Shown: positions 1 to 64,000 of the stretch, piece after piece
Layout of the letters: each line of letters starts with the position of its first letter
How positions within the stretch are numbered: the first letter of the stretch is position 1
Source of the DNA: a virus
DNA: 64,000 nt
Virus record (IMG/VR): IMGVR_UViG_3300042402_003388
Span: 1-64,000 of that record
Strand: one strand, 5' to 3'
Notes under the pieces: model-generated
Databases searched by the model: none
The model's input: the letters and a program-made list of their open reading frames with translations, nothing else
Told to the model about the DNA's origin: nothing
Translations under genes and position numbers: made by a program

Positions 1-180
1 ACGCTCTAAATCTCATAACATTATCCGTCGGTTCTATATTTCCTAATGCCGAATTCTTAACCCGTCACAAGAATATTTACACAAGTAAATTTTGTGTAAA
101 TTGTAAAGAATATTGTGAAGGTATAGTTCCTTACGTATACTAACAATTATTTGTTTTATTAAATAAAATAATTTATATTT
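1..180. other. Left-edge intergenic stretch with a 9-bp inverted repeat
   Basis: No complete gene is seen here. TTTACACAA at 76-84 and TTGTGTAAA at 92-100 form a perfect inverted repeat with a 7-nt spacer, about 75 nt upstream of the host-type promoter of the first gene. It could be an operator or an RNA hairpin, and no T-run follows it. Confidence 0.4.
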
Positions 181-181
181 G
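150..181 (+). promoter_or_regulatory. Host-type promoter of first gene
   Basis: TTTG at 150-153, a 20-nt spacer, then TATATTTG at 174-181 match the Bacteroidota consensus TTTG-N19/20-TAnnTTTG. The ATG at 187 lies 5 nt after the -7 box, so the mRNA would be nearly leaderless. Confidence 0.6.
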
Positions 182-186
182 TGGAT

Positions 187-561
187 ATGACTACAATCCA
201 ACAAATAGAATTCTTTTTAAAGACCCTTTACCCTGGGTTGGAATTTCATTTGCATCCACAATGGAAAAATCATAGTGAAATGGATTTACCTCACACTTGG
301 ACCTATAGTGTTGAAGCTTTAAATGTTAGTCCTTACCTTATTTACGACCCACAAACCTTTAATCCTGTAGTAAAATTGACAAATGGTAGTATTTTTGACT
401 ATGTAACCGTAGGAGAAATGTTATTATCCTTCGCACCTACCCTATTTGATAAACTTGACTCTATTTTTTACTTAAGAGACACAGGAGAAATCCTTGATTT
501 ATACCGTAAAGAATACGTTAAGGACAATTTACACAAGTCTAGATTAGTTAATTACGCATAA
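187..561 (+). CDS. Hypothetical phage protein, 124 aa
   Basis: The family is not recognised. An upstream in-frame GTG (181) overlaps the -7 box, so ATG 187 is preferred. The N-terminal pattern, a short helix followed by LYPGLEFHLHPQW, resembles the start of the 78-residue protein at 3922 (LYPELDMEI), so the two may be distant paralogues. No signal peptide or membrane segment is visible. It is followed after 17 nt by a gene with its own late-type box. Confidence 0.7.
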   Translation: MTTIQQIEFFLKTLYPGLEFHLHPQWKNHSEMDLPHTWTYSVEALNVSPYLIYDPQTFNPVVKLTNGSIFDYVTVGEMLLSFAPTLFDKLDSIFYLRDTGEILDLYRKEYVKDNLHKSRLVNYA

Positions 562-567
562 CCTGAG

Positions 568-574
568 TATTTAT
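568..574 (+). promoter_or_regulatory. Late-type TATTTAT box
   Basis: TATTTAT ends 4 nt before ATG 579, which implies a leaderless transcript if this is a -7-like element. Confidence 0.55.
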
Positions 575-578
575 CAGT

Positions 579-1415
579 ATGAATTACGACATAAACAACA
601 TTGTTAAACAAGTTATTACTGAAATTCACCTCAACGACTACTCTGATGAAGACTTTATTGAAGTTTTTATTAATAAGTTTAGACCTTGGGTTAAGAAAAA
701 ACACGGTGATGATATTGGTGGATATCCTATGTCATTAATTATTAAGACGTATTTTGAAGAATTTTGTAAAGATTTTAATTTGTACGCTAGAGGATATGGT
801 GGTCCAGCCGCTAAAATGGCTTCTGCAGGTAGAGATATTGTTGAAAAAGGTCTTCACAAACTACCATCTTTAGGTAAAAAAGAACAATTTACTGAAAAAT
901 ATAAGAAAGGTATTGAAATTTTGGTTAGAAATCTGGATTTGCCTGATTTTATTACGATTAAATTTGAAGAAGAAAGACCTTATTTAGTTTATGGGTCTAT
1001 TGATGTTGATTTTGATAAATTTATAAATTCAGATATTTCTCTTGAAACATATCGTACGGTAAACCAAATTGGAAGTATTTTAAGAAATAATTTTGAACAC
1101 TTTTTAGGGGCGTCTTATGGTAATCCATCCCACGGTTTCTTAGATTTTAGATTTAGCAGTAGCCCAAATATGATTGGAGAAGAAAGTTGGATTAAAACTG
1201 TTCTTAACAAAGTAATAAAGAAAGAAATTAAAAAAATCCCTGGAGGTTCTCAAATACACTCAATCAAATACGAACGTAATTCATTCACGATTAGACTTAA
1301 ATTAGTTTTTAAAAGTAGTTGTGGGTGGTCTACACAACGAGAAGTAACCGATAAAGCAAGAACACTTGTAAGAGAATTGGGTTACAGTCCTGAAATACTT
1401 AAGGTAGACAATTAA
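579..1415 (+). CDS. Hypothetical protein with tag-like N-terminus, 278 aa
   Basis: The function is not recognised. The first 15 residues (NNIVKQVITE) follow the pattern of the tagged proteins in this window, with a helical basic stretch ending in hydrophobic-x-Glu, so it may be packaged in the head and processed. The rest is soluble, mixed alpha/beta and Lys/Glu-rich, with Gly-rich residues near 72-80 and a C-terminal beta-rich part. The next gene starts 1 nt after the stop, suggesting co-transcription. Confidence 0.75.
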   Translation: MNYDINNIVKQVITEIHLNDYSDEDFIEVFINKFRPWVKKKHGDDIGGYPMSLIIKTYFEEFCKDFNLYARGYGGPAAKMASAGRDIVEKGLHKLPSLGKKEQFTEKYKKGIEILVRNLDLPDFITIKFEEERPYLVYGSIDVDFDKFINSDISLETYRTVNQIGSILRNNFEHFLGASYGNPSHGFLDFRFSSSPNMIGEESWIKTVLNKVIKKEIKKIPGGSQIHSIKYERNSFTIRLKLVFKSSCGWSTQREVTDKARTLVRELGYSPEILKVDN

Positions 1416-1416
1416 T

Positions 1417-1797
1417 ATGGAATATAAAGTTACAAACGAACAGTTACTTAAAGTCTTTACTACAGTAATGGAACCTTATTCTAATTTAGACGAGGGAGAA
1501 AGAAGTTATGATTTTTGGGTTCAGGAAAAACATAGATATGTTGATTTAAATGTCTTTAATTATTATAAAGATATTGAAGAGGGATGGGAAGATGATTCTT
1601 GGATATTCCAAGCGCAATACGACAAAGGAGATGCTGGTGAAAACCTTGAACGTCCGATATTAAGATACTCAGAATGGGACTTTAGAAACATTATCATAAT
1701 GTTCGGGGATTATTTTGAACCATTATTAAAAGAATGGTTTAATACGGTTTACCCTGTTAAAATACCCATCAAATCGGTCACTAAAGAACAGGATTAG
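1417..1797 (+). CDS. Hypothetical acidic protein, 126 aa
   Basis: Not recognised. It is acidic and rich in Trp and Tyr (for example EEGWEDDSWIF), with no signal or membrane segment. It starts 1 nt after the upstream stop and is probably translated from the same late mRNA. The following gene has its own late box that overlaps this stop codon. Confidence 0.7.
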   Translation: MEYKVTNEQLLKVFTTVMEPYSNLDEGERSYDFWVQEKHRYVDLNVFNYYKDIEEGWEDDSWIFQAQYDKGDAGENLERPILRYSEWDFRNIIIMFGDYFEPLLKEWFNTVYPVKIPIKSVTKEQD

Positions 1798-1804
1798 TAT
1801 TTAT
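1798..1804 (+). promoter_or_regulatory. Late-type TATTTAT box
   Basis: TATTTAT followed by TAAAC, about 39 nt upstream of ATG 1844. Confidence 0.45.
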
Positions 1805-1843
1805 TAAACTAATAAATGAATTATTATTATAAAAACGGAAATT

Positions 1844-2029
1844 ATGAACCAAGAACTAAAAGCCCAAACTTACGGAAATTTACTAAACGAACATAGAAAA
1901 CTTTCAAATCAGATTTCAGATATTAAATCAGAGAATTTTGAACTGAGCCCTGAACAAACTCAAAAGGTTAGAATGTTGGAAAACAAACAAGTTGAGGTTA
2001 TGGCAAAGATTAGACAATTATTCGAATAA
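1844..2029 (+). CDS. Small coiled-coil protein, 61 aa
   Basis: A short, highly helical protein with heptad-like spacing of Leu/Ile/Met through its length (LLNEHRKLSNQISDIK ... VEVMAKIRQLFE), likely a coiled-coil dimer. The family is not recognised. A strong terminator follows directly, so it is the last gene of a small late unit. Confidence 0.7.
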   Translation: MNQELKAQTYGNLLNEHRKLSNQISDIKSENFELSPEQTQKVRMLENKQVEVMAKIRQLFE

Positions 2030-2032
2030 AAA

Positions 2033-2058
2033 ATCCCCACATTTAAGTGGGGTTTTTT
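2033..2058 (+). terminator. Rho-independent terminator
   Basis: CCCCAC/GTGGGG stem (2035-2040, 2047-2052) followed by six T. Confidence 0.85.
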
Positions 2059-2069
2059 GTTTCTAAAGA

Positions 2070-2076
2070 TATTTAT
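2070..2076 (+). promoter_or_regulatory. Late-type TATTTAT box
   Basis: ATATTTATAATAAA, 17 nt upstream of ATG 2094 and directly after a terminator, so it begins a new unit. Confidence 0.55.
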
Positions 2077-2093
2077 AATAAAAATTAAAAATT

Positions 2094-2378
2094 ATGGCAA
2101 AGAAAATAGTAAGACTTAACGAGAGAGAATTGACTCAGTTAATCAAAAGTGTAATACAAGAACAAGGTCCGACAGACCCGACAATGGCGACAGGTGCCGA
2201 TTCTCAAAAATGTCAAAAACAAACATCACAACCAAACTGTTCAGAATTTGAACCTGCAAGAACTACAGGTGGTAGAATTTTCAATACTGAAGGTAGAGTT
2301 GTTATGATGGTTAAAGACGAAAAGGGATGTCCTCAACTTTGTAGAGTTAACGATAAAGAACTTTATAAATTATCGTAA
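2094..2378 (+). CDS. Tagged probable internal virion protein, 94 aa
   Basis: The N-terminus has the LNERELTQLIKSVIQE tag, the same design as the LTESDL proteins at 3286 and 11193. By analogy with T4 capsid-targeting sequences, cleavage would follow E23. The mature part (about 71 residues) has three Cys (KCQK, PNCSEF, GCPQLC) and no recognised fold. It overlaps no neighbour and the next gene starts 1 nt later, so the two tagged proteins are probably made together. Confidence 0.75.
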   Translation: MAKKIVRLNERELTQLIKSVIQEQGPTDPTMATGADSQKCQKQTSQPNCSEFEPARTTGGRIFNTEGRVVMMVKDEKGCPQLCRVNDKELYKLS

Positions 2379-2379
2379 T

Positions 2380-2769
2380 ATGAATTCAGTTATTAATGAA
2401 ATTAATGAAATGAAGTACCTTCTTGGTTATAAAAGAGGTATGGTGATTTCTGAACAATCCCAAAAAAAAGAAACTGAAGATAATTTAGGTGACATTTACT
2501 ATCAAAGATGTGAAGGTGGTGAAGCTCTTATTGACCCACAAAGTTATGTTTTAACTGACACGGTATCTGAAGATGGTAAACCTGTGATTAAATTCATTAA
2601 GGAACCAAGAATAGGTAAAGATGTATTCAATAACGGTGAAAGTGATAGTATTGGAACTTGTTTAGGAGGAGATATCCCTATGATTAATAGATGTTGGTCA
2701 GTATTAGACTATAATGGACAGAAACAAGCCAATTGGGAAGTTGATTGTTCAACAGGAAAAGAAAAATAA
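2380..2769 (+). CDS. Tagged probable internal virion protein, 129 aa
   Basis: The N-terminus (INEINEMKYLLGYKRGMVISE, then Q) belongs to the second tag type, I-x-E-I-x-R/M...L-M/L...E, shared with 16205, 33952, 35737 and 60278. The remainder is hydrophilic with Cys pairs (RCEGGEAL, GTCLGG, NRCWSVLDY, VDCSTG) and is not assigned to a family. It is translated directly after the other tagged gene and is followed by a bidirectional terminator. Confidence 0.75.
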   Translation: MNSVINEINEMKYLLGYKRGMVISEQSQKKETEDNLGDIYYQRCEGGEALIDPQSYVLTDTVSEDGKPVIKFIKEPRIGKDVFNNGESDSIGTCLGGDIPMINRCWSVLDYNGQKQANWEVDCSTGKEK

Positions 2770-2771
2770 TA

Positions 2772-2800
2772 AAAAAACCCTCAGTAATGAGGGTTTTTTG
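2772..2800 (+). terminator. Bidirectional terminator
   Basis: CCCTCA/TGAGGG stem flanked by A- and T-runs, between convergent genes. Confidence 0.8.
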
Positions 2801-2802
2801 TT

Positions 2803-3201
2803 TTAGTGATACATTTGTAGGATTACCTCAAATTCACCGTTATATCGGTCAATAAAGACCATAAATTGTGGTTTTTCTAACGTATTTTGACCAATATACT
2901 CATTTACACCACCTAATCGATTAGAAGTTGATTTGTAAACCACTTTAGTATTGTAGTAGTCAGGATTATCTAACTTATCATAAACTTCTTTTGTGACCCA
3001 TACTACAGAATCAGGATTAACCCCACACTCACTGATACAATCATTCAACAAGATTTTCTCATCAGGTGTTAGTAATTCCATTACTTCAGGTCTCATACCA
3101 CCTGCATAACGTAAATTTTTTGAAGTTTGGTTGTAGAACACTTGAGCAAATCCAAATTGTACTACAAAAAGGAAGACGATTACTGAGATAATTTTTTTCA
3201 T
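2803..3201 (-). CDS. Secreted protein with Sec signal peptide, 132 aa
   Basis: Residues 1-20 form a clear Bacteroidota-type signal peptide (basic MKK, hydrophobic core, cleavage after FGFA before Q), so the product is exported to the periplasm or beyond. The mature part of about 112 residues is not recognised. It is encoded against the flanking late genes and shares a terminator with them. The start codon is the only one that includes the signal peptide. Confidence 0.75.
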   Translation of the reverse strand: MKKIISVIVFLFVVQFGFAQVFYNQTSKNLRYAGGMRPEVMELLTPDEKILLNDCISECGVNPDSVVWVTKEVYDKLDNPDYYNTKVVYKSTSNRLGGVNEYIGQNTLEKPQFMVFIDRYNGEFEVILQMYH

Positions 3202-3259
3202 ATAGGACTTATTTATTTATACAATACGAAGATACTACTTTTTTTTCTAAAAACCAAAA

Positions 3260-3266
3260 TATTTAT
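3260..3266 (+). promoter_or_regulatory. Late-type TATTTAT box
   Basis: ATATTTATTACT, 19 nt upstream of ATG 3286. Confidence 0.55.
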
Positions 3267-3285
3267 TACTATAAACAGAAATTTA

Positions 3286-3885
3286 ATGAAAAAAATTATA
3301 AAATTAACCGAATCCGACTTAGTTAGGATAGTTAAAAAAGTTATCAGTGAAAATGCCTTACCTAAATTTGATTATATCTTTAGAAGAAATGATGGAGTTA
3401 ACGAACCTACAGTAGCCCAAGATTTATATTTTATCTCTAATGGAAGTGGGTTTGATGTTTGGATGAAAGAATATAAGAAAGACGGTTCAATTGGTCGAGT
3501 TGTTGATACAGGTAAAACATTACCTACATTAGATGATTTAGGGATTGTCTACAACGAGGCTAATCGGAATTTCAAAAACACTGATGGAGGTCTTAACGGA
3601 AACGATGTTGCAAGGTTAATTACCCCTTCAATGGAAAGGGCTAAAGGTAATTGGATATTTTTTGTCAATAGTGACGGAGTTCCAACTAAAGCAAGAATGA
3701 CAATTGCTCAGGACACCCCAATAAAAGGTATGTTAGATAAAAATGGTGAAGGTCACCCATTAAGAGATGGTGAAATTATTACGGGTAGTGATTATTTTAT
3801 TAAGGTAAAACCGTCGAGAAAAGACGAGTATGGTAAAGGTATTTCAATCTCTATTGAGGATATGGAACCTTCTAAAAAAGCGTAA
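3286..3885 (+). CDS. Tagged (LTESDL) probable internal virion protein, 199 aa
   Basis: It starts with MKKIIKLTESDLVRIVKKVI and then SE, nearly identical over 22 residues to the start of the unrelated 337-aa protein at 11193. A shared tag on different bodies points to a targeting peptide, with predicted cleavage after E22. The body (residues 23-199) is soluble and beta-rich, with no recognised domain. It stands alone between a late box and the next short gene. Confidence 0.8.
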   Translation: MKKIIKLTESDLVRIVKKVISENALPKFDYIFRRNDGVNEPTVAQDLYFISNGSGFDVWMKEYKKDGSIGRVVDTGKTLPTLDDLGIVYNEANRNFKNTDGGLNGNDVARLITPSMERAKGNWIFFVNSDGVPTKARMTIAQDTPIKGMLDKNGEGHPLRDGEIITGSDYFIKVKPSRKDEYGKGISISIEDMEPSKKA

Positions 3886-3905
3886 TCTTTATTATTCCAC
3901 AATAA

Positions 3906-3912
3906 CATTTAT
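3906..3912 (+). promoter_or_regulatory. Variant late box (CATTTAT)
   Basis: CATTTATTATT, 9 nt upstream of ATG 3922. Confidence 0.35.
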
Positions 3913-3921
3913 TATTTGACT

Positions 3922-4158
3922 ATGAATAAACCCTTAGTCGAAAAAATTTTTAAATCTCTATATCCTGAATTGGATATGGAGATTATTTCTTTTGAGGTAT
4001 TACCAAGAAATCAACTTAACGAACAACAAGAATGGATTGAAGACACTCCCGCAATATTTGTTGGTGTTAATATGAAATCGTGGCCAAGTCAGGCAATTGA
4101 TGTTAGTGAAAAGTTGAGTTTATATACGGGATATGAATTTAATGTCTTTAGGAATTAA
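3922..4158 (+). CDS. Hypothetical protein, 78 aa
   Basis: Not recognised. The start is placed at ATG 3922 rather than an in-frame TTG six bases upstream. The N-terminal EKIFKSLYPELDMEI resembles the first gene of the window (FFLKTLYPGLEF). It is small and soluble and lacks a signal or membrane segment. Confidence 0.65.
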   Translation: MNKPLVEKIFKSLYPELDMEIISFEVLPRNQLNEQQEWIEDTPAIFVGVNMKSWPSQAIDVSEKLSLYTGYEFNVFRN

Positions 4159-4176
4159 AATTTCATAAAAAACAGA

Positions 4177-4183
4177 TATTTAT
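4177..4183 (+). promoter_or_regulatory. Late-type TATTTAT box
   Basis: ATATTTATAACT, 58 nt upstream of ATG 4242. The leader between them contains CTAGT repeats (CTAGTTCTAGCTTTCTAGTGCAACTAG) that could form hairpins. Confidence 0.45.
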
Positions 4184-4241
4184 AACTAGTTCTAGCTTTC
4201 TAGTGCAACTAGTTTACTAGAATTTTTAAATTATTATTATA

Positions 4242-6038
4242 ATGAAATTATTAAATTTATTAAGTAAAAATATTATACTGGAGGTTTCTGAAAAAGTGAA
4301 AAACCAACTGTATGCCAAATTTAGTGCCGACACTACGGATAGCCGTGAAGAGATAATTTCAAATATTGATTTATTTGATAGATACAAACAAGGTTTACCT
4401 GCAGAAAAAAGAGATATTATGAAATACTCTTATGAGGATTTAAAAAACCTCATCCAATCTAAACAAACTGCTAAAGGTTTAGATGATATTTTCACAGAGT
4501 TTAAGAAAAAAGAGAAAGGTATTGAGAATAATAACCTTAAAAGATACATTAAGAAATTTTTAGAGATTCAATCAGAATTACCTAAAGACAAACAAAACAT
4601 ATCTAAGTTTAGTTTTTTAAATTTGGTTAAAATTATTGACGATTTATATCCGAGATTAATTGTTAAAAAAATGTTAGAGAAATACTCTAAAGAGAATCCT
4701 AACCTAACCCAAGACCAAATACTTTATTATATTGATTCTTATACCACTAATTTCGACCAAATTCCATTTAATGTAAAAGGAGTTGACAAGATGAAATTTA
4801 GCGAATTAGAACACCTTTTAGACGGTTTACAAGGTAAAAAAGGTCCATCAGGTGAGAAAAAAGAAGATTTAGGTAATATTGATTTAAAATATGATGAAAA
4901 TAATTTAAAAATATTTGCACCAAAGACTAAAGACCAATGTATTAGATTACGAAATGGTAGAGGATGGTGTACAAGTCGTGAAGGTAGTGGGAATATGTAC
5001 TACAATTACAGATTAGGACACGAGAGAACTCTTTATTATGTTATTGATGAAGATAAAGACTTTGATGATTTAAACTTCGCCACGGTCATCCTTGTTGACC
5101 CTAATGGAAGAAAATCAATGGCCGACAAGTCAAACTCAGGAAAATACGGTGGTAGTACAAATCTACCTTGGAGTGAGATTGTGTCTAAAGTTCCAAAATT
5201 AAAAGATTTGGAGTATGTTTTCGAACCACAACCACTTACACAAGAAGAAAGACAATTAATTAATACTGTTAGAAACGCAAGAGTTGGTGACAACCCTATG
5301 GAATCATTTAACACCCCTCAGGAAGTTGAGATGTGGTTAGAGTATAACAGTCCAAGATTAAGTGATATTCAATATTCTAACATAACTCCAGACCTTAAAA
5401 AGAAATACATCGCTTTAGGTATGGACTTATCGTCTAATATGATTAAGTCATCTGAACCTGAAGTATTAAGATACTATATTTCTAAAAAAATTGATAGACT
5501 TAAAAACACAAGTGTTAACAATTTAAGTAGAGAAGATATTGCTTTACTTAACACACCAATATTGAAAAAAGTTAAAGAAGAATTTAAACCAAAATTTGCA
5601 AAAGATTTAACCACAGGTGGTGGTACTAAAATTGAAATTGAATACCCTAACGGTAATGCGTCTAAATTTGTAGCTTTATATGGATTTGATGAATTATTTG
5701 ATAGTTTACCTGAAAATATAACTAACTTCCTATTCAATAATAAATCTAATGATGATTTTAATTTAGAATTACCAAAAACAATTTCAAGATTTAAAAACTT
5801 GGAAGCGTTATTATTGATGAAGTGTGTTAGTTCAGTCCCTGAGGAAATTGGTGAGTTAAAAAATCTTTCTTTCTTAGCTTTACCTGATAATCCTAATTTG
5901 AGTAGTTTACCATCTTCAATTTTAGATTTACCTAACTTAATGTTTGTGAATTTGAAAGGTTCTGAACCATCATTACCTGAAGGATTTAACAATTCATTTA
6001 ATAATGAGGGGTCAGGATTCTACACTAAGAAATTCTAA
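4242..6038 (+). CDS. Large tagged protein with WCTS domain and leucine-rich repeats, 598 aa
   Basis: The N-terminus (LLSKNIILE, then V) looks like a short processing tag. Residues about 20-210 are helical and charged. A central domain near 240-310 contains GRGWCTSREGSGNMYYNYRLG and a following Tyr-rich strand; the same W-C-T-S/A module is in the 376-aa protein at 13971. Residues about 500-590 are leucine-rich repeats (FKNLEALLLMKC, PEEIGELKNLSFLAL, SSILDLPNLMFVNL) suited to protein binding. The enzymatic role is unknown. It could be an injected host-interacting protein, given the tag plus LRR. It converges with the next gene with a 4-bp overlap. Confidence 0.8.
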   Translation: MKLLNLLSKNIILEVSEKVKNQLYAKFSADTTDSREEIISNIDLFDRYKQGLPAEKRDIMKYSYEDLKNLIQSKQTAKGLDDIFTEFKKKEKGIENNNLKRYIKKFLEIQSELPKDKQNISKFSFLNLVKIIDDLYPRLIVKKMLEKYSKENPNLTQDQILYYIDSYTTNFDQIPFNVKGVDKMKFSELEHLLDGLQGKKGPSGEKKEDLGNIDLKYDENNLKIFAPKTKDQCIRLRNGRGWCTSREGSGNMYYNYRLGHERTLYYVIDEDKDFDDLNFATVILVDPNGRKSMADKSNSGKYGGSTNLPWSEIVSKVPKLKDLEYVFEPQPLTQEERQLINTVRNARVGDNPMESFNTPQEVEMWLEYNSPRLSDIQYSNITPDLKKKYIALGMDLSSNMIKSSEPEVLRYYISKKIDRLKNTSVNNLSREDIALLNTPILKKVKEEFKPKFAKDLTTGGGTKIEIEYPNGNASKFVALYGFDELFDSLPENITNFLFNNKSNDDFNLELPKTISRFKNLEALLLMKCVSSVPEEIGELKNLSFLALPDNPNLSSLPSSILDLPNLMFVNLKGSEPSLPEGFNNSFNNEGSGFYTKKF

Positions 6039-6304
6039 AGAACATCCAAAGAATTAACTAATGTTAGTTCTTCATTGTATCCCATATATTTCCAACCCTC
6101 ATTAACCAACATATTTAAACCTGTTGGGAAAATGTCTATTGAGTCATCTACATCAGTAGCAAGTACTTTAGAATGAATTACTATTTTTTTAGTGTTGGTG
6201 GAATATGTTACAGACTCAATCACAACCTTACTACCCTTTCCGAACATTAGTTCGAGGTCTTCCTTTTGGATTACGTTAATAAGATGTTCAAGCATTCTTT
6301 TCAT
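6035..6304 (-). CDS. Hypothetical protein, 89 aa
   Basis: Not recognised. It is a small soluble alpha/beta protein on the minus strand whose stop overlaps the end of the LRR gene. The start could be Met1 (6304) or Met4 (6295). No clear promoter box was identified upstream. Confidence 0.6.
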   Translation of the reverse strand: MKRMLEHLINVIQKEDLELMFGKGSKVVIESVTYSTNTKKIVIHSKVLATDVDDSIDIFPTGLNMLVNEGWKYMGYNEELTLVNSLDVL

Positions 6305-6337
6305 ATTGATAATTATAACTATAATTAAATTTAAGTG

Positions 6338-6344
6338 TATTTAT
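6338..6344 (+). promoter_or_regulatory. Late-type TATTTAT box
   Basis: GTATTTATAACTATG: the box ends 4 nt before ATG 6349, a leaderless arrangement. Confidence 0.6.
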
Positions 6345-6348
6345 AACT

Positions 6349-6657
6349 ATGAGACTTATTATAACTGAGGAAGAGAAAAATGACATTATAAGTAAGTATA
6401 ATGGAAATACTGATGAAAGACTTTTAAATTATCTTAAAAGACATTTCCCTATCCATAGACGTGAGATTGACTTTGGGGATAGACCTTTTGTTCATAGAGT
6501 GATAATGATTGATGATAGAGGTAGAAACTTAGATGATAATAAAAAATATTTGGTTAGTAAAATTTACAATGAGATTGAAGACGAATTTCCAAATTTAGAT
6601 ATTAACATTGCAAGAAGAACCATAAAATACTATATTGACGTTAATCGATTTGAATAA
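6349..6657 (+). CDS. Small protein with ITE-type N-terminal tag, 102 aa
   Basis: MRLIITEEEKNDIISKY matches the third tag type, ITE/ITK-x-x-(E/D)K-x-x-I, also at 7250, 31551 and 32314. The remainder is basic/acidic mixed and helical, with no known domain. The late box is 4 nt from the ATG. Confidence 0.7.
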   Translation: MRLIITEEEKNDIISKYNGNTDERLLNYLKRHFPIHRREIDFGDRPFVHRVIMIDDRGRNLDDNKKYLVSKIYNEIEDEFPNLDINIARRTIKYYIDVNRFE

Positions 6658-6664
6658 ACTTGAA

Positions 6665-6671
6665 TATTTAT
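6665..6671 (+). promoter_or_regulatory. Late-type TATTTAT box
   Basis: ATATTTATAGTAATAA, 16 nt upstream of ATG 6688. Confidence 0.55.
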
Positions 6672-6687
6672 AGTAATAATATAAAAA

Positions 6688-7236
6688 ATGGATATTAGAA
6701 AAATTATTAGAAAGGTTTTACTTGAACAGGGACAACCTCAAACAGAAAATCCTAAAACTGATGAATCCCAATACTATATGAATTGGAGAGGTGTTTATGA
6801 TATCCCTAAAACATATGGAGGTAAACCTGTTATTGTTGGAAGGACTATTAAAACCATACCGAATGTTAATGATTATAATATTGGTTGGTTTGAAGATGCC
6901 TGTAAAAAATATTTGGAGTTGCCTAATAATAAATACCCCAATTTAGAATCTTGTATTATCGCACAAAAACAAGCGTTATTAGGTCAAATGGAAATTGGTG
7001 GTGTGACGGATTTTGAGTGGAATGGTCAAAGATATTCCGCGTGTGTTAGACGAAATAATACAAAACAATATAGTGAATTTTCAGGCTATTATGGGTCCCA
7101 TCAGGGAAGTAGTTGTTACGCTCCCGAATTTTATTGGGATATTAAGGAGAAAAAAATATCTAAAGACAATAAAAAATCAAGTCCTGGATTTACTAAGTCA
7201 ACGTCTTTAACTGTCACAGGTCCTGACTTTAAATAA
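6688..7236 (+). CDS. Tagged probable internal virion protein, 182 aa
   Basis: MDIRKIIRKVLLE followed by Q is a short version of the first tag type. The body has Cys/Trp/Tyr-rich segments (WFEDACKKYLEL, NLESCIIAQKQALL, GQRYSACVRR, GSSCYAPEFYWDI); the four Cys suggest disulfides or a metal site. Function unknown. It is co-oriented with and 13 nt from the next tagged gene. Confidence 0.75.
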   Translation: MDIRKIIRKVLLEQGQPQTENPKTDESQYYMNWRGVYDIPKTYGGKPVIVGRTIKTIPNVNDYNIGWFEDACKKYLELPNNKYPNLESCIIAQKQALLGQMEIGGVTDFEWNGQRYSACVRRNNTKQYSEFSGYYGSHQGSSCYAPEFYWDIKEKKISKDNKKSSPGFTKSTSLTVTGPDFK

Positions 7237-7249
7237 AAAAATAATAAAT

Positions 7250-7945
7250 ATGAAAAATAGTTTAGCATTAGTTATTACAGAAAACGATAAAAGTCACATT
7301 AGAAACATATATGGTTCTAAAAATTCTTTATTAAATGAACAGACGTTCACTCCACCAGCCGAGTTAAATAGTACTGAAAAGATAATTGAATTCCAAAGGT
7401 ATATGAATTCCGAAGACCCAACGTGGTATAAAGGAGGAACTTTACCTAATGAGGATATGGGTACTTATGGACCTGCGACTGATGGAGTGTGGAGTACTCA
7501 TAAAGACGCTTACCTGATTAGATTAAATTCTAGTTTAAATAACGGGTCAACTCAGGGTGAGACACCTAAAAAAGTTGAGGAAGGTTGGTATTATTATAAA
7601 GACGGGAACCAAATGGGACCTGTTAAATTGCAAGACTTAAAAGGACAACTTGATGATAAAACATACGTTTGGAATGGTAAAGTAACTTCAGGGTGGGTTA
7701 AATCAAATGATAAGAGTGTACAATCCCAACTTGGGGATATTGTAGGACCTCCTAAATTTACACCACCTTCAGAACCTAAAAAAACATCTGAGGCTGACGC
7801 TTTATTGAGAGATAAACAAACAAACAGTTATTACGATTTACAAAAAGCTATTCCGACAATAACTCCAGCAAAGACTGAAACCACAACAACTACAACTACT
7901 GTTGCACCACCACCGACCGAAAATAATACCGAAACACCTCAATAA
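7250..7945 (+). CDS. Tagged protein with GYF_2-like domain, 231 aa
   Basis: The N-terminus LALVITENDKSHIRNIYG is the ITE tag type, with a second candidate cut site after LLNE (about residue 30). Residues about 115-160 (GWYYYKDGNQMGPVKLQDLK ... GWVKS) match the GYF_2 (DUF4339) pattern, a small peptide-binding or membrane-associated module. A preceding stretch with GPATDGVWSTHKDAYLIRLN recalls peptidoglycan-binding repeats. The C-terminus is a Thr/Pro/Glu-rich linker. A virion or cell-wall role is an inference. Confidence 0.75.
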   Translation: MKNSLALVITENDKSHIRNIYGSKNSLLNEQTFTPPAELNSTEKIIEFQRYMNSEDPTWYKGGTLPNEDMGTYGPATDGVWSTHKDAYLIRLNSSLNNGSTQGETPKKVEEGWYYYKDGNQMGPVKLQDLKGQLDDKTYVWNGKVTSGWVKSNDKSVQSQLGDIVGPPKFTPPSEPKKTSEADALLRDKQTNSYYDLQKAIPTITPAKTETTTTTTTVAPPPTENNTETPQ

Positions 7946-7994
7946 TAATTGATTTGTTAGTTTTTATCTATTATGTTTAGATAAAAATGTAATT

Positions 7995-8213
7995 ATGGTC
8001 TATTTGAATTTTATTTTAACGGTATTGTGTTTAATTTTATTAACTTTTTTAGTCGGAATCATCTATTTTTGGAAAAAAATCGGTAAAAAATTGGTAAATA
8101 AGGTGAATAATAACCCATTTATTGGTAACTCCCCTAATATTGGAGACCCTAAACAAATGGCGGAATCGATGAAAATAATTGGTAGTTTATTTAAAAATCT
8201 ACCTAAAAGATAA
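7995..8213 (+). CDS. Small single-pass membrane protein, 72 aa
   Basis: Residues 3-27 are one strong transmembrane helix, followed by a basic stretch (KKIGKKLVNKV) and a soluble tail. It could be a holin accessory or virion membrane protein. No specific family is recognised. It is followed directly by a strong bidirectional terminator. Confidence 0.7.
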   Translation: MVYLNFILTVLCLILLTFLVGIIYFWKKIGKKLVNKVNNNPFIGNSPNIGDPKQMAESMKIIGSLFKNLPKR

Positions 8214-8242
8214 CAAAAAACCCCCTTTCGGGGGTTTTTTTA
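8214..8242 (+). terminator. Bidirectional terminator
   Basis: CCCCC-TTTC-GGGGG hairpin flanked by A6 and T7, between convergent genes. Confidence 0.85.
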
Positions 8243-8836
8243 TTTAATGTCAGCAGATTCTATCAGTGTGTAAGTGAAACTATTACCGTGAATGTCTCTA
8301 GCCTTTTTACAAATAGACATAAAAGAATCAAAATCTTTCACATTTGCAAATACTTGACATCCTTCAGACCAGTTTTCAACAAATGTTGACGTACCCGTTG
8401 CAGAACTACGGTGAATGTTAATTCCGAATATACCTTCTTGAATTACGTTCTCATCGTATTGCATATCTTTATCTTTATCTCGGTATACTTTAACGTTTTT
8501 AGCTTGTCTTAACGCTTCGTACTTTCCTTGGTGTAAACCGATAGTATGTGAACCACGATACTGACCTTCAACTAATCTTGCAACACCGTTAGCGTTGTGG
8601 TATTCTAACATCGCCTTTTTTCCTGGGTCAGTTGTGATTTTCCATTGATGGAATTTCCATACCCCACCCTCTTTGTAAGATACTGTCATAGTATCGTCAA
8701 ATACGTTTGTGACTTTATCACCCGTTGCCGAGTTTCTAACCCCGACAATATTAACGTCAAAGTCTTTTGTGCCCTCAAACCAAACATAACCTTTTGATTT
8801 TACTGCGGATTCAATTTGTTCTCTTGTGTAACTCAT
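8240..8836 (-). CDS. YkuD-like (L,D-transpeptidase-fold) cell-wall protein, 198 aa
   Basis: The C-terminal half carries NIHRSS, then about 12 residues on WSEGCQVF, which matches the His...Ser-x-Gly-Cys signature of YkuD/L,D-transpeptidase domains (catalytic Cys in SEGC). No signal peptide is present, so release through a holin or packaging in the virion would be needed. In phages such proteins are plausible peptidoglycan-acting lysis factors. It is preceded on its strand by a late box 13 nt from the ATG. Confidence 0.65.
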   Translation of the reverse strand: MSYTREQIESAVKSKGYVWFEGTKDFDVNIVGVRNSATGDKVTNVFDDTMTVSYKEGGVWKFHQWKITTDPGKKAMLEYHNANGVARLVEGQYRGSHTIGLHQGKYEALRQAKNVKVYRDKDKDMQYDENVIQEGIFGINIHRSSATGTSTFVENWSEGCQVFANVKDFDSFMSICKKARDIHGNSFTYTLIESADIK

Positions 8837-8849
8837 AACTTTTTTTAAT

Positions 8850-8856
8850 ATAAATA
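8850..8856 (-). promoter_or_regulatory. Late-type TATTTAT box (minus strand)
   Basis: ATATTTATATT read on the minus strand, 13 nt before the start at 8836. Confidence 0.5.
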
Positions 8857-8865
8857 TGAGTTAGT

Positions 8866-8900
8866 AAAAAAAAGAACCCCCACCTTTTGAGTGGGGGTTT
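8866..8900 (-). terminator. Terminator of minus-strand gene
   Basis: CCCCCAC/GTGGGGG stem followed on the minus strand by TTCTTTTTTTT. Confidence 0.8.
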
Positions 8901-8922
8901 GAAACCTTGTTATTATTTTTAA

Positions 8923-9711
8923 TTAGAATTTTGTACCACAGTTAGGACAAAATTTATGAGAATCTTTTTTTCTTTTTGAACCACATTCGGTACAGTAAAC
9001 TTTCAAATCTTTTGGTTCGTAAGGTTTGACTGAATCAGGAAGAATTTTCCAAACTGATTTTGATACTGTCCAAGAATTAAAATCTTTGTCGACAGTTGAG
9101 AATGATTGATTACTACTTCCACCCTTCTCGATTCTACCAGTTTCTAAACTTTTAGATTTTTTTAACCTTGGTACTGAACTTCTTATGTTTGGACCTGTAA
9201 AGGTGTTAGATGAATTAGAGAAATAAGACATTGAAACATTTGAAGAATAGTTAGTTGATGTTTGACCTAACCCTGTTGTGGTAAAGGTATTGGTACTATA
9301 GTGTAGTGGTTGAGATGGTGGGTAATTAGTAATCCATACAGGATTTGACATAATTGGTTTGATGTACTCCTCGTAGAATTCTATCGAGACATCACCATTG
9401 TTTGCAATGGCATTCAATACTTCATTGGATGACCCGTCAACTTCGTAAGTTTCAAATTTAAATTTTTTAGCATCGTCTAAATACCTTTCAAGAAAAACTC
9501 TTTGACCAGGTTTAATTACAAGACCACCACCTGAAAGATAGTTTCCGTTAATTTTAATTTTTGCTAACACTGTTGATTGGGATGGGTTGAATAATTCAAT
9601 TTCAAATTCTTCCCCATTTTTAAGATAGACTGATTGTCCAAATTGTTTAAGACGTTGTCTGTCTTTTGTAATGAACGCGCAAGGCGTTGCAGTTTTTGTT
9701 TGATAATACAT
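8923..9711 (-). CDS. Beta-rich protein with C-terminal zinc ribbon, 262 aa
   Basis: Residues 1-110 look like a beta-sandwich (EEFEIELFNP, TVLAKIKING, GLVIKPGQRVFLERYLD). A low-complexity Ser/Asn/Thr linker spans about 135-215. The last 25 residues are a zinc ribbon with two CxxC pairs (YCTECG ... FCPNCGTKF). Virion surface or host-interaction roles fit, but no family is assigned. It ends at a dedicated terminator. Confidence 0.7.
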   Translation of the reverse strand: MYYQTKTATPCAFITKDRQRLKQFGQSVYLKNGEEFEIELFNPSQSTVLAKIKINGNYLSGGGLVIKPGQRVFLERYLDDAKKFKFETYEVDGSSNEVLNAIANNGDVSIEFYEEYIKPIMSNPVWITNYPPSQPLHYSTNTFTTTGLGQTSTNYSSNVSMSYFSNSSNTFTGPNIRSSVPRLKKSKSLETGRIEKGGSSNQSFSTVDKDFNSWTVSKSVWKILPDSVKPYEPKDLKVYCTECGSKRKKDSHKFCPNCGTKF

Positions 9712-9835
9712 TTTTTCCTTATTTTAATTTTTATGTTTATTGAACCCCACTTTGTTGGTATTCCTCCAACTCAACCGTTATAAAAAACGGGTGGACCTCA
9801 GTAACAAGGTTTCACTATTAAATATATTATTGTTA

Positions 9836-9842
9836 TATTTAT
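9836..9842 (+). promoter_or_regulatory. Late-type TATTTAT box
   Basis: ATATTTATTGTAAAC, about 60 nt upstream of the likely start at 9904. Confidence 0.4.
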
Positions 9843-9903
9843 TGTAAACAACTTTTCAAAAGTTCTCGAAAGAGATAAATCTTTAGATATTATTTTATGG
9901 ACG

Positions 9904-10158
9904 GTGACAGTTATAGGGAAGAAAAACATAAAGAGAAAATTGGCGATGCTGAGTCTGATACTGGCAACGTTCTTCAATCCGTTAGGGTTCGACGCTCTGT
10001 TCGCGTTAATAATGAAATGGACAGGGTCTTATTGGACTACGGATTTAATTTTCTATTGCCTTTCGGCGTTGTTCTTTGGATTGTATTTTTGGTTATCACC
10101 AACGTCTAAAAGAGGGTACTATAACCTAAAAAGGAAGTTAAGGAGTTTTATTAAATAA
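9904..10158 (+). CDS. Small two-helix membrane protein, 84 aa
   Basis: Two hydrophobic segments (about 14-36 and 45-63) with a short loop and basic termini give a holin-like or envelope-inserted layout. The start is assigned to GTG 9904. An overlapping ATG ORF at 9897 in another frame (70 aa, Arg-rich) looks like the shadow. It converges with and overlaps the next gene by 21 nt. Confidence 0.65.
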   Translation: MTVIGKKNIKRKLAMLSLILATFFNPLGFDALFALIMKWTGSYWTTDLIFYCLSALFFGLYFWLSPTSKRGYYNLKRKLRSFIK

Positions 10159-10719
10159 CGAACTTAACTTAATTAATGATTCGGTTACAGGTTCTTTTGT
10201 TTGTGAACTTTTTTTAATCAAATCTTCAACTGTTTCATCAGGTACAATTAAATCTTGGTCATCTAATAATTCGCGAGGTACCCAAGGAACATCTTTACCA
10301 TTAATTTTGTCAACTTGTACCATATAATAGGCGAGGGTTTCTCTATCAACTATATATTTTCCCGTAGAAACTGTATGAAGAGAACCGTCTTCACAATATT
10401 CTGACGCCCATTTACCTATCGTTAATAATTCTTCGTCACTCAAATTTGGATAATCAACAATTAAATCAACGAATAAAGTGATGTGAACTGCATCATTATC
10501 CACATCTTCCATATCATAATCTAAAATATAGAAGTCAAATTCGTACTCATTCCCACTGGCTTTAAAAATTAACCAACCTTTAGAATTTTTTTGTATAAAA
10601 GATTTTAACTCATCGCTACCTTTACTTAGTTCACGTAATTTGTCAAAACCCCCAAAATACTTGGCGGCGTTAAATATATTACCTTGTTTTTTTATGAAAT
10701 CGATGATATTATTAGACAT
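10138..10719 (-). CDS. Hypothetical protein, 193 aa
   Basis: Not recognised. The start is at 10719, because the minus-strand TATTTAT box ends exactly 4 nt before this ATG; a longer frame to 10785 would run through the divergent promoter. The body is acidic (DYDMEDVDNDAV) and soluble. It is divergent from the metalloprotease-like gene at 10757. Confidence 0.7.
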   Translation of the reverse strand: MSNNIIDFIKKQGNIFNAAKYFGGFDKLRELSKGSDELKSFIQKNSKGWLIFKASGNEYEFDFYILDYDMEDVDNDAVHITLFVDLIVDYPNLSDEELLTIGKWASEYCEDGSLHTVSTGKYIVDRETLAYYMVQVDKINGKDVPWVPRELLDDQDLIVPDETVEDLIKKSSQTKEPVTESLIKLSSLFNKTP

Positions 10720-10723
10720 ATCA

Positions 10724-10730
10724 ATAAATA
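10724..10730 (-). promoter_or_regulatory. Late-type TATTTAT box (minus strand)
   Basis: TATTTATTGATATG on the minus strand, with a 4-nt gap to the start at 10719. It is back to back with a plus-strand box 15 nt away. Confidence 0.6.
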
Positions 10731-10744
10731 TAGTAATTTCTTGG

Positions 10745-10751
10745 TATTTAT
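10745..10751 (+). promoter_or_regulatory. Late-type TATTTAT box
   Basis: GTATTTATATAGTATG: 5-nt gap to ATG 10757. Confidence 0.6.
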
Positions 10752-10756
10752 ATAGT

Positions 10757-11152
10757 ATGAAGGTCAAAATTAAACATAATAACAATATTAATCAGGAAGA
10801 ACTTCCCTTACTTGAAGATTTTTTTAAGTTTTTAAATAAAGAACTTACATTAAATGATGATATTATTATTGATTTTAATAGTGACAAGGACGAAAATATG
10901 ACCACAGGTGTTAGAATGAAAAAACACCACATTAAGGTATTAAAGAATGGTAGAATGTTCATTGATGTTCTAAGAACTTTAGCCCACGAATGGGTTCACG
11001 AGTACCAACATCAAAAAATGGGATTAACTGATTCTATGAAAAAATTAAAAATAGGTGGTTGGTCCGAGAATCACGCAAATGCGGTTGCGGGTATTCTAAT
11101 TAAGAAATTCGCTAAAAGCCATAAAGAGATTGAAGATAAATTATACGAATAA
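10757..11152 (+). CDS. HExxH zinc metallopeptidase-like protein, 131 aa
   Basis: The motif TLAHEWVHEYQHQKMG contains HEWVH (HExxH zinc-binding and catalytic), and downstream SENHANAVAG can supply the third ligand. Its size and layout fit small SprT/ImmA-like metallopeptidase domains. Substrate unknown. ATG 10757 is chosen because the late box lies just upstream; a longer frame starting at 10640 crosses the divergent gene. Confidence 0.7.
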   Translation: MKVKIKHNNNINQEELPLLEDFFKFLNKELTLNDDIIIDFNSDKDENMTTGVRMKKHHIKVLKNGRMFIDVLRTLAHEWVHEYQHQKMGLTDSMKKLKIGGWSENHANAVAGILIKKFAKSHKEIEDKLYE

Positions 11153-11170
11153 CATTCGGTAGTAAACAAG

Positions 11171-11177
11171 TATTTAT
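11171..11177 (+). promoter_or_regulatory. Late-type TATTTAT box
   Basis: GTATTTATAAAC, 15 nt upstream of ATG 11193. Confidence 0.55.
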
Positions 11178-11192
11178 AAACAACAGTATATT

Positions 11193-12206
11193 ATGAAAAA
11201 AATTATAAAATTAACCGAATCTGACTTAAGAAGAATTGTTACTCGAGTTATTAAAGAACACGATGACAATTTAACTCACGCAGGAGAATATTTTGCTCTT
11301 GGTGGTTTTTATTTTTATGTCGATAACGGTAGAATGTGTTTAGCGGATAAATCGACGGGAGAGTTAAGTCCTAATATGTCGGTTGAGTTTCCATCAACAA
11401 ATGAAATTTCAGCCGAGTGGACTCAAAAGACACAAGAAGTTGATGATGAAAATATTAAAGGAAAAGAGTTGTCAGGACTTAATTTTGACGAGAGAATGAA
11501 AAATGCGATTAACTACGGTAAGTACATTTATGGTAAAAACGAAGCAATTGCGAATTTTGGAAGTATGTTACCAATCGTATTTTATTCTCAAAAATATATG
11601 GCCCCAACTTTGGGAGGTTTTGTTGTTGGAACTGAATTCCCTGACGGTGTTGAAGGTAGGTTAAATACCATTGATGCGAAACCTGGAAATAAAATATTTT
11701 TCCAACAATCGGCATTTAAACACGGTAAGGATTATGGTATCAGACTTGAGGTTTCAATGCACGGACAACCAATATCGTTAAAAGATTTTGGGCTTAACCA
11801 AAATATGTTAAAATTGCCAAAGACATATAATATTGGTGATTTTTTCGCGGAAAATAGTGATACTCCTCACAATTTACATACCGCATCATTTATTGATACT
11901 ATTAAAAAACATATTGCAGATGGTGGTAAAATTAATCGACTTATGATTAACGCATCGACATCTAAAGTACCTGCAGGGCATATTGATAATGACGGGACTA
12001 AACCAAAGTGGTCGGATACTATGGACTACGATGATTTAGTTGTCGGAAACAATGACGATGGAACAGGTAATCTACAGTTGTGTAAGGCTAAAGCTTATAA
12101 AACGTATAATGAGTTAAAAAATGCAATTCCTGAATTGAATAGTGCTCCTTATGTGTTGAAAGCTGCAGGCCCACTAGGTGAATACGTTCACATAAAATTC
12201 GAATAA
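11193..12206 (+). CDS. Tagged (LTESDL) probable internal virion protein, 337 aa
   Basis: It begins MKKIIKLTESDLRRIVTRVI and then KE, differing from the tag at 3286 at only five of 22 positions, while the bodies are unrelated. Predicted processing is after E22. The body of about 315 residues is a soluble mixed fold without a recognised domain (for example YFALGGFYFYVDNGRMCLADK). It could be an internal head protein or injected effector. Confidence 0.8.
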   Translation: MKKIIKLTESDLRRIVTRVIKEHDDNLTHAGEYFALGGFYFYVDNGRMCLADKSTGELSPNMSVEFPSTNEISAEWTQKTQEVDDENIKGKELSGLNFDERMKNAINYGKYIYGKNEAIANFGSMLPIVFYSQKYMAPTLGGFVVGTEFPDGVEGRLNTIDAKPGNKIFFQQSAFKHGKDYGIRLEVSMHGQPISLKDFGLNQNMLKLPKTYNIGDFFAENSDTPHNLHTASFIDTIKKHIADGGKINRLMINASTSKVPAGHIDNDGTKPKWSDTMDYDDLVVGNNDDGTGNLQLCKAKAYKTYNELKNAIPELNSAPYVLKAAGPLGEYVHIKFE

Positions 12207-12218
12207 TACAATTAGAAA

Positions 12219-12350
12219 ATGGCAAAGGCTAAAGGCAATTCATCTAATGGTATGAAAGTTTCCTTCGGTAAAAAGGGGAAAGGTAAGTACCAAAAAAAAC
12301 GTAACAAACACGACAAATCTGAGAAAAACTACAGAGGACAAGGAAGATGA
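12219..12350 (+). CDS. Small very basic protein, 43 aa
   Basis: A short ORF, MAKAKGNSSNGMKVSFGKKG then a Lys/Arg-rich tail (KGKYQKKRNKHDKSEKNYRGQGR). No hydrophobic core is seen, so it is likely a nucleic-acid-binding peptide. It follows the tagged gene by 12 nt and ends inside the 5' arm of a terminator. Confidence 0.65.
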   Translation: MAKAKGNSSNGMKVSFGKKGKGKYQKKRNKHDKSEKNYRGQGR

Positions 12351-12368
12351 AAATCTTCCTTTTTTTTT
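12342..12368 (+). terminator. Terminator overlapping a stop codon
   Basis: GGAAGAT-GAAA-ATCTTCC followed by T9; the preceding gene's TGA lies in the hairpin. Confidence 0.85.
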
Positions 12369-12376
12369 CTTTAAAA

Positions 12377-12408
12377 TTTGACTGTTGTTTAAAAAGTTGT
12401 TATCTTTG
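12377..12408 (+). promoter_or_regulatory. Host-type promoter of tRNA-like gene
   Basis: TTTG (12377-12380), N20, TATCTTTG (12401-12408). Confidence 0.7.
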
Positions 12409-12415
12409 TATTGTT

Positions 12416-12427
12416 GTTCTTTGAAAC
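12416..12427 (+). promoter_or_regulatory. boxA-like element
   Basis: GTTCTTTGAAAC, followed by ATATTGG, lies between the -7 box and the tRNA-like gene. The same element precedes five other stable-RNA units. Confidence 0.55.
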
Positions 12428-12432
12428 ATATT

Positions 12433-12505
12433 GGTAGTGGTAGCTCAGAAGGTAGAGCATCCGTTCGAACAACGGTGTGCCATTGGTTCGATTCCAGTCC
12501 CTACC
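12433..12505 (+). tRNA. tRNA-like gene, probably Phe(GAA), atypical
   Basis: The D arm (GCTC...GAGC) and T arm (ATTGG-TTCGATT-CCAGT) are canonical. The anticodon stem CCGT/ACGG leaves loop TCGAACA, reading GAA, but position 33 is C instead of the near-universal U. The acceptor pairing GGTAG/CTACC has one mismatch and an extra base before the D arm. It may be a defective or specialised tRNA; a normal tRNA-Phe occurs at 50793. Confidence 0.6.
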
Positions 12506-12516
12506 ACAAAAAAAGA

Positions 12517-12548
12517 TTTGACATTTTAAAATAATGTTAGTATCTTTG
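12517..12548 (+). promoter_or_regulatory. Host-type promoter of ncRNA
   Basis: TTTG (12517-12520), N20, TATCTTTG (12541-12548). Confidence 0.65.
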
Positions 12549-12858
12549 AAGTATTGAACAGAGGGATTTTCTTTCAAGGGTTTTCAGTCACTACACCCGC
12601 AGATTTTGTTACACCTCTCTAAACTAAAAAACAAAACGAACGCAAAGTGATAAGGTTTATAGGTCGGAAATACCTTAACTACAACCTAGTGTACACTAAA
12701 ATAAGTTTAAAGTCGCCAGGTTTTTTCCTAACTTTAACCCTTTAAAAAAAGTTGTGGATGTTCAACCCACACAGGTCCAAGGAGTCCTAAGTAAAAATTC
12801 TTAAAAATCCCTGACGGGGGGTGTACAAAGGGGGACGACGGTCTCCCTTTTTTTTTTG
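12549..12858 (+). ncRNA. Candidate structured non-coding RNA, about 300 nt
   Basis: A host-type promoter and a strong terminator bracket a stretch without a credible ORF. Visible helices are AGAGG/CCTCT near 12561-12620, TAAGGT/ACCTTA around 12651-12679, TGTGG/CCACA near 12752-12770, and the terminator. It does not show tmRNA, RNase P or 6S signatures that I recognise. Confidence 0.55.
12827..12858 (+). terminator. Strong terminator of ncRNA
   Basis: A 10-bp stem AAAGGGGGAC/GTCTCCCTTT with a GACG loop and a T-run. Confidence 0.85.
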
Positions 12859-12869
12859 TTTTTTTCAGG

Positions 12870-12876
12870 TATTTAT
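12870..12876 (+). promoter_or_regulatory. Late-type TATTTAT box
   Basis: GTATTTATAGG, 20 nt upstream of ATG 12897. CTACCAAGATAT in the leader is part of a short repeated motif. Confidence 0.5.
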
Positions 12877-12896
12877 AGGTATAAAACTACCAAGAT

Positions 12897-13169
12897 ATGA
12901 AAAAAATTATTGACTGGGTCTCAGGACTTTTTAAAGACGAAAACGGAACACCTTCATCTAAAAGATTTGTAGGTATTGTATGTGCATTAACACTATGTAT
13001 TACTATGTATGTGAACAGTTATTCTCACGGGGATATTAAACCTGCGGATTCTTTAGTTAACGCAGTTGCATTATTGGCGTTTGGTTGTTTAGGTTTATCT
13101 TCTGCGGATAAATTTATTGCAATGAAAAAAGATGTTGCAAACGCAACTAAAGAAGAGGAAACTAATTAA
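12897..13169 (+). CDS. Holin-like membrane protein, 90 aa
   Basis: A short amphipathic N-terminus (MKKIIDWVSGLFKDENG, then TPSSKRFVG) is followed by two transmembrane helices (about 25-43 and 52-70) and a charged tail. The layout resembles the small holin-like proteins common in Bacteroidota phages, which would permeabilise the inner membrane at lysis. Assignment rests on topology only. Confidence 0.65.
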   Translation: MKKIIDWVSGLFKDENGTPSSKRFVGIVCALTLCITMYVNSYSHGDIKPADSLVNAVALLAFGCLGLSSADKFIAMKKDVANATKEEETN

Positions 13170-13189
13170 TATATTTCTTCTAAAAAAAT

Positions 13190-13221
13190 TAAAACCCCCT
13201 TTGATTCATTGGGGGTTTTTT
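13190..13221 (+). terminator. Terminator
   Basis: CCCCC/GGGGG stem with a T6 tail. Confidence 0.8.
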
Positions 13222-13235
13222 GTTATAATTGGGTT

Positions 13236-13649
13236 ATGGAACTTTTAAACACTCACCCAATTAAAAAATCCGATTTAGGTTTTCACGGAAACTTATTTGG
13301 AGGAAAACTTTTAGCTTGGATTGACGCCGCAGCTGCGGGTTATTCAATGCAATTATGTGACTCACCAAGAATGGTCACAGTATCTATCGATAAATGTTTT
13401 TTTGAGAAGCCAGCTAAAGAAGGGCAACTTTTAAAAATTTATGGATACCCAAGTAAATTAGGTAATACGTCAGTTAGTTTATATATGGAGGCGAGAGCTC
13501 ATAATGTGTACACAGGTAATCAGGCGGTTGTTTTAAAAACACACATCAGATTCGTTAGAATTGACGAGGAAGGTAACCCAATTCCAATCAACGAAAAAGG
13601 TAGAAGTAGAATCGCTAAATTAATTGAAGAAAATAAATTTGGCGAATAA
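13236..13649 (+). CDS. Acyl-CoA thioesterase, hotdog fold (YciA-like), 137 aa
   Basis: HGNLFGGKLLAWIDAAAAGY near residues 17-36 is the hotdog-helix signature of acyl-CoA thioesterases, with matching downstream strands (MVTVSIDKCFFEKPAKEGQL, SVSLYMEARA). Length fits single-domain YciA/BFIT-type enzymes, which hydrolyse acyl-CoA to free acid and CoA. ATG 13236 is preferred to an upstream in-frame ATG inside the terminator. It is a metabolic gene unusual for a phage and may adjust host lipid pools. Confidence 0.85.
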   Translation: MELLNTHPIKKSDLGFHGNLFGGKLLAWIDAAAAGYSMQLCDSPRMVTVSIDKCFFEKPAKEGQLLKIYGYPSKLGNTSVSLYMEARAHNVYTGNQAVVLKTHIRFVRIDEEGNPIPINEKGRSRIAKLIEENKFGE

Positions 13650-13673
13650 AAAAATTTATTATATCTTAGCCGT

Positions 13674-13820
13674 ATGAACTCAAAATTGATGAAAATAGGA
13701 TTAACAACTGTCGGACTAAGTTTAGTCGGATTAATAGTTGGTTTGTCATTAGTTATGCTAATGTCTTGTGTTTATATTGCTAAGTGGGTTTTCTTAAAGA
13801 TTTGGGGGGTATTTTTTTAA
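13674..13820 (+). CDS. Small membrane protein, 48 aa
   Basis: Residues about 7-32 form one long hydrophobic segment and a second, shorter one follows near the C-terminus (AKWVFLKIWGVFF). The upstream TTATATCTTAG is a weak match to the host -7 box. The gene ends just before a terminator. Function unknown. Confidence 0.6.
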   Translation: MNSKLMKIGLTTVGLSLVGLIVGLSLVMLMSCVYIAKWVFLKIWGVFF

Positions 13821-13823
13821 AGT

Positions 13824-13852
13824 AAAAAGGGGAGTAGCGAATTCCCCTTTTT
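13824..13852 (+). terminator. Terminator
   Basis: GGGGA/TCCCC stem with flanking A and T runs. Confidence 0.75.
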
Positions 13853-13970
13853 GTTTGTTACCACAACGGTAACGGTCCTAAAAGTCCCCAATTTAATGAG
13901 GAGGCTTGTTTATTAATAAATAGTTTTTTATACTTGAATATACGATTTAACAAATAATATTATAATAAAG

Positions 13971-15101
13971 ATGTCGAGAATTGATGAATTAAAAAAACAA
14001 AACCCTTCATTTGGGGTTAACCTTATTGAGGTGATAAACAATTTAGTGGATAAGCCAAAATACACTGAAATGTTAGTAAATCTTATAAAATATAAGTACG
14101 ATAAACAGTCCACATCCTTAAAAGATGTAACTCACGAATTAGTAAACGAATATAAGATTCCTGAATCTAAATTGGAAGGGATGTCGTATTTTGAATTACA
14201 AAATTATCTTAGAGTGATTGGGGATTATATTGGTCATCAGAATTATTCTACCGTAACTAAGTTTATCGAGATGAATGAACGAAAGTTAATTGAAAATTCA
14301 GATTTAACTTCATATAAAACGTTTCAAGAGTTAGAATTACAAATGTCTTTGGCCGATTTGAAATTGGTTGACAAAGAAATGGAAAAACAAATTGAAAAGT
14401 TGTTTGAAGATGATGAATGGTTAGTATTGAAACCTTTATCTTATCTATCGTCTAAAAAATATGGGGCATCAACTAAATGGTGTACCGCATCTGATAGAGA
14501 ACCTGATTATTATTATCGATACGTAAAAAGAGGTATCTTAATCTACGTAATTAATAAAAAAACAGGTGATAAAGTTGCGGGGTTCAAAAACATTGATTCG
14601 TCATACGAAAGAGAAACCTCTTTTTGGGATATTGTAGACCAAAGAGTGGATTCGTTAGACACAGGATTACCTAATCACATTATGGATATCTTTAAGGAAC
14701 AATTCCATAACGTTAAAATAACAAATTGGAACAGTTTAACTGATGACGAACGAAATAGACAACTATTGTGGTTGGAGAATGAATATTATGGTCAAAAAAA
14801 ATCCTCAGATAGATTAATGCCAAGAGCGGTAGGGATGGATGTTGAAAGACCTATGAGAGTTTTAGAAAATATTCTAGTTGATGTAACAAATGAGGAGATA
14901 GATAGGTCAATTGGTGAAATGGTTATGGAAGAACCTATGGGGGAAATGATGATGGAAGAATCTATGGGTTATGAGGTAGAAGAGACCATCACCAGACAAC
15001 TTAATAATCTACTTGAGGATTTGGCCGAAAGAGATTATCAAGAAAACGGTGGGAGAGTTGTCCAAATGTATCCTGATGAATCACCTCGAGAATCAAGATA
15101 A
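13971..15101 (+). CDS. WCTA-domain protein, 376 aa
   Basis: Residues about 150-215 carry YGASTKWCTASDREPDYYYR followed by a hydrophobic strand (GILIYVIN), the same module as in the 598-aa LRR protein at 4242. Upstream is a helical region. The C-terminus has imperfect repeats of MVMEEPMGE/MMMEESMG, a Met/Glu-rich low-complexity tail. The module is shared by two proteins here and may be an enzyme or binding domain with an essential Trp-Cys, but I cannot name it. Confidence 0.7.
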   Translation: MSRIDELKKQNPSFGVNLIEVINNLVDKPKYTEMLVNLIKYKYDKQSTSLKDVTHELVNEYKIPESKLEGMSYFELQNYLRVIGDYIGHQNYSTVTKFIEMNERKLIENSDLTSYKTFQELELQMSLADLKLVDKEMEKQIEKLFEDDEWLVLKPLSYLSSKKYGASTKWCTASDREPDYYYRYVKRGILIYVINKKTGDKVAGFKNIDSSYERETSFWDIVDQRVDSLDTGLPNHIMDIFKEQFHNVKITNWNSLTDDERNRQLLWLENEYYGQKKSSDRLMPRAVGMDVERPMRVLENILVDVTNEEIDRSIGEMVMEEPMGEMMMEESMGYEVEETITRQLNNLLEDLAERDYQENGGRVVQMYPDESPRESR

Positions 15102-15103
15102 AT

Positions 15104-15130
15104 AAAAAACCCCCAATTAAGGGGGTTTTT
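15104..15130 (+). terminator. Bidirectional terminator
   Basis: CCCCC-AATTAA-GGGGG between convergent genes. Confidence 0.8.
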
Positions 15131-15136
15131 ATATTT

Positions 15137-15502
15137 TTACCAAGTTCTACACGCCCAATAACGTGGTTTCCATCTAGGCCCTGGGTTATCACATCTCATT
15201 CTGGCTCTAAAACTTTTTCTTCTTTCAGGGTTATTTTTTTTAATGACCATTCGTTTACCTTTAGCGGATTTACCACCAAACCCAAAGTTAACTTTGACAA
15301 CATTTCCTTTATCGTTTTTAACGTATACTTTAAATTTTTTAACGTCACCTTGCATTATTTTACCTAACTGTACTTTTCTTCCTTTGTACTCGGCTTCTGT
15401 AATTGTTGTTTGTTCTACCGAACCAAACTCATCTTCATAAATGAATTTGTTAGTACTGAATTCTTCTCGTAAAATTTGTTTTATTAAACTTTCTAAGTCC
15501 AT
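15137..15502 (-). CDS. Tagged small basic protein with conserved-looking Cys/Trp tail, 121 aa
   Basis: The start at 15502 follows a late box on the minus strand by 15 nt. MDLESLIKQILREE is tag-like. The C-terminus is strongly basic and ends RMRCDNPGPRWKPRYWACRT then W, a compact Cys/Trp/Arg motif that I believe recurs at the C-terminus of other phage proteins. It may bind metal or nucleic acid inside the head. Function not established. Confidence 0.7.
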   Translation of the reverse strand: MDLESLIKQILREEFSTNKFIYEDEFGSVEQTTITEAEYKGRKVQLGKIMQGDVKKFKVYVKNDKGNVVKVNFGFGGKSAKGKRMVIKKNNPERRKSFRARMRCDNPGPRWKPRYWACRTW

Positions 15503-15517
15503 AGTTGTTGTTTTAAA

Positions 15518-15524
15518 ATAAATA
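15518..15524 (-). promoter_or_regulatory. Late-type TATTTAT box (minus strand)
   Basis: ATATTTATTTTAA on the minus strand, 15 nt before start 15502. Confidence 0.5.
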
Positions 15525-15533
15525 TCTGATTTA

Positions 15534-15565
15534 TTTGATTTAATCACAATAAAAGATTACATTTG
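15534..15565 (+). promoter_or_regulatory. Host-type promoter
   Basis: TTTG (15534-15537), N20, TACATTTG (15558-15565), upstream of the kinase-like gene. Confidence 0.6.
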
Positions 15566-15582
15566 TGTTTAAATATATTAGG

Positions 15583-15987
15583 ATGGAGAATAAAATTTTA
15601 TACATTGTTAGAGGAATACCTGGTAGTGGTAAAACTACATTTGCAAAAACATTAGGAGGAGTTCATTTTGAGGCCGACCAATATTTTATGGTTGATGGGG
15701 AATATAAATTTGACTTTACGAAGTTAAAAAACGCCCACACTTGGTGTCAAAATGAAGTTAGTAATGCTATGATTCTAAATCACACCGCCAATTTAAATAA
15801 CACCATCGTAGTATCCAATACATTTACCCAAGAGTGGGAAATGGAACCGTATGTTGAAATGGCCAAGGAATGGGGGTATACTGTTTTTACCATTGTGGTT
15901 GAAAATAGACACGGTGGTAAAAATGTCCACGGAGTTCCTGATGATAAATTAGAGATAATGCGTAATAGATTCGAAATTAAATTATGA
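15583..15987 (+). CDS. P-loop kinase-like ATPase, 134 aa
   Basis: The Walker A motif GIPGSGKTTFAKTL lies near the N-terminus, followed by an acidic FEADQYF and a strand-terminal TIVVSNTFTQEWEMEPY. This layout matches small P-loop polynucleotide-kinase or zeta-toxin-like kinases (AAA_33/N4BP2-like). A role in nucleic-acid end phosphorylation would fit the RNA ligase at 56966, but the substrate is inferred. ATG 15583 is used; the GTG at 15565 overlaps the promoter. The stop overlaps the next start by 4 nt. Confidence 0.75.
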   Translation: MENKILYIVRGIPGSGKTTFAKTLGGVHFEADQYFMVDGEYKFDFTKLKNAHTWCQNEVSNAMILNHTANLNNTIVVSNTFTQEWEMEPYVEMAKEWGYTVFTIVVENRHGGKNVHGVPDDKLEIMRNRFEIKL

Positions 15988-16202
15988 TAAAAGCACTTAA
16001 AATATTATTAACCGCAGGGATTGTTGTCGGTAGAATATACTTAATCTTTAAAGTTATTGAAGGTCTAATGATTAGTAAACAACATCCTGAATATTCATTA
16101 GATAATATACAGTGGTATTTGTATGTTTTACTATTGGATTTGTATATTGTTAAGATTATGGATAATTCTGACTCCGAAGATATTTATTCTAAAAAAGAGT
16201 AA
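15984..16202 (+). CDS. Small membrane protein, 72 aa
   Basis: Two hydrophobic segments (about 5-28 and 43-57) suggest an inner-membrane protein. It is translationally coupled to the P-loop gene by an ATGA overlap. Not recognised. Confidence 0.65.
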   Translation: MIKALKILLTAGIVVGRIYLIFKVIEGLMISKQHPEYSLDNIQWYLYVLLLDLYIVKIMDNSDSEDIYSKKE

Positions 16203-16204
16203 GT

Positions 16205-16993
16205 ATGGATAATAATAAAAAAATATTAGAGGAGATAAAAAGATTCCAGCAACTATCAAATATACAAGAATCTTCAATTAAAGAAGGGTTCATTGATGAT
16301 ATTATTGATTTAGGTTCTAAAGCCGTTGATACTGTATCTAAAACCGATTTAGTTAAAAAAATTAAATCATATATGTCAGATGATAAAAATGACAAGGAGG
16401 ATAATAGTGTGTTAAAAAAAATAAAAGATATTTTTAAAGGTACTGATTCGGAAGACGATATTGAAGATTTAGAGTTAGATAATATTAGTGAAAAAGGTCA
16501 AAAATTATTGGACAATGAAGTTTTCCAAGAAAAATTAGAAGAAATTTCAAAAGCGATAGACATTGACAAAAGTTCAATTATTAAGTTAATGAAACACGAA
16601 TCAGGTTTAGACCCTAAAATCAAAAATAGTATTGGTTGTGTTGGATTAATTCAATTCTGCCCTGGAGGAGGTTCAACTAAAACCGTAAATGGTAAAACAT
16701 ATACTTTAGACGAACTTGGGGACAACCTAAGTGTTCAGATGGACGCTATTAAAGATTTTTGGGTTAAAGGATATGAAAATGGTAAGATACAAAGTCCTGA
16801 GGATTTATACATTTATAATTTCTTCCCTGTTGCCGCTGGAAAACCAGATGATTTTGTGTTAAAAAGTAGTGGATTATCGGCAAAAACAGTTGCGAGAGCT
16901 AACCCAGTGTTTAATAGAGTGTTAGGCCAAGAGAATGACCAATTAACTGTTGGGGACCTCAAAAATTATTATAGAAAAACTGGAATGGTCTAA
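16205..16993 (+). CDS. Tagged lytic transglycosylase-like protein, 262 aa
   Basis: Residues 1-22 (ILEEIKRFQQLSNIQE, then S) are the second tag type, implying packaging in the virion and cleavage. Residues about 25-120 are a charged linker. Residues about 125-240 resemble an SLT-type lysozyme fold: IKLMKHESGLDPKIKNS with catalytic-type Glu in HESG, then GCVGLIQFCPGG, comparable to the G-x-x-GLMQ motif of Slt enzymes. This could locally open peptidoglycan during entry. A hairpin at the stop (ATGGTCTA/TAGACCAT) may terminate transcription. Confidence 0.75.
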   Translation: MDNNKKILEEIKRFQQLSNIQESSIKEGFIDDIIDLGSKAVDTVSKTDLVKKIKSYMSDDKNDKEDNSVLKKIKDIFKGTDSEDDIEDLELDNISEKGQKLLDNEVFQEKLEEISKAIDIDKSSIIKLMKHESGLDPKIKNSIGCVGLIQFCPGGGSTKTVNGKTYTLDELGDNLSVQMDAIKDFWVKGYENGKIQSPEDLYIYNFFPVAAGKPDDFVLKSSGLSAKTVARANPVFNRVLGQENDQLTVGDLKNYYRKTGMV

Positions 16994-17177
16994 AATTAGA
17001 CCATTAAAAATTTTTGTACGACATCAATAGAATAAATAACTACTCTAGTTGTTGTAAGATATGTTTTATATATAATACTTCTCATAATTTTTACACCTAT
17101 AATTACTTGTAAAGTAAGAATTTTCCCGTTTTTAGAAATAGTTTACTAATTTAAGGTAATAATCCGTATAAATAAAA

Positions 17178-17184
17178 TATTTAT
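17178..17184 (+). promoter_or_regulatory. Late-type TATTTAT box
   Basis: ATATTTATTAGG, 29 nt before ATG 17214. The leader holds TTACCAAGATATTAAAC, repeated exactly at 32211. Confidence 0.5.
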
Positions 17185-17213
17185 TAGGAAATAAATTACC
17201 AAGATATTAAACT

Positions 17214-19115
17214 ATGAAAAAACTCTTAGCGGTTGCCTCATTTCTATTAATGAGTGCAATCGGATTCTCTCAAACGTGTCCTACCCCGACCACAACAGGG
17301 GTCTTCGTTACGTTAGATTCAAACTACCAATTGGCACCGTCGGCGGCTGGTTTTACTAACGTAGGATTGTGTTTCTACAATAACACTACAACCCTAATCA
17401 CCGCGGCTCAATTCAGAGTATACTACGACAAACTTGCATTTTCAGGTGTTGACACAGTTACCTCATTAAACACATCGTATTCTCAGTATTTACAATATGT
17501 GGATAACCCCGCAAACGGATATGTAACAATTACATTATCTTATACGGGTAGTTTATCAACTTTTGAGATTCCTGACGGAGCGTTTGTACAATTAAAATTA
17601 CAACATATTACAGGATTCTCATCATTAACATCTGTTGGTAATATGTCGTTTAGTGGTGTAAACACATACCCTTCTATCTCTACAAGACAAGACGGTACTG
17701 ATAATACATTAACCTTACAAAACTTTGGTGGGGTTATGTTACCTCAGACATTTTCTTTTACAGGTACATTTACAAACGTTACAGGTACAGGGGCCAAAGA
17801 CTTAACAGTTGGTCTTGAGAAAAAACTTAGACCTAGTGGGTCTTGGACACCAGTAACAAGTACATTAACTAATACCTCAGGTGTCTTCGCATTTAACGAT
17901 ATTGCGGTCGATACTACAGGTTACGATGTTCGTATTAAAATTGTTGGAGATACTATGTCGGTAGGTAACGTTATCTCTACGGCAGATGCACAAAAAGTTA
18001 ATGACTATGTATTAGGTACTCAAACCCCAACAGGATTTGATTATTACGCGGCTGATGTTAACGGTGATAATAATATAACAATATCGGATGCTTATGGTGT
18101 ATTTGGTAGAATCTCAGGAAGATTCTCAGTTTGGCCAAACAGTGTTAAAGACGTTAAATTCTTTACATCCGCAGAATACACAACAATTAATGGTTCATCT
18201 ACGAATTACTTGTCATCAATTCCTGGTACTACAAACTTCACATTTAATATTATTGCGGGGGCACCTTCACCTACATTCTACGTGTTAGTTCCTGGTGACG
18301 CTAACGGTACAGGTTATCATATGGCTCGTGTTACACCAATTGAAGTGTTAATAAACCCACAACCTGGTGTTGAATCTCAAATTTATAATGTGATTGACAA
18401 TAGAGTTGAGTATGATTTCCCAACGACTTCGATTGAAGTTAATGTACCAAGATTATCAGTACAAGAAGGTAATTTAGTTAATATACCTGTAAAAGTTTTT
18501 ACAAGTGGTACTGACTTAGGTTCATTACAGTTTGGGTTAAAATATAATGATACATTATTGGAATTCAAAGGTATTGATTCTAAATCATCGGCTTCAAGTT
18601 GGTTAACATACTTAAATACTAACGATAACATTATTACTTGGGGTGGTTATGATAATAGTAATCATTTAAAACCTATACGTAACAACGATGAGGTGGTTAC
18701 TTTAAAATTTATAGCTAAACAACCACAAAATTTATGGGATGAAAGTCCTCTTTGGACTACAGATAAATTTGCTGGGGATAACCAATGTAAAGATTTGGAA
18801 ATAACCCCAACAAATGGAATTGTTCAAGTTTATAAAATGGTAAATGGACATATGACAGATGTTAATGGTATGATTGTTTACCCAAATCCGACTGAAGATT
18901 ACGTTACGGTTAAATTCGAAGTTAAAGAATATGGTAATGTTAGACTTTCGGTATACGGTGTTGATGGTAAGGAATATAAAGTAATGGTTAACGATAAAAT
19001 GCCTCAGGGCGATTATCAATACAGTACTAACTTAGGTTATCTACCTTCAGGTGTTTATATGGCGGTTCTTAAAAGAAGTGACATACAACTTACAAGTAAA
19101 ATTATTTTAAAATAA
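17214..19115 (+). CDS. T9SS-secreted cohesin/dockerin surface protein, 633 aa
   Basis: A signal peptide (1-19, cleavage GFS/Q) is followed by a cohesin-like beta-sandwich (about 28-165). Next come a second beta domain (180-245) and a dockerin-like Ca-binding pair (250-303, DVNGDNNITISDAYGVFGRI), then a further module with FFTSAEYTTI. A second cohesin-type domain spans about 408-540, and the C-terminal PNPTEDYVTVKFE...GVYMAVLK region (553-633) is typical of the type A sorting domain of type IX secretion. The product is predicted to cross the outer membrane via the host T9SS and be surface-attached or released. It heads a seven-gene envelope operon. Confidence 0.85.
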   Translation: MKKLLAVASFLLMSAIGFSQTCPTPTTTGVFVTLDSNYQLAPSAAGFTNVGLCFYNNTTTLITAAQFRVYYDKLAFSGVDTVTSLNTSYSQYLQYVDNPANGYVTITLSYTGSLSTFEIPDGAFVQLKLQHITGFSSLTSVGNMSFSGVNTYPSISTRQDGTDNTLTLQNFGGVMLPQTFSFTGTFTNVTGTGAKDLTVGLEKKLRPSGSWTPVTSTLTNTSGVFAFNDIAVDTTGYDVRIKIVGDTMSVGNVISTADAQKVNDYVLGTQTPTGFDYYAADVNGDNNITISDAYGVFGRISGRFSVWPNSVKDVKFFTSAEYTTINGSSTNYLSSIPGTTNFTFNIIAGAPSPTFYVLVPGDANGTGYHMARVTPIEVLINPQPGVESQIYNVIDNRVEYDFPTTSIEVNVPRLSVQEGNLVNIPVKVFTSGTDLGSLQFGLKYNDTLLEFKGIDSKSSASSWLTYLNTNDNIITWGGYDNSNHLKPIRNNDEVVTLKFIAKQPQNLWDESPLWTTDKFAGDNQCKDLEITPTNGIVQVYKMVNGHMTDVNGMIVYPNPTEDYVTVKFEVKEYGNVRLSVYGVDGKEYKVMVNDKMPQGDYQYSTNLGYLPSGVYMAVLKRSDIQLTSKIILK

Positions 19116-19120
19116 AAAAT

Positions 19121-19141
19121 GAGGTCACAAATTGTGACCTC
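19121..19141 (+). repeat. Near-perfect 10-bp inverted repeat without T-run
   Basis: GAGGTCACAA-A-TTGTGACCTC lies directly after the T9SS protein gene, but CTTAGCC follows instead of a T-run. It may be an attenuator or an RNA-stability hairpin. The arms recur in the terminator at 41264. Confidence 0.6.
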
Positions 19142-19183
19142 TTAGCCTTTAAACAATAAACTAAATTAAAACAAACAAATATT

Positions 19184-19522
19184 ATGTCAGAGGAAACAAA
19201 CGTACCTGAATCAGATGGAACTTGGTCAGGGTTAAAGAAAACAATCATCGGAACACTAACTACAGTAATTGCTGGAGGTGGGGTATGGGTATCAACAATG
19301 TTATTTGGAGGTCATTCAGAAGAAAAAGAAGAACCTAAAACTGAACAAACTGCGGCACCCGCACCAGTTATAGTTAACGTACAACAAAATCAAGAAAATA
19401 AACAAAAAGTTGAAAACGGTGGTGGTACTAACACAATCATTAAAGAACGTGTTATTGAAAAACCTGCGGCTCAGACAACTGAACCTGCTAAACCTGTTAA
19501 AAAAGAAGAGGAATCTTGGTAA
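19184..19522 (+). CDS. Single-pass membrane protein with Pro/Ala/Lys/Glu tail, 112 aa
   Basis: An N-terminal hydrophilic 15 residues, one transmembrane segment (about 18-42, IIGTLTTVIAGGGVWVSTML), then a long charged, Pro/Ala-rich extension, perhaps spanning the periplasm like a TonB-type linker. The stop codon overlaps the start of the CsgG-like gene (TAATG), so they are coupled. No family assigned. Confidence 0.7.
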   Translation: MSEETNVPESDGTWSGLKKTIIGTLTTVIAGGGVWVSTMLFGGHSEEKEEPKTEQTAAPAPVIVNVQQNQENKQKVENGGGTNTIIKERVIEKPAAQTTEPAKPVKKEEESW

Positions 19523-20238
19523 TGAAAAAGTTATTGTACACCCTACTACCCATAATATTACTTTCTTGTAAAGTTAGTGGTCAAATAGGAACGGTTAAAA
19601 CCGAACAGTATCAAGCGGATTTTGAAAAAAAACAATCCATATCTGTTGTGTCGGATTATACAGATACAATTGTAATTCCTATTCAGGTTCTTAAAATCGG
19701 AATCAATGAGGAATTATACTCTATGTACCCTGAACTTAAAGATAAAAGAGTCGGTTTAGGGGTGGCAAATATCGTTTTAGAATACTTGGAATCTACTGAT
19801 AGATTTAAATTTACTGAAGATAAAGAGGAAATTAAACAGAAAATGATTGCACAAGACAAAGCTTCTGATAAAGGAATTTCAAGTAACAAAATAGAGGTTA
19901 AGGGTAATGTAATCTTAGCCAAATATTTTGTTTATATCGAAGTGTATGACTTTTCAGTTTCTGAAGATGAGGTCGTTAAAGCGACTGATGGTGCTAAAAC
20001 AACTCAAACAACTCGTTTAGGGTTACAAGTTAGATTTGTGGATGCTGAGACAGGTGAAATCTACACAGGTAGTGGTTTAGGTGAAGCGTCAACGGTTAAA
20101 ACATCATCATTGTTGTCAGATGTTGAAGACATTAAATTTAATCAATCAACAATAGGTATTTCGACAAAAAAGGCTCTTGAAACGGCATCGTCAAGAGTTG
20201 TGTCAAAATTAATAAAAAAGGGTGTCTTTAAATCTTAA
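19522..20238 (+). CDS. CsgG-like outer-membrane secretion lipoprotein, 238 aa
   Basis: The lipoprotein signal has lipobox LLSC (Cys16). The mature part fits the CsgG family: VGLGVANIVLEYLESTDRFKF early, then FVDAETGEIYTGSGLGEA, and a C-terminal STIGISTKKALETASSRVVS. CsgG forms a nonameric outer-membrane channel that exports curli subunits, and length agrees (about 240-270 in the family). Neighbours are a membrane protein, an outer-membrane barrel and secreted proteins, consistent with an envelope secretion or surface-display module. Confidence 0.8.
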   Translation: MKKLLYTLLPIILLSCKVSGQIGTVKTEQYQADFEKKQSISVVSDYTDTIVIPIQVLKIGINEELYSMYPELKDKRVGLGVANIVLEYLESTDRFKFTEDKEEIKQKMIAQDKASDKGISSNKIEVKGNVILAKYFVYIEVYDFSVSEDEVVKATDGAKTTQTTRLGLQVRFVDAETGEIYTGSGLGEASTVKTSSLLSDVEDIKFNQSTIGISTKKALETASSRVVSKLIKKGVFKS

Positions 20239-20243
20239 AAAAA

Positions 20244-20591
20244 ATGAGTTTAAAAAATTTATTAATGGGTGAAACCAAACTTGTAAAAGTAGAAGATAAA
20301 AATCGTTTCTATTATATGTTACAACAAATGCAATCAAACCGTTGGAGAATTACCGCAGTAGTGTTGGGATTATTTTTCTTCATAATCTTAGGAATCAACG
20401 CGGGTATATTCTTTGGAATGACTGTAGGTGAGGATTGGAAAGAAATGTTATTAATTTTATTAGGTGCCTTTGTTGGTAACTTAAATAAAGTTGTTGACTA
20501 TTGGTTTAACTCTGAAGATAGAGATAAAATGTTAATTCAAAAAGTGGACGAAGAAGACGGAGTTTCTTTATCTAACACAACTGAAATCTAA
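20244..20591 (+). CDS. Two-helix inner-membrane protein, 115 aa
   Basis: Two transmembrane helices (about 36-59 and 67-88) are flanked by charged ends. The second helix and its continuation LILLGAFVGNLNKVVDYWFN resemble phage holin-like membrane proteins. It lies 5 nt after the CsgG-like gene in the same operon. The role is inferred from topology only. Confidence 0.65.
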   Translation: MSLKNLLMGETKLVKVEDKNRFYYMLQQMQSNRWRITAVVLGLFFFIILGINAGIFFGMTVGEDWKEMLLILLGAFVGNLNKVVDYWFNSEDRDKMLIQKVDEEDGVSLSNTTEI

Positions 20592-20592
20592 G

Positions 20593-22188
20593 ATGAACAT
20601 TAAGAAAATTTTATTAACACTAAGTTTTCTGTTCACAACATTAATGGTATTTGGACAGGGGTTTTCGTATACATATACGGACCCCTGTACTAATAAAATT
20701 AAAGAACTTTTCATTAATAACCCTAATGGAAATATTGCCTTAATGTATTATGGTCAGGTGCAAAGTTTTACCCCAACTCAATTACAATCAGGTGCCTTGG
20801 AGCAATGGATTACTCAAATTAATTCATCAAATCCTTCAGGACCTTGTAGTGGTGTTGCGTTATACCAAAATACGACAATGAATGCAATTATAGCTGCAAA
20901 TAATATTGCGGTACTAACTAATGTCCTATCGGCATTAAGTGACATATCATCAATGGGAGGAGCCAATATTGGGGGTATTGTTGAAGCTAAGGAAAAATCT
21001 AATTCCGAAGACGGTAAAACAAAACCTAAAGAAGGTCAATCAACCAACGGAGGGACAACTCAAAATAACTCTCAAAATACAGGTTCTCAGGGGTCTAATC
21101 CCCAAACAACCAACGGAACAACCAACGGAAATCCAATCCAAAATGGTGGTTCTAACGGTCAAACAACCTCAAATTCGGGGTCATCGACCATTAACAATCA
21201 AACACAAAATAATGGTACCACAAATAACAATGGAGGAGGTTCAGTTACTTCTGGAGGAAATCAAACGAACTCGCAATCACAAACAAGTAATGGAACTAAC
21301 CAAAACTCTGGAGGAGGTAATTCAGGTCAAGGAACAACAACATCAACAACAGGAGGAAACACTACAAATACAGGTAACTCACCTCAAGGAGGAGGTCAAA
21401 CGACTCAATCATCTGTAACAACGTCTAATGGTGGGGGTTCCCAAGGTTCAGGAGGAAATACTACTAACAATGGAAATGAAAAACCAAATGAGGATAAGTT
21501 AAATGATATGACTAAAACCTCATCATCTAATTCATCTCAAGTTAAATCTAAAGTTGCCAATGCAAAACAAGGTGGAATTTTATTAACGGGTGATATTGTT
21601 GCGATTAGCAGTGCGTCGGGTGAAGAGGCTCAACAGTTTAGGGTTAATATGAGTTTAACAAAATCAAATACGGATAACACATTTGTTAGAGGTGCTTTAC
21701 TTAATTTTACCAGTTCTATTAACAATTCAAATATTACCTTTTTTGCGGGATACCGAAGAAAAAACTTAACATCGATTATAGCCAATTCATCGATGTTAAA
21801 CTTTGAAAAAGATTTTTTCAATACAACCTCAATAATGGAATCTTATAAATATAAAAATATTACAGGTACTTTAGGGGTTAATTACACCACAGGTAATTTA
21901 GGTTCCGCGAGATTCCAAAGTTTATCCGCATTAGGGGGATTAATTGGTACTTTTAAAGTTACAAAAAAAATAAATAACACAACTATGTTAGTATTTGTAT
22001 ATTCACCATATGTATATTATTATGAAGGGTTGTGGTACGAATCAGGATGGTTGGCGGTACCATTCACTGCGTTTGATTATCGAATAAGTAGTAAATTTAA
22101 ATTAAATTTAAGTTTCAGTGGGGTTCAACAAGTCAAAGACGCCACATTAAATTACCAAGTATTACTTGGGGCTAAAGCTTTATTATAA
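20593..22188 (+). CDS. Outer-membrane barrel protein with Gln/Asn/Gly/Ser/Thr-rich region, 531 aa
   Basis: A signal peptide (1-21, VFG/Q) precedes a globular N-domain to about 120. A roughly 190-residue low-complexity segment (about 135-320) dominated by Gly, Asn, Gln, Ser and Thr follows. The C-terminal ~190 residues show alternating hydrophobic strands with aromatic ends (ITFFAGYRRKNL, GTLGVNYTTG, LVFVYSPYVYYYEG), typical of an outer-membrane beta-barrel. The composition of the middle resembles curli-like or prion-like polar sequences, notable beside a CsgG homologue. Confidence 0.75.
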   Translation: MNIKKILLTLSFLFTTLMVFGQGFSYTYTDPCTNKIKELFINNPNGNIALMYYGQVQSFTPTQLQSGALEQWITQINSSNPSGPCSGVALYQNTTMNAIIAANNIAVLTNVLSALSDISSMGGANIGGIVEAKEKSNSEDGKTKPKEGQSTNGGTTQNNSQNTGSQGSNPQTTNGTTNGNPIQNGGSNGQTTSNSGSSTINNQTQNNGTTNNNGGGSVTSGGNQTNSQSQTSNGTNQNSGGGNSGQGTTTSTTGGNTTNTGNSPQGGGQTTQSSVTTSNGGGSQGSGGNTTNNGNEKPNEDKLNDMTKTSSSNSSQVKSKVANAKQGGILLTGDIVAISSASGEEAQQFRVNMSLTKSNTDNTFVRGALLNFTSSINNSNITFFAGYRRKNLTSIIANSSMLNFEKDFFNTTSIMESYKYKNITGTLGVNYTTGNLGSARFQSLSALGGLIGTFKVTKKINNTTMLVFVYSPYVYYYEGLWYESGWLAVPFTAFDYRISSKFKLNLSFSGVQQVKDATLNYQVLLGAKALL

Positions 22189-22189
22189 A

Positions 22190-22642
22190 ATGAAAACATT
22201 ATTATTAATTACATTGGCAACTTTAATGTCAATAACATCTTACTCTCAGTCGTGTTTTACTGTTAAAAGTGTTCAAACTAAAGACAGTATTCAAGGGATT
22301 AGCCCTAAACGATTCACATTGGGGGTAAAACAAATAACTGAAGAGGTATTATCTGAAAAATATTCTATATGTGAAGACGGGAAACCTGTTTCAGTTGTGA
22401 TTGAAAGTATTGAGGCTCCTACTACAGGTATCTCAATAGGTCCGTTCGAGAAAAAAAGAAAGGTTACTATAGTAACATTAAAAGTGACTATCGACAATAA
22501 AGATTACATTGGTGTTGGGGAGAGTAAAATTGATGTCAAATCAACTTTTATTGAATTACAAGATGAAAATATACCATTTGAAAAATCTTCATTTTCGGCA
22601 GGTTTGAAAAAGGCTTTAATTAATGCGGTTAATAAAATCTAA
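22190..22642 (+). CDS. Secreted small protein of envelope operon, 150 aa
   Basis: A signal peptide (1-19, SYS/Q), then a mature domain of about 130 residues with alternating strands (PVSVVIESIEAP, KVTIVTLKVTIDNKDYIGVGES) and a final helix. The layout is reminiscent of small periplasmic partners of CsgG systems, but similarity to CsgE/CsgF is not clear by eye. The start at 22190 is 1 nt after the upstream stop, and the 3' end overlaps the lectin gene by 20 nt. Confidence 0.7.
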   Translation: MKTLLLITLATLMSITSYSQSCFTVKSVQTKDSIQGISPKRFTLGVKQITEEVLSEKYSICEDGKPVSVVIESIEAPTTGISIGPFEKKRKVTIVTLKVTIDNKDYIGVGESKIDVKSTFIELQDENIPFEKSSFSAGLKKALINAVNKI

Positions 22643-24320
22643 GGTTAGAAACATAATATTTGTTTTGGTTTTGTTCTTCACAAATGTTGTTGTGGGGCAA
22701 AATTTTACTTATTCGGGGTATATCTACAATTCAAATGGGGTTGGGGCTTCAAATGTCCCTGTGAGATTATATAAAAGAACGACTCCATCATTAAACGGAT
22801 TTACATCCCAAACCAACTATAATGGACACTCATATTATCGTTCAACAGGTTCAATGTTTTGGTTAGACGCAAAAACCGCTTGTGAAAATATGAACGGTCA
22901 TTTAGCGACAATCTCAGATGTTTCCGAGAGAAATTTTCTTTTTAACACTTGGCCTTCAGGGTGGATAGGATATTATCAAGATAAAACAGGTCCCTTTTTT
23001 TCAGAACCTTTAGGTGGGTGGAGATGGACCGAAAATTATGTAACCGCAACTCAAACTAATAATTACGATGTTAGTAGTTATAGTTCAGGTAGTGTTTTAA
23101 CTGATTTAAAAAATTCAAAAAATATTACATTATATAATTCGCCAGTCCTTACTACAGGTGGTGGAAAATACCTAACATTTAATGGTGTTAATACCTATGG
23201 GATTACACCAAGTTTAACAAGTCATTTCACAAATTCAAACGTAATCACATTAGTACTATGGGTGTACCCAACAGGAAATGGTGTTATATTAAGTGAATTA
23301 GGAATCCCATCACCATCTTCAGGATGGCACGAATCTGTGGTCGAGATTACTGGTGGTAATACATTAAGATGTGGTTTTTGGAATGGTACGGGAATTACTC
23401 AAATATCTACAAGTATTACGTTAAATCAGTGGTGTATGATAGCATTAACCTATAATGGGTCGACAATGACAGGATATAGAAATGGAGTGTCTTTTGGTAG
23501 TACAACATTTAGTAGATTTAGTCCTCATTTAAATGGTGGTGGAGACCAAATTTTTGCGTTAGGATTAACTGATGCGACTAATATGGGTCACGGTGGATAT
23601 GGTTCTTTCAGATTAGGTGCGTTCCAAGTGTATAATACTTCTTTAACTTCAGATGAAATAAATAGAAATTATATGTCATTATCTTACAGGTTTGGTATAA
23701 ATCCATATCTATCGTGGAATGGTGGAGAACCGAATAATTCAGGAACTGAGGATTACGCTCAATTTGTTGGAGGTGGTCTATGGAACGACTTACCTAATAA
23801 TGTTTCGTTACCTTATGTACTTGAATTTGATTATATCGTTACCTTTACTCCTTGGGTATTATTTAAAACCGTGTATACGGATTTTACAGGTAAATACACA
23901 ATTAATGAATCCACCAACCCATCAGTTGAGTGGTATATTCAATTAGACGCTCCTACCACAATTACAGGTCTACAAAATATTGATGCAATAGCGGCGTCCA
24001 CAAAGGCAATAAGTAGGTCCTTCACTTCTTTAGATTATTATAAGTACGATGTTAATAATGATGGTAATATTACGGTATCTGACGAGTATTATATTTTTAT
24101 GAAAAAGAATGGAAGGTTTTCAAGTTGGGGTCCCTCTTTACCGAGCGTTAGATTATTTACTTCATCCCAATTTTCAATAATTAATTCGTCGACTAATGAC
24201 TTAAGAAGTACTTATCCTGGTGTTCAAAGTATAACTATATCAACACCAACCAATGGAGGTAGTTCAAATTATTATTTAATTAATACGGGGTATTCTAATA
24301 GTACTATTTTAGGGTATTAA
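22623..24320 (+). CDS. Secreted lectin with nested domains and dockerin-like module, 565 aa
   Basis: A signal peptide (about 8-25) precedes a beta-sandwich start (FTYSGYIYNSNGVGASNVPV) that is interrupted at about residue 65 and resumes near 405 (YTDFTGKYTINE). Within it is a C-type lectin domain split into an N-half (WLDAKTACENMNGHLATISD) and a C-half (WNGGEPNNSGTEDYAQFVGG, WNDLP). Between those halves lies a LamG/concanavalin-like domain (about 160-350). A dockerin-like Ca-binding segment (472-499, DVNNDGNITVSDEYYIF) and a short tail follow, matching the module order of the 633-aa protein. No T9SS sorting domain is present. Confidence 0.8.
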   Translation: MRLIKSKVRNIIFVLVLFFTNVVVGQNFTYSGYIYNSNGVGASNVPVRLYKRTTPSLNGFTSQTNYNGHSYYRSTGSMFWLDAKTACENMNGHLATISDVSERNFLFNTWPSGWIGYYQDKTGPFFSEPLGGWRWTENYVTATQTNNYDVSSYSSGSVLTDLKNSKNITLYNSPVLTTGGGKYLTFNGVNTYGITPSLTSHFTNSNVITLVLWVYPTGNGVILSELGIPSPSSGWHESVVEITGGNTLRCGFWNGTGITQISTSITLNQWCMIALTYNGSTMTGYRNGVSFGSTTFSRFSPHLNGGGDQIFALGLTDATNMGHGGYGSFRLGAFQVYNTSLTSDEINRNYMSLSYRFGINPYLSWNGGEPNNSGTEDYAQFVGGGLWNDLPNNVSLPYVLEFDYIVTFTPWVLFKTVYTDFTGKYTINESTNPSVEWYIQLDAPTTITGLQNIDAIAASTKAISRSFTSLDYYKYDVNNDGNITVSDEYYIFMKKNGRFSSWGPSLPSVRLFTSSQFSIINSSTNDLRSTYPGVQSITISTPTNGGSSNYYLINTGYSNSTILGY

Positions 24321-24352
24321 TATACTATCTAAGATATATGTTGTTTTTCAAA

Positions 24353-24359
24353 TATTTAT
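24353..24359 (+). promoter_or_regulatory. Late-type TATTTAT box
   Basis: ATATTTATAGTAAA, 31 nt upstream of ATG 24391. Confidence 0.5.
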
Positions 24360-24390
24360 AGTAAATAAACTATTATAAAATATTAAAACA

Positions 24391-25212
24391 ATGTTATTAA
24401 AAAAAGGTTCTAAAGGTGAAGACGTAAAAAAATTACAATCAAAATTAGGTCTTGTCGCTGATGGAGATTTCGGTCCTGGTACTGAAACAAAAGTTAAAGA
24501 ATGGCAAGCGGCAAACGGTTTAACTGCAGATGGTATCGTAGGTGACGGTACTTGGGGTAAAATGTTTGCGGGAGAAGTCATTAAAGAAGACGTGGTAATC
24601 CCAACGGGAGGACCATTAAAATTAGAAAAATTAAAAGGTCATATTCCTGACGCGGTAATCGCTCAAATTCCTGAGACTGCTGCTAAATTCAATATTACAA
24701 CACCATTAAGATTAGCCCATTTCTTGGCACAATGTGGTCACGAATCAGGAGGTTTTAAGGCGGTTAGTGAGAATGTAAACTATTCTGCAGATGGTCTTAA
24801 AAAAATATTTGGGAAGTACTTCCCTGGTAATTTGGCAGAGTCTTACGCAAGACAACCTGAAAAAATTGCATCTCGTGTTTACGGGGGTAGAATGGGTAAC
24901 GGTGACGAAGCGTCAAAAGAAGGGTTTAAATTCCGTGGAAGAGGCTACATCCAATTAACTGGAAAATCAAACTATACAAACTTTGCCAAGTTTATTGGTG
25001 AGGATACTGTGGCAAATCCTGATTTGGTTGCAACTAAATACCCATTAGCATCTGCGGCGTTTTTCTTTGACTCAAATAAACTTTGGTCTATTTGTGATAA
25101 AGGTGCTGACGAAGCGACAGTAACTGCGGTGACTAAAAGAGTGAATGGTGGGACTATTGGATTAGTCGATAGATTAAAACATTTTAAAGAATATTATTCA
25201 CTTTTAGCATAA
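24391..25212 (+). CDS. Endolysin: peptidoglycan-binding plus GH19 domain, 273 aa
   Basis: Residues 1-65 are a PG_binding_1 domain (GSKGEDVKKLQSKLG, DGDFGPGTETKVKEWQ). Residues about 85-273 are a glycoside hydrolase 19 lysozyme/chitinase-type catalytic domain with GHESGGFKAVSENVNYSADG (catalytic Glu pair) and FRGRGYIQLTGKSNY. It cleaves peptidoglycan glycan strands at lysis. No signal peptide, so a holin is needed; the small membrane proteins at 12897 and 49980 are candidates. Confidence 0.9.
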   Translation: MLLKKGSKGEDVKKLQSKLGLVADGDFGPGTETKVKEWQAANGLTADGIVGDGTWGKMFAGEVIKEDVVIPTGGPLKLEKLKGHIPDAVIAQIPETAAKFNITTPLRLAHFLAQCGHESGGFKAVSENVNYSADGLKKIFGKYFPGNLAESYARQPEKIASRVYGGRMGNGDEASKEGFKFRGRGYIQLTGKSNYTNFAKFIGEDTVANPDLVATKYPLASAAFFFDSNKLWSICDKGADEATVTAVTKRVNGGTIGLVDRLKHFKEYYSLLA

Positions 25213-25239
25213 ATCGTCATTGATTTAAAAAAAATTGTT

Positions 25240-25247
25240 TATATTTG
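25240..25247 (+). promoter_or_regulatory. Host-type -7 box
   Basis: TATATTTG, 24 nt before ATG 25272; the -33 element is weak. Confidence 0.4.
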
Positions 25248-25271
25248 CATTACACGATTAATAAGAAAAGT

Positions 25272-25499
25272 ATGATTGAAGATTTCAAAAAAGATTATGA
25301 TTGGGTAATCAACGTATTACAGTCTTGTACTAAACAAGGTCAATTAGACACTACTGAAAAATGTTATGGACAGTTTAAAGATAAGTGGTCAAGTTTTTTT
25401 AAATCAAACGATAGTCAAATAGATAAACTCACATTTGAATATGATGAAAAGTTTCAAATTATTTTGACTCATAAAAGAAACACATTGGGGTGGAACTAA
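25272..25499 (+). CDS. Small hypothetical protein, 75 aa
   Basis: Soluble, helical, with two Cys (QSCTKQ, EKCYGQ) and a C-terminal beta strand (FQIILTHKRNTLGWN). ATG 25272 is chosen over an in-frame TTG inside the promoter. Its stop codon lies in the loop of a terminator hairpin. Not recognised. Confidence 0.7.
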   Translation: MIEDFKKDYDWVINVLQSCTKQGQLDTTEKCYGQFKDKWSSFFKSNDSQIDKLTFEYDEKFQIILTHKRNTLGWN

Positions 25500-25514
25500 A
25501 CCACCCCATTTTTT
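25486..25514 (+). terminator. Terminator overlapping gene end
   Basis: TGGGGTGG/CCACCCCA followed by six T. Confidence 0.85.
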
Positions 25515-25519
25515 AAAAT

Positions 25520-25954
25520 ATGGAACAGACACAAATAGAATATAAAAGTGAATTTTTACCTGATGTAACCATTGTTGTGGTATTCAGTAACGACCCATTA
25601 TATCCGCAAGTTAAAGAGTATTTCGAGGAATATGGTTACGGTTTTATGGTACCAAATAAAAATTTGGTTATTATTGACGGTGATGTTTTAATGGATGAAG
25701 GTAATGAAGGGGTTTTGAAATTTATTGAGGCTCACGAAGTATCTCATATACTTTTAGACCATTCAGGTCCTAGAGATGAAAGAGAAGAGCTTGAAGCGGA
25801 TTTAGGGGCTTACCTTATTTTACAATATTATGGGTATGAAAAACCTATCGAATTATTATTAAAACACTTTAAAGAGCGACACGGTATGGAGTTTAATGAA
25901 GACTTATTACCTGAAATATCAAAAAAATTGGGTCTAACAGACTCTGAAGATTGA
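25520..25954 (+). CDS. ImmA/IrrE-like HExxH metallopeptidase, 144 aa
   Basis: FIEAHEVSHILLDH contains HEVSH (HExxH), and EREELEADLGAYLIL supplies the downstream Glu/Asp typical of ImmA/IrrE-type zinc peptidases. It is single-domain, without a signal peptide. Family members cut repressors or small proteins; the target here is unknown. It starts a few bases after the previous terminator with no obvious own box. Confidence 0.75.
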   Translation: MEQTQIEYKSEFLPDVTIVVVFSNDPLYPQVKEYFEEYGYGFMVPNKNLVIIDGDVLMDEGNEGVLKFIEAHEVSHILLDHSGPRDEREELEADLGAYLILQYYGYEKPIELLLKHFKERHGMEFNEDLLPEISKKLGLTDSED

Positions 25955-25973
25955 TTTTTTTAAATATTTGTTA

Positions 25974-25980
25974 TATTTAT
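25974..25980 (+). promoter_or_regulatory. Late-type TATTTAT box, no ORF directly after
   Basis: TATTTATTAAAAC precedes a short non-coding stretch that ends in the terminator at 26025, so it could drive a roughly 70-nt RNA. Confidence 0.3.
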
Positions 25981-26024
25981 TAAAACATCCGCCCTTCTTT
26001 GGGTGTCTATATATATCCTGTATC

Positions 26025-26056
26025 AAAAGACCTGAGAGAAATCTTAGGTCTTTTTT
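26025..26056 (+). terminator. Terminator
   Basis: AAAAGACCT/AGGTCTTTT stem with T6. Its left arm is part of a 21-nt sequence repeated at 41387. Confidence 0.75.
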
Positions 26057-26085
26057 GTTTTATTAAAAATTAATCACTATCTTTG
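26054..26085 (+). promoter_or_regulatory. Host-type promoter
   Basis: TTTG (26054-26057), N20, TATCTTTG (26078-26085); ATG 26101 follows by 15 nt. Confidence 0.65.
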
Positions 26086-26100
26086 TAAAAAATTAAAATT

Positions 26101-26736
26101 ATGAAAGTAGGATTTGCGGATAGTTTTGGAGACAGTCTTAAAAGAATGATACAACACCAAACTTGGTGGTATAAAACATATGAATTATTTAGGTATGACC
26201 TACCAAGATTCTTTAAGAATGTTTGGACGTTTAGAAAGGCATTATGGAAACATTATTGGTTTGACCATCACGGAACGTTAATGTTTCTTGAGATTGGATT
26301 AACTAATATCTCAGATACTGTTGAAAAGTACGGTAATGAGGTCGATGGTCCCCGTTTAAAGAAGGTTGCAGCGATGCGTAGAGCAATTGAGTTAATCAGA
26401 AACTACAATCAAGACAAGTACATTGAGATGGCGGAAAAAGAGATTGGTGAATTAGTGATTCACGATTGGGAATTTGAACCTGTTGAGGATAAACCAGGGT
26501 ACAGTCGTTTAATCGATAAAGATACTGACGAAGAAAGAATTCACAATCGTAAAGTATTTGACAGAGCACACGAGATTGAGGAACAAGAATGGAATGAACT
26601 TTTTAAAATCTTAAAAGGTCAGGATTATAAAGAATATCGTGAATTATACGACTCTCAAACAGAAGAAGAGAAAAAAGAACGAGAACTTTGGAACGAATGG
26701 TTCGATGGTTCTGGAATAAAAGGTTGGTGGGATTAG
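26101..26736 (+). CDS. Conserved-looking phage hypothetical protein, 211 aa
   Basis: Rich in Trp, Lys and Glu. The N-terminal third (WWYKTYELFRYDLPRFFKNV ... RKALWKHYWFDHHG) is an aromatic-basic region reminiscent of hypothetical proteins in T4-like phages. A helical middle and a very charged C-terminus ending GIKGWWD follow. Expression from a host-type promoter suggests early or middle timing. Function unknown. Confidence 0.7.
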   Translation: MKVGFADSFGDSLKRMIQHQTWWYKTYELFRYDLPRFFKNVWTFRKALWKHYWFDHHGTLMFLEIGLTNISDTVEKYGNEVDGPRLKKVAAMRRAIELIRNYNQDKYIEMAEKEIGELVIHDWEFEPVEDKPGYSRLIDKDTDEERIHNRKVFDRAHEIEEQEWNELFKILKGQDYKEYRELYDSQTEEEKKERELWNEWFDGSGIKGWWD

Positions 26737-26746
26737 AAATTATTAT

Positions 26747-26754
26747 TATCTTTG
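26747..26754 (+). promoter_or_regulatory. Host-type -7 box, leaderless
   Basis: TATCTTTG ends 4 nt before ATG 26759; a TTGG lies 19 nt upstream. Confidence 0.6.
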
Positions 26755-26758
26755 TACT

Positions 26759-27475
26759 ATGAAAATTACATTTATATCAGATACACACACAAAACACAAA
26801 CACATAACTCAGGATTTACCTGGTGGTGATTTGTTAATCCACGCAGGAGATATGTCTTCTATGGGTTATGAACACGAAATTAGAGAATTTTGTAAATGGT
26901 TCGATAGTATTGATAACTACGACCACAAAATCTTTATTGCGGGTAATCACGATTGGGGTTTCCAAAACAATGCTGAGAAATCAATGGAGATTGTTAACTC
27001 ATACAAAACCGTTGACTATCTACAAGATGATTGGATGATTGTTGGAGATGGTGACCCTCATTCTGCGGATGTAAAAACCGCCAAAGTCTACGGTAGTCCT
27101 TGGCAGCCTGAGTTTTATAATTGGGCGTTCAACCTACCAAAAAATGGTTCTGAGTTATTAGAGAAATGGAATGCAATCCCTGAGGATACGGATATCTTAA
27201 TTACTCACGGTCCTGCGTGGGGATTCTTGGATGATGTTGAAGGTAGAAGAGGAGACCATTTAGGTTGTGAATTATTAGCAGAGAGAATTAAAACTATCAA
27301 ACCAAAAATTCACGTTTGTGGTCACATCCACACTGGATACGGCCACTACTTTGATGGACACACTCATTATTTCAACGCGTCGGTATTGAACGAAAGATAC
27401 CTTTACGCACATACCCCTTGGAATATCGATTGGGACCCAATCACAAATAAAGTTACTTTTTTGGGTAATGATTAA
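26759..27475 (+). CDS. Calcineurin-like metallophosphoesterase, 238 aa
   Basis: All core motifs are visible: ISDTHTKH, HAGDMSSMG, AGNHDWG, LITHGPAWG and CGHIHTGYG, giving a dinuclear metal site. Length fits single-domain phosphoesterases. The substrate may be a nucleotide, cyclic phosphate or RNA end; a second, unrelated member is at 55913. It is leaderless behind a host-type -7 box and closes with a terminator. Confidence 0.85.
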   Translation: MKITFISDTHTKHKHITQDLPGGDLLIHAGDMSSMGYEHEIREFCKWFDSIDNYDHKIFIAGNHDWGFQNNAEKSMEIVNSYKTVDYLQDDWMIVGDGDPHSADVKTAKVYGSPWQPEFYNWAFNLPKNGSELLEKWNAIPEDTDILITHGPAWGFLDDVEGRRGDHLGCELLAERIKTIKPKIHVCGHIHTGYGHYFDGHTHYFNASVLNERYLYAHTPWNIDWDPITNKVTFLGND

Positions 27476-27502
27476 AAGAGCCACCTTCGGGTGGTTTTTT
27501 TA
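27474..27502 (+). terminator. Terminator
   Basis: CCACC-TTCG-GGTGG followed by T7. Confidence 0.85.
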
Positions 27503-27511
27503 TTTCCAAAG

Positions 27512-27518
27512 TATTTAT
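27512..27518 (+). promoter_or_regulatory. Late-type TATTTAT box
   Basis: GTATTTATTTGTATG: 4-nt gap to ATG 27523. Confidence 0.6.
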
Positions 27519-27522
27519 TTGT

Positions 27523-28110
27523 ATGAGAAGATTTGAAAATGAATTACCTGTATCGGTATTAAAAATGATTATCAAAGAAATTGATAAAGAATCCGCAGAA
27601 AAAAATATTGATTGGACTTACGACGACGTTTATGATGATAATGTTTTAAACTTAATTGATTCTTCTCTTAAGAAATTTGGTATTACTGACATTGATTGGG
27701 AAGACTATGGATTTTTTTGGAAATTATACCAAGACAACCATAACTTTAACGGGGATGGGGATATTACAATCCCAAGAATGATGGAATTTCCTGTCACGAT
27801 TAGAGTTGATGTAAGTAAACAGACTACTGAAAAATATTTACACAGTATTAATACATATTCTAAAGATTATGTTAGCGGGTTTATTTATAATGACCCTGAT
27901 GGGTTTGATTATTATACTGGTGAGTTTATTGATGAAGATATCTATGATTCTGACACAGGAGATTGGGAAATTACTCATATTGGGAAAGCAACATTAGTAG
28001 AATCAAAGAGACCTAAAAAAGTTTTGACAGAATCTCAAAATAGAGAATTACAAGACTTACTAATAATGAAAAAAACAATAGAACAAAGAATTAAGACCCT
28101 TTCTTCCTAA
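27523..28110 (+). CDS. Hypothetical acidic protein, 195 aa
   Basis: Not recognised. It is Asp/Tyr-rich in the centre (DPDGFDYYTGEFIDEDIYDS). The C-terminus (KRPKKVLTESQNRELQDLLI) contains the LTES string seen in the N-terminal tags but here internal. It is leaderless behind a late box and converges with a small minus-strand gene, overlapping by 20 nt. Confidence 0.65.
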   Translation: MRRFENELPVSVLKMIIKEIDKESAEKNIDWTYDDVYDDNVLNLIDSSLKKFGITDIDWEDYGFFWKLYQDNHNFNGDGDITIPRMMEFPVTIRVDVSKQTTEKYLHSINTYSKDYVSGFIYNDPDGFDYYTGEFIDEDIYDSDTGDWEITHIGKATLVESKRPKKVLTESQNRELQDLLIMKKTIEQRIKTLSS

Positions 28111-28324
28111 CGGTTTTCTTTTCCGCAGCAATATGGTCTTTTAAGGTCTTTTTCTTATCAGGGGTTTCGTGAACGTAACCCTTTTTATATTTAACCTCAA
28201 CCTCAACAGGACCTGTTGTAGTTCTATTTAAATCGTACTTCCATATTGAAATTGTAAATTCATCTTCATAAATTCTTTCAAATTTAGTTGGTCTGTCTCC
28301 TTTAATGTTATTTGGTTTACTCAT
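28091..28324 (-). CDS. Small basic hypothetical protein, 77 aa
   Basis: Lys-rich with a short beta segment (FERIYEDEFTISIWKYDL) and a basic tail (EKKTVRKKGS). A late box on the minus strand lies 11 nt before the start. Not recognised. Confidence 0.6.
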   Translation of the reverse strand: MSKPNNIKGDRPTKFERIYEDEFTISIWKYDLNRTTTGPVEVEVKYKKGYVHETPDKKKTLKDHIAAEKKTVRKKGS

Positions 28325-28335
28325 AGGACAAAGTT

Positions 28336-28342
28336 ATAAATA
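28336..28342 (-). promoter_or_regulatory. Late-type TATTTAT box (minus strand)
   Basis: ATATTTATAACTTTG on the minus strand, 11 nt before start 28324. Confidence 0.45.
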
Positions 28343-28344
28343 TT

Positions 28345-28376
28345 TTTGTAAAATAAAAAATAAAATTGTATTTTTG
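28345..28376 (+). promoter_or_regulatory. Host-type promoter, leaderless
   Basis: TTTG (28345-28348), N20, TATTTTTG (28369-28376), 4-nt gap to ATG 28381. Confidence 0.65.
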
Positions 28377-28380
28377 TACT

Positions 28381-28839
28381 ATGAAAAAAATAATATTATT
28401 CCTTTTAGTTTTAATTAGTGTTCCGTCTTACGGACAATACTCAGGATTAACGGTAATCCCTGAGGATAGAAGTGTAATTTGTTCATTCGAGAATATCAAT
28501 GACGATAACTTTGGATTTTATATTGGGGCCTTTTATAAAATTGGTGCAACATCTAATCCGTATATCTATCGAACCCCTTACGCATATTTTAATAGAATAG
28601 GTATTAACTACGGATTTTTAAAGTGTGGGTTAGTTGTTGGTGCTGGTGTTAAGACTGATTTAACTATAGGTCCTGACCCTGTTTTTTATCCTGATGTTAT
28701 GGTTAAACTACAACCAATAAAACTTTTAACCCGTAATAAAGACATATGGGATATATCTGTTACTGTTGGAGTTACTGACATACCGTATATTGGTTTTGGA
28801 ATTTCTATACCTTATCGGTACGGAACCTACTATCGATAG
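28381..28839 (+). CDS. Secreted, probable small outer-membrane barrel protein, 152 aa
   Basis: A signal peptide (1-18, SYG/Q) is followed by repeated short amphipathic strands (FGFYIGAFYKIG, AYFNRIGINYGFL, CGLVVGAGVKTD, IPYIGFGISIPYRYG), typical of an eight-stranded outer-membrane barrel. A host-type leaderless promoter suggests early expression. A possible role is altering the cell surface, for example superinfection exclusion. Confidence 0.7.
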   Translation: MKKIILFLLVLISVPSYGQYSGLTVIPEDRSVICSFENINDDNFGFYIGAFYKIGATSNPYIYRTPYAYFNRIGINYGFLKCGLVVGAGVKTDLTIGPDPVFYPDVMVKLQPIKLLTRNKDIWDISVTVGVTDIPYIGFGISIPYRYGTYYR

Positions 28840-28846
28840 TATTTAT
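28840..28846 (+). promoter_or_regulatory. Late-type TATTTAT box
   Basis: GTATTTATTGTTATG: 4-nt gap to ATG 28851; the box overlaps the upstream stop. Confidence 0.55.
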
Positions 28847-28850
28847 TGTT

Positions 28851-29843
28851 ATGAACAATAACCCAAATTTATATAATATAGTCAATAGAGTAATTAAAGA
28901 TAAGGTTTTCCAATACGAGGGACCTTTTGTTAGTGGAGCCCCTGATTTCAAGATTAAGTGTTCATTTAAAATTGAATTAGTGGGTGACGTTGAGTTACTT
29001 CATATGGGGGAACCTAGAAATCACGTTGGGGTTAAAGTTTATATTACTGAATTTACTCCACATCAGTTTTCGGACTTATTAGATAAATGTGATACTCGAA
29101 ATAAGTGTTGGGATAGGTCCTACCATTTTACAAGAGAACTTACTCAATACATTTGGAGAGTATTACAACATTTTAGTATAAATGATGACCCTAGTATTGA
29201 ATCAATCGAATATATAGGTAAAAAATATGACCCATTAGAAACACACCCTGAAATGATTAAAGAAACTAAATCAGAAAAAAGAAACGTAGTTAGAAAAGTT
29301 GTTGAAGATATTGTTAGAGTATTTAAAACCCGAGGAGAGGGGGATTATTTATTGCCTGAGGATATTAGTGAAGAAATTACGTATAACTTTCATAATTTAA
29401 AAACAGAATTTAATCTTGAGTTAACCATTATTAAATCGGATGAAATCGAGGATTACGAACTTGATGGTGGTTATTATGATGATGAGGACACTATGGAGAT
29501 TGAAATTATCTACAATGAAAATGCGTTTCCACAAAAAATGTATGATTTAGTTGGTAGTTTAAATGAAACTGTTAGACACGAATTACAACATTTAATACAG
29601 TCGGAAAGGGGTGATTACAAACCAAGTAACCCGACTAACAATCCTAAGAAATATTATGTACAACCACACGAGTTAGATGCTCAGGTTGCGGGTCTTAAAC
29701 GAATTTCTAAAATAAGAAAACAACCATTTGAACAAAGTGCACGAGAATGGTTTGCAAAAAATAAATCTAAACATACCTTAGATGATAAACATCAAGAGAA
29801 GGTAATTCAAAGAATCTTACAGTACTATAAGGATGGCAAATAA
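28851..29843 (+). CDS. Protein with C-terminal HExxH metallopeptidase-like domain, 330 aa
   Basis: Residues 1-150 are a mixed alpha/beta domain. After a linker, residues about 150-330 contain ETVRHELQHLIQSERG (HELQH, HExxH type) and HELDAQVAGLKRI as a likely third ligand region. This is the third HExxH protein in the window. Target unknown. The start codon of the next gene lies 11 nt inside this one. Confidence 0.7.
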   Translation: MNNNPNLYNIVNRVIKDKVFQYEGPFVSGAPDFKIKCSFKIELVGDVELLHMGEPRNHVGVKVYITEFTPHQFSDLLDKCDTRNKCWDRSYHFTRELTQYIWRVLQHFSINDDPSIESIEYIGKKYDPLETHPEMIKETKSEKRNVVRKVVEDIVRVFKTRGEGDYLLPEDISEEITYNFHNLKTEFNLELTIIKSDEIEDYELDGGYYDDEDTMEIEIIYNENAFPQKMYDLVGSLNETVRHELQHLIQSERGDYKPSNPTNNPKKYYVQPHELDAQVAGLKRISKIRKQPFEQSAREWFAKNKSKHTLDDKHQEKVIQRILQYYKDGK

Positions 29844-30954
29844 AGTATTAAGGAGAGTCGTAACTGAATATCTTAAAAGATTGGCTGAACCCAGAGTTAA
29901 AAAACTAACAGGGATAGATATTGATATCTCATTATGGGGTGTTAATAGTTATAATGAACTTTCGGGTACTCAAGGTAAAGTTTTTATAGATTTTGACCCT
30001 ATGGTTAATCGAAATACAAAAGAGGGTAAAATTATTGGTAAAGTAATAACCACATATGCCGAAGACGCTCTAAAGTTTGTTGGTCAGGAAAAGTATTATA
30101 AAGTTTATATTAACCAAAGAACTTTAGACCCTTTGGATGAACAGGTTGAAGAAGATGTTGAGGAACCCGTCAATAGTAACGAATATAAATTACTCGAGAG
30201 ATTATTATCCCATAAGGAGTATGAAGATAATGGGATTGTTTTTAAATTCGCCAATTTCACACACAAAAAAAATGTATTATCGGTTACAGTTAATTGTGAA
30301 GTACCTGAAAATAGGGGTTGGAATGAGTATATGCTTGAATTCTTTGCATATAATGTGATAAATGAAAAAATTAAGTTTATCGACCCAACAGGTTTGATGG
30401 ATGTTAAATTAGATAGGGTTTATGTTAATGGTATCCCGATTAAAAAAAATGATTATTACCTACCTACTAAGTTAGAAGATAAATTAGAAAATATTTTTAA
30501 AAAACTACCTGATTTTGGTATTTCTTATAATGACTTTGGTGTTTTATTTAATGTAAAATATGAGGGTATGTATGACCTATATAATGATGATTATCAAATT
30601 GTGGTTAACTGTGGGTTTACGATTGATAAGATTATTTTAAAAAAATACGATTCAAATAAAAAAATAGTAATTACTTCGGTACCTCAGGATTTGGCAGAAT
30701 CTTTATATACTTTATTAATGGAAAGTACTGACACCGAACTAGAAGAACTTAGGTATCATATCGAAGGTCTCACATATAGAGAAGTTTTTGTTGACGCATT
30801 TAGTCTAAATGAGACTGAAGAAAATTATTTGGCAGTTTATTTAATACCTCAAAAAATATGTGGTAAAAAAATAGAAGCTTATTCTGGTGGTGATATGGAT
30901 GAAAATGATATTGAAGAATACTTCAGAAAATTAGTCTCTAAATCTATTAACTAA
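29833..30954 (+). CDS. Hypothetical protein, 373 aa
   Basis: Not recognised. A helical N-terminus (LRRVVTEYLKRLAEPRVKKL) with VVTE is tag-like but weak. The body is mixed alpha/beta with two similar-looking halves (IVFKFANFTHKKNVLSVTVN and GVLFNVKYEGMYD...QIVVN), which could be an internal duplication. It is translationally coupled to the metallopeptidase-like gene and converges with the next gene. Confidence 0.65.
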   Translation: MANKVLRRVVTEYLKRLAEPRVKKLTGIDIDISLWGVNSYNELSGTQGKVFIDFDPMVNRNTKEGKIIGKVITTYAEDALKFVGQEKYYKVYINQRTLDPLDEQVEEDVEEPVNSNEYKLLERLLSHKEYEDNGIVFKFANFTHKKNVLSVTVNCEVPENRGWNEYMLEFFAYNVINEKIKFIDPTGLMDVKLDRVYVNGIPIKKNDYYLPTKLEDKLENIFKKLPDFGISYNDFGVLFNVKYEGMYDLYNDDYQIVVNCGFTIDKIILKKYDSNKKIVITSVPQDLAESLYTLLMESTDTELEELRYHIEGLTYREVFVDAFSLNETEENYLAVYLIPQKICGKKIEAYSGGDMDENDIEEYFRKLVSKSIN

Positions 30955-31551
30955 TTTTGTAATCAACTCTCTTAAGGTATTACCCGAAATCGCCGTTAAT
31001 CCAAACGACATTAATCTAATTACAATTTCTTTAACCTCTGGTTTAGTAACACCAGTTTGAGACATATCCCACAATATAGGTAAGATAGGGATGATAAATG
31101 CGTAACTCATAATATTAGTTACACTTGATAAAGTCATATTAAGACTTTGAATAAAATTAAGAAATACTTTCTTTAATTTAGAACCTTTTGATAAAACTCT
31201 GTTAAACTCATCAACAATACCTTCATCCTTAATAACTTTAAGTAATTCGTTTATAACACTTTTACTTTCACCATAAAGGATTGCCGTAGTTGCACATAAT
31301 ATAGATGCAATTTGAAAGTCGTTTAAATTGAAATCTCCGTTTTGAATGAATTCATTTAAAGGGGCCATTACACCACCTACACCTGCACCCCATATTAATA
31401 ACATCTTTAAGTTAATCCCAACGTCCTGTTGAGTCTTTTCAATAACCATTGTTGCAAACTCTTTTAAATCCTCTAAAACATTGTTTAATGAGTTTTTAGA
31501 CGATTCTAATAGAATTGTTCGATATTGATTCTCTGTTATTAATACTTTCAT
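30931..31551 (-). CDS. Tagged membrane protein, 206 aa
   Basis: MKVLITENQYRTILLE, then S, combines the ITE tag type with a LLE cut site. Hydrophobic segments near 50-75, 90-110 and 150-175 suggest membrane insertion after processing. It could be a pore-forming ejection protein. The start at 31551 is set by the late box; a longer frame would cross the divergent promoter. Confidence 0.7.
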   Translation of the reverse strand: MKVLITENQYRTILLESSKNSLNNVLEDLKEFATMVIEKTQQDVGINLKMLLIWGAGVGGVMAPLNEFIQNGDFNLNDFQIASILCATTAILYGESKSVINELLKVIKDEGIVDEFNRVLSKGSKLKKVFLNFIQSLNMTLSSVTNIMSYAFIIPILPILWDMSQTGVTKPEVKEIVIRLMSFGLTAISGNTLRELITKLVNRFRD

Positions 31552-31557
31552 ACAACA

Positions 31558-31564
31558 ATAAATA
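31558..31564 (-). promoter_or_regulatory. Late-type TATTTAT box (minus strand)
   Basis: TATTTATTG on the minus strand, 6 nt before start 31551; divergent partner at 31574. Confidence 0.55.
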
Positions 31565-31573
31565 TAATGAATA

Positions 31574-31580
31574 TATTTAT
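31574..31580 (+). promoter_or_regulatory. Late-type TATTTAT box
   Basis: ATATTTATTATT, 14 nt upstream of ATG 31595. Confidence 0.5.
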
Positions 31581-31594
31581 TATTAAAAAAAGAT

Positions 31595-32176
31595 ATGATA
31601 AATCCCGAGTTACAAGTTGATGATAAAGTAATGTTACTACATATGGAAGGTGAGATGATGTCACCTGGTAGTAAAGGTACCGTCATTAAAGTAAGTAGAG
31701 ACCCTTTTGAAAAGGATGGTGTGATTTATAGTGTTAGATGGGAAGACGGTAGTCAATTATCTTTATTATCTGTAACAGATGCTTGGAAAAAATTAGAGCC
31801 GATTCAAGAAAACTCATTTGATAAAGCAAAATGGTTTATTGATAATAAAACTATTGTTGAGAATTTTAATACAAGATTTTTAGGTCAATACTTGGAAAAG
31901 GTAAGAGAGTCAGGAATAACTAATATGTTTGGGGCTTCACCATATCTTTATCTTGGTAAAGAACGAATTGAACACGAATTTAAATATAAAAATATTGGTG
32001 ATGAAGAGTCTTTTGATGAGGTTTTAGAATTGGCTGATAAATCTCAACACGAGATGGTTAAGGGTGTTATGAAAGTTCTCGAGAAAGAAGGTAAAGAAAT
32101 GGACATTAACCTAATAAACAGATATATTCAAAGGTACGCATCCCTGATGTTAAATTATTGGATTAAAATCCATTAA
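31595..32176 (+). CDS. Hypothetical protein with N-terminal SH3-like segment, 193 aa
   Basis: Residues 5-60 (VDDKVMLLHMEGEMMSPGSK, GTVIKVSRDPFEKDGVIYSV, RWEDGSQLSL) resemble a KOW/SH3-like beta-barrel for nucleic acid or protein binding. The remainder is helical and charged. Function unknown. About 135 nt of leader-like sequence without a gene follows. Confidence 0.65.
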   Translation: MINPELQVDDKVMLLHMEGEMMSPGSKGTVIKVSRDPFEKDGVIYSVRWEDGSQLSLLSVTDAWKKLEPIQENSFDKAKWFIDNKTIVENFNTRFLGQYLEKVRESGITNMFGASPYLYLGKERIEHEFKYKNIGDEESFDEVLELADKSQHEMVKGVMKVLEKEGKEMDINLINRYIQRYASLMLNYWIKIH

Positions 32177-32289
32177 AAGAAAGAATGGGAAGAGTAATGA
32201 AGAGAAATAAGTTACCAAGATATTAAACCAAAAACCCTTCCCCAATTCTTATATATCAAACATAACAAACATTAACTGAGAGGTCAATA

Positions 32290-32296
32290 TATTTAT
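32290..32296 (+). promoter_or_regulatory. Late-type TATTTAT box
   Basis: ATATTTATATAAA, 17 nt upstream of ATG 32314. Confidence 0.5.
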
Positions 32297-32313
32297 ATAA
32301 AAAAACAAAAACT

Positions 32314-32766
32314 ATGAGCGGATTATTTTTAGCAATAACAAAAGAAGAAAAAGAGAATATATTAGATAAACACAAAACCGTGTATGATGGTTACGCAACA
32401 AATAACCAACAATCTAATATGACTCCATTATATACCCAAGATTTTGCAAATGATAAAGATGGGGTACAGATTGACCATTTAGGTAATGTGTCAAAATACA
32501 ACAATAAAATGTATATGAAAGAATCTAAGAACGTTTGTGATGAGTGTGGATTATACGAAGAGGTTTGTGAATGTGGTCACGGTGAAGTTAAAGGTATTGG
32601 AGGTTCTGATGAGTTTGACTACGTTGAGGAAGAAGAATGTACTGAATGTGGTGAAATGGAAGAAATGGATTCAGAATACTTAGAGGATGACTCTATCGAA
32701 GACGACTTCAAAGAAAAATTACAAGAATCTTTAGATATGTTCAAAAGATTTAAAAAATATAATTAA
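32314..32766 (+). CDS. Tagged Cys-rich acidic protein, 150 aa
   Basis: MSGLFLAITKEEKENILDKH is the ITE/ITK tag type. The middle has CDECGLYEEVCECGHG and EECTECGE, two probable zinc-binding knots, in a very acidic context. The C-terminus is helical (KLQESLDMFKRFKKY). It may be an internal zinc-binding head protein. Not assigned to a family. Confidence 0.7.
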   Translation: MSGLFLAITKEEKENILDKHKTVYDGYATNNQQSNMTPLYTQDFANDKDGVQIDHLGNVSKYNNKMYMKESKNVCDECGLYEEVCECGHGEVKGIGGSDEFDYVEEEECTECGEMEEMDSEYLEDDSIEDDFKEKLQESLDMFKRFKKYN

Positions 32767-32817
32767 AAGTGGATTTTTAATTTTTTTGAGATATTTTATT
32801 GTTATAAATAATATTTT

Positions 32818-33114
32818 ATGGAAATAGTAGAAATTATATCATACTACGTTAATCATTCAATAGACACTATTGAAGTAAAGTTTAGACTTAATGAAGATAA
32901 TAACGATGAGATTCGTGTTGATGAAATAGAATTAAGTGAATCGGATGATTTTGGTTATAATCTGATAATGGAAGATTTAGATTTTTATGACGAAGACGAC
33001 GAAGATGATGTTGAGAACTTAGATGACGGTGTTGATGAAGATGAATTATTGGCATTCCTAAATGAATACTATATGATATATCCTGAAAGATTACCAACTA
33101 AAGACTTATACTAA
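32818..33114 (+). CDS. Very acidic protein, 98 aa
   Basis: A beta-rich N-terminus is followed by an Asp/Glu run (FYDEDDEDDVENLDDGVDED). Such acidic proteins can act as DNA mimics or scaffold/chaperone pieces, but nothing specific is visible. A variant box TATTTTATTG precedes it. Confidence 0.6.
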   Translation: MEIVEIISYYVNHSIDTIEVKFRLNEDNNDEIRVDEIELSESDDFGYNLIMEDLDFYDEDDEDDVENLDDGVDEDELLAFLNEYYMIYPERLPTKDLY

Positions 33115-33115
33115 A

Positions 33116-33147
33116 ATAAAAAACCCTCAGGAATGAGGGTTTTTTTA
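33116..33147 (+). terminator. Bidirectional terminator
   Basis: CCCTCA-GGAA-TGAGGG with A and T runs, between convergent genes. Confidence 0.8.
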
Positions 33148-33651
33148 TGGGCCAATTCTCGTTAAATGTAAGGTTACTGAAATATCGGGGCCAATTTGGG
33201 CGTATCCCCACTGACCTGTGGACCTTAAGGTTATACTCTCCGCTTGGTCATCAATAATTTTAAATACTCGTCTACTCCCATCACAATTAAAATCTAAATA
33301 ACCTAAATCATAATTTGAATAATGATTAATTACCGAATAGAAATATTGTTTGGTCCAAATGTATTGACCAGTATTTGTCGGTATTGGTTTCATTGATATC
33401 ACGGAATAATCCAAATGCCATTTAGTAAACCCAACACGAATACTATCCATAGGAAATCTTTCCAAAGGATTTATGTACATAGTTCCAGGTTGGTAAATGG
33501 TGTCATCAGGGGTTACCGCGTTGTCCACTTTTTCAAACGTAATCTTATCAATTACGTATTCGCCGCTTAAACTTAATAACGTAGGTTGTTCGTATTTCTC
33601 ACAAGAAATTAACAATCCAAAAATCCCGAATAATAGTAATAAATTTTTCAT
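33145..33651 (-). CDS. Lipoprotein, 168 aa
   Basis: MKNLLLLFGIFGLLISC is a lipoprotein signal with Cys17 after LLIS. The mature domain is beta-rich and resembles small lipocalin-like Bacteroidota lipoproteins (SGEYVIDKITFEKVD, SITLRSTGQWGYAQIG). The start at 33651 is supported by a host-type -7 box on the minus strand 4 nt upstream. It is probably displayed in the envelope early in infection. Confidence 0.7.
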   Translation of the reverse strand: MKNLLLLFGIFGLLISCEKYEQPTLLSLSGEYVIDKITFEKVDNAVTPDDTIYQPGTMYINPLERFPMDSIRVGFTKWHLDYSVISMKPIPTNTGQYIWTKQYFYSVINHYSNYDLGYLDFNCDGSRRVFKIIDDQAESITLRSTGQWGYAQIGPDISVTLHLTRIGP

Positions 33652-33655
33652 ACGA

Positions 33656-33687
33656 CAAATGTATTGATTTTTTTCCACAAAAACAAA
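33656..33687 (-). promoter_or_regulatory. Host-type promoter (minus strand), leaderless
   Basis: TTTG (33687-33684), N20, TACATTTG (33663-33656), 4-nt gap to start 33651. Confidence 0.65.
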
Positions 33688-33688
33688 A

Positions 33689-33695
33689 TATTTAT
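33689..33695 (+). promoter_or_regulatory. Late-type TATTTAT box
   Basis: ATATTTATAAATAATT, 8 nt upstream of ATG 33704; it nearly overlaps the divergent -33 element. Confidence 0.5.
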
Positions 33696-33703
33696 AAATA
33701 ATT

Positions 33704-33940
33704 ATGAGGATAGACGTTGATTATTTAATACGTTTGATGGAAAAATACACCACATCAAATGAAAAAACCGAAATTGAGGAGGACGAAGCGGACTCTGGAG
33801 GTTCTACGGGTGGTGGTAACGTAACTACTTGGTCAGGTATTGTTGGGTCTAAATTAACTAGAGGTCCTGCAAATCCAATTTCAAATGAGAAAAGACCTGA
33901 TAGGGTTAAACGAGATGGTCCTGCAAATCAATTATTCTAA
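33704..33940 (+). CDS. Small protein with RGPAN repeats, 78 aa
   Basis: An N-terminal helix (DYLIRLMEKYTT) and an acidic-Gly linker precede a C-terminal half with TTWSGIVGSKLTRGPANPI and a second KRDGPANQL copy. The repeated R/DGPAN motif may be a binding or structural element. Not recognised. 11 nt upstream of the next tagged gene. Confidence 0.6.
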   Translation: MRIDVDYLIRLMEKYTTSNEKTEIEEDEADSGGSTGGGNVTTWSGIVGSKLTRGPANPISNEKRPDRVKRDGPANQLF

Positions 33941-33951
33941 TATTTAAAAGT

Positions 33952-35664
33952 ATGGACAATAAAGAACAATCTTTAGATAGAATTAAATTATTGATGAAAT
34001 ACTCAGTAGGTAATACCCTATCTGAAAATATTACAGTATTACAGGGTAAGTTACTTAAAGAAGACTCTATGAGTGCCGAGAGAATGATTAATGCTCATAA
34101 TCGGGAAGTGTTAGGTGCCGATTGGGACAAACAAAAAAGTAATGACCCGTTTGCGGAAAGAAGACAAATCATTTCTATACCAGGTTTTAATAATCAAAAA
34201 ATTAACGTTGTTGAAGGAACTACTAATAATTTGTTCACGTCACAAGATGACTCAGGAACTTTATTTGCACATAGAGGTTTAAAAAAAGATAAATATGGTT
34301 GGTATGAGGTTAGAGATAATACTAAAGTATATTACCCCGAAAAAAGTTTTTGGGAAACCGTGGTTGGTTCGACTAAAAACTTTAAAACAGGTCCTACCGT
34401 TAGTAATCCTAATGGTGACTCTTACCACTTTATTTTAAATTTAGATGATAATGGGTGGTCTTATGCTACTATAGGGTATAAACAAGCTATAAATAAAGCC
34501 AGTAGAGGTTGGAAAATAACTCCTTGGTACTACAAAAGTGACGGTGACCAACAAATACCTTATGATGAATCTACAATAGACACTAGAGATTCTTTTGATA
34601 AGTTTTGGGATGAAAATGGAACCGCAATCCAAATTGTTGGAGGGATTGCTTTAGGTTTTTTAACCGCAGGTATTGGTAGTTTAATTACTGCTGCAATAAT
34701 CGCGGATGCGGGTATTATTGCCGCTGAGGGAGCGTTAATATTGTCAGAAGTCGCCACCGTAGTTAATGCGGTTAATACTGGTAGAAGATGGGCGTTTGCA
34801 TTAGAAGTAATAACTGAGGCGGCGGTTAATATCCCTATCGGTATTTACGAGGAAGGTAGACAAGAAGGTAGTGGTACTATGTCTTTTGTATTTGCGGCAT
34901 TACCGTTTATAAAAGTTTTACCAGGGTTTAGTAGAGTTTTCAATACGTCTATAAACTTCACGCAAAAAGAAATTGATGAAATTACTACCGCTTTAGATAC
35001 TTTCACCAATGACCCATCGGTATTCAAAACTATGTCAAAAAAATCTCAACAAGTTTTTGAAGAGGTTGTTAAAGGTGTTAACAAGAACCCTGAAGGTTTT
35101 GGAAAATTAGCTGAGGCCGCTTTAGCTGAAAAAATGTCGAAAGCGTCTGGAGATAAACAGTTTTCGAATAAAGTTATAAATTGGACCGCAATTATGGGCA
35201 GAACCACTTATAGAACTGTAAAACATATTGCAACCACTGGAGGTAAAGAACTTGGTTTAGTTATTGGTTTAGAAAAAATGACTGATAAAGTTAGAGAGTC
35301 TTGGGATAAATTATTATTATCTTACGAGAAGAAAAACGGTAAAGAAATGCCTGAGGAGGAGATTAAACGAATCTCAACGGAAGTTCAAAAGTTACCAACT
35401 GAAGAAGAACAAGTTAAGTATATTGAAGATTTAGCACAATCTATTGATAGGGGTAATAAAGTAACTTCAGATAGTCCTATAATATCTAAAGCAACTGAAG
35501 AACTTAATATCGAAAATACTGCACATATTAAATCAGTTGGGATTGATACTATGGCAGCAAAATATAAAAACTATAATTTTTCAAAAAAATCTGAAACAAC
35601 ACAACCTGTTAAAGATACAATACCAACAACAGATAGTGGAAACCCTTTCGATAGAAGTAATTAG
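33952..35664 (+). CDS. Large tagged membrane-active virion protein, 570 aa
   Basis: Tag type two (SLDRIKLLMKYSVGNTLSE, then N). Residues about 225-300 are long, Ala/Gly/Ile-rich hydrophobic helices (IVGGIALGFLTAGIGSLITA, AIIADAGIIAAEGALILSEV) that could form a membrane channel; helical regions follow. Size, tag and hydrophobic helices fit an internal ejection protein. It is first of four large co-directional genes (33952-39533) that may form one head/ejection block. Confidence 0.7.
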   Translation: MDNKEQSLDRIKLLMKYSVGNTLSENITVLQGKLLKEDSMSAERMINAHNREVLGADWDKQKSNDPFAERRQIISIPGFNNQKINVVEGTTNNLFTSQDDSGTLFAHRGLKKDKYGWYEVRDNTKVYYPEKSFWETVVGSTKNFKTGPTVSNPNGDSYHFILNLDDNGWSYATIGYKQAINKASRGWKITPWYYKSDGDQQIPYDESTIDTRDSFDKFWDENGTAIQIVGGIALGFLTAGIGSLITAAIIADAGIIAAEGALILSEVATVVNAVNTGRRWAFALEVITEAAVNIPIGIYEEGRQEGSGTMSFVFAALPFIKVLPGFSRVFNTSINFTQKEIDEITTALDTFTNDPSVFKTMSKKSQQVFEEVVKGVNKNPEGFGKLAEAALAEKMSKASGDKQFSNKVINWTAIMGRTTYRTVKHIATTGGKELGLVIGLEKMTDKVRESWDKLLLSYEKKNGKEMPEEEIKRISTEVQKLPTEEEQVKYIEDLAQSIDRGNKVTSDSPIISKATEELNIENTAHIKSVGIDTMAAKYKNYNFSKKSETTQPVKDTIPTTDSGNPFDRSN

Positions 35665-35709
35665 TAATTGTTAATATCTAAACTATATAAACATTTTAAA
35701 CAACCCAAC

Positions 35710-35716
35710 TATTTAT
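35710..35716 (+). promoter_or_regulatory. Late-type TATTTAT box
   Basis: CTATTTATAATTAA, 20 nt upstream of ATG 35737. Confidence 0.5.
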
Positions 35717-35736
35717 AATTAAAAAATAATATTAAT

Positions 35737-37197
35737 ATGGAGAATAAGAAATTAATTAACGAAATAACCCGAATTCAAGAGATGATGGGGGTCAATATCA
35801 TAACTGAAAGTGGTCTTAGTAAATTTGTTGATAAACAAGTTGCAAGATTTTTTGATGAATTATTACCAGGTGTAGAAAAATTAGCCAAAACAGGTACCAA
35901 AGAACTTGATAATGAAATTATGCAAGATGTTGCGACTAAATTTAATCAAGAGTTAGAGAGTAAATCGGGTATGCCGTACTCTAAAAAATTAAAATCTTTA
36001 AATATTAATAATTTAGATGACTTGGTTAAAAGTGCTGAAAAGTTCTCAGAAAAACAATTTAAAGAAATTAGTTCATATATCCTTACAAAATCTTTGAAAG
36101 AGATTGAATCTACGGGTAAATTATCAAGTCTTATAGATGATAATATTCTAAAAGGAGATACTCTTAAACCCATTAGAGATATATTAGAGGTACCAGTTCC
36201 CGATAAAATAGAGGACATAGAAGGTGTTAAAACGTATCTTGATGATTTAAAAAAGGTAAGAAACGATATTGAAGTTAACGGATATAACCTATCAAATGAA
36301 GGGAAACAAAAATTAATTTCAGATTATGATGCAAAAATATCAGAAGTTGAAGGTAAGATTCAAAAAACAATTGAACCTGATTTAGGTAAAGGTGCTGCGG
36401 ATGCAGGTACGGATATGATTAATAACACTGCAGAAGAAGCTACAGAAGAAACTGACATTATTAAAGGAATGTCAGATATTTTAGATAATCTTGATAAAGG
36501 TAATGACGGTAAATACGTAATCGATAAGAAACGAATCACGGCATTATTAGAATCTAAAGGTGTTACAGGAAGTAAGGCTAAAAAAATTATTAGTATTATT
36601 GAACGAGCTTCGGTAAAATCTGATGCTGAAATGTTAAAAGTATTTGAGGATAGTGTTACTACTATATTGAAAAAAGAAGGTGCGAGTCCTGAGATTATAA
36701 GTAAATTTTTAACAAAATTTGACGCGGCTAAAGAGGCTTTTGGTAGATTAGGGTTTGCAGGTAAAGTTACATTTTGGATAGCAACTGATTTAATAGTTGC
36801 AAATACCGTACAAGGTCTTATGTATATGACCGCTCTTGACCAAACATTTCCAACAGTTTATGGTATCTTTCAAATTTTAGGTTTCCATTTGGCACCTGGT
36901 ATTAATACAATAAGACAGTCGTTTGTTGATAGTGCGGAAGAAATTAAAAAAGGGCCTGAACAAAATAATTCAAGTACTTCAGCACCTAATAACAGTGCAT
37001 CTACTGAAGCAACTAAAGATGACTTTAAAACTTGGTATGATAAAAAGTATCCTCAATATAGCAGTATGTTAACATCTTGGGAAGTTGATGGTTCAGATAA
37101 AAGTATAATCATAGCTAAAGGTAAAAAGAATGACGGTACTGAAGTAACTCAAAAATATAAAAAACTAACAGATGGGACTTATGAATTCCAAAAATAA
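35737..37197 (+). CDS. Tagged helical virion protein, 486 aa
   Basis: KLINEITRIQEMMGVNIITE, then S, is the clearest member of tag type two. The body is mostly helical with a coiled-coil-like middle and a hydrophobic patch near 345-385 (FAGKVTFWIATDLIVANTVQ). The last 70 residues form a small basic beta domain. Likely an internal head or ejection protein. Its 3' end overlaps the next gene by 26 nt. Confidence 0.7.
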   Translation: MENKKLINEITRIQEMMGVNIITESGLSKFVDKQVARFFDELLPGVEKLAKTGTKELDNEIMQDVATKFNQELESKSGMPYSKKLKSLNINNLDDLVKSAEKFSEKQFKEISSYILTKSLKEIESTGKLSSLIDDNILKGDTLKPIRDILEVPVPDKIEDIEGVKTYLDDLKKVRNDIEVNGYNLSNEGKQKLISDYDAKISEVEGKIQKTIEPDLGKGAADAGTDMINNTAEEATEETDIIKGMSDILDNLDKGNDGKYVIDKKRITALLESKGVTGSKAKKIISIIERASVKSDAEMLKVFEDSVTTILKKEGASPEIISKFLTKFDAAKEAFGRLGFAGKVTFWIATDLIVANTVQGLMYMTALDQTFPTVYGIFQILGFHLAPGINTIRQSFVDSAEEIKKGPEQNNSSTSAPNNSASTEATKDDFKTWYDKKYPQYSSMLTSWEVDGSDKSIIIAKGKKNDGTEVTQKYKKLTDGTYEFQK

Positions 37198-38827
37198 TAA
37201 AAAGATTAACGTTAATACCATTATTAATAAATTATTTGAATACGAAAATCCAAATAATTTAAATGGTATGCGTAAAATATTGGCCGAGAATCCTTTTGAC
37301 CAAGGTAATAGTGGTGGTAACAATCCTTTTGAACAAGGTAATAGTGGCGGTAACAATCCTTTTGAACAAGGTAATAGTGGTGGTAATAACCAAAACAATA
37401 ACAACCAAAACAATAACAACCAAAACAATAACAACCAAAACAATAACAACCAAAACAATAACAACCAAAATAACAATAACAACCAAAACAATAACAATTC
37501 AACTATAAGTAATCAAACTACTTTTGAAGCTGCGATTGCCGCTGGATTTCCAAAATGTGTTGCAATTCAAAACGGTACTTTGAACAATCAAAAAGAGATG
37601 GTTGTTAACTATCAGAGTGTTACTTACACATTTAAAACTGATGGGACATACAAAAGAAGTGATAATACCTCTGGAACTTGGAAGTGTAATGGGGATACTG
37701 ATGTAACAATAACCGAATCAGGAGGAAGTAATAACAACCAACAAAGCGGAGGTGATTGGATGGCAGGGTTTCCTGAATGTGTTAAGTCATTTAAACAAAG
37801 TAATCCATATTTGTATACAAATGGTAAGGATAATAAAGGCGTTGAAGTTGAGATATTCTTCACAAAAGTTGCAAGACAAGGAGGAAATTACGCAGCCATC
37901 TCAAGACCTATTGGTTCGAGAGACGCATCTGAACAAGTTAAATTATCCTACAACTGTAATAATGGTTTAAAAATTACCGACATATACGGATTAGAATATA
38001 CTGTAGGTCCTGTAGGTATGAGTAATACTCAACAATCCAATTTAACTTCTGAACAATCAGAGACTTATAATATGGTTACCGAGACTAATAATTTTTTAGG
38101 TCTTAAAGTTATTATGGGTAATTACAGATTAAATACTGTCGAATTAACTCAAGCAACTGAGGCGGTTATTTCAGGTATTAATTCAAAATATAGAAGTAAT
38201 GGTTTTGGATACTATGCAACTTTCTTAGAAAATTTAATTGAGTTTTATTCGTCTATGGGGGAAAAGTATCAAAGATACGTTACAACCTTGAATGAAAATT
38301 TCACTCAAGTTAAAGGAGCTATGACAAACGCAACAAATGCGTTAGCTCAGACAAGTAATCAATCAAATTGGAATCCATTAACAAATCCACCTCAAAAAGA
38401 TATAATGAATTACACTGAGGTTAAATTTGATAAAGCACCATTTACAACACCATTTACTGCTTATGTGTTAAAAGGTCAAAATATGACTACTAACGCCACT
38501 GCAAACATTGATGCGAATCTTTCGAAATATATGGAAGGTAATAAATTAACCGCCGAATTCTGTAAAACAACTATCTCTAAATTATTGGAGTGTATCCAAT
38601 ATCAAGAAACAGGGTTATTTAAGAAGAAAGCGGAATCGGTTACAAGTTGTGAAGCGTTTGAGATTGGCGAATTAAAAGCAATGAAACAAGTTGTTGCGAA
38701 TTGTGCAAGAAAACGAATTATTACTGATAGAAATCAAATAAGTGCGTTGTCTGACGAAGGATTAGAAGATAGATACAGAGTGTCATTCGCGTCTATGAAG
38801 TCTATGGACCAACCACCATTACAATAA
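37172..38827 (+). CDS. Virion protein with Asn/Gln-rich repeat linker, 551 aa
   Basis: The N-terminus ends in GMRKILAE, then N, a tag-like cut site near residue 39. Next are three copies of NPF(D/E)QGNSGGN, then about 40 residues of alternating QNNNN. Two similar domains (FPKCVAIQNGTL..., FPECVKSFKQSN...) and a long helical C-domain with several Cys follow. The polar linker and DNA repeats suggest a flexible, length-variable spacer. ATG 37172 overlaps the preceding gene; 37181 is an alternative. Confidence 0.75.
   Translation: MGLMNSKNNKKINVNTIINKLFEYENPNNLNGMRKILAENPFDQGNSGGNNPFEQGNSGGNNPFEQGNSGGNNQNNNNQNNNNQNNNNQNNNNQNNNNQNNNNNQNNNNSTISNQTTFEAAIAAGFPKCVAIQNGTLNNQKEMVVNYQSVTYTFKTDGTYKRSDNTSGTWKCNGDTDVTITESGGSNNNQQSGGDWMAGFPECVKSFKQSNPYLYTNGKDNKGVEVEIFFTKVARQGGNYAAISRPIGSRDASEQVKLSYNCNNGLKITDIYGLEYTVGPVGMSNTQQSNLTSEQSETYNMVTETNNFLGLKVIMGNYRLNTVELTQATEAVISGINSKYRSNGFGYYATFLENLIEFYSSMGEKYQRYVTTLNENFTQVKGAMTNATNALAQTSNQSNWNPLTNPPQKDIMNYTEVKFDKAPFTTPFTAYVLKGQNMTTNATANIDANLSKYMEGNKLTAEFCKTTISKLLECIQYQETGLFKKKAESVTSCEAFEIGELKAMKQVVANCARKRIITDRNQISALSDEGLEDRYRVSFASMKSMDQPPLQ
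37300..37498 (+). repeat. In-frame tandem repeats (33-bp and 15-bp units)
   Basis: Three near-identical 33-bp units encode NPFEQGNSGGN-type repeats (about 37290-37390). About six 15-bp units of the form AACCAAAACAATAAC follow (about 37388-37498), encoding an Asn/Gln run. All are in frame, so copy-number change would alter linker length without breaking the gene. Confidence 0.85.
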
Positions 38828-38843
38828 AAAAACAAATAAAGAT

Positions 38844-39533
38844 ATGAGTCTTAAAAACAATATAAGAAAACAATTAATCGAAACTAAAGAAAGTAAAAAT
38901 CGATTGTTAGGTGAATCTAAGATAATTCAAACAAGATTCTTAATGATTGCTGAATCTTCTAAGATTAAAACTAAAAAACAGTTAGACGAAACTTTTGTTA
39001 ATCTTCTTTCTGAGATGATTTACTTACATAAACAAGGTTTTGATAGTAATTTAATTAAAGAGAACGCTGAAAGTGTTTTCACCGTTTTAGGTAACTTATT
39101 TGGTGGAAGTACTAATGCAGTAGTTGAATTATTTAAAGAAAAAGGAGTTAGATGGATATTAGAAAAATTAGGAATTGAGGATAACAATTTCCTTAAGAAT
39201 TTCTTAATTACCGCTTTAGGTAATACGGATTTAAAAGATGTCCCTAAATTATTTTCAGATTGTGAGTTTTTAACAGAAAAAATATCAGAGTCTATCCCTG
39301 AGGCGTACCTAAGACAATTAGAGTATGAAAAAGGTATGGGTGGTGATTTTATGGACTTCGTTAGAAATTCATTATATGATGTGATTAAAAGTAGTGACTT
39401 TGGAGACAAAGTTAAAGAAAAGATTTCAGGTATTGTTTGTCCATTAGTGGACAAAATGTCTGAAAAATTCGGCAATCAATTAGATTCAATGAAATCTTCT
39501 TTGATTCCCGCTGACTCGGATACTCAATCGTAA
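38844..39533 (+). CDS. Tagged helical protein, 229 aa
   Basis: MSLKNNIRKQLIE, then T, is the short first-type tag, with a second candidate FLMIAES near 35. The rest is helical with a Gly-rich segment (VFTVLGNLFGGSTNAVVELF), and residues 190-225 are amphipathic. It may be a head core or internal protein. Function not established. It ends before the ClpP terminator. Confidence 0.7.
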   Translation: MSLKNNIRKQLIETKESKNRLLGESKIIQTRFLMIAESSKIKTKKQLDETFVNLLSEMIYLHKQGFDSNLIKENAESVFTVLGNLFGGSTNAVVELFKEKGVRWILEKLGIEDNNFLKNFLITALGNTDLKDVPKLFSDCEFLTEKISESIPEAYLRQLEYEKGMGGDFMDFVRNSLYDVIKSSDFGDKVKEKISGIVCPLVDKMSEKFGNQLDSMKSSLIPADSDTQS

Positions 39534-39585
39534 TTGATTGTTTATTATAAATAGATAAAAAAAAGGAGGGTAATTTTTCCTGTGG

Positions 39586-39614
39586 AAAAGGAGGTCATTT
39601 GACCTCCTTTTTTC
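39586..39614 (+). terminator. Bidirectional terminator
   Basis: AAAAGGAGGTCA/GACCTCCTTTT between convergent genes. Confidence 0.85.
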
Positions 39615-39617
39615 ATT

Positions 39618-40292
39618 TTACCCCTTCTTAGATTTTACGATTTCATCAATGATACCGTAATTAAGTGCCTCTTGTGAAGATAACCATAAGTCACGACTTG
39701 CATCTTTCATTACCTGTTTTGCCGTTTTATCACAGTAACTACCAAGTAATTCAAATAGAGTCTCGTTGATTTTTTTCCATTCTTTCATATCGATTTCCGC
39801 ATCTTGGATATTTCCACGGAATCCCCCTGAAGATTGGTGTAACATTGTTCTTGAGAAACGTAATGAAGAACGTTTTCCTTTAGTACCTGCACCTAACAAT
39901 ACTGAACCCATTGACGCCGCCATACCTGTGTTTACTGTACGGATATCACATTTAATGTAATCCATTACGTCAACCATACTTAGACCTGATTTAACCGACC
40001 CACCTGGACTGTCAATGTGCATTGTGATGTCTGTACTGTCAGCAGAATCCAAGAACATTAACTGAGCTTGAACAATAGTTGACATATTATCATTAACCTC
40101 ACCCGCAACCCATAAGATACGGTCTCTCATTAATCTTGAGAAGATGTCAATTTGAGTTGCTCTCATTTCTCTTTCCTCCAAAATGTATGGAGTCATTGAA
40201 TTCTCAATTTGTTTTGAGTAGTAATCCAAATGACTTGATGGTTTATACAAGTGTTTCGTGTAATACGATTTAAATTCTTTTGCGTTATCCAT
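39618..40292 (-). CDS. clpP: ClpP protease subunit
   Basis: A 224-aa serine protease of the ClpP family. The catalytic triad is visible: Ser127 in GMAASMGS, His152 in MLHQ, Asp201 in SRDLWLS; HIDSPGGS (93-100) is the substrate-binding strand. ClpP forms tetradecamers and needs an AAA+ partner; the C-terminus of a Clp ATPase lies at the right edge of this window. In phages, ClpP-like proteases may serve prohead maturation or turnover of tagged proteins; here the tmRNA makes the latter attractive. N-terminal 40 residues extend beyond the usual start. Confidence 0.92.
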   Translation of the reverse strand: MDNAKEFKSYYTKHLYKPSSHLDYYSKQIENSMTPYILEEREMRATQIDIFSRLMRDRILWVAGEVNDNMSTIVQAQLMFLDSADSTDITMHIDSPGGSVKSGLSMVDVMDYIKCDIRTVNTGMAASMGSVLLGAGTKGKRSSLRFSRTMLHQSSGGFRGNIQDAEIDMKEWKKINETLFELLGSYCDKTAKQVMKDASRDLWLSSQEALNYGIIDEIVKSKKG

Positions 40293-40311
40293 AGTTAAAT
40301 TTTAAATTTAG

Positions 40312-40391
40312 TATCAGAGGAGGGACTCGAACCCTCACGCCGTAGCATATGCTCCTAAGGCATACGTGTCTACCAATTCCACCACTCTGAT
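40312..40391 (-). tRNA. tRNA-Leu(TAG)
   Basis: Acceptor ATCAGAG/CTCTGAT, loop CTTAGGA, long variable arm. CCA not encoded. Confidence 0.9.
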
Positions 40392-40612
40392 ATTTGGCCC
40401 CACCTGAGATTACGGTGAGTAGATATTCCTAGTTTTTCCTATTGAAAAACCCTGCGTGTCTTACCACTTAAAACGTCAAACATACTCGGTGGATTTGTTA
40501 CGTCCAGGCTCCGACGAACCCCCTCTCTAAAGTCGTGGAAGGCGACAACTATAACATCTTGAAAGAACGTTACCAAACTTTCAGAGTATCTCTTACTCTT
40601 AGTACTCGGGGC
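40392..40612 (-). other. Spacer between the two tRNA-Leu genes
   Basis: About 220 nt without a convincing gene, presumably part of the same precursor transcript. A hairpin TTTTTC/GAAAAA is visible near 40432-40450, and a variant GTTCTTTCAAG lies near 40555-40570. Confidence 0.4.
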
Positions 40613-40688
40613 GGGAATCGAACCCGCACGGACCTTACGGTCCATCAGATTTTAAGTCTGACGTGTCTACCTATTCCACCACCCGAGC
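40613..40688 (-). tRNA. tRNA-Leu(TAA)
   Basis: Acceptor GCTCGGG/CCCGAGT (G-T end pair), loop CTTAAAA, long variable arm. It starts immediately after a boxA-like element. Confidence 0.9.
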
Positions 40689-40700
40689 GTTTCAAAGAAC
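40689..40700 (-). promoter_or_regulatory. boxA-like element (minus strand)
   Basis: GTTCTTTGAAAC directly abuts the 5' end of tRNA-Leu(TAA). Confidence 0.55.
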
Positions 40701-40707
40701 TATGGTA

Positions 40708-40739
40708 CAAATGTACGAAAGAAATTTCAATTAATCAAA
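40708..40739 (-). promoter_or_regulatory. Host-type promoter of tRNA-Leu pair
   Basis: TTTG (40739-40736), N20, TACATTTG (40715-40708), inside the 3' end of the HNH gene. Confidence 0.65.
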
Positions 40740-41228
40740 TCCCATCGAACTTTTATATTCAATCCACACACGTTCAATTGAATTATTTAGAACATCTGAG
40801 AATAAGGATGGTTCATATGGTTTTGCCCTCATATTCAAACCCGCTTCTTGTGGTGTTCTGTCTGCTTTGTATAAATTACACTTATGACAACAAGTTACCA
40901 AGTTACTCCAAGTATTCTTACCACCCTTTGATTTTGGTATAACGTGGTCTAACGTTAATTGTTTTGTTGAACCACAATAAACACATTCTCCATTATCTCT
41001 TCTGTAAATTCTATTTCTGTTAACCCTAATATTCCTAACTCTGTATTTTACATACTTCAATAGACGAATGATTAATGGACGAACAAAATTTTGATAACCT
41101 GCATAGATAGGGTTGTCGGAACTCTTTAAGATTTCCGCTTTACCTTTAAACACTAACTTAAAACCTCTTTGAGGTGAAGTTACGTTTATTGGGGTATAAT
41201 CCGAATTTAATACTAATACTCTATCCAT
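40731..41228 (-). CDS. HNH endonuclease, 165 aa
   Basis: The C-terminal half has CVYCG, LDHVIPKSKGG, WSNLVTCCHKCN and DRTPQEAGL, i.e. two CxxC zinc pairs around an HNH core (the His in LDHVIP). The N-terminus (MDRVLVLNSDYTPINVTSP) is that of the standalone HNH proteins common in Bacteroidota genomes. It may be a phage DNA-processing nuclease or a homing enzyme; no intron is seen nearby. It is upstream of and oriented with the tRNA-Leu pair. Confidence 0.9.
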   Translation of the reverse strand: MDRVLVLNSDYTPINVTSPQRGFKLVFKGKAEILKSSDNPIYAGYQNFVRPLIIRLLKYVKYRVRNIRVNRNRIYRRDNGECVYCGSTKQLTLDHVIPKSKGGKNTWSNLVTCCHKCNLYKADRTPQEAGLNMRAKPYEPSLFSDVLNNSIERVWIEYKSSMGFD

Positions 41229-41263
41229 AACTGTGCAAATTTAATACATTTTTTTTATAAAAC

Positions 41264-41297
41264 AAAAAAAGGTCACAATTTCTTGTGACCTTTCTTT
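41264..41297 (+). terminator. Hairpin with A/T-runs
   Basis: GGTCACAA/TTGTGACC with A7 before and TTTCTTTT after; it can act on either strand and shares its arms with the hairpin at 19121. Confidence 0.65.
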
Positions 41298-41458
41298 TAT
41301 ACGTTTTTAGTTTAACTAATCTTATTTTTGTTTATCTAAACCGCGTAAGGTCACTATACCATTGCCACATAACGATGTGATAATGTTATCCTGTATCAAA
41401 AGACCTGTGTTGTTATACGTTTTCATAAATTACGGTTTTCTTTCTTATAAATATGTTC

Positions 41459-42283
41459 CTATTCTGAAACCGCCCTACCTTTTAAAGATTTCCAATCTTG
41501 TTCAGGACGAACTTCTAAATTAGTTTTCCAAGCCGACTCTAATACGTTCATATTACAACCTACTTCTTTAGCCATAGTAATTAACGCATTTATATCCTTT
41601 GGGAAACAAGTTCCACCAAAACCTAATTTACCATCAGGACCTGGAACGTGTAAATGGGAATCCCCAATTCTACCATCGGAAGCAAACCCGTAAAGAGCGT
41701 CTTCCCAATTAACACCAATTAATTGACTTAATCTATAATATTCATTCATCAGACTAACTTTTGCCGCGAAGAATGTGTTATTCATATATTTCACAAACTC
41801 AGCAGTTTTGGAATCAGTGTGAATGATGTGTCTATTCATAAATCGGTCGTTGAATAATTCCTCAACTTGTTTAGTTAACGATGGTTCACCTCCTAAAATA
41901 ATTCTTGCCTGTGTTAACATATCTAACTTGGCAGTTCTCTCAGTTAAAAACTCAGGTGAAAATATAATGTTATGACCGTATTTTTTAATTAAAGAGTCGG
42001 TAGTACCTGGTAATACGGTTGATTTGATAATGAAAATAGTATTTTCATTGTAAATAATGTTACCGAAAAAGTCTTCAATAAATGAAATATCTTGAGACCC
42101 ATCACTGAACATTGGGGTTGGTAAACATACAAAAATAAATTCTTGTTCCATTACTTCTTCTAATGTGTGAGTAGCCTTTAACGGATTAATGTCGTAAACT
42201 TTAACATCTGATGTTGGGCTAAATGCGAATGCAATAGTTTCCCCAACAAAACCATTACCTATTACTCCTACTGTTTTTTTCAT
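41459..42283 (-). CDS. UDP-glucose/GDP-mannose dehydrogenase family protein, 274 aa
   Basis: A Rossmann NAD-binding start (VGVIGNGFVGETIAFAF) is followed by LPTPMFSDGSQD, the ISPEFL-equivalent FSPEFLTERTA, and the catalytic-Cys motif GFGGTCFPKDI. Family enzymes oxidise nucleotide sugars to uronic acids. It is shorter than typical (about 390-450 aa) and lacks the C-terminal nucleotide-sugar domain, so activity may be altered. Neighbours on the other strand are glycosyl- and methyltransferases. Confidence 0.85.
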   Translation of the reverse strand: MKKTVGVIGNGFVGETIAFAFSPTSDVKVYDINPLKATHTLEEVMEQEFIFVCLPTPMFSDGSQDISFIEDFFGNIIYNENTIFIIKSTVLPGTTDSLIKKYGHNIIFSPEFLTERTAKLDMLTQARIILGGEPSLTKQVEELFNDRFMNRHIIHTDSKTAEFVKYMNNTFFAAKVSLMNEYYRLSQLIGVNWEDALYGFASDGRIGDSHLHVPGPDGKLGFGGTCFPKDINALITMAKEVGCNMNVLESAWKTNLEVRPEQDWKSLKGRAVSE

Positions 42284-42336
42284 ATTATTTATTTAAAAAT
42301 TATTATACATATAATTATAATAAGAAAAATAATTAA

Positions 42337-42822
42337 ATGAATAGTGAAGTAAATTACGAATCTTTTGGGGGGTGGGCCATCTCAAGAAAACTGTTTGAAT
42401 GGATTTTAAACCATTTACCGAAAGGAAGTACAATACTTGAACTAGGTAGTGGTAATGGTACTAAAGAGTTAGTTAAATTCTACAATGTGTATAGTGTGGA
42501 ACATAACATTGAATGGGTTAATTTGGTTCCCGAATCTACGTATATTTACGCCCCTTTAATTAATGGATGGTATGATGTTGAAATTTTAAAACAAGAATTA
42601 CCGACTCACTATGATTTACTACTTATCGACGGTCCAATAGGTAAAAATAGGGTTAATATTATTAATCATTACAAAATGTTTAAAACTGATATACCTATAA
42701 TTATTGATGATACTAATCGTGAAGATGATAATAACCTTTCAATATTTTTAAGAAAAACCCTAAATAAAAAAGCATCACTATCTGTGACCTGTGAAGATAA
42801 AATATTTACAATTATTTACTAA
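42337..42822 (+). CDS. SAM-dependent methyltransferase-like protein, 161 aa
   Basis: The motif TILELGSGNGTKEL is a class I methyltransferase motif I, followed by VYSVEHNIEW (acidic ribose-binding position) and YDLLLIDGPIG (motif IV-like). Substrate unknown, plausibly sugar or peptide in the adjacent glycan cluster. The stop overlaps the next ATG by 1 nt. Confidence 0.75.
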   Translation: MNSEVNYESFGGWAISRKLFEWILNHLPKGSTILELGSGNGTKELVKFYNVYSVEHNIEWVNLVPESTYIYAPLINGWYDVEILKQELPTHYDLLLIDGPIGKNRVNIINHYKMFKTDIPIIIDDTNREDDNNLSIFLRKTLNKKASLSVTCEDKIFTIIY

Positions 42823-43526
42823 TGGAGGAAAATGAAAAATACGACTTTTGTATTGTTATTACGACATATGAAAGAGAGGATATGTTAAAACAGTTACTGA
42901 AAGATATTTTTGAATACACTGAATATAAAATGTATGTGGTCGTTTTTGATGATGGAAGTAAACACCCTTATGACTTAAGTGAGTATGACGTAAAATATGT
43001 TAAATATGTAAAAAATAATGGGTTAAAGAATCTTTGGAGAGTGATAAGCGACACTTTTAAATTTTGTAAAAATATAGACGCTAAGTATTATTTCTATTTT
43101 CAGGATGATTTGCGTCTGAAAAAAAACTTTTTCCAAGAAAGTATTAGAATTTTTGAAAATATCCCTGACGAGAATAAAATTAGTTTAGGGACATTAATGA
43201 TTGACACCCAAAGAAACATACCTAAATGGACGGGAGTTTATCCAATTGAGTATGACGAATATTATAAAACACAATGGTGTGAGTTAGTTTTTATGTGTGA
43301 ATACAAGTTTTTCGAATCTTTAGAATTTAAACTTAACCCAATACCTATGTCAAGATGGGATAAAAATCCTAATAATAGTAGCGGTGTTGGTCAACAAATT
43401 AGTGTTAGATTATTTGAAAAAGGTTTAAATATGTATCACGTAATTAATACATTAACCACTCACGGTGACCACGAGTCTGTAATATTACCCGAACTTAGAA
43501 AAAATGAAAAATTAATTGCAATATAA
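42822..43526 (+). CDS. Family 2-like glycosyltransferase, 234 aa
   Basis: A GT-A N-terminus FCIVITTYEREDMLKQLLKD, then VVVFDDGS and FYFQDDLRLKK, the latter replacing the usual DxD with QDD. A single domain without membrane segments. It is part of a three-gene run with a methyltransferase and a longer glycosyltransferase, perhaps glycosylating phage structural proteins, DNA or host glycans. Confidence 0.75.
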   Translation: MEENEKYDFCIVITTYEREDMLKQLLKDIFEYTEYKMYVVVFDDGSKHPYDLSEYDVKYVKYVKNNGLKNLWRVISDTFKFCKNIDAKYYFYFQDDLRLKKNFFQESIRIFENIPDENKISLGTLMIDTQRNIPKWTGVYPIEYDEYYKTQWCELVFMCEYKFFESLEFKLNPIPMSRWDKNPNNSSGVGQQISVRLFEKGLNMYHVINTLTTHGDHESVILPELRKNEKLIAI

Positions 43527-43540
43527 AATTTAAAAATAAT

Positions 43541-45307
43541 ATGGATAAAATAATATATAATGTTGCAAGCTATAAAAGAGGAGATACTTTAATAAAAACT
43601 ATACAATCAATTTATAATCAATGTGATATTATCAACGTTGCACTTAATGATTATGATGAAATACCTGTTGAATTGTACGATAAAAAAATAAATTTATTTA
43701 TTACGGATAATGACAGAGGGGATGCGTATAAATTTTATAAATTAATGAATTCTGAGGGTTATTATTTCACAATTGATGATGATTTAATATACCCCGAAAA
43801 TTATACCGAATATATGGTTGATAAAGTTAATCAATATGGTAAAAAATCGATAATTACACAACACTCAAGAAGTTTTAATTCATTTCCTATTAATAATTTT
43901 TATGGTCGTAATACCTTAGTTAATCATTTTAAACAACTACAAACTAACGATATTAAAGTTCAATTTGGAGGTACTGGTGTTATGTGTTTTCACACTGATT
44001 TATTTAAAGTACCTATTGAATATTTTGATAGACCAAATATGGCTGATGTGTGGATTGGTAAATACGCAAAAGAAAATGATATTGATATTATATGCGTCAA
44101 ACATAATAGCGGGTTTGTAGTACAACAAAATTTTGAGGACTCAATATATACCTCCGATTCCAAAAATGATACAATTCAGACAATTTTGACTAACGACTGT
44201 TATATGGATAAGGAAGTGTCGATAATCATACCTACATTTGATAATGTTGAATATATTCAAGAATGTTTAGATTCCGTAGTATCCTCGTGTTCTATGATTA
44301 ATAACTTTGAAATATTGGTAGGTATCGACTATTGTCCAAAAACTTTAAAATTTATAATGGAAAATAGTTTTGACTATCGAATAAGATTTTATTTTTTTAA
44401 TGACAATGTCGGTCCGTATATCATTAAAAATTCATTATCAAGAATTTCTAAATCGGATAATATAATTTTTTTTGATTCTGATGATGTTATGGATAAAGAT
44501 ATGGTTAGTGAGGTTTTGTTAGGACTTAAAACTTCAGAATGTGTTAAACCAATGTTTCATAATTTTACTAATTATATTGATTATGACGACCCAAAATATA
44601 ACTTAGAAACTAAGTTATTTGGTGAAGGGGTATTCGGAATTAAAAAAAATATTTTTTTAAATTTTAACGGGTTTGAAGGGTGGAGATGTGCCGCGGATTC
44701 TGACTTTATGGTTAGAATTCAAAAAAATGGAGTAACATTTAATTGGGCTAAAAAATTATTGTTTTACCGAAGAATACACGATAAAGGTTTAACAACGATT
44801 CCTGAAACTAATTATGGGTCTAAATTACGTAAACATTATATTGAGTTAACAAATTCAAAAACAAATTTTGGGCCACTGGATGAAATGAAGATTTCGGATT
44901 TTACAAGAATTTATACTAAAACAGAAATAACTAAAATTAGTTATCGTAATATTATACCGACCAAACCTGTAATTGAGACTCCACAACATAGTACTGAGGA
45001 TACTTTAAAACAAGTTTATTCTAAAAGTACGGTTATCGATAATAAAGTTAAACCAATTAATACTGAGGATAAAATTCTATCTAAATCAATTGAAAAGTCG
45101 GATAATAGTACAGTAGAAGATATTCGTAAAAATGTTTTATCATTATTGTCTGATAAAAAAGTTGTTAAAAAAATTGATAAGGATTTGATTGACCAAAAAA
45201 GACAAAATAGTAGAGATGTTGTAATACCGTATACAATTCAACCTGTTAAAAAGACCAGTAGAACGAGTGGGATTAACACAAAAAGAGGGGGAGGATTTAA
45301 TTTTTAA
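43541..45307 (+). CDS. Two-domain glycosyltransferase with basic tail, 588 aa
   Basis: Residues 1-215 form one GT-A-like domain (IIYNVASYKRGDTLIKTIQS, FTIDDDLIYPENY). Residues about 225-450 form a second, clearer family 2 domain (VSIIIPTFDNVEYIQECLDS, NIIFFDSDDVMDKDMV with DSDD). The last ~110 residues are low-complexity and basic, ending KRGGGFNF. It could make a disaccharide in two steps. Substrates unknown. Confidence 0.8.
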   Translation: MDKIIYNVASYKRGDTLIKTIQSIYNQCDIINVALNDYDEIPVELYDKKINLFITDNDRGDAYKFYKLMNSEGYYFTIDDDLIYPENYTEYMVDKVNQYGKKSIITQHSRSFNSFPINNFYGRNTLVNHFKQLQTNDIKVQFGGTGVMCFHTDLFKVPIEYFDRPNMADVWIGKYAKENDIDIICVKHNSGFVVQQNFEDSIYTSDSKNDTIQTILTNDCYMDKEVSIIIPTFDNVEYIQECLDSVVSSCSMINNFEILVGIDYCPKTLKFIMENSFDYRIRFYFFNDNVGPYIIKNSLSRISKSDNIIFFDSDDVMDKDMVSEVLLGLKTSECVKPMFHNFTNYIDYDDPKYNLETKLFGEGVFGIKKNIFLNFNGFEGWRCAADSDFMVRIQKNGVTFNWAKKLLFYRRIHDKGLTTIPETNYGSKLRKHYIELTNSKTNFGPLDEMKISDFTRIYTKTEITKISYRNIIPTKPVIETPQHSTEDTLKQVYSKSTVIDNKVKPINTEDKILSKSIEKSDNSTVEDIRKNVLSLLSDKKVVKKIDKDLIDQKRQNSRDVVIPYTIQPVKKTSRTSGINTKRGGGFNF

Positions 45308-45315
45308 AAATAAAA

Positions 45316-45346
45316 TTTGACTTTTTACGTTACATACGTATATTTA
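45316..45346 (+). promoter_or_regulatory. Host-type promoter of tRNA array 1 leader
   Basis: TTTG (45316-45319), N19, TATATTTA (45339-45346, last base off consensus); the leader ORF starts 24 nt downstream. Confidence 0.6.
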
Positions 45347-45369
45347 ATTAAAAACAAGTAAAACTGCAA

Positions 45370-45444
45370 ATGAAAACAACACATATCATACTAATAGGCG
45401 GGACAGATAGAACTGAAGCGACTACTCCAATGGAGATGGTGTGA
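45370..45444 (+). CDS. Leader peptide 1 of tRNA array, 24 aa
   Basis: MKTTHIILI then GGTDRTEATTPMEMV. Residues 10-23 use Gly, Thr, Asp, Arg, Glu, Ala, Pro and Met; the tRNAs of the array that follows are Glu, Ala, Met, Gly, Asp, Arg and Thr. Its last codons (45431-45439, TGGAGATGG) can pair with CCATCTCCA at 45472-45480, the left arm of the terminator that follows. The arrangement is that of a transcription-attenuation leader such as thrL or trpL. Translation is not proven. Confidence 0.65.
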   Translation: MKTTHIILIGGTDRTEATTPMEMV

Positions 45445-45497
45445 TATTCCTATACTATGAATTCACTGAACCCATCTCCAAAAGAGATGGGTTTTTT
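45431..45497 (+). terminator. Attenuator: terminator with competing antiterminator
   Basis: The terminator is CCCATCTC (45471-45478)/GAGATGGG (45484-45491) plus T6. The antiterminator is TGGAGATGG (45431-45439)/CCATCTCCA (45472-45480), 9 bp. The two folds exclude each other, and the antiterminator strand lies in the last codons of the leader ORF. Confidence 0.75.
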
Positions 45498-45520
45498 GTT
45501 TTTAGATTGTTAAACATTTT

Positions 45521-45537
45521 GTTCTTTGAAATATTGG
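45521..45537 (+). promoter_or_regulatory. boxA-like element before array 1
   Basis: GTTCTTTGAAATATTGG, between the attenuator and tRNA-Glu. TATCTTTG at 45541 with TTTG at 45518 could also be a second promoter. Confidence 0.5.
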
Positions 45538-45564
45538 TTGTATCTTTGTAAAAGATTTAAAAAT

Positions 45565-45636
45565 GGTCCCTTCGTCTATCGGTTAGGACATATCCCTTTC
45601 ACGGATAAAAGACGGGTTCGATTCCCGTAGGGACTA
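45565..45636 (+). tRNA. tRNA-Glu(TTC)
   Basis: Loop CTTTCAC; T arm ACGGG-TTCGATT-CCCGT; first gene of array 1. Confidence 0.9.
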
Positions 45637-45657
45637 CAAAACTTAAAAAATATTATT

Positions 45658-45921
45658 ATGCCAGAATTTAACACTTATGTTGATGTAGACGTTTACGAAT
45701 TTATTGATGAATGTTCAAAAAGTGAAATTAATGAGTTAATTGACGATTTAATTGATAGGGGTTACTTAAACAAAAATAGTAAAGGGGTTGGTAAACCACC
45801 GAAATATTCATTAATTGAGGAAACTCATAGAGATTATTGTGATGTTTTGGCGAATTCTTACCATAGAATGAGTAAGGAAGACGAAGAAACAATCGCGAAT
45901 ATTGCTAAAAAATATTCGTAA
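45658..45921 (+). CDS. Small acidic hypothetical protein, 87 aa
   Basis: A protein-coding gene inside the tRNA array. The N-terminal half is helical and acidic (VYEFIDECSKSEINELIDDL); GKPPKYSLIEE resembles winged-helix or anti-activator surfaces, but no family is assigned. It lies between tRNA-Glu and tRNA-Ala, so it is probably on the same transcript. Confidence 0.7.
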   Translation: MPEFNTYVDVDVYEFIDECSKSEINELIDDLIDRGYLNKNSKGVGKPPKYSLIEETHRDYCDVLANSYHRMSKEDEETIANIAKKYS

Positions 45922-45928
45922 TAAAAAT

Positions 45929-46002
45929 GGGGGTGTATGTCTCAAGGCCGACGAGAATGATTTGCAATCAATCTGGGGTGAGTTCGATTCTCACCATCTC
46001 CA
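45929..46002 (+). tRNA. tRNA-Ala(TGC), divergent
   Basis: Acceptor GGGGGTG/CATCTCC, loop TTTGCAA, T arm intact. The D arm (TGTC...GACG) and anticodon stem (one A-A mismatch) deviate from consensus. Confidence 0.75.
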
Positions 46003-46005
46003 CAA

Positions 46006-46097
46006 TGTTATCATAGCTCAGTAGGATGAGGCCGCAATCGGATTCCTTTAAACAACGCGTGAGGGGCGGCTTTCACGATGTGGCTGAAGTGATAACA
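46006..46097 (+). ncRNA. tRNA-like element without T loop
   Basis: A perfect 8-bp closing helix TGTTATCA/TGATAACA and a tRNA-type D arm (TAGCTCAG...GAG) surround GCCGC/GCGGC and CTTCA/TGAAG helices. No GTTCGA T loop and no clear anticodon are present. It may be a decayed tRNA or a tRNA-mimicking RNA processed by RNase P. Confidence 0.55.
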
Positions 46098-46107
46098 AAT
46101 AATATAT

Positions 46108-46179
46108 CGCGGGATAGAGCAGTGGTAGCTCGCAAGGCTCATAACCTTGAGGTCGGGGGTTCGAATCCCTCTCCCGCAA
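46108..46179 (+). tRNA. Initiator tRNA-fMet(CAT)
   Basis: Position 1 C is opposite A72 (CGCGGGA/TCCCGCA), the hallmark of initiator tRNA. The D arm GAGCAGTGGTAGCTC is fMet-like. The loop CTCATAA reads CAT, but the anticodon stem is CAAGG/CCTTG rather than three G-C pairs. Confidence 0.8.
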
Positions 46180-46188
46180 CTAATATAT

Positions 46189-46262
46189 CGTGGGTTAGAC
46201 TGGAGGTGGTTCCAGCTTGGTCTCATAAGCCAAAGACGGGGGTTCGAGTCCCTCACCCGCAA
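46189..46262 (+). tRNA. Second tRNA-Met(CAT) with C1-A72 mismatch
   Basis: Acceptor CGTGGGT/ACCCGCA also has C1 opposite A72; loop CTCATAA. The D arm is unusual (GACTGG...CCAGC). It is preceded by the same TAATATATCG string as the initiator tRNA, suggesting duplication. Confidence 0.7.
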
Positions 46263-46340
46263 CAAAGTGTCTCGGTCCGCTCTGACGAAAGTTAACGACG
46301 AGGTCTCGGTAGACAGAACGCGTCTGATTCTACCCAAAAT
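46263..46340 (+). other. Spacer with a strong hairpin
   Basis: GGTAGA-CAGA-ACGCG-TCTG-AT-TCTACC forms a long hairpin near 46309-46335; TCTCGGT occurs twice. No gene is recognised. Confidence 0.4.
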
Positions 46341-46413
46341 GCGAGAGTAGCTCAGTTGGTAGAGCACAACCTTGCCAAGGTTGGGGTCGCGGGTTCGAAT
46401 CCCGTCTCTCGCT
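46341..46413 (+). tRNA. tRNA-Gly(GCC)
   Basis: Acceptor GCGAGAG/CTCTCGC, loop TTGCCAA. Confidence 0.92.
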
Positions 46414-46422
46414 CAATAATAA

Positions 46423-46495
46423 GCGGATATCGTATAATGGCTTATTACTTCAGCCTTCCAAGCTGAAGATGTGAGTTCGATTCTCACTATCCGCT
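46423..46495 (+). tRNA. tRNA-Gly(TCC)
   Basis: Acceptor GCGGATA/TATCCGC, loop CTTCCAA. Confidence 0.92.
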
Positions 46496-46500
46496 CAAAA

Positions 46501-46573
46501 GGTCCCGTGGTTGAATGGTTACAATTCCACCCTGTCACGGTGCGAGGTACGGGTTCGAATCCCGTCGGGACCG
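46501..46573 (+). tRNA. tRNA-Asp(GTC)
   Basis: Acceptor GGTCCCG/CGGGACC, loop CTGTCAC. Confidence 0.92.
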
Positions 46574-46581
46574 CAAACTTT

Positions 46582-46653
46582 GGTCTATTCGTTCATCGGC
46601 TAGGATGCTACCCTGTCACGGTAGTGAGGAGGGTTCGATTCCCTCATAGACCG
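46582..46653 (+). tRNA. tRNA-Asp(GTC), second copy
   Basis: Acceptor GGTCTAT/ATAGACC, loop CTGTCAC; diverged from the neighbouring Asp gene outside the anticodon loop. Confidence 0.92.
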
Positions 46654-46683
46654 CAAAAATAAATTAATTTATACTTATTGAGT

Positions 46684-46842
46684 ATGGATAAAGAAAAATG
46701 GGATTCTGATGAATGGCAAGGGCGTTCTAAAGACAGGGTCGAAAAAAACAATAAAGTTTTTGGATACTCTATATTACTTACAATACTTGGTACAGTAATT
46801 TGTTATTTATACGTCATAATATCCACTTATTTTAGATTTTGA
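46684..46842 (+). CDS. Small single-pass membrane protein, 52 aa
   Basis: A hydrophilic N-terminus (MDKEKWDSDEWQGRSKDRVE) is followed by one transmembrane helix (about 28-47) and a short tail. Found within the tRNA region; not recognised. Confidence 0.6.
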   Translation: MDKEKWDSDEWQGRSKDRVEKNNKVFGYSILLTILGTVICYLYVIISTYFRF

Positions 46843-46874
46843 TTTGTTATTTCGTAAAAAATTTACTAAATTTG
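46843..46874 (+). promoter_or_regulatory. Host-type promoter
   Basis: TTTG (46843-46846), N20, TAAATTTG (46867-46874). Confidence 0.6.
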
Positions 46875-46892
46875 TAGTGTAAATAAAATATT

Positions 46893-47069
46893 ATGTGGGT
46901 AATTGTAAAATTAATGGAAAGTCTTAATGGTGTTAAAGTTCCTGTCATTATCTTAGATGGACACTCAGAAATTTGGGAATTTGAAACTGAAGAAGAGGCG
47001 GTTAAAATGAGAGACATTTTTTCTAAAAACTCGGACTCAGGTCACGTTTACTTAGTTAAAAAAGTCTAA
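46893..47069 (+). CDS. Small hypothetical protein, 58 aa
   Basis: A compact beta-alpha-beta layout: WVIVKLMESLNGVKVPVIIL, then an acidic helix (FETEEEAVKMRDIF) and a final strand (GHVYLVKKV). Probably real: it has a host-type promoter and lies just upstream of tRNA-Arg. Function unknown. Confidence 0.65.
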   Translation: MWVIVKLMESLNGVKVPVIILDGHSEIWEFETEEEAVKMRDIFSKNSDSGHVYLVKKV

Positions 47070-47074
47070 CAAAT

Positions 47075-47148
47075 GGTTCCGTAGCTCAGCTGGATAGAGC
47101 AACTGCCTTCTAAGCAGTAGGTCACAGGTTCGAATCCTGTCGGGACTA
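47075..47148 (+). tRNA. tRNA-Arg(TCT)
   Basis: Loop CTTCTAA; acceptor GGTTCCG/CGGGACT. Confidence 0.9.
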
Positions 47149-47163
47149 CTAAATTAAAAAATT

Positions 47164-47418
47164 ATGGTTGATATTAATCAAGATATTGTATTTGAGGAAG
47201 AACATAATGAGTTTATTAAAAGTGAGTTATTCTGTCAAATGATGAAAGAAAAAATAGAACATTCTGCGTATCATAAATTTGATGGTATTGCACCTGAAGG
47301 ATTTACGTTGGTACCAAATGAGGTGTTAGAAGAACTTAAGGACTTTGACAATTGGAAGGAGTTTAAATACGATTTAGAATGGATTAAGAAAAATTCTATA
47401 AAGTATTTGGTAGTTTAA
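47164..47418 (+). CDS. Hypothetical protein, 84 aa
   Basis: Small, acidic, helical, with a conserved-looking turn FDGIAPEGFTLVPNEVLEEL. Sits between tRNA-Arg and a lipoprotein gene. Not recognised. Confidence 0.7.
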   Translation: MVDINQDIVFEEEHNEFIKSELFCQMMKEKIEHSAYHKFDGIAPEGFTLVPNEVLEELKDFDNWKEFKYDLEWIKKNSIKYLVV

Positions 47419-47435
47419 CTTATAAAAAATAATAT

Positions 47436-47714
47436 ATGAAAAAATTTGCACCATACGTATTAGTACTTATTTGGTTTTTAGTTATTGGGTTATTGGCGTT
47501 CTTATTGACAGGATGTAAAAATAAGAATAAAATAGAACCTGGTGATAAAGTAGTTAAATGTGTAATTGATAGTGTTTCAACTGAAGGACCTCGTTCAACT
47601 ATTGAACCGTATGTAAGATATTATTACTATACCAAATGTGGTGAAAGACTTATTACCAATCGAGATGACATTTACAAAATTGGGGACACGATAACTTACG
47701 TATATAAAAAATAA
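47436..47714 (+). CDS. Lipoprotein, 92 aa
   Basis: The N-terminal hydrophobic segment ends in LLTGC, a lipobox (Cys27), so the product is membrane-anchored. The mature part is a small beta domain (PGDKVVKCVIDSV, RYYYYTKCGERLI) with two more Cys. It may modify the host envelope; function unknown. Confidence 0.7.
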   Translation: MKKFAPYVLVLIWFLVIGLLAFLLTGCKNKNKIEPGDKVVKCVIDSVSTEGPRSTIEPYVRYYYYTKCGERLITNRDDIYKIGDTITYVYKK

Positions 47715-47719
47715 AATAA

Positions 47720-47792
47720 GCCTCCTTAGCTCAGCTGGTAGAGCACTTCACTTGTAATGAAGGGGTCGTAGGTTCGAATCCTACAGGAGGCT
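47720..47792 (+). tRNA. tRNA-Thr(TGT)
   Basis: Acceptor GCCTCCT/AGGAGGC, loop CTTGTAA. Confidence 0.92.
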
Positions 47793-47798
47793 CAAATT

Positions 47799-47872
47799 GG
47801 TCCTTTAGCTCAGTTGGTTAGAGCAGCTCACTCATAATGAGAAGGTCACAGGTTCAAGTCCTGTATGGACCA
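47799..47872 (+). tRNA. tRNA-Met(CAT), elongator type
   Basis: Acceptor GGTCCTT/ATGGACC, loop CTCATAA, fully paired position 1-72. Confidence 0.85.
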
Positions 47873-47893
47873 CAAATATCTAAAAACACAAAT

Positions 47894-48061
47894 ATGCAAC
47901 TTATATTCAATATTATCGCAACAATTGTATTCCTAATCTTTGGGATTATATGGAGTAAGAAAACGTTCACAGACATTATAGCCAAAATAATTTGTCTTGG
48001 TTTATCCATTTTAGGAATTATTCTAATTTTGATACAATGCGGGTATATTATTAAAAAATAG
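47894..48061 (+). CDS. Small two-helix membrane protein, 55 aa
   Basis: Two hydrophobic helices (about 3-20 and 28-50) joined by a basic loop (SKKTFTD). ATG 47894 is chosen because earlier in-frame starts lie within tRNA-Met. Not recognised. Confidence 0.6.
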   Translation: MQLIFNIIATIVFLIFGIIWSKKTFTDIIAKIICLGLSILGIILILIQCGYIIKK

Positions 48062-48064
48062 TCA

Positions 48065-48072
48065 TATATTTG
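48065..48072 (+). promoter_or_regulatory. Host-type -7 box, leaderless
   Basis: TATATTTG ends 4 nt before ATG 48077; a -33 match is weak. Confidence 0.5.
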
Positions 48073-48076
48073 TACT

Positions 48077-48352
48077 ATGAAAAGTTACCTGATTATTAGA
48101 GAGGATTATTTTAATGAAAAAGGAATTGGTAACAATACTCATTTCTGTATTAAAGAATCTAAAAAATTTTTATGGTTTGAATGGTGGTCGTACGTGAAAT
48201 ACAAAGAATGTTACGAAAGTGGTTCATATAACACTGTTTTAAAGTTCACTAATTTATATGAAGCAGAAAAATTTGTTAATGAAGTTTTGTTAAAAAACGG
48301 ACCAAGACAAAAATGGTCATCTATGACCCTAAAAGAAATAAAAGAAAAATGA
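48077..48352 (+). CDS. Hypothetical protein, 91 aa
   Basis: Aromatic-rich centre (KKFLWFEWWSYVKYKECYES) and charged C-terminus. Leaderless behind a host-type -7 box; overlaps the next gene by 4 nt (ATGA), so they are coupled. Not recognised. Confidence 0.7.
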   Translation: MKSYLIIREDYFNEKGIGNNTHFCIKESKKFLWFEWWSYVKYKECYESGSYNTVLKFTNLYEAEKFVNEVLLKNGPRQKWSSMTLKEIKEK

Positions 48353-48936
48353 AAACGATATTTTTAGACCACGATGGAGTAATCTGTTTATCCACAGAGT
48401 GGGGTGGTCGTTACAAGAAACAAAAAAAATGGGGAGAACTTAAAATGTCTATGGGGATGAATGAAATCCCTATTGAATTTAGATTTGACAATTTTAATAA
48501 GAAGGCAATCAAAATTCTGAATTCAATTATTGAAGAAACTGGTGCTGAGATAGTAGTTTCATCTGATTGGAAACGATGGGCAACTGTTGAGGAAATGGGA
48601 CAATACTACGAATCTCAAGGGATTATCAAAAAACCAATCTCATTTACTCCAAACTTAAGTGAATGTAATAACTATGATGGTTCATTTCCTTGGAATAGAG
48701 ATTGGGATTTAGAACAAACTCGTACATTAGAAATTAACCAATATTTGAAGGACCATCCTGAGGTGACAGAATGGGTTGCAATCGATGACCTTAATATGGG
48801 AAAAGAGGGGATGTCATATTCAATTAAATGGGTTCACGATTGGGGTTTAGATAATTTTGTACTAACACCAAAAGGTAATGAAGGGTTAAAACAATCAGGA
48901 ATTAAAGAAAAAGTTTTATCTTTTTTAATAAAATAA
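48349..48936 (+). CDS. HAD-like hydrolase (SAK-type), 195 aa
   Basis: IFLDHDGVICL is HAD motif I with DxD as DHDGV; GAEIVVSSDWKRW supplies motif II, and VAIDDLN the late acidic motif. The pattern with SSDWKR is that of the HAD domains found in Swiss-army-knife RNA repair proteins. A role trimming 3' phosphates in tRNA repair with the RNA ligase is plausible but inferred. Confidence 0.8.
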   Translation: MKTIFLDHDGVICLSTEWGGRYKKQKKWGELKMSMGMNEIPIEFRFDNFNKKAIKILNSIIEETGAEIVVSSDWKRWATVEEMGQYYESQGIIKKPISFTPNLSECNNYDGSFPWNRDWDLEQTRTLEINQYLKDHPEVTEWVAIDDLNMGKEGMSYSIKWVHDWGLDNFVLTPKGNEGLKQSGIKEKVLSFLIK

Positions 48937-48943
48937 AAAAATA

Positions 48944-48974
48944 TTTGACAATTACGGAATTTTTCGTAACTTTG
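48944..48974 (+). promoter_or_regulatory. Host-type promoter of tRNA array 2 leader
   Basis: TTTG (48944-48947, within TTTGACA), N19, TAACTTTG (48967-48974). Confidence 0.75.
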
Positions 48975-49019
48975 TAGTAATTATAGAAACAGGTAGAAAT
49001 ACCACAACAAATAGAAAAA

Positions 49020-49130
49020 ATGAAAAACACTAATAAACATATGAACGTCGTGATTTGGAAACAACAATTTAGTAATTGTTCGTATCCGCGTATTTCGCAT
49101 ACAAGTTCAGTTGATGAAGGTTTAGTGTAA
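49020..49130 (+). CDS. Leader peptide 2 of tRNA array, 36 aa
   Basis: MKNTNKH, then MNVVIWKQQFSNCSYPRISH, then TSSVDEGLV. Residues 8-27 contain exactly 14 amino acids (M N V I W K Q F S C Y P R H), the same 14 as the tRNAs encoded from 49237 to 52375, and none of Ala, Asp, Glu, Gly, Leu or Thr. AGTTCAG (49104-49110, codons 29-31) can pair with the terminator's left arm. Codons include rare-residue Trp and Cys. It is proposed as a ribosome-stalling sensor; translation is not proven. Confidence 0.65.
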   Translation: MKNTNKHMNVVIWKQQFSNCSYPRISHTSSVDEGLV

Positions 49131-49195
49131 TGTAAATAAAATAACATACAACAAATATCTCAAGTCCTGAACTCAAAAAGTTCAGGATTTTTTTT
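49104..49195 (+). terminator. Attenuator: terminator with competing antiterminator
   Basis: The terminator is CCTGAACT (49166-49173)/AGTTCAGG (49179-49186) plus a long T-run. The antiterminator is AGTTCAG (49104-49110)/CTGAACT (49167-49173). A pause-type hairpin AACAATT/AATTGTT lies inside the ORF at 49063-49080. Confidence 0.75.
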
Positions 49196-49206
49196 TGTTA
49201 TAAAGT

Positions 49207-49223
49207 GTTCTTTGACATATTGG
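49207..49223 (+). promoter_or_regulatory. boxA-like element before array 2
   Basis: GTTCTTTGACATATTGG, between the attenuator and tRNA-Pro. Confidence 0.6.
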
Positions 49224-49236
49224 TAAGAAAAGTAAA

Positions 49237-49308
49237 CGGGGTGTAGTCTCGAGGAGAGACGCGTGTTTTGGGAACACGAGGCGGCAGGTTCGACTCCTGT
49301 CACCCCGA
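49237..49308 (+). tRNA. tRNA-Pro(TGG)
   Basis: Acceptor CGGGGTG/CACCCCG, loop TTTGGGA. Confidence 0.92.
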
Positions 49309-49314
49309 CTATAT

Positions 49315-49388
49315 TGTCACATAGCTCAGTTGGTTAGAGCGTTCGCCTGATACGCGAAAGGTCGATGGTTCGAGTCCATCTGTGACAA
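49315..49388 (+). tRNA. tRNA-Ile(GAT)
   Basis: Acceptor TGTCACA/TGTGACA, loop CTGATAC. Confidence 0.92.
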
Positions 49389-49394
49389 CTTAAT

Positions 49395-49469
49395 GTCTTC
49401 GTAGCTCAGTTGGTTTAGAGCACCTCACTTTTAATGAGGGAGTCACAGGTTCGAGTCCTGTCGGGGACA
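49395..49469 (+). tRNA. tRNA-Lys(TTT)
   Basis: Acceptor GTCTTCG/CGGGGAC, loop CTTTTAA. Confidence 0.92.
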
Positions 49470-49475
49470 CAATAT

Positions 49476-49547
49476 GGTCGGTTGGCCGAGTGGCTTAGGC
49501 GATAGTCTGCAAAACTATCTACACAGGTTCGATTCCTGTACCGACCT
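49476..49547 (+). tRNA. tRNA-Cys(GCA)
   Basis: Acceptor GGTCGGT/ACCGACC, loop CTGCAAA. Confidence 0.92.
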
Positions 49548-49552
49548 CAAAT

Positions 49553-49626
49553 ACGTCTGTAGCTCAGTTGGTAGAGCACTGGTCTCCAAAACCAGGTGTC
49601 GGTGGTTCGAATCCATCCAGGCGTGC
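49553..49626 (+). tRNA. tRNA-Trp(CCA)
   Basis: Acceptor ACGTCTG/CAGGCGT, loop CTCCAAA. Confidence 0.92.
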
Positions 49627-49629
49627 AAT

Positions 49630-49703
49630 GACTCAGTAGCTCAGGGGTTTAGAGCAGTTGACTGTTAATCAACGGGTCGTAGGTTCGATTCCTACCTGGG
49701 TCG
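49630..49703 (+). tRNA. tRNA-Asn(GTT)
   Basis: Acceptor GACTCAG/CTGGGTC, loop CTGTTAA. Confidence 0.92.
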
Positions 49704-49712
49704 CAATAGGTT

Positions 49713-49801
49713 GATTAGGGAATGATTGTACTGATAGTTCGAGAGTGAATACTGACTAGTACAATCGGAGTTTGCAGGTATTCACCCGAGTAATGCTAAT
49801 C
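49713..49801 (+). ncRNA. Pseudoknotted RNA element inside tRNA array
   Basis: An outer helix GATTAG (49713)/CTAATC (49796) encloses two interleaved helices: GATTGTACT (49724-49732)/AGTACAATC (49758-49766), 9 bp, and GTGAATAC (49745-49752)/GTATTCAC (49778-49785), 8 bp. Order a-b-a'-b' is an H-type pseudoknot. No ORF is seen. It lies between tRNA-Asn and tRNA-Tyr. Confidence 0.75.
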
Positions 49802-49803
49802 GT

Positions 49804-49838
49804 AAAAACAGATGTCCACTGAACCATCTTCTGTTTTC
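49804..49838 (+). terminator. Terminator-like hairpin within array
   Basis: AAAACA-GATG/CATC-TTC-TGTTTT with a short T-run; it could end or attenuate transcription before tRNA-Tyr. Confidence 0.45.
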
Positions 49839-49845
49839 CTAAATT

Positions 49846-49926
49846 GGGAGTGTTGAGCAACGGTTGCTTAGCTGACTGTAAATCAGTGGTCTTACGACAT
49901 TGGGGGTTCGAATCCCTCCACTCCCA
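49846..49926 (+). tRNA. tRNA-Tyr(GTA)
   Basis: Acceptor GGGAGTG/CACTCCC, loop CTGTAAA, long variable arm. Confidence 0.92.
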
Positions 49927-49929
49927 CAA

Positions 49930-49962
49930 AATAAAAAAGGGGATATAAATCCCCTCTTTTTC
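49930..49962 (-). terminator. Terminator (minus strand, weaker on plus)
   Basis: GGGGAT/ATCCCC followed on the minus strand by T6; serves the holin-like gene and perhaps also ends array 2a. Confidence 0.7.
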
Positions 49963-49979
49963 GATTAGGTCGTTATCAA

Positions 49980-50144
49980 TTATTTCTGTTTAGCAATAAT
50001 TGACCATACACCACCAACTAATGTAACTGCAGCTCCGATAAGTTCTTGAACTGTTGAATCAGTTGCAAGACCTTTCATAATCAGGATACCACCCACAAAA
50101 GTAAGTGCGTGTCTAACGATACCTTGGATTTGTTCTTTAGTCAT
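49980..50144 (-). CDS. Small holin-like membrane protein, 54 aa
   Basis: MTKEQIQGIVRHALTFVGGI with one or two hydrophobic segments (about 10-25 and 34-50) separated by a short polar turn (GLATDSTVQEL), and a basic end. The pattern resembles the Pam3-gp28-type putative phage holins. It would act with the GH19 endolysin. The start at 50144 follows a late box on the minus strand. Confidence 0.7.
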   Translation of the reverse strand: MTKEQIQGIVRHALTFVGGILIMKGLATDSTVQELIGAAVTLVGGVWSIIAKQK

Positions 50145-50175
50145 TATAAATTTGATTAAAGGTTTATGCCAGACT

Positions 50176-50182
50176 ATAAATA
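50176..50182 (-). promoter_or_regulatory. Late-type TATTTAT box (minus strand)
   Basis: ATATTTATAGTC on the minus strand, 31 nt before start 50144. Confidence 0.45.
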
Positions 50183-50200
50183 TTGGAAAAACGGTCAAAC

Positions 50201-50271
50201 TGTCCTTTCGTCTAATGGCAGGACACGTGGTTTTGGTCCACGCGGTGGAGGTTCGAATCCTCCAGGGACAA
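50201..50271 (+). tRNA. tRNA-Gln(TTG)
   Basis: Acceptor TGTCCTT/AGGGACA, loop TTTTGGT. Confidence 0.9.
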
Positions 50272-50274
50272 CAA

Positions 50275-50320
50275 GGGGTTAGGTGGAAACCCAAGAGTAG
50301 GTGATGAGTCTACGTCCACC
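50275..50320 (+). ncRNA. Small pseudoknot between tRNAs
   Basis: GGGTT (50276-50280)/AACCC (50288-50292) and GGTGG (50282-50286)/CCACC (50316-50320) interleave as a pseudoknot; the long connecting loop holds a GTAG/CTAC hairpin. Confidence 0.55.
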
Positions 50321-50325
50321 AAAAT

Positions 50326-50397
50326 ACCGATGTAGCTCAGTGGTAGAGCACTTCTTTCATACGGAAGGTGTCGGAAGTTCAATTCTTCCCATCGGTA
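50326..50397 (+). tRNA. tRNA with CAT anticodon (Met or lysidine-type Ile2)
   Basis: Acceptor ACCGATG/CATCGGT, loop TTCATAC. The CAT anticodon may be Met, or Ile after C34 modification; sequence alone does not decide. Confidence 0.85.
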
Positions 50398-50403
50398 CTT
50401 AAC

Positions 50404-50478
50404 AGTTCCTTAGCTCAGTTGGTTTAGAGCACTTCTTTTACACGGAAGGGGTCGTAGGTTCGAATCCTACAGGGACTA
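50404..50478 (+). tRNA. tRNA-Val(TAC)
   Basis: Acceptor AGTTCCT/AGGGACT, loop TTTACAC. Confidence 0.9.
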
Positions 50479-50485
50479 CAAAATG

Positions 50486-50522
50486 CCAAACTCGGTAGTA
50501 AAACACGTCCAAACTCGGTAGT
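50486..50522 (+). promoter_or_regulatory. Two 14-bp direct repeats, candidate operator
   Basis: CCAAACTCGGTAGT at 50486-50499 and 50509-50522 (23-bp period, about two helical turns), just upstream of a host-type promoter. Confidence 0.6.
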
Positions 50523-50533
50523 TTTAAAAAAAG

Positions 50534-50565
50534 TTTGGTGAATTGAAAAATGTTTCATACCTTTG
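50534..50565 (+). promoter_or_regulatory. Host-type promoter of third tRNA unit
   Basis: TTTG (50534-50537), N20, TACCTTTG (50558-50565). The transcript would begin near a 10-bp hairpin GGGGGGTAGG/CCTACCCCCC (50580-50616). Confidence 0.7.
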
Positions 50566-50633
50566 TATTCACAAACAACGGGGGGTAGGAGTTAGTAAGT
50601 CGGTGGCCTACCCCCCCTGAGACAAGATAGAAA

Positions 50634-50645
50634 GTTCTTTGAATT
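50634..50645 (+). promoter_or_regulatory. boxA-like element
   Basis: GTTCTTTGAATT, downstream of the promoter and hairpin and before the Phe unit. Confidence 0.5.
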
Positions 50646-50653
50646 AAAATACT

Positions 50654-50786
50654 GATAATGGTTTTCCCCACTCAACGGATGTCGACAATCCAGAATGGAA
50701 TCGGAATTCAGCACCCCCTGCCGAGGCCTCGTAAAACTACGATTAAGCAGTTAAGATTGGAGCGAGATGGGTACTCCAACATTATC
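50654..50786 (+). ncRNA. Structured RNA element upstream of tRNA-Phe
   Basis: GATAATG (50654-50660) pairs with CATTATC (50780-50786), closing a domain with hairpins TTGGAG/CTCCAA (50757-50779), TCGTA/TACGA (near 50728-50742) and the palindrome CGAGGCCTCG. No ORF is seen. Confidence 0.55.
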
Positions 50787-50792
50787 ATACTT

Positions 50793-50865
50793 GGAACGGT
50801 AGCTCAGTTGGTAGAGCACTTGCCTGAAGAGCAAGGTGTCGGCGGTTCGATTCCGCCCCGTTCCA
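50793..50865 (+). tRNA. tRNA-Phe(GAA)
   Basis: Acceptor GGAACGG/CCGTTCC, loop CTGAAGA. Confidence 0.92.
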
Positions 50866-51014
50866 CGGAGTCCTGAAATAACAGGAAACCCCCACTCCCA
50901 TATGGCAGCCAGTCCATTAACCTGGTGAAGTGGGGTAATAGTCGAGTGGGCGTAATGAGGGATGGTACCCGAGTCCCCAAGACCAATAGTCCCAGACACT
51001 TGTGGGTTCTATGG
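50866..51014 (+). other. Structured spacer in tRNA array
   Basis: No ORF. Hairpins TCCTG/CAGGA and CCAG/CTGG, plus alternative long pairings of CCCCCACTC with GTGGGG (50936) or GAGTGGG (50944), suggest a switching RNA or processing spacer. Confidence 0.4.
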
Positions 51015-51073
51015 AGTCGTAAGGTTGTCTAATCCGTCTTGAACGGTATTCGGTTCGAGTCCGACCTTGACTA
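51015..51073 (+). ncRNA. tRNA-like element lacking a D arm
   Basis: A T arm (TCGG-TTCGAGT-CCGA) and a short anticodon-like hairpin (CCG-TCTTGAA-CGG, possible TTG) are present. AGTC...AAGG pairs with CCTTGACT with a 2-nt bulge; no D arm is visible. Either a tRNA pseudogene or a tRNA mimic. Confidence 0.45.
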
Positions 51074-51079
51074 CAAAAT

Positions 51080-51181
51080 AGTCAGGAGTCCATTGGTTGG
51101 AGTCACCTCCCCAAGGTTGAGTAACAGTAAGGCTGACTCTTTATGGCAAAGACGGAACAGGTTCGAATCCTGTCCTGACTA
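51080..51181 (+). ncRNA. Extended tRNA-like element, 102 nt
   Basis: A perfect acceptor AGTCAGG/CCTGACT and T arm ACAGG-TTCGAAT-CCTGT, and a D-like hairpin TCC-ATTGGTT-GGA. Where the anticodon and variable regions belong there is an enlarged segment with loop TCCCCAA and extra hairpins (GAGT/ACTC, CTTT/AAAG). It should be recognised by tRNA end-processing enzymes; decoding ability is doubtful. Confidence 0.6.
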
Positions 51182-51397
51182 CACGAGTCGAGTAGTATAC
51201 GACTAGTTTGCTCCCGAATGATGAGAAGTGGTGTTACAACCATAGGGACCTGAGCCGATTACTTGAGTCTAAGTCGGTTGGTTAGTGTACCAGTAACAGG
51301 AGTAAGTTAACACACAAGTTCTAACCCCTCACGAAATTGGTGAGTTGCCGCTGAAATTCGGTATTGGGGACAGTCAAAAATGATTGAACGACTATAT
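51182..51397 (+). other. Structured spacer before tRNA-His
   Basis: About 215 nt without a gene. Hairpins AGTCG/CGACT (51184-51202), CTCAC/GTGAG (near 51328-51345) and CCGATT/AAGTCGG (near 51260-51282) are visible. Function unknown. Confidence 0.4.
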
Positions 51398-51471
51398 GGT
51401 GGTTATAGCTCAGTTGGTAGAGCACTTGATTGTGGTTCAAGGTGTCACGGGTTCGATTCCCGTTAATCACC
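51398..51471 (+). tRNA. tRNA-His(GTG)
   Basis: Acceptor GTGGTTA/TAATCAC with encoded G-1 (51398) opposite C73, the His identity pair; loop TTGTGGT. Confidence 0.92.
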
Positions 51472-51477
51472 CAAAAA

Positions 51478-51565
51478 GGAGGAATGGCAGAGTGGTCGAT
51501 TGCACTAGTCTTGAAAACTAGCGTACCGAAAGGTACCGTAGGTTCGAATCCTACTTCCTCCGCCA
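51478..51565 (+). tRNA. tRNA-Ser(TGA) with encoded CCA
   Basis: Acceptor GGAGGAA/TTCCTCC, loop CTTGAAA, variable arm TACCGAAAGGTA. Discriminator G is followed by CCA, the only tRNA in the window with an encoded CCA. Confidence 0.92.
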
Positions 51566-51976
51566 AAGACCCCACGATTAACGGAAGTATCCGACCGTTA
51601 CGGAGTGTGAACCTGACTTGAAGGCTTCAAGGCTATGGGGGAGGCAACACAAACAAACAAGGATTCCCCATTATGGATTAAGGGGGTAAGGGGCTTTAAT
51701 TAGTCGTAATACAATCCACAAGTTGTAAGAATACTGAACAATCTTACAATACACACTCAGCTTCCGAGTGAGACTCGCCACGTAACTTTGGGGGTAGGGT
51801 GAAGATGTTCTGAGGGTAACCCTGAAATATGGGTGAGAGTAGAAACCCACCGTGGACGGTTACTATGGGCTAACGAATCTTAGTCATATCGGTGAGGGAT
51901 ACTAATGACGCCAGACTATATTAAAAACTAAAAGGTTCTCCTCAAAGGCGGAGGGACGATTCAGGACCTTTTTTAA
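51566..51976 (+). ncRNA. Large structured non-coding RNA, about 410 nt
   Basis: No credible ORF. Helices seen are CCCCA/TGGGG (51570/51636) enclosing TAACGG/CCGTTA (51579-51600) and CTTGAA/TTCAAG (51617-51631); TTGTAAGA/TCTTACAA (51723-51749); CACTC/GAGTG (51754-51770); AGGG/CCCT (51813-51823); TGGGT/ACCCA (51830-51849); and a terminator at the end. Its position next to tRNAs in a phage recalls the GOLLD/ROOL classes, but it is shorter and I see no known signature. Confidence 0.65.
51930..51976 (+). terminator. Terminator of large ncRNA
   Basis: AAAAGGT-T-CT ... AG-G-ACCTTTT with an inner CCTC/GAGG hairpin and T6. Confidence 0.75.
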
Positions 51977-52002
51977 TCCTACACTTAAAAAATCTAAAAT
52001 AT

Positions 52003-52206
52003 ATGACAGACAAATTACAAGAGTTGTTAGAAACATCTCAAATCGGTGAGCCCGAAATTGTTGACTTATTAAACTCAATGTACAAATTGGTTGAAACTAA
52101 ATTATTTACACAGGATGAGTTCAATGTTGTGTTAGATAGGTTAGGAATCAAACAAGAAGGGAATTCCTTCATTTTTAATGAAGATATGGTTTATACCTTC
52201 AATTAA
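52003..52206 (+). CDS. Small acidic protein, 67 aa
   Basis: Helical N-terminus and short C-terminal strands (QEGNSFIFNEDMVYTF). It lies between the large ncRNA and tRNA-Arg, and no own promoter is evident. Not recognised. Confidence 0.65.
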   Translation: MTDKLQELLETSQIGEPEIVDLLNSMYKLVETKLFTQDEFNVVLDRLGIKQEGNSFIFNEDMVYTFN

Positions 52207-52212
52207 AAGTAT

Positions 52213-52284
52213 AGTCCCTTGGTGTAACGGATAGCACGAAACACTACGGATGTTTTAGTGGGGGTTCGAATCCCTCAGGGACTA
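52213..52284 (+). tRNA. tRNA-Arg(ACG)
   Basis: Acceptor AGTCCCT/AGGGACT, loop CTACGGA; A34 presumably deaminated to inosine by host TadA. Confidence 0.9.
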
Positions 52285-52289
52285 CTATT

Positions 52290-52375
52290 GGAAGATTACC
52301 CAAGTTGGTGAAGGGGCTTGTTTGCTAAACAAGTAGGACTGTAAGGTCGCGAGGGTTCGAGCCCCTCATCTTCCG
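52290..52375 (+). tRNA. tRNA-Ser(GCT)
   Basis: Acceptor GGAAGAT/ATCTTCC, loop TTGCTAA, long variable arm; last tRNA of the array. Confidence 0.92.
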
Positions 52376-52379
52376 CACA

Positions 52380-52922
52380 TTATCTTAATTGATTATATAC
52401 CGATAACGACTTATTAATGAATACCTTTCTGTCTGATTTTTGATAACAGTCGGATGCGAAATATCCATCAGCGTCATACCTATCAATATGGAATCTTGTA
52501 TCACCAATAGTTTCAATAGACACTATAAAGTTATGACTATCGATATACCCAACCCTAATAATGTTACCAATCAATCTATTAGAGTTATCTTTATTTGATT
52601 GACCAAAACTTATAAAATCAGCGTCAATATCTTTAATATTATCCCATAGTTCAGGATGTAGTAATGTGTCGTCATCATTTGAGTATACATAACCATCCTT
52701 AATCATATCAATAGCGTAATTTCGTTGTGCGTGGCCTGCGGTACTTCTCGGATTTCTATGTAAATACGTCTCACAATTATCAGGAATTAACTTTTTGTCG
52801 GGTAGTTCGTCAAAATCAAAAACAACTATCCATCGATAATTTTCTTTTGGGATGTTTATACTTTCAGAGATTAAATGTAAATTCTCAGGTCTACTACAAG
52901 GTGTTATGATATTTAATTTCAT
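52380..52922 (-). CDS. Glycosyltransferase-like (GT-A) protein, 180 aa
   Basis: MKLNIITPCSRPENLHLISE is a GT-A start; WIVVFDFDELPD and YVYSNDDDTLLHPELW provide the acidic nucleotide-sugar site. Short single domain. It is co-oriented and overlapping with two methyltransferases, so it is probably part of a small glycan-modification operon on the minus strand. Confidence 0.75.
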   Translation of the reverse strand: MKLNIITPCSRPENLHLISESINIPKENYRWIVVFDFDELPDKKLIPDNCETYLHRNPRSTAGHAQRNYAIDMIKDGYVYSNDDDTLLHPELWDNIKDIDADFISFGQSNKDNSNRLIGNIIRVGYIDSHNFIVSIETIGDTRFHIDRYDADGYFASDCYQKSDRKVFINKSLSVYNQLR

Positions 52923-53506
52923 TTTAACTTATCTAATTTTTTAATCCAACTTGTGTCTTGGAATATTTTATCAGGTTCACCTAATTTTTCGTGGATTGCA
53001 TTTACAACTCCTTGCCATACTGAATGATAATCGTGTCCACAAATAAAACCTGATTTATTAATTATAGGTTGGTAATTTTCAATATCAGTTTTAACTTGGT
53101 CGTACGTATGTAAACCATCAATGTAAACTAAATCTACCTTTAGGTCTTTTAATTCTTTAATAGCTTCGTCTGAAATTTTACGGATATGAGTAACATTATT
53201 ATATTTCGACATTCTTGAGTTAAACGTATCATATACTTTAGTTAAATCCATATATTGACAGGTCACATCATTTTTGTCGTAATCGTTGAAGAACGGGTCA
53301 ATTGCAATTACTTTTTTAAACTTATTTGCGAATAATTCTGTAGATTCACCAGCGTATGAACCGATTTCAATCATCACCATTTCTTTAGTGTCTGAAAACG
53401 TGTTAACATATTCGATTAAATCTTCTAATCCTTGACGATATTTCTCGTCTCTCATTACATATAATTTATCTTTGTGTAAATTTTTTTTGTCTAAATTTTC
53501 TACCAT
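52919..53506 (-). CDS. Class I SAM methyltransferase (Methyltransf_24-like), 195 aa
   Basis: MVMIEIGSYAGESTELFANK (motif I), VIAIDPFFNDYD and DLVYIDGLHTYDQVKTDIEN fit the Methyltransf_24/CmcI-like group, which often methylates sugars or small molecules; GHDYHSVWQGVVNAI follows. Overlaps the glycosyltransferase by 4 nt and the next methyltransferase by 7 nt. Confidence 0.8.
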   Translation of the reverse strand: MVENLDKKNLHKDKLYVMRDEKYRQGLEDLIEYVNTFSDTKEMVMIEIGSYAGESTELFANKFKKVIAIDPFFNDYDKNDVTCQYMDLTKVYDTFNSRMSKYNNVTHIRKISDEAIKELKDLKVDLVYIDGLHTYDQVKTDIENYQPIINKSGFICGHDYHSVWQGVVNAIHEKLGEPDKIFQDTSWIKKLDKLK

Positions 53507-54123
53507 TTTTTTTGATTTAATAAGTTAGTATGTGGGTGAACAGACCCATTAGTGTAGTTATGGAAATCATTAATAATTCTATCAGGGTGTGATTCTAAAA
53601 ATTTAGAATTCTTTAAGAATATCCCCACATAATCTGACCAAATGTCCGATTCCTTATTACTGGTATATTGTTCCAATAGTGTTGAGTCGTGACCATTTCG
53701 GTTACCCCATTTAATTAACGACTGACCACTATCAGGAAAAAATCTCCAACTGTCAATTGGGTATTGGTGGAAGTCCCCATTAGACGGTGCGTTTAAATAA
53801 AAAACTCCTGAAGGTTTTAGTACTCTCATAATCTCCAAATACGATAACCAAAAGAAATCAATGTGTTCAAAACAAGATGAACTAATAACAAAATCAAACG
53901 TATTATCTTCAAAGGGTAATACATATGGGTCTGTCAATACTACATCGACTCCTGGACCCTCAGACAGGTCAACACCGACATACTTAGAGTTTTGAGGGTT
54001 TAAAGAACGAATGTTGAACCCTCCAATATATGAACCAATTTCTAAAATTGTCATCTCTTCTTTGTTTGGGTAAACATATTTGTTGAAAAATCTATAAGCG
54101 TTTTGTTCTGCGGTTTTGTGCAT
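53500..54123 (-). CDS. Class I SAM methyltransferase (Methyltransf_11-like), 207 aa
   Basis: MTILEIGSYIGGFN (motif I), YVGVDLSEGPGVDVV, LPFEDNTFDFVISSSCFEHI (motif IV) and LKPSGVFYLNAPS (motif V/VI) match Methyltransf_11. First gene of the three-gene minus-strand operon; no strong promoter box is seen in the A/T-rich upstream region. Confidence 0.8.
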   Translation of the reverse strand: MHKTAEQNAYRFFNKYVYPNKEEMTILEIGSYIGGFNIRSLNPQNSKYVGVDLSEGPGVDVVLTDPYVLPFEDNTFDFVISSSCFEHIDFFWLSYLEIMRVLKPSGVFYLNAPSNGDFHQYPIDSWRFFPDSGQSLIKWGNRNGHDSTLLEQYTSNKESDIWSDYVGIFLKNSKFLESHPDRIINDFHNYTNGSVHPHTNLLNQKKW

Positions 54124-54195
54124 AATATTTTTTTAAATAAATGTAATATCTTTGGATAATATATCAATAGTCATTCATTTTTGAGTAATCAATTT

Positions 54196-54226
54196 TTTGT
54201 CAGTCTAAATTTTTTTTGTATCTTTG
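54196..54226 (+). promoter_or_regulatory. Host-type promoter, leaderless
   Basis: TTTG (54196-54199), N19, TATCTTTG (54219-54226), 4-nt gap to ATG 54231. Confidence 0.65.
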
Positions 54227-54230
54227 TCTT

Positions 54231-54731
54231 ATGAAAAATCAACTACCATACTGTAAGACATCTGATGCGATTAAAGGTTATGATAATTCTTCTATCGCAA
54301 AATCTGAAACTAATGATTGTGTTGTGAGAGCGATAGCTTCGGCTTTTGACATTGAGTATGATAAAGCTCACAAATTTGTCGCCGATAAATTTGGACGTAA
54401 ACCAAGACAAGGAACTTTTGGGTTTATCCTTGGAATGAATAAATTTGCTAAAGACCGTACTCGTATTGGTCGTAAATGTTGTAAAGAGATGGGTAGACCT
54501 GTTGAACACTCATCTTTCAGCACCCTTGAGTATACCGTTACCGTAAAAGGTGAGAAAGTTAATCGTCAAATGACTGTAGGTACCTTCATTAAAAAATACC
54601 CAAAAGGAACTTATGTTTTGTGTGTTAGTAGACACGCGTTTACAATTAAAGACGGTGTTGTAATCGGTAATACAGATGACGCCACTAAAAAAAGAAAAAT
54701 TGTAAACTTCGCTTGGAAAGTCGGTAGTTAA
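54231..54731 (+). CDS. Papain-fold-like cysteine peptidase candidate, 166 aa
   Basis: NDCVVRAIASAFDIEYDKAH places a Cys at the start of a helix, and VLCVSRHAFTIKDGVVIGN places a His on a strand with a following Asn/Asp, the Cys...His...Asp order of C39/papain-like peptidases. The region between is basic. Catalysis is inferred. Starts leaderless behind a host-type promoter. Confidence 0.65.
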   Translation: MKNQLPYCKTSDAIKGYDNSSIAKSETNDCVVRAIASAFDIEYDKAHKFVADKFGRKPRQGTFGFILGMNKFAKDRTRIGRKCCKEMGRPVEHSSFSTLEYTVTVKGEKVNRQMTVGTFIKKYPKGTYVLCVSRHAFTIKDGVVIGNTDDATKKRKIVNFAWKVGS

Positions 54732-54735
54732 TCCC

Positions 54736-54743
54736 TATATTTG
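54736..54743 (+). promoter_or_regulatory. Host-type -7 box, leaderless
   Basis: TATATTTG ends 4 nt before ATG 54748. Confidence 0.5.
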
Positions 54744-54747
54744 TATG

Positions 54748-55188
54748 ATGAAGAGAATTAGTAAAAAAAATTATAGTATGAAACAAAGAATATATTTGGA
54801 CGATGTAAGAACTCCTGTTGAGAAAGACCAATGGGTTGTGGTTCGTTCTTACGATGAATTTGTGGAAAAAGTAACTGAGATTGGTTTAGACAATATTGGG
54901 TTAATTTCTTTGGACCACGATTTAGGTGACACCGCAATGGCCGAGTGGCATAAAAACGTTTACCACAATTACGAATTGAATTACGACAACATCACCGAAA
55001 AGACTGGAATGGATTGTACTAAATGGTTAGTTGAACAGTGGATGAACGGACAACCTGTAGTTGATGTTGTTATTCACTCAGCAAATGCTATCGGTAGTGC
55101 GAATATGATGGGGTACATCAACAACTACCGACACATTAATCGTTTACCTCAAAATTGTATCAGAGTACAAATCGAACACACAGTATAA
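54748..55188 (+). CDS. Cyclic-phosphate-processing receiver-like protein, 146 aa
   Basis: IYLDDVRTPVEKDQWVVVRS, GLISLDHDLGDT and VDVVIHSANAIGSANMMGYI match the cREC-type domain, a receiver-like fold with acidic residues and a conserved HS-N. In other genomes it travels with RNA-repair or conflict systems. Second ATG (54748) chosen by the 4-nt spacing to the -7 box; 54745 and 54778 are alternatives. Confidence 0.7.
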   Translation: MKRISKKNYSMKQRIYLDDVRTPVEKDQWVVVRSYDEFVEKVTEIGLDNIGLISLDHDLGDTAMAEWHKNVYHNYELNYDNITEKTGMDCTKWLVEQWMNGQPVVDVVIHSANAIGSANMMGYINNYRHINRLPQNCIRVQIEHTV

Positions 55189-55189
55189 T

Positions 55190-55423
55190 ATGGAAAAATT
55201 AAAGTATAAAATAAATGCGTTTCTTGAAGTACTTTGGATGATATTACTTCCGTTAGTAATCGCTAACGGAATATTTTATCTCCTTGGTAGTTTTATTGCT
55301 TGGGACTTTAACCCATTTAATTGGTGGGCGTTTACAAGTACTTTTGGTAGAGTTTTAATGGTAATTGTTGAGGTTGCCATATTAGTTAACATTCCTACTT
55401 GGTGGGAGCAATTCGATAAATAA
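55190..55423 (+). CDS. Small two-helix membrane protein, 77 aa
   Basis: Two transmembrane segments (about 12-35 and 50-68) with Trp-rich interfaces. Starts 1 nt after the upstream stop and overlaps the next ATG by 1 nt (TAATG). Not recognised. Confidence 0.7.
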   Translation: MEKLKYKINAFLEVLWMILLPLVIANGIFYLLGSFIAWDFNPFNWWAFTSTFGRVLMVIVEVAILVNIPTWWEQFDK

Positions 55424-55920
55424 TGAATATTTTTATTCTTGATTATGACGTTAAAAAATGTGCACAATATCACGTAGATAAGCACGTTGTTAAAATGATA
55501 TTAGAGACCGCTCAGTTATTGTGTGGAGTTCATCACTTAACCCCCCAAGTCACCACCCAAGTCCCATACAAGTTGTCTCATAAGAATCACCCTTGTTCAA
55601 TTTGGACAAGAGAGTCATTATCAAATTACTTGTACTTGTGTGAGTTGGGTTTGGAGTTATGTAAGGAATATACTTACCGATATGGAAAAAGACATAAATC
55701 TCAGGATGTAATTGAGTGGTGTTTGATTAACAAACCAAACATTCCTGATATCGGATTTACAGAACCTGCTATGGCGATGCCTGACGAATATAAAGTCAAA
55801 TCTGTGGTTGAATCCTATAGAAATTATTATATGGGTGCGAAATCAGGATTTGCGGTTTGGAAAAATAGAGAAAAACCTGAATGGTTTAAAGAAAAAGTAT
55901 TAGATTTACAATATGATTAA
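55423..55920 (+). CDS. Conserved-looking phage hypothetical protein, 165 aa
   Basis: MNIFILDYDVKKCAQYHVDK, HVVKMILETAQLLC, HPCSIWTRESLSNYLYL and EYTYRYGKRHKS are strings I associate with a family widespread in large phages but without an established function. His/Cys-rich positions could bind metal. Overlaps the phosphoesterase gene by 8 nt. Confidence 0.75.
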   Translation: MNIFILDYDVKKCAQYHVDKHVVKMILETAQLLCGVHHLTPQVTTQVPYKLSHKNHPCSIWTRESLSNYLYLCELGLELCKEYTYRYGKRHKSQDVIEWCLINKPNIPDIGFTEPAMAMPDEYKVKSVVESYRNYYMGAKSGFAVWKNREKPEWFKEKVLDLQYD

Positions 55921-56572
55921 GATAGATAACAATTTTAAAGGTAATGTGTGGATTTTTTCGGACCCACATTACAATCACAAAAATATATGTCGTGGTACGA
56001 CAAACTGGCGTATGCCAGACGGTTCAATCCCAATCTCGCAAACTCGTGATTTTGAATCATTGGACAAAATGAACGCGTCAATCGTTAACAACATTAACGA
56101 AAATGTAATGCAAGACGATATCTTGATTTGTCTTGGAGATTGGAGTTTTGGTGGATTTGAATCTATCAAAGAATTTTGGGACCGAATCGTTTGTAAAAAC
56201 ATTCACCTTATTCTTGGCAACCACGACCACCATATTGAAAACAACCGACAAGGATGCCAGGGTTATTTCTTGAGTGTTAGTCACTATAACACTTTGAAAA
56301 TTGCCGAACACACATTTCGTTTGATGCACTACCCAATTAGTTCTTGGGACGGTTTAAATAAAGGGGTTATGCACCTTCACGGGCACTGTCACTTACCGAC
56401 TAGTTTGAGATTTGGTAAAGGACAACGTATGGATGTGGGGATGGACGGACACCCTGAGTTCCGACCTTACAATATTATGAGAGAAGTAGTTCCATTATTA
56501 CGTCACAGAGATAAAGTGTCTGAAATGGATAACGACCATCACACAGATGAACTAAAGGGGGTTGTAGGATAA
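55913..56572 (+). CDS. Metallophosphoesterase, 219 aa
   Basis: IFSDPHYNHKNI (D-x-H), LICLGDWSFGG (GD), LILGNHDHH (GNHD) and HLHGHCHLP (GHCH) are the calcineurin-like motifs. Unlike the enzyme at 26759 it has the NHKNI pattern of a phage/bacterial phosphoesterase subgroup. Substrate unknown; RNA-end or nucleotide turnover would fit the adjacent RNA ligase. Confidence 0.85.
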   Translation: MIKIDNNFKGNVWIFSDPHYNHKNICRGTTNWRMPDGSIPISQTRDFESLDKMNASIVNNINENVMQDDILICLGDWSFGGFESIKEFWDRIVCKNIHLILGNHDHHIENNRQGCQGYFLSVSHYNTLKIAEHTFRLMHYPISSWDGLNKGVMHLHGHCHLPTSLRFGKGQRMDVGMDGHPEFRPYNIMREVVPLLRHRDKVSEMDNDHHTDELKGVVG

Positions 56573-56790
56573 TGGCTTGTAAAGAATGTCCTTGGGTTGT
56601 GAGGAATAAACATAATGATATGATTGTGGGGGTCTCCAAAAGATTGGACAAACCCCACAACTGTCATATGAAAAATGGTGGAAAAGAACTTTGGAATATA
56701 AACGAAAAAACTAAATGTGATGGGAGGAAAGAATACGAGAAAGACCGTGATTCACGAGGAACTCAACGAGAAACAACAGAAAATGTATGA
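56572..56790 (+). CDS. Small Cys-rich zinc-binding protein, 72 aa
   Basis: CKECPWVVRN, then HNCHMKNG and KCDGRKEY give a CxxC...CH...C arrangement. It starts at the last base of the phosphoesterase stop. The 3' third overlaps the next gene in another frame. Confidence 0.65.
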   Translation: MACKECPWVVRNKHNDMIVGVSKRLDKPHNCHMKNGGKELWNINEKTKCDGRKEYEKDRDSRGTQRETTENV

Positions 56791-56938
56791 TGAGTGGTTA
56801 TCACACATTAAAGCGATTTATGGTGAATATGGACATTTCACTTGGAAAATAAGTCCAACAGGTATTGGTAGTGGTATTGTGGTTTATAGTCACCATACCA
56901 GAACAGAATTGGATTTAACCGACGTTGATAGTTGGTAA
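56720..56938 (+). CDS. Small hypothetical protein, 72 aa
   Basis: A helical N-terminus (NEKQQKMYDEWLSHIKAIYG) is followed by a beta hairpin (GHFTWKISPTGIGSGIVVYS). Overlaps the zinc protein by about 70 nt out of frame. Not recognised. Confidence 0.6.
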   Translation: MGGKNTRKTVIHEELNEKQQKMYDEWLSHIKAIYGEYGHFTWKISPTGIGSGIVVYSHHTRTELDLTDVDSW

Positions 56939-56953
56939 TTAAAAAAAAAGTAT

Positions 56954-56961
56954 TACCTTTG
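56954..56961 (+). promoter_or_regulatory. Host-type -7 box, leaderless
   Basis: TACCTTTG ends 4 nt before ATG 56966. Confidence 0.55.
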
Positions 56962-56965
56962 TAGA

Positions 56966-58048
56966 ATGTTAGAAAGATTGAACAAATATTATGAGGATGA
57001 GTTGGTGCAAAAACAAGTGCACCCTACACTTCCTTTGACTATATGGAACTACACTCCAAAAGTTCAATACGGTGAAGGTAATAACCAATATAAATTTTGG
57101 GATGAAATCACAAAACAATGTCGTGGATTGGTCACCGACAATGAAGGTAATGTAGTTGCAAGACCATTTAAGAAATTCTTTAACATAGAAGAAAAACAAC
57201 ATACTCCAACTGAAGAGTTTGATGTCTATGAAAAAATGGATGGTTCTTTAGGTATCCTATTCAACTATAAAGGTGAGTGGATTCTTGCAACTCGAGGTTC
57301 TTTTACTTCTGACCAATCAGTTAAAGGTACTGAGTTACTTCAGAAATACGATTATGACAGATTGAATCCTGATTACACTTATTTGTTTGAGATAATATAT
57401 CCTGAGAATAGGATAGTTTGTACTTACGATTTTGAGGATTTGGTGTTGTTAGGAATGATACATACTCAAAGTGGTTATGAAGTTAATATCCACTCAGGTA
57501 ATGATGAGGACGTTAGATTCAAAAATCTTTTGAATAACTTGGGATTCAATATCGTTAGGAAGTATGATGGTATATCGGACTACACTTACTTAAAACACGC
57601 AATTGCCGACAATAAAGAGGGATTTGTTGTTCGATTCACTAATGGAGATAGAATGAAGATAAAAGGGGAGGAATACCTTCGTCTTCATAAGATAATGACT
57701 AACCTATCCACTACAGGTGTTTGGGAAGTATTGAGTACTGGTGGTAAAATGGAGGATTACTTGAAGGATGTTCCTGATGAGTTCTACAAAAAAGTTAAAA
57801 TGTACGTTCAAGATTTAAATTATAACTTCTATCGTTATTCTGAATATGCTGGTAAAGTACACGATTATTTTAGATACGGTAAGTATGGTGATAGGGAAGT
57901 TGAACCAACTAAAAAAGAATTTGCGGAACATTTGGTTAATTGTGAGGTACACCCTAAAGTAAAATCTATCTGTTTTGCAATGTGGGATAGAAAACCATAT
58001 GACCATATTATATGGAATCTAGTTAAACCTAAGTTTGAAAAGCTTTAA
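56966..58048 (+). CDS. RNA ligase, T4 Rnl1-like, 360 aa
   Basis: Nucleotidyltransferase motifs in order: K90 in YEKMDGSLG (motif I, adenylated lysine), LFEIIYPENRIV (motif IIIa), KEGFVVRF (motif IV) and DRMKIKGEEYL (motif V). CRGLVTDNEGNVVARPFKKF upstream is typical of Rnl1. Rnl1 seals tRNA broken by host anticodon nucleases. With about 30 tRNAs, a HAD hydrolase and a P-loop kinase in the window, an RNA-repair role is likely. Confidence 0.88.
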   Translation: MLERLNKYYEDELVQKQVHPTLPLTIWNYTPKVQYGEGNNQYKFWDEITKQCRGLVTDNEGNVVARPFKKFFNIEEKQHTPTEEFDVYEKMDGSLGILFNYKGEWILATRGSFTSDQSVKGTELLQKYDYDRLNPDYTYLFEIIYPENRIVCTYDFEDLVLLGMIHTQSGYEVNIHSGNDEDVRFKNLLNNLGFNIVRKYDGISDYTYLKHAIADNKEGFVVRFTNGDRMKIKGEEYLRLHKIMTNLSTTGVWEVLSTGGKMEDYLKDVPDEFYKKVKMYVQDLNYNFYRYSEYAGKVHDYFRYGKYGDREVEPTKKEFAEHLVNCEVHPKVKSICFAMWDRKPYDHIIWNLVKPKFEKL

Positions 58049-58076
58049 AATACGACATTATGTCGTATTTTTTTTT
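58047..58076 (+). terminator. Terminator
   Basis: ATACGAC-ATTAT-GTCGTAT followed by T8. Confidence 0.85.
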
Positions 58077-58085
58077 ATATTAGAA

Positions 58086-58092
58086 TATTTAT
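58086..58092 (+). promoter_or_regulatory. Late-type TATTTAT box
   Basis: ATATTTATTAAAC, 27 nt upstream of ATG 58120. Confidence 0.5.
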
Positions 58093-58119
58093 TAAACATA
58101 AAACAAAAATTATCAATTG

Positions 58120-58725
58120 ATGTCGAGTGAAGTAATCGTAGCATTTATTACGGGGGTATTAGGACCCGTAGTTCTTTTATACTTGAAGAGTAAGTTAGAA
58201 AAGAAAAAGGAAAAACCTGATATGGTAAAAGAAGCCTTAGAAGTTAGTGAATTAGTTAGCTCAAAAATTGACCATATTCGTGAGGAATTTAAACCTGATA
58301 GAGTTTGGGTCGCCCAATTCCATAATGGAGGTCATTTTTATCCTACGGGGAAATCAATGGCTAAATTCAGTATTATCTACGAAACTGTTAGTCAAGGTGC
58401 AACATCAATCCAAAGTAATTTCCAAAATATACCAGTTAATTTATTTAGTAAATCTATAAATCAGTTATTAGAAAACGATGTAATTGAAATACCTGACTTC
58501 AAAGACGAGTCAATCGCCACTTATGGTTTAAAATATATTGCGGAAGAATCAGGATGTAAATCAGGTTATTTATTTGCAATTCACACCATTGATGATAAAT
58601 TCATTGGAATCTTAGGGTTGGATTATACAAAAAGAAAAACAAAACTTGATATGGAATCTATTAATCACCTTTTAGTTCACGCAACATCTATGGGTGGTGT
58701 ACTAATGGGCCACTTAAATAAGTAA
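58120..58725 (+). CDS. Membrane-anchored GAF-like protein, 201 aa
   Basis: One N-terminal transmembrane helix (about 4-22), then a basic coiled region, and residues about 60-195 resembling a GAF/PAS sensor fold (RVWVAQFHNGGHFYPTGKSM ... GYLFAIHTIDDKFIGILGLD). It may sense a ligand or nucleotide at the membrane. Tail-to-tail with the DnaJ-like gene, 0 nt apart. Confidence 0.7.
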   Translation: MSSEVIVAFITGVLGPVVLLYLKSKLEKKKEKPDMVKEALEVSELVSSKIDHIREEFKPDRVWVAQFHNGGHFYPTGKSMAKFSIIYETVSQGATSIQSNFQNIPVNLFSKSINQLLENDVIEIPDFKDESIATYGLKYIAEESGCKSGYLFAIHTIDDKFIGILGLDYTKRKTKLDMESINHLLVHATSMGGVLMGHLNK

Positions 58726-59505
58726 TTACATAAATTCGGATAGACTATCAAAAAATCCTGAATAAAGAATTCTCCCATTACCGTAAACAAGTTGTTCACT
58801 CACTTCTTCATCACTAATTTCTAATAGTTGTGTAGTATCCGCAAATTTACTATTAATAGACTCGCTTTGACCCTCATCAACCCCTGTCGAATCAACCGAC
58901 AATAAAAATGTTTTTTTAGAGTTAAATTCGGGGTCCAAAGTATTATTCCTCAATAATTTTTGTTCTAATGTAGTTTTAAGTTGGGTATCATATGAAATAT
59001 AATATCCAATGTCATACGGAACGTAATCTTCTGTATCATTATATCCTTGGCCATCACAATAATTACATTCTTCGTTACCCTCACCACTACAATTATTACA
59101 TTCGACTTTACCACCACCTTGACATTCGTGACAAGAATCCCCCTCTTCATCTTCTCCTGAACCATCACATTCGTCACAATCTACTTCACCTAAACCGTCA
59201 CACGATGTACACTCGTAGTTACCATCCCCCATACAATATTCACAATCAATAGTTTGTTCATTACTTCCAAATTCTACTGTAGAAAATACAAAAAGATTAT
59301 TATCAAGTTGAGACATCATTTCTCTGGGGTCTTCATTATTTGATATTTTTTTGGTAATAAAAACTAATTTAACCAATTCAATTGGAGTTAACATACTTTT
59401 AAATGGTAACGATTTGTTAGTTAAGATTTCTTTATATATTCCTTCTAACGTAATGTTTTTTTGAATGAATGGTTGAACGGCTTTTGCAAATGCGATTAGT
59501 TTCAT
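58726..59505 (-). CDS. DnaJ-type zinc-finger protein, 259 aa
   Basis: The centre contains at least six CxxC-x-G-x-G repeats (CEYCMGDG, CTSCDGLG, CDECDGSG, CHECQGGG, CNNCSGEG, CNYCDGQG), the DnaJ cysteine-rich domain but with extra repeats. No J domain is present. It may act as a folding or assembly factor. Late box on the minus strand 18 nt upstream. Confidence 0.85.
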   Translation of the reverse strand: MKLIAFAKAVQPFIQKNITLEGIYKEILTNKSLPFKSMLTPIELVKLVFITKKISNNEDPREMMSQLDNNLFVFSTVEFGSNEQTIDCEYCMGDGNYECTSCDGLGEVDCDECDGSGEDEEGDSCHECQGGGKVECNNCSGEGNEECNYCDGQGYNDTEDYVPYDIGYYISYDTQLKTTLEQKLLRNNTLDPEFNSKKTFLLSVDSTGVDEGQSESINSKFADTTQLLEISDEEVSEQLVYGNGRILYSGFFDSLSEFM

Positions 59506-59523
59506 CGTTGTTTTAATTTAATT

Positions 59524-59530
59524 ATAAATA
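59524..59530 (-). promoter_or_regulatory. Late-type TATTTAT box (minus strand)
   Basis: GTATTTATAATTAA on the minus strand; back to back with 59535. Confidence 0.5.
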
Positions 59531-59534
59531 CCAG

Positions 59535-59541
59535 TATTTAT
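59535..59541 (+). promoter_or_regulatory. Late-type TATTTAT box
   Basis: GTATTTATAACATATG: 5-nt gap to ATG 59547. Confidence 0.6.
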
Positions 59542-59546
59542 AACAT

Positions 59547-60260
59547 ATGGTAGCAGGTTTAGAAAAAATACTTAAACACTTTATAAATGGAAAAGAATAT
59601 TCTCCAGGTTTGATTGTTAATATTATCAGTGTTGAATCTGATATGTACGACAATGTCAGAGTTGTGTTTGATGTTGATAACGTTGGAGATGTTCCATATA
59701 ATCTATTAATAGTCGGTGTTAACTTAAGGAGTGAAGTTGAAAAATTATCAGAATACATATCATTCGAACCTAACCATATTTATGTGAGTTACGTTGGTCA
59801 GAAAAAAGGTATTCAGGATGTATTTCATATACAAGGTTCTGAGGTTCCATTTAGTGAAATATTTTATTTAACGAAATCGTTCAAATCAGAATTACTACAT
59901 AACCTACAAGATATTACTCAATTACCTGTTGGATACCATCACGGAAAAAAAGAACATCTTAAAATATTTGGAAAGTTTATACCAAGAATAGGTGTTAGTG
60001 ATTTTAGAGATGAACTATTTTTAGATTTAACATTTAGAGTTAAGGATACTGAACCTAAAATAGAATATGATTTGCAACAATTAGAGGGAGACGTGGATGA
60101 AGAACTTATTCAAGAAGGATTTCCAGAATATAAACGTATTCGAGAGGCGTTATCAGAAACTTTCGATAAATGGCCAAGAAACTTTTACTTTGATGATTCG
60201 GGAATTGATTTACCGTATTGGATGGAAGAAGTCTTTAGAGTATCAATAAGTTTAGTTTAA
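59547..60260 (+). CDS. Hypothetical protein, 237 aa
   Basis: Soluble mixed alpha/beta protein with a C-terminal acidic-aromatic stretch (DKWPRNFYFDDSGIDLPYWM). Nearly leaderless behind a late box. Not recognised. Confidence 0.65.
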   Translation: MVAGLEKILKHFINGKEYSPGLIVNIISVESDMYDNVRVVFDVDNVGDVPYNLLIVGVNLRSEVEKLSEYISFEPNHIYVSYVGQKKGIQDVFHIQGSEVPFSEIFYLTKSFKSELLHNLQDITQLPVGYHHGKKEHLKIFGKFIPRIGVSDFRDELFLDLTFRVKDTEPKIEYDLQQLEGDVDEELIQEGFPEYKRIREALSETFDKWPRNFYFDDSGIDLPYWMEEVFRVSISLV

Positions 60261-60277
60261 AACAAATATTTAATAAT

Positions 60278-60865
60278 ATGAAACATAATTTAATAGAAGA
60301 AATTAAAAGAAATAGAGAATTAATGAATATCAATGAATCAGACATTGATGGTATTGATGAGTTAGTTTATAATCCTGCAACCAAAACAGGTGGTGAGATA
60401 GGTCACGGATATGACCACGGTACAAGAATTAACGGAATCACTTGGTCAGGACACGAAGACCATTTACATATTGGGTTTACCGATAGAGATGTTGCGATAA
60501 AGGTAATCGATAAAGCAGATAGTATGGGACTAAGAACAACTGAAAACCCTTACGCTAAAAAAGACCCAAATGGTAAGGTCGATAACGTACATACCACAGG
60601 TAGTTTTCATTATAAAACATTTCCAGGGGAACCTGAAGTAGGTGCTGGTGTTGATATTAGTGGTAATGAGGAAAAAATAGTAGAATTAATTATGTGGATT
60701 GAGGAGGAATACGCAAATGGTGATTATAAAATTAATTATAGAACAGATGATGACGCGAATCTGTTATCCAAAATAATGGATTATAAAGTTGGGGATACTA
60801 CACTCAAAGATTTGGTATCAAATGCCTCGACAGGAATTAAAGATTTTTTTTCAAAATTAGTATAA
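60278..60865 (+). CDS. Tagged protein with His-rich, peptidase-like core, 195 aa
   Basis: HNLIEEIKRNRELMNINE, then S, is tag type two. The middle has GYDHGTRINGITWSGHEDHL and HIGFT, then TTGSFHYKTFPGEPEVGAGV and DIS, recalling the H...D...H metal site of peptidoglycan LD/DD-peptidases (M15/MepA-like), though the match is loose. If correct it would be a second virion-borne wall enzyme beside 16205. Confidence 0.65.
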   Translation: MKHNLIEEIKRNRELMNINESDIDGIDELVYNPATKTGGEIGHGYDHGTRINGITWSGHEDHLHIGFTDRDVAIKVIDKADSMGLRTTENPYAKKDPNGKVDNVHTTGSFHYKTFPGEPEVGAGVDISGNEEKIVELIMWIEEEYANGDYKINYRTDDDANLLSKIMDYKVGDTTLKDLVSNASTGIKDFFSKLV

Positions 60866-60898
60866 CAAAAAAACCCTCCAATTGGAGGGTTTATTATT
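60866..60898 (+). terminator. Terminator, usable in both directions
   Basis: AAACCCTCC/GGAGGGTTT stem around a short AATT loop, between convergent genes. Confidence 0.75.
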
Positions 60899-60913
60899 TG
60901 GGCTCAGTAATAA

Positions 60914-61078
60914 TTATTTTACTGATGTAGTGTCAACTTTTGTTGAATCTACAACCATTTTAGTAGTGTCAGTTGAAACTGCAGTTGAATCAACACTAGT
61001 TCCTTCTGTTTTAGAAGCGTTACCACCACAAGATGATAAAATTGCTACTACTCCGATTGCGAAAAATACTTTTTTCAT
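60914..61078 (-). CDS. Small lipoprotein with Thr/Ser/Val-rich tail, 54 aa
   Basis: MKKVFFAIGVVAILSSC is a lipoprotein signal (Cys17), followed by GGNASKTEG and a tail of VDST/VDTT-type repeats. Very common style for short Bacteroidota lipoproteins; would be a surface or periplasmic peptide. Confidence 0.7.
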   Translation of the reverse strand: MKKVFFAIGVVAILSSCGGNASKTEGTSVDSTAVSTDTTKMVVDSTKVDTTSVK

Positions 61079-61165
61079 TGTCTGATTTTTGTTTTTAGTT
61101 AAGATTTATTGTTTAAATTAGAATATAAATATAGTTTATTAATTTAAATTTGTCAATGGGTTAAA

Positions 61166-61196
61166 AAATAAGGGACGATTAAATCCCTTATTTTTT
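61166..61196 (-). terminator. Terminator of tmRNA
   Basis: On the minus strand AAATAAGGGAT/CCCTTATTT followed by T-rich sequence, directly after the tmRNA 3' end. Confidence 0.8.
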
Positions 61197-61199
61197 TAA

Positions 61200-61585
61200 T
61201 GGTGGAGATGGAGAGATTCGAACTCTCGTCTTGTTCACTTTACATATAAGTGACTACACGTTTAGGTCAACATTTTCTAATGTTCCGAAATTCACAATTC
61301 CCTTATTTTATAGTGGTTCGGTTTACTGAGAACTAATCCTCCACTTGTTTCTTTTCAGATAGAAACCACACCTATAAAGACTTCTGTTCCTAGGTTATAA
61401 GTCCGCCGACCCGAATGTTTTTGTGCTTACGCTACAGAAACAAGCTCATCTTGTTTAACAAGACCTAATAGAGCCATTTTGTCTAAAACGTTGCCGTTTA
61501 CAGTTTTGAATCAGTTTTTACGGAATTAATTCAGTTCCGACGTGCCACCGATACGCAACAATGCCAATCGATTCCATTCATCCCC
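61200..61585 (-). ncRNA. ssrA: tmRNA (ssrA) with unusual tag
   Basis: On the minus strand the RNA starts GGGGATG and ends GAGAG-TTCGAAT-CTCTC-CATCTCC-A with encoded CCA, i.e. a tRNA-Ala-like acceptor/T arm closing 386 nt. The reading frame after TAGAC (61485-61481), where E. coli has TAGTC before the resume codon, is KMALLGLVKQDELVSVA then TAA (61480-61427). The usual ALAA end is replaced by VSVA. It rescues stalled ribosomes and tags the nascent chain for proteolysis. Preceded by a boxA-like element and a host-type promoter. Confidence 0.9.
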
Positions 61586-61588
61586 ATA

Positions 61589-61600
61589 TTTTCAAAGAAC
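61589..61600 (-). promoter_or_regulatory. boxA-like element of tmRNA
   Basis: GTTCTTTGAAAATATGG on the minus strand, immediately before the tmRNA 5' end. Confidence 0.55.
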
Positions 61601-61604
61601 ATTA

Positions 61605-61636
61605 CAAAGATACGATTTGTTTTTTAAATATCCAAA
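61605..61636 (-). promoter_or_regulatory. Host-type promoter of tmRNA
   Basis: TTTG (61636-61633), N20, TATCTTTG (61612-61605). Confidence 0.75.
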
Positions 61637-61645
61637 TGTTCGTTG

Positions 61646-61652
61646 TATTTAT
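61646..61652 (+). promoter_or_regulatory. Late-type TATTTAT box
   Basis: GTATTTATTGTTAAAG, 17 nt upstream of ATG 61670. Confidence 0.5.
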
Positions 61653-61669
61653 TGTTAAAGTAAATATAG

Positions 61670-62698
61670 ATGAAAATACTAAAAGAGTCAAACCCTGATT
61701 GGTTATATATGCAATTACATATGTTTAAGAGGGGATTAATTGATGGTAAAGGGTTAAACGATGAGTTAATATTCAATGTTAGAGATAACGGAATTATAAC
61801 TTTGAAGTTTGATAATGACGAACAATATTTTAGATTGTTTGACCTATCAGATGATGATATTTGGTTTTTAAATAATTTATACTCATCATATGGAAACTTA
61901 GAATTGTTTGACAGTTATAGAGCCGAGGAAGATTGGAACGAAGGGTACGTTTTCCCTTATTTTAATGACGAGAATAAAGAATTAATGGAGGAGATTAAAA
62001 GATTAATTGCTCCAAATCTAAACTTACAGGATGATGGTCAGGCGGTAGAATTTTGTAGATTACTCAATGACTTATTTAGTAAAAGAGTTGATTACATTAT
62101 TGGTGATTATGAGGTTGAGATGGACTCAGGGATGAAGAACTCTATGGAAAAGGAAATCACTAATGAATTGTGTGACATTTTTTTAGAAAACGGTATTCAT
62201 AATACTCAAGGGTGTTTTTATAAGTATATGACAACTGTTGACGCCATAATTAAATTGTATGATAAGTATGGTGATAAAAATAGTGATTTATTAACGTTAT
62301 TAGGTAAGGTCGGTCACGATAAATCGGTTGACGGTGATTATTGGAGTAATATGTACGAATATATGGGTACTAATGAATTTGATTCCGAATCGTTTAATAG
62401 AAGTACAAAATACCAATTAGAGTCTATCATATCCGATATGGAGGATGATGATAAATTTACTAATTTAGATGAGTATAAAAAAATTGTATCACAAATCACT
62501 AAAAAATTCAAGTATAATGTTTGGTACGGTAGACCAAAAGATGAAAATAAAATGATGTTCAAAGTCATAAGAATAAATCCTGAAAACAATAAAATTGAAA
62601 TTGAATATAAGAAAAAAGGTACTATGGATTTTAATAGAGGAAATTACGATTTAGAACAATTTAATAATTTTTTATATCATCCAGAGTTGTTTGATTAA
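61670..62698 (+). CDS. Hypothetical acidic protein, 342 aa
   Basis: MKILKES could be a minimal tag, then a soluble Asp/Glu/Tyr-rich protein. The last ~75 residues (KFKYNVWYGRPKDENKMMFK ... IEIEYKKKG) form a small beta-rich basic domain. Not recognised. Confidence 0.7.
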   Translation: MKILKESNPDWLYMQLHMFKRGLIDGKGLNDELIFNVRDNGIITLKFDNDEQYFRLFDLSDDDIWFLNNLYSSYGNLELFDSYRAEEDWNEGYVFPYFNDENKELMEEIKRLIAPNLNLQDDGQAVEFCRLLNDLFSKRVDYIIGDYEVEMDSGMKNSMEKEITNELCDIFLENGIHNTQGCFYKYMTTVDAIIKLYDKYGDKNSDLLTLLGKVGHDKSVDGDYWSNMYEYMGTNEFDSESFNRSTKYQLESIISDMEDDDKFTNLDEYKKIVSQITKKFKYNVWYGRPKDENKMMFKVIRINPENNKIEIEYKKKGTMDFNRGNYDLEQFNNFLYHPELFD

Positions 62699-62709
62699 AT
62701 TATTTTACT

Positions 62710-62717
62710 TATCTTTG
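62710..62717 (+). promoter_or_regulatory. Host-type -7 box
   Basis: TATCTTTG, 19 nt upstream of ATG 62737; a TTTG lies 16 nt further up. Confidence 0.5.
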
Positions 62718-62736
62718 TGTCTAATATACTAAAATT

Positions 62737-63567
62737 ATGGCAAGAGATTTGCAGTTACTTAAGGAGGTACTTTCAGTTCCTACCTACACATATCAAGAAG
62801 ATTTAATGGTTCAATTTATTGTTGATTGGTTGAAGTCTAATAATATTGAACACTACGTTGATGAACATTTAAATGTTTATGCGATAAAACAAACAGGTGA
62901 ACTACCTGAAGACTTTATGTTCCCTTGCGTTGTTGCACATACAGACACTGTTCACAAGTTAGACACTATTAACGTTAGAGAAGAAATGTTACCTAATTCT
63001 AATGGTGATTTAAAACTTTCGTTAAAAGCGTATAATGATAATGGATTACCAACAGGGATAGGTGGGGATGATAAATGTGGTGTATTTGCCTGTTTTGAAT
63101 TATTAAAAGAACTTCCAAATCTTAAAGCCGCGTTTTTTGTATCTGAAGAAACAGGTTGTCACGGTTCAAAAATGGCGGACCCAAGTTTTTTTACTAACGT
63201 TGGATACGCAATTCAATTCGACGCACCTGAAAATTGGATGGTAACTGAAACTTGTTATGGTGCAAGATTATTTGACAGGGAGGGTGAATTCTTTGAGAAA
63301 TGTAACAAAGTCATTACTGAAAGTATGAATGAGAAACGTGAATATATGATACACCCATACACAGACGTTTACGCATTAAAGACTAAGTTTGATTTCTCCT
63401 GTATTAACTTCTCAATTGGATATTATCGATACCATACTAATCAAGAATATGTTGTTGTCGAGGATACTTTTAACGGTATTGAAATGGGTAAACAAATGAT
63501 AGAGTTATTAGGTTATAAAAAATATACCCACGAACCCCAAAAATCATCAACATTTAGATATTGGTAA
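62737..63567 (+). CDS. M20/M42-type zinc aminopeptidase-like protein, 276 aa
   Basis: Metal-binding motifs in order: VVAHTDTVH, GIGGDDKCGVFACFELL, FFVSEETGCHGS and IQFDAP, then a C-terminal NFSIGYYRYHTNQEYVVVED. This is the di-zinc M20/M28/M42 exopeptidase plan without an inserted lid domain, so it is shorter than most. It likely trims peptides. Expressed from a host-type promoter and followed by a terminator. Confidence 0.85.
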   Translation: MARDLQLLKEVLSVPTYTYQEDLMVQFIVDWLKSNNIEHYVDEHLNVYAIKQTGELPEDFMFPCVVAHTDTVHKLDTINVREEMLPNSNGDLKLSLKAYNDNGLPTGIGGDDKCGVFACFELLKELPNLKAAFFVSEETGCHGSKMADPSFFTNVGYAIQFDAPENWMVTETCYGARLFDREGEFFEKCNKVITESMNEKREYMIHPYTDVYALKTKFDFSCINFSIGYYRYHTNQEYVVVEDTFNGIEMGKQMIELLGYKKYTHEPQKSSTFRYW

Positions 63568-63569
63568 AA

Positions 63570-63600
63570 TAAACCCCTTCAGAAACGGAGGGGTTTTTTA
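63570..63600 (+). terminator. Terminator
   Basis: AAACCCCTtc-agaaacg-GAGGGGTTT with T-run. Confidence 0.75.
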
Positions 63601-63609
63601 TTTTAAGTC

Positions 63610-63616
63610 TATTTAT
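63610..63616 (+). promoter_or_regulatory. Late-type TATTTAT box
   Basis: CTATTTATTAGTATG: 4-nt gap to ATG 63621. Confidence 0.6.
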
Positions 63617-63620
63617 TAGT

Positions 63621-63839
63621 ATGAAGTATTTTATACGATATACACTTTCTTGGGTTTCTCAAAATTTATCAATACCATTTTGGGTTGTTGGACATATTCA
63701 TTTAACTATGAACATATATGACGACATTTATGAAATATTGGCATCTTTAGGAATGAATATTATCGTTGGGTTAGGGTTTTATTTAGATTATATTGATTAT
63801 CAAAAAGATAAAATAAAGAATAAAAAAAAGGGGTTTTAA
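63621..63839 (+). CDS. Small membrane protein, 72 aa
   Basis: Two hydrophobic stretches (about 3-27 and 36-56) and a very basic tail (DKIKNKKKGF). Leaderless behind a late box. Converges with the Clp ATPase gene and overlaps its stop by 4 nt. Not recognised. Confidence 0.65.
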   Translation: MKYFIRYTLSWVSQNLSIPFWVVGHIHLTMNIYDDIYEILASLGMNIIVGLGFYLDYIDYQKDKIKNKKKGF

Positions 63840-64000
63840 ACCCCTTTTTTCTTTTTAGTTTGTACTGTTACATTTTCCCCATCCTCGGTAATAAGAACAT
63901 ATTTAACCTCTTCTTTAAGATTACCTTTAAGAACCTCCTCAGAGATATAATCTTCGACTTTATCCTGAATTGCTCTCTTCAAAGGACGAGCCCCATACAT
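63836..64000 (-). CDS. Clp-type AAA+ unfoldase, C-terminal fragment (runs off the window)
   Basis: The 54 codons visible read MYGARPLKRAIQDKVEDYIS, EEVLKGNLKEEVKYVL and a Lys-rich end. YGARPLKRAIQ is the sensor-2 motif (GAR) of the C-terminal small domain of ClpA/B/C-type AAA+ proteins, followed by the expected VED-x-(I/L)S-E-x-(V/L)-L-x-G. The gene continues beyond position 64000. It is the natural partner of the phage ClpP at 39618, though ClpB-type (no ClpP binding) cannot be excluded from the fragment. Confidence 0.85.
   Translation of the reverse strand: MYGARPLKRAIQDKVEDYISEEVLKGNLKEEVKYVLITEDGENVTVQTKKKKGV

Follow-up and report, generated by a model that had tools for sequence, protein, structure and literature searches.

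The window, i.e. the whole stretch of 64,000 nucleotides analysed, is part of a virus record of 100,550 bases (IMGVR_UViG_3300042402_003388), and it carries at positions 22623-24320 of the + strand an intact open reading frame that encodes a lectin of 565 residues, P0001. The lectin gene and its surroundings contain the following features:

17214..19115, + strand: 633-residue partner, with a cohesin-like N-terminal part, a sandwich (residues 178-241), a dockerin-like part (253-294), a cohesin (407-538) and a tail (555-631)
19522..20238, + strand: conserved operon gene of 240 residues, with a lipobox-like start by our own reading, strongly conserved and with 539 relatives in viral contigs
20593..22188, + strand: conserved operon gene of 531 residues, read by us as exported, with a signal peptide and a long low-complexity linker rich in Ser, Asn and Gly
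22190..22642, + strand: conserved operon gene, exported by our own reading, overlapping the start of the lectin gene by 20 bases
22623..22697, + strand: signal peptide of the lectin, residues 1-25, a hydrophobic N-terminus after which the mature protein starts at Gln26
22698..22781, + strand: first strands of the outer beta-sandwich, residues 26-53, from model strands and hhalign
22797..23033, + strand: first half of the C-type lectin domain (CTLD), residues 59-137, from positions 3-68 of the Pfam Lectin_C profile and PDB matches
23040..23693, + strand: LamG or ConA-like jelly-roll in the long loop of the CTLD, residues ~140-357, from Laminin_G_3, AlphaFold and VIA-align
23703..23834, + strand: second half of the CTLD, residues 361-404, with EPN...E...WND as candidate calcium/sugar site, from PDB matches
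23841..23960, + strand: middle strands of the outer beta-sandwich, residues 407-446, from model strands and hhalign
23961..24107, + strand: helical segment resembling a dockerin, with a single calcium loop at D476-D487, from helices in the model and the conserved loop
24228..24287, + strand: C-terminal strands, residues 536-555, which probably finish the sandwich, from model strands and structural matches
24391..25212, + strand: endolysin (PG_binding_1 and Glyco_hydro_19), downstream of the lectin

The window also holds 29 predicted tRNA genes, 26 of which form a dense array at 45565-52376. The window comes from a phage of Flavobacterium-type bacteria. Its closest cultured relatives are four records of Flavobacterium phage immuto (laboratory host Flavobacterium sp. 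LMO8), which are the sole matches to the lectin among 50,697 phage records, and the 633-residue partner and two tested operon neighbours likewise match just these four. The immuto counterpart, gp013 of vB_FspM_immuto_2-6A (YP_010114425.1, annotated 'lectin C-type domain-containing protein'), shares the signal peptide, the sandwich, the CTLD in the same loop, the dockerin-like segment and the C-terminus with P0001 but is without LamG, and its operon resembles that of the window in having a cohesin protein and gp016-gp018, although the cohesin partner is divided into gp014 and gp015. Further relatives stem from an IMG/VR scan (28 loci), from profile scans (216 and 118 relatives, 80 of each kept) and, later, from an operon-neighbour scan (539 relatives in viral contigs, 80 kept). 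Before that last scan, 93 distinct full-length proteins gave 76 clusters at 93% identity, 44 without LamG and 32 with it, which together with the window protein make up the set of 77 used below; Pfam finds Lectin_C in all 77 and Laminin_G_3 in 33.

In P0001 Laminin_G_3 matches residues 189-347 with an E-value of 7.9e-13 and a score of 49.2 against a cut-off of 27.6, and Lectin_C matches residues 78-145 (26.6 against a cut-off of 22.6) with only positions 3-68 of its 107. Searched against PDB sequences, animal C-type CRDs align by their first half with residues 64-137 and, independently, by their second half with residues 364-402 (DC-SIGN-like domains). Such separate matches on either side of the LamG are the mark of one CTLD that is split by it. 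The residues E369, P370, N371, E376, N388 and D389 are invariant in all 77 proteins, and EPN, E and ND are the residues that form the sugar site at calcium 2 in mannose-type CRDs. C87 is likewise kept in 77 of 77, but it is the sole invariant cysteine in an alignment of 20 rows, so the canonical disulfides are absent and the domain is best regarded as a relative of the CTLDs and not as a canonical animal CRD. Indeed the two halves and the EPN, E and WND residues align with those of DC-SIGN, langerin and CD23, whereas the LamG in the long loop, the position of the whole domain within a sandwich and the single conserved cysteine set P0001 apart. It therefore seems fairly probable from these motif residues that the CTLD binds sugar, and the word lectin, under which the earlier note had described the protein, is justified as far as the motif goes.

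An AlphaFold model of P0001, made from a 19-row alignment and with a pLDDT of 74.8, is confident for the LamG and for the sandwich strands at 26-53 and 412-442. The strands comprise 26-36 and 46-53 (pLDDT about 90), 412-418, 424-431 and 435-442, and towards the C-terminus 536-540, 544-547 and 550-554, while the dockerin-like helices span 452-463, 469-475 and 485-495. VIA-align of this model lists LamG-like jelly-rolls alone, domain 4 of AbnA being the best (Z 21.0, rmsd 2.5, 189 residues aligned); the jelly-rolls found include clostridial neurotoxin binding domains, but these share the fold only and no functional link is drawn. A second model, of the LamG-less relative L030 and made from 77 rows, has a scaffold mostly above 90 and a CTLD mostly below 60. 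It matches the sandwiches of transthyretin, SdrD-B and the SpaA pilin with Z-scores of 4.9-7.4 over 81-102 aligned residues, and these matches span model residues about 23 to 324, i.e. from the first strand to the last. The likeness to these CNA-B-like domains is weak and may extend to the strand arrangement throughout, whereas the sandwich of P0001 differs in having one or two large insertions, and a transthyretin activity is not implied. Foldseek on the L030 model does list C-type CRDs, but at TM-scores below 0.36 and rmsd values from about 11 upwards, and these matches are thus based on sequence.

The outer nest, i.e. the splitting of the beta-sandwich, is seen by comparison with the 633-residue partner, whose sandwich is uninterrupted, as had been noted. 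In hhalign with profiles from the 77 relatives, the N-terminal piece (residues 26-58) aligns to residues 178-205 of the partner with an E-value of 3.2e-8 and the C-terminal piece (403-446) to residues 207-241 with one of 1.6e-11, so the two targets are adjacent and do not overlap. Joining the pieces lowers the E-value to 2.1e-16, and adding the dockerin part brings it to 9.3e-44. The scores of 36.6 and 52.7 for the N- and C-terminal pieces compare with maxima of 16.3 and 18.3 in 100 column shuffles per piece. As a further control the second half of the CTLD alone scored 23.2 against the partner sandwich (probability 53%), more than any shuffle reached yet less than either of the real pieces, and neither the first half of the CTLD nor the LamG gave any hhalign match to this sandwich. 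As the strands that precede the dockerin-like helices supply only ~63 residues, this sandwich should also include the last strands, which makes the dockerin-like helices a probable second insertion. The protein thus probably involves four domains and not the three that had been counted. The nesting itself and the boundaries proposed for it hold, the latter within a few residues.

Both nestings are demonstrated by natural variants. The spacing between the GWIG and GEPN motifs takes two discrete states, one in the 20s and the other of 250-281 residues, and in the LamG-less L030 the CTLD is continuous, Lectin_C being matched over positions 5-104 of 107 with an E-value of 1.3e-16 and a score of 61.7. 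Six proteins, namely five GEVED proteins and L320, have an empty socket, the N-strand and C-part profiles in the four displayed being 3 (L326), -2 (L318), 8 (L322) and 6 (L320) residues apart; an extra domain is placed N-terminally instead (GEVED, or a CTLD in L320), and one of the empty-socket relatives matches TTR-52. L320 (10195-12483) is itself a relative of 763 residues in which the CTLD is N-terminal while the socket is empty, so that the same kind of head is joined differently. The existence of empty, one-level and two-level relatives shows both nestings, and we regard as highly likely an anatomy in which the LamG sits in a CTLD and the CTLD in a loop of the sandwich, with the head exchangeable. 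One might alternatively imagine three sequential domains, in which two CTLD-like fragments flank the LamG by chance and the sandwich is separate, and the fact that the CTLD halves of P0001 are modelled at a pLDDT below 50 could be taken to agree with this. The continuous CTLD of LamG-less relatives, the empty sockets and the alignment of the sandwich pieces all speak against such an arrangement, which strikes us as very improbable: if the relatives in question are genuine, the series that they form has refuted it already. Structure prediction, the check that the earlier note had put forward, did not show three sequential domains, but the AlphaFold result for P0001 speaks neither for nor against the inner nest. 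That P0001 should be an assembly chimera or an annotation artefact is an idea for which we found no point in favour, and since there are 40 distinct proteins with CTLD and LamG across metagenome contigs and a copy 92% identical to P0001 in locus L024, its probability is next to nil.

The nested LamG is only one of several fillings. Among 141 distinct scaffold proteins, 59 carry a CTLD, 40 a CTLD with LamG and 10 a PA14 domain (five plain and five with an extra N-terminal domain; Pfam E-values from 1e-5 to 5e-13), six are empty, 19 have an unclassified head and two another unclassified head, and the remaining five are fragmentary or without an N-strand match. The first unclassified head is found at 4149-5414 of L194, where a gene for 422 residues lies beside a CTLD gene and combines the same scaffold with an unrelated head. 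Of the 36 loci fetched as relatives of this protein, four are of the CTLD and LamG type and match through the scaffold, and among the 32 loci L214-L245 a CTLD head is also present in L214 alone, which is on the same contig as L194. The operon order at the loci with the unclassified head is largely that of the CTLD loci. This head (L194, L216-L245) is conserved, measures about 150-200 residues and occupies the socket where the CTLD otherwise sits; Pfam gives no match for the head itself, and a PDB profile search with it yielded nothing convincing.

The exchange can also be followed among close relatives. On a tree of 45 rows made without the LamG columns the LamG state needs at least six changes, six being forced by the starred branches, and none of 500 shuffles of that state gave a count as low as six. 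This tree leaves out loci spelling GWFG and others, as well as the short L110; the motif filter yielded no open reading frame for 19 loci, of which six of the GWFG type were inspected. For pairs with a C-part DNA identity above 0.70, nucleotide identity in the first half of the CTLD is 0.80 in 173 same-type pairs compared to 0.58 in 16 cross-type pairs, and since the mean backbone identity is 0.78 in both groups, the whole CTLD has been replaced and not the LamG alone. In the four pairs shown, identity drops past residue ~75 and returns from ~405-421. A head swap between L220 and L105 gives a similar picture, the scaffold DNA being 87% (C-terminal) and 84% (N-terminal) identical while the heads share 29 of 113 residues. 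We can conclude that one loop of the sandwich is a socket, and that close relatives swap heads on a scaffold, and in an operon, that do not change.

As to where the LamG was acquired, a bacterial search is informative. The CTLD-LamG-CTLD segment is matched in 22 of 395 genomes of the sampled order, although none of the 22 matches all three parts in one place. Nine loci with a match to the first half were inspected, and in eight the second half directly adjoins the first, while the ninth, L207, has no match to the second half. The bacterial CTLDs inspected are of the SEP..GGW.W subtype, which is the subtype used with LamG, and as eight of the nine are continuous the LamG would have entered the long loop of that subtype. 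The occurrence of the same subtype in the sampled order could also suggest that the phage gene is a moron, i.e. a bacterial cargo gene that alters host surface or adhesion for the benefit of the host and has no phage-specific role. Such an origin is however made improbable by the conservation of the whole operon in phage contigs, and the scaffold part is unmatched in the 395 genomes of the order, an empty result that alone shows nothing.

The likely destination of the lectin is suggested by its N-terminus and its partner. The residue that follows the signal peptide is Gln in 74 of 77 relatives and Ala in three, in agreement with the Q-rule of Bacteroidetes, by which Gln follows the signal peptide (PMC5837995, PMC10653852), and this supports the claim that the protein is secreted. 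The partner scores 42 against a cut-off of 24.1 with the Pfam cohesin profile, and its tail is recognised as a T9SS type A sorting signal by both TIGR04183 (30.6 bits against 23) and PF18962 (44.3 against 27). Partner parts are found in 62 of the 77 loci, the other 15 reaching less than 2.8 kb upstream of the lectin, and eight records searched over their full length each contain a single lectin gene along with a single gene, or part of a gene, for the partner. The lectin itself has no Por_Secre_tail in any of the 77 members scanned. From the signal peptides with Gln and the cohesin and T9SS tail of the partner we consider it likely that the lectin leaves the infected cell, and the partner probably carries it to the surface. 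With its T9SS type A tail, cohesin and dockerin-like parts, the partner may also polymerise on the surface.

The segment by which the lectin would dock is called dockerin-like and not a type I dockerin, as it has one calcium loop and not two repeats and as L030 scores 15.4 against 22.9, although Pfam Dockerin_1 is seen at E-values up to 0.1 in 34 of 77 relatives. The loop positions are strongly conserved, D476 and D487 in 77 of 77, N478 in 76 and D480 in 75. Like the cohesin-dockerin pairs of cellulosomes, the putative phage pair has a cohesin above the Pfam cut-off and a dockerin-like loop, here in both lectin and partner, but it is phage-borne, no enzymes are seen on the scaffold and the dockerin has one calcium loop.

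The protein of 240 residues gives a CsgG match at an E-value of 0.025 in one of 17 relatives, a weak hint, and no convincing relative in a PDB profile search. The C-terminal part of the protein of 531 residues looks like an outer-membrane barrel, though the protein has no Pfam family and no convincing PDB match, and in 66 of 77 loci the lectin has a homologue of the gene at 22190..22642 in its vicinity.

An alternative worth considering is that the lectin is part of the virion, a fibre tip or decoration with a head that binds the host receptor. A PHROGs search at an E-value of 0.01 gave no family for P0001 itself, but 13 of the 77 relatives have a match to phrog_8510, whose name is 'virion structural protein', and 5.6 kb upstream lies a gene (16205-16993) with matches to baseplate hub and SLT profiles; furthermore, receptor-binding proteins typically change their heads and keep the base. 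A virion role is nevertheless in poor agreement with a signal peptide that has Gln at +1 in nearly all relatives, with a partner that has a T9SS tail and a cohesin, and with the fact that the same operon in immuto adjoins replication and nucleotide genes, and we hold it to be unlikely. The explanation we favour is a phage-encoded exported adhesin whose base is constant while its head can be exchanged. The base consists of the beta-sandwich and the dockerin-like helices, encoded in a conserved operon. The lectin would be exported by Sec, after which its dockerin-like segment would dock on the cohesin of the T9SS-tailed partner, so that it could be displayed on the infected host or shed from it. 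The head may bind sugar with calcium, the LamG may add a second binding surface, and a change of head would then mean that a different glycan is bound. More generally, and with some reserve, Bacteroidota phages may encode a socketed display system, in which an exported sandwich hub is docked by cohesin and dockerin to a T9SS-sorted scaffold and glycan-binding heads are recombined at the loop ends, giving the infected cell or released progeny a sugar specificity chosen by the phage. As for its purpose, masking receptors against superinfection or binding cells or progeny to polysaccharide is a still more speculative suggestion, and we found no known system where such heads serve a phage.

Nested domains, CTLDs, LamG, PA14 and the exchange of heads are all already known singly. 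Searches of open PMC texts gave nothing on a phage C-type lectin with a cohesin or on LamG with a C-type lectin in phages and Bacteroidetes, and nothing on point for a nested CTLD, for cohesin or dockerin with a lectin, or for phages and T9SS. The combination of an internal socket, a series of empty, filled and doubly filled states and an exported phage protein was found in no paper by these searches. In adhesins and receptor-binding proteins it is terminal domains that are known to be exchanged as heads while the base stays constant, whereas here the exchange takes place within a folded domain, and living examples of the empty, one-level and two-level states allow it to be traced, which makes the family a natural test bed for domain insertion. 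The findings further suggest that phages use the type IX route of the host to deliver lectins to the exterior of the infected cell; the searches of open PMC texts gave no description of such a role. The same operon, in which the lectin is split between two reading frames, is also seen on a contig of a 'Sphingomonadaceae' MAG (L112, 1-8788), which is probably a misbinned phage contig.
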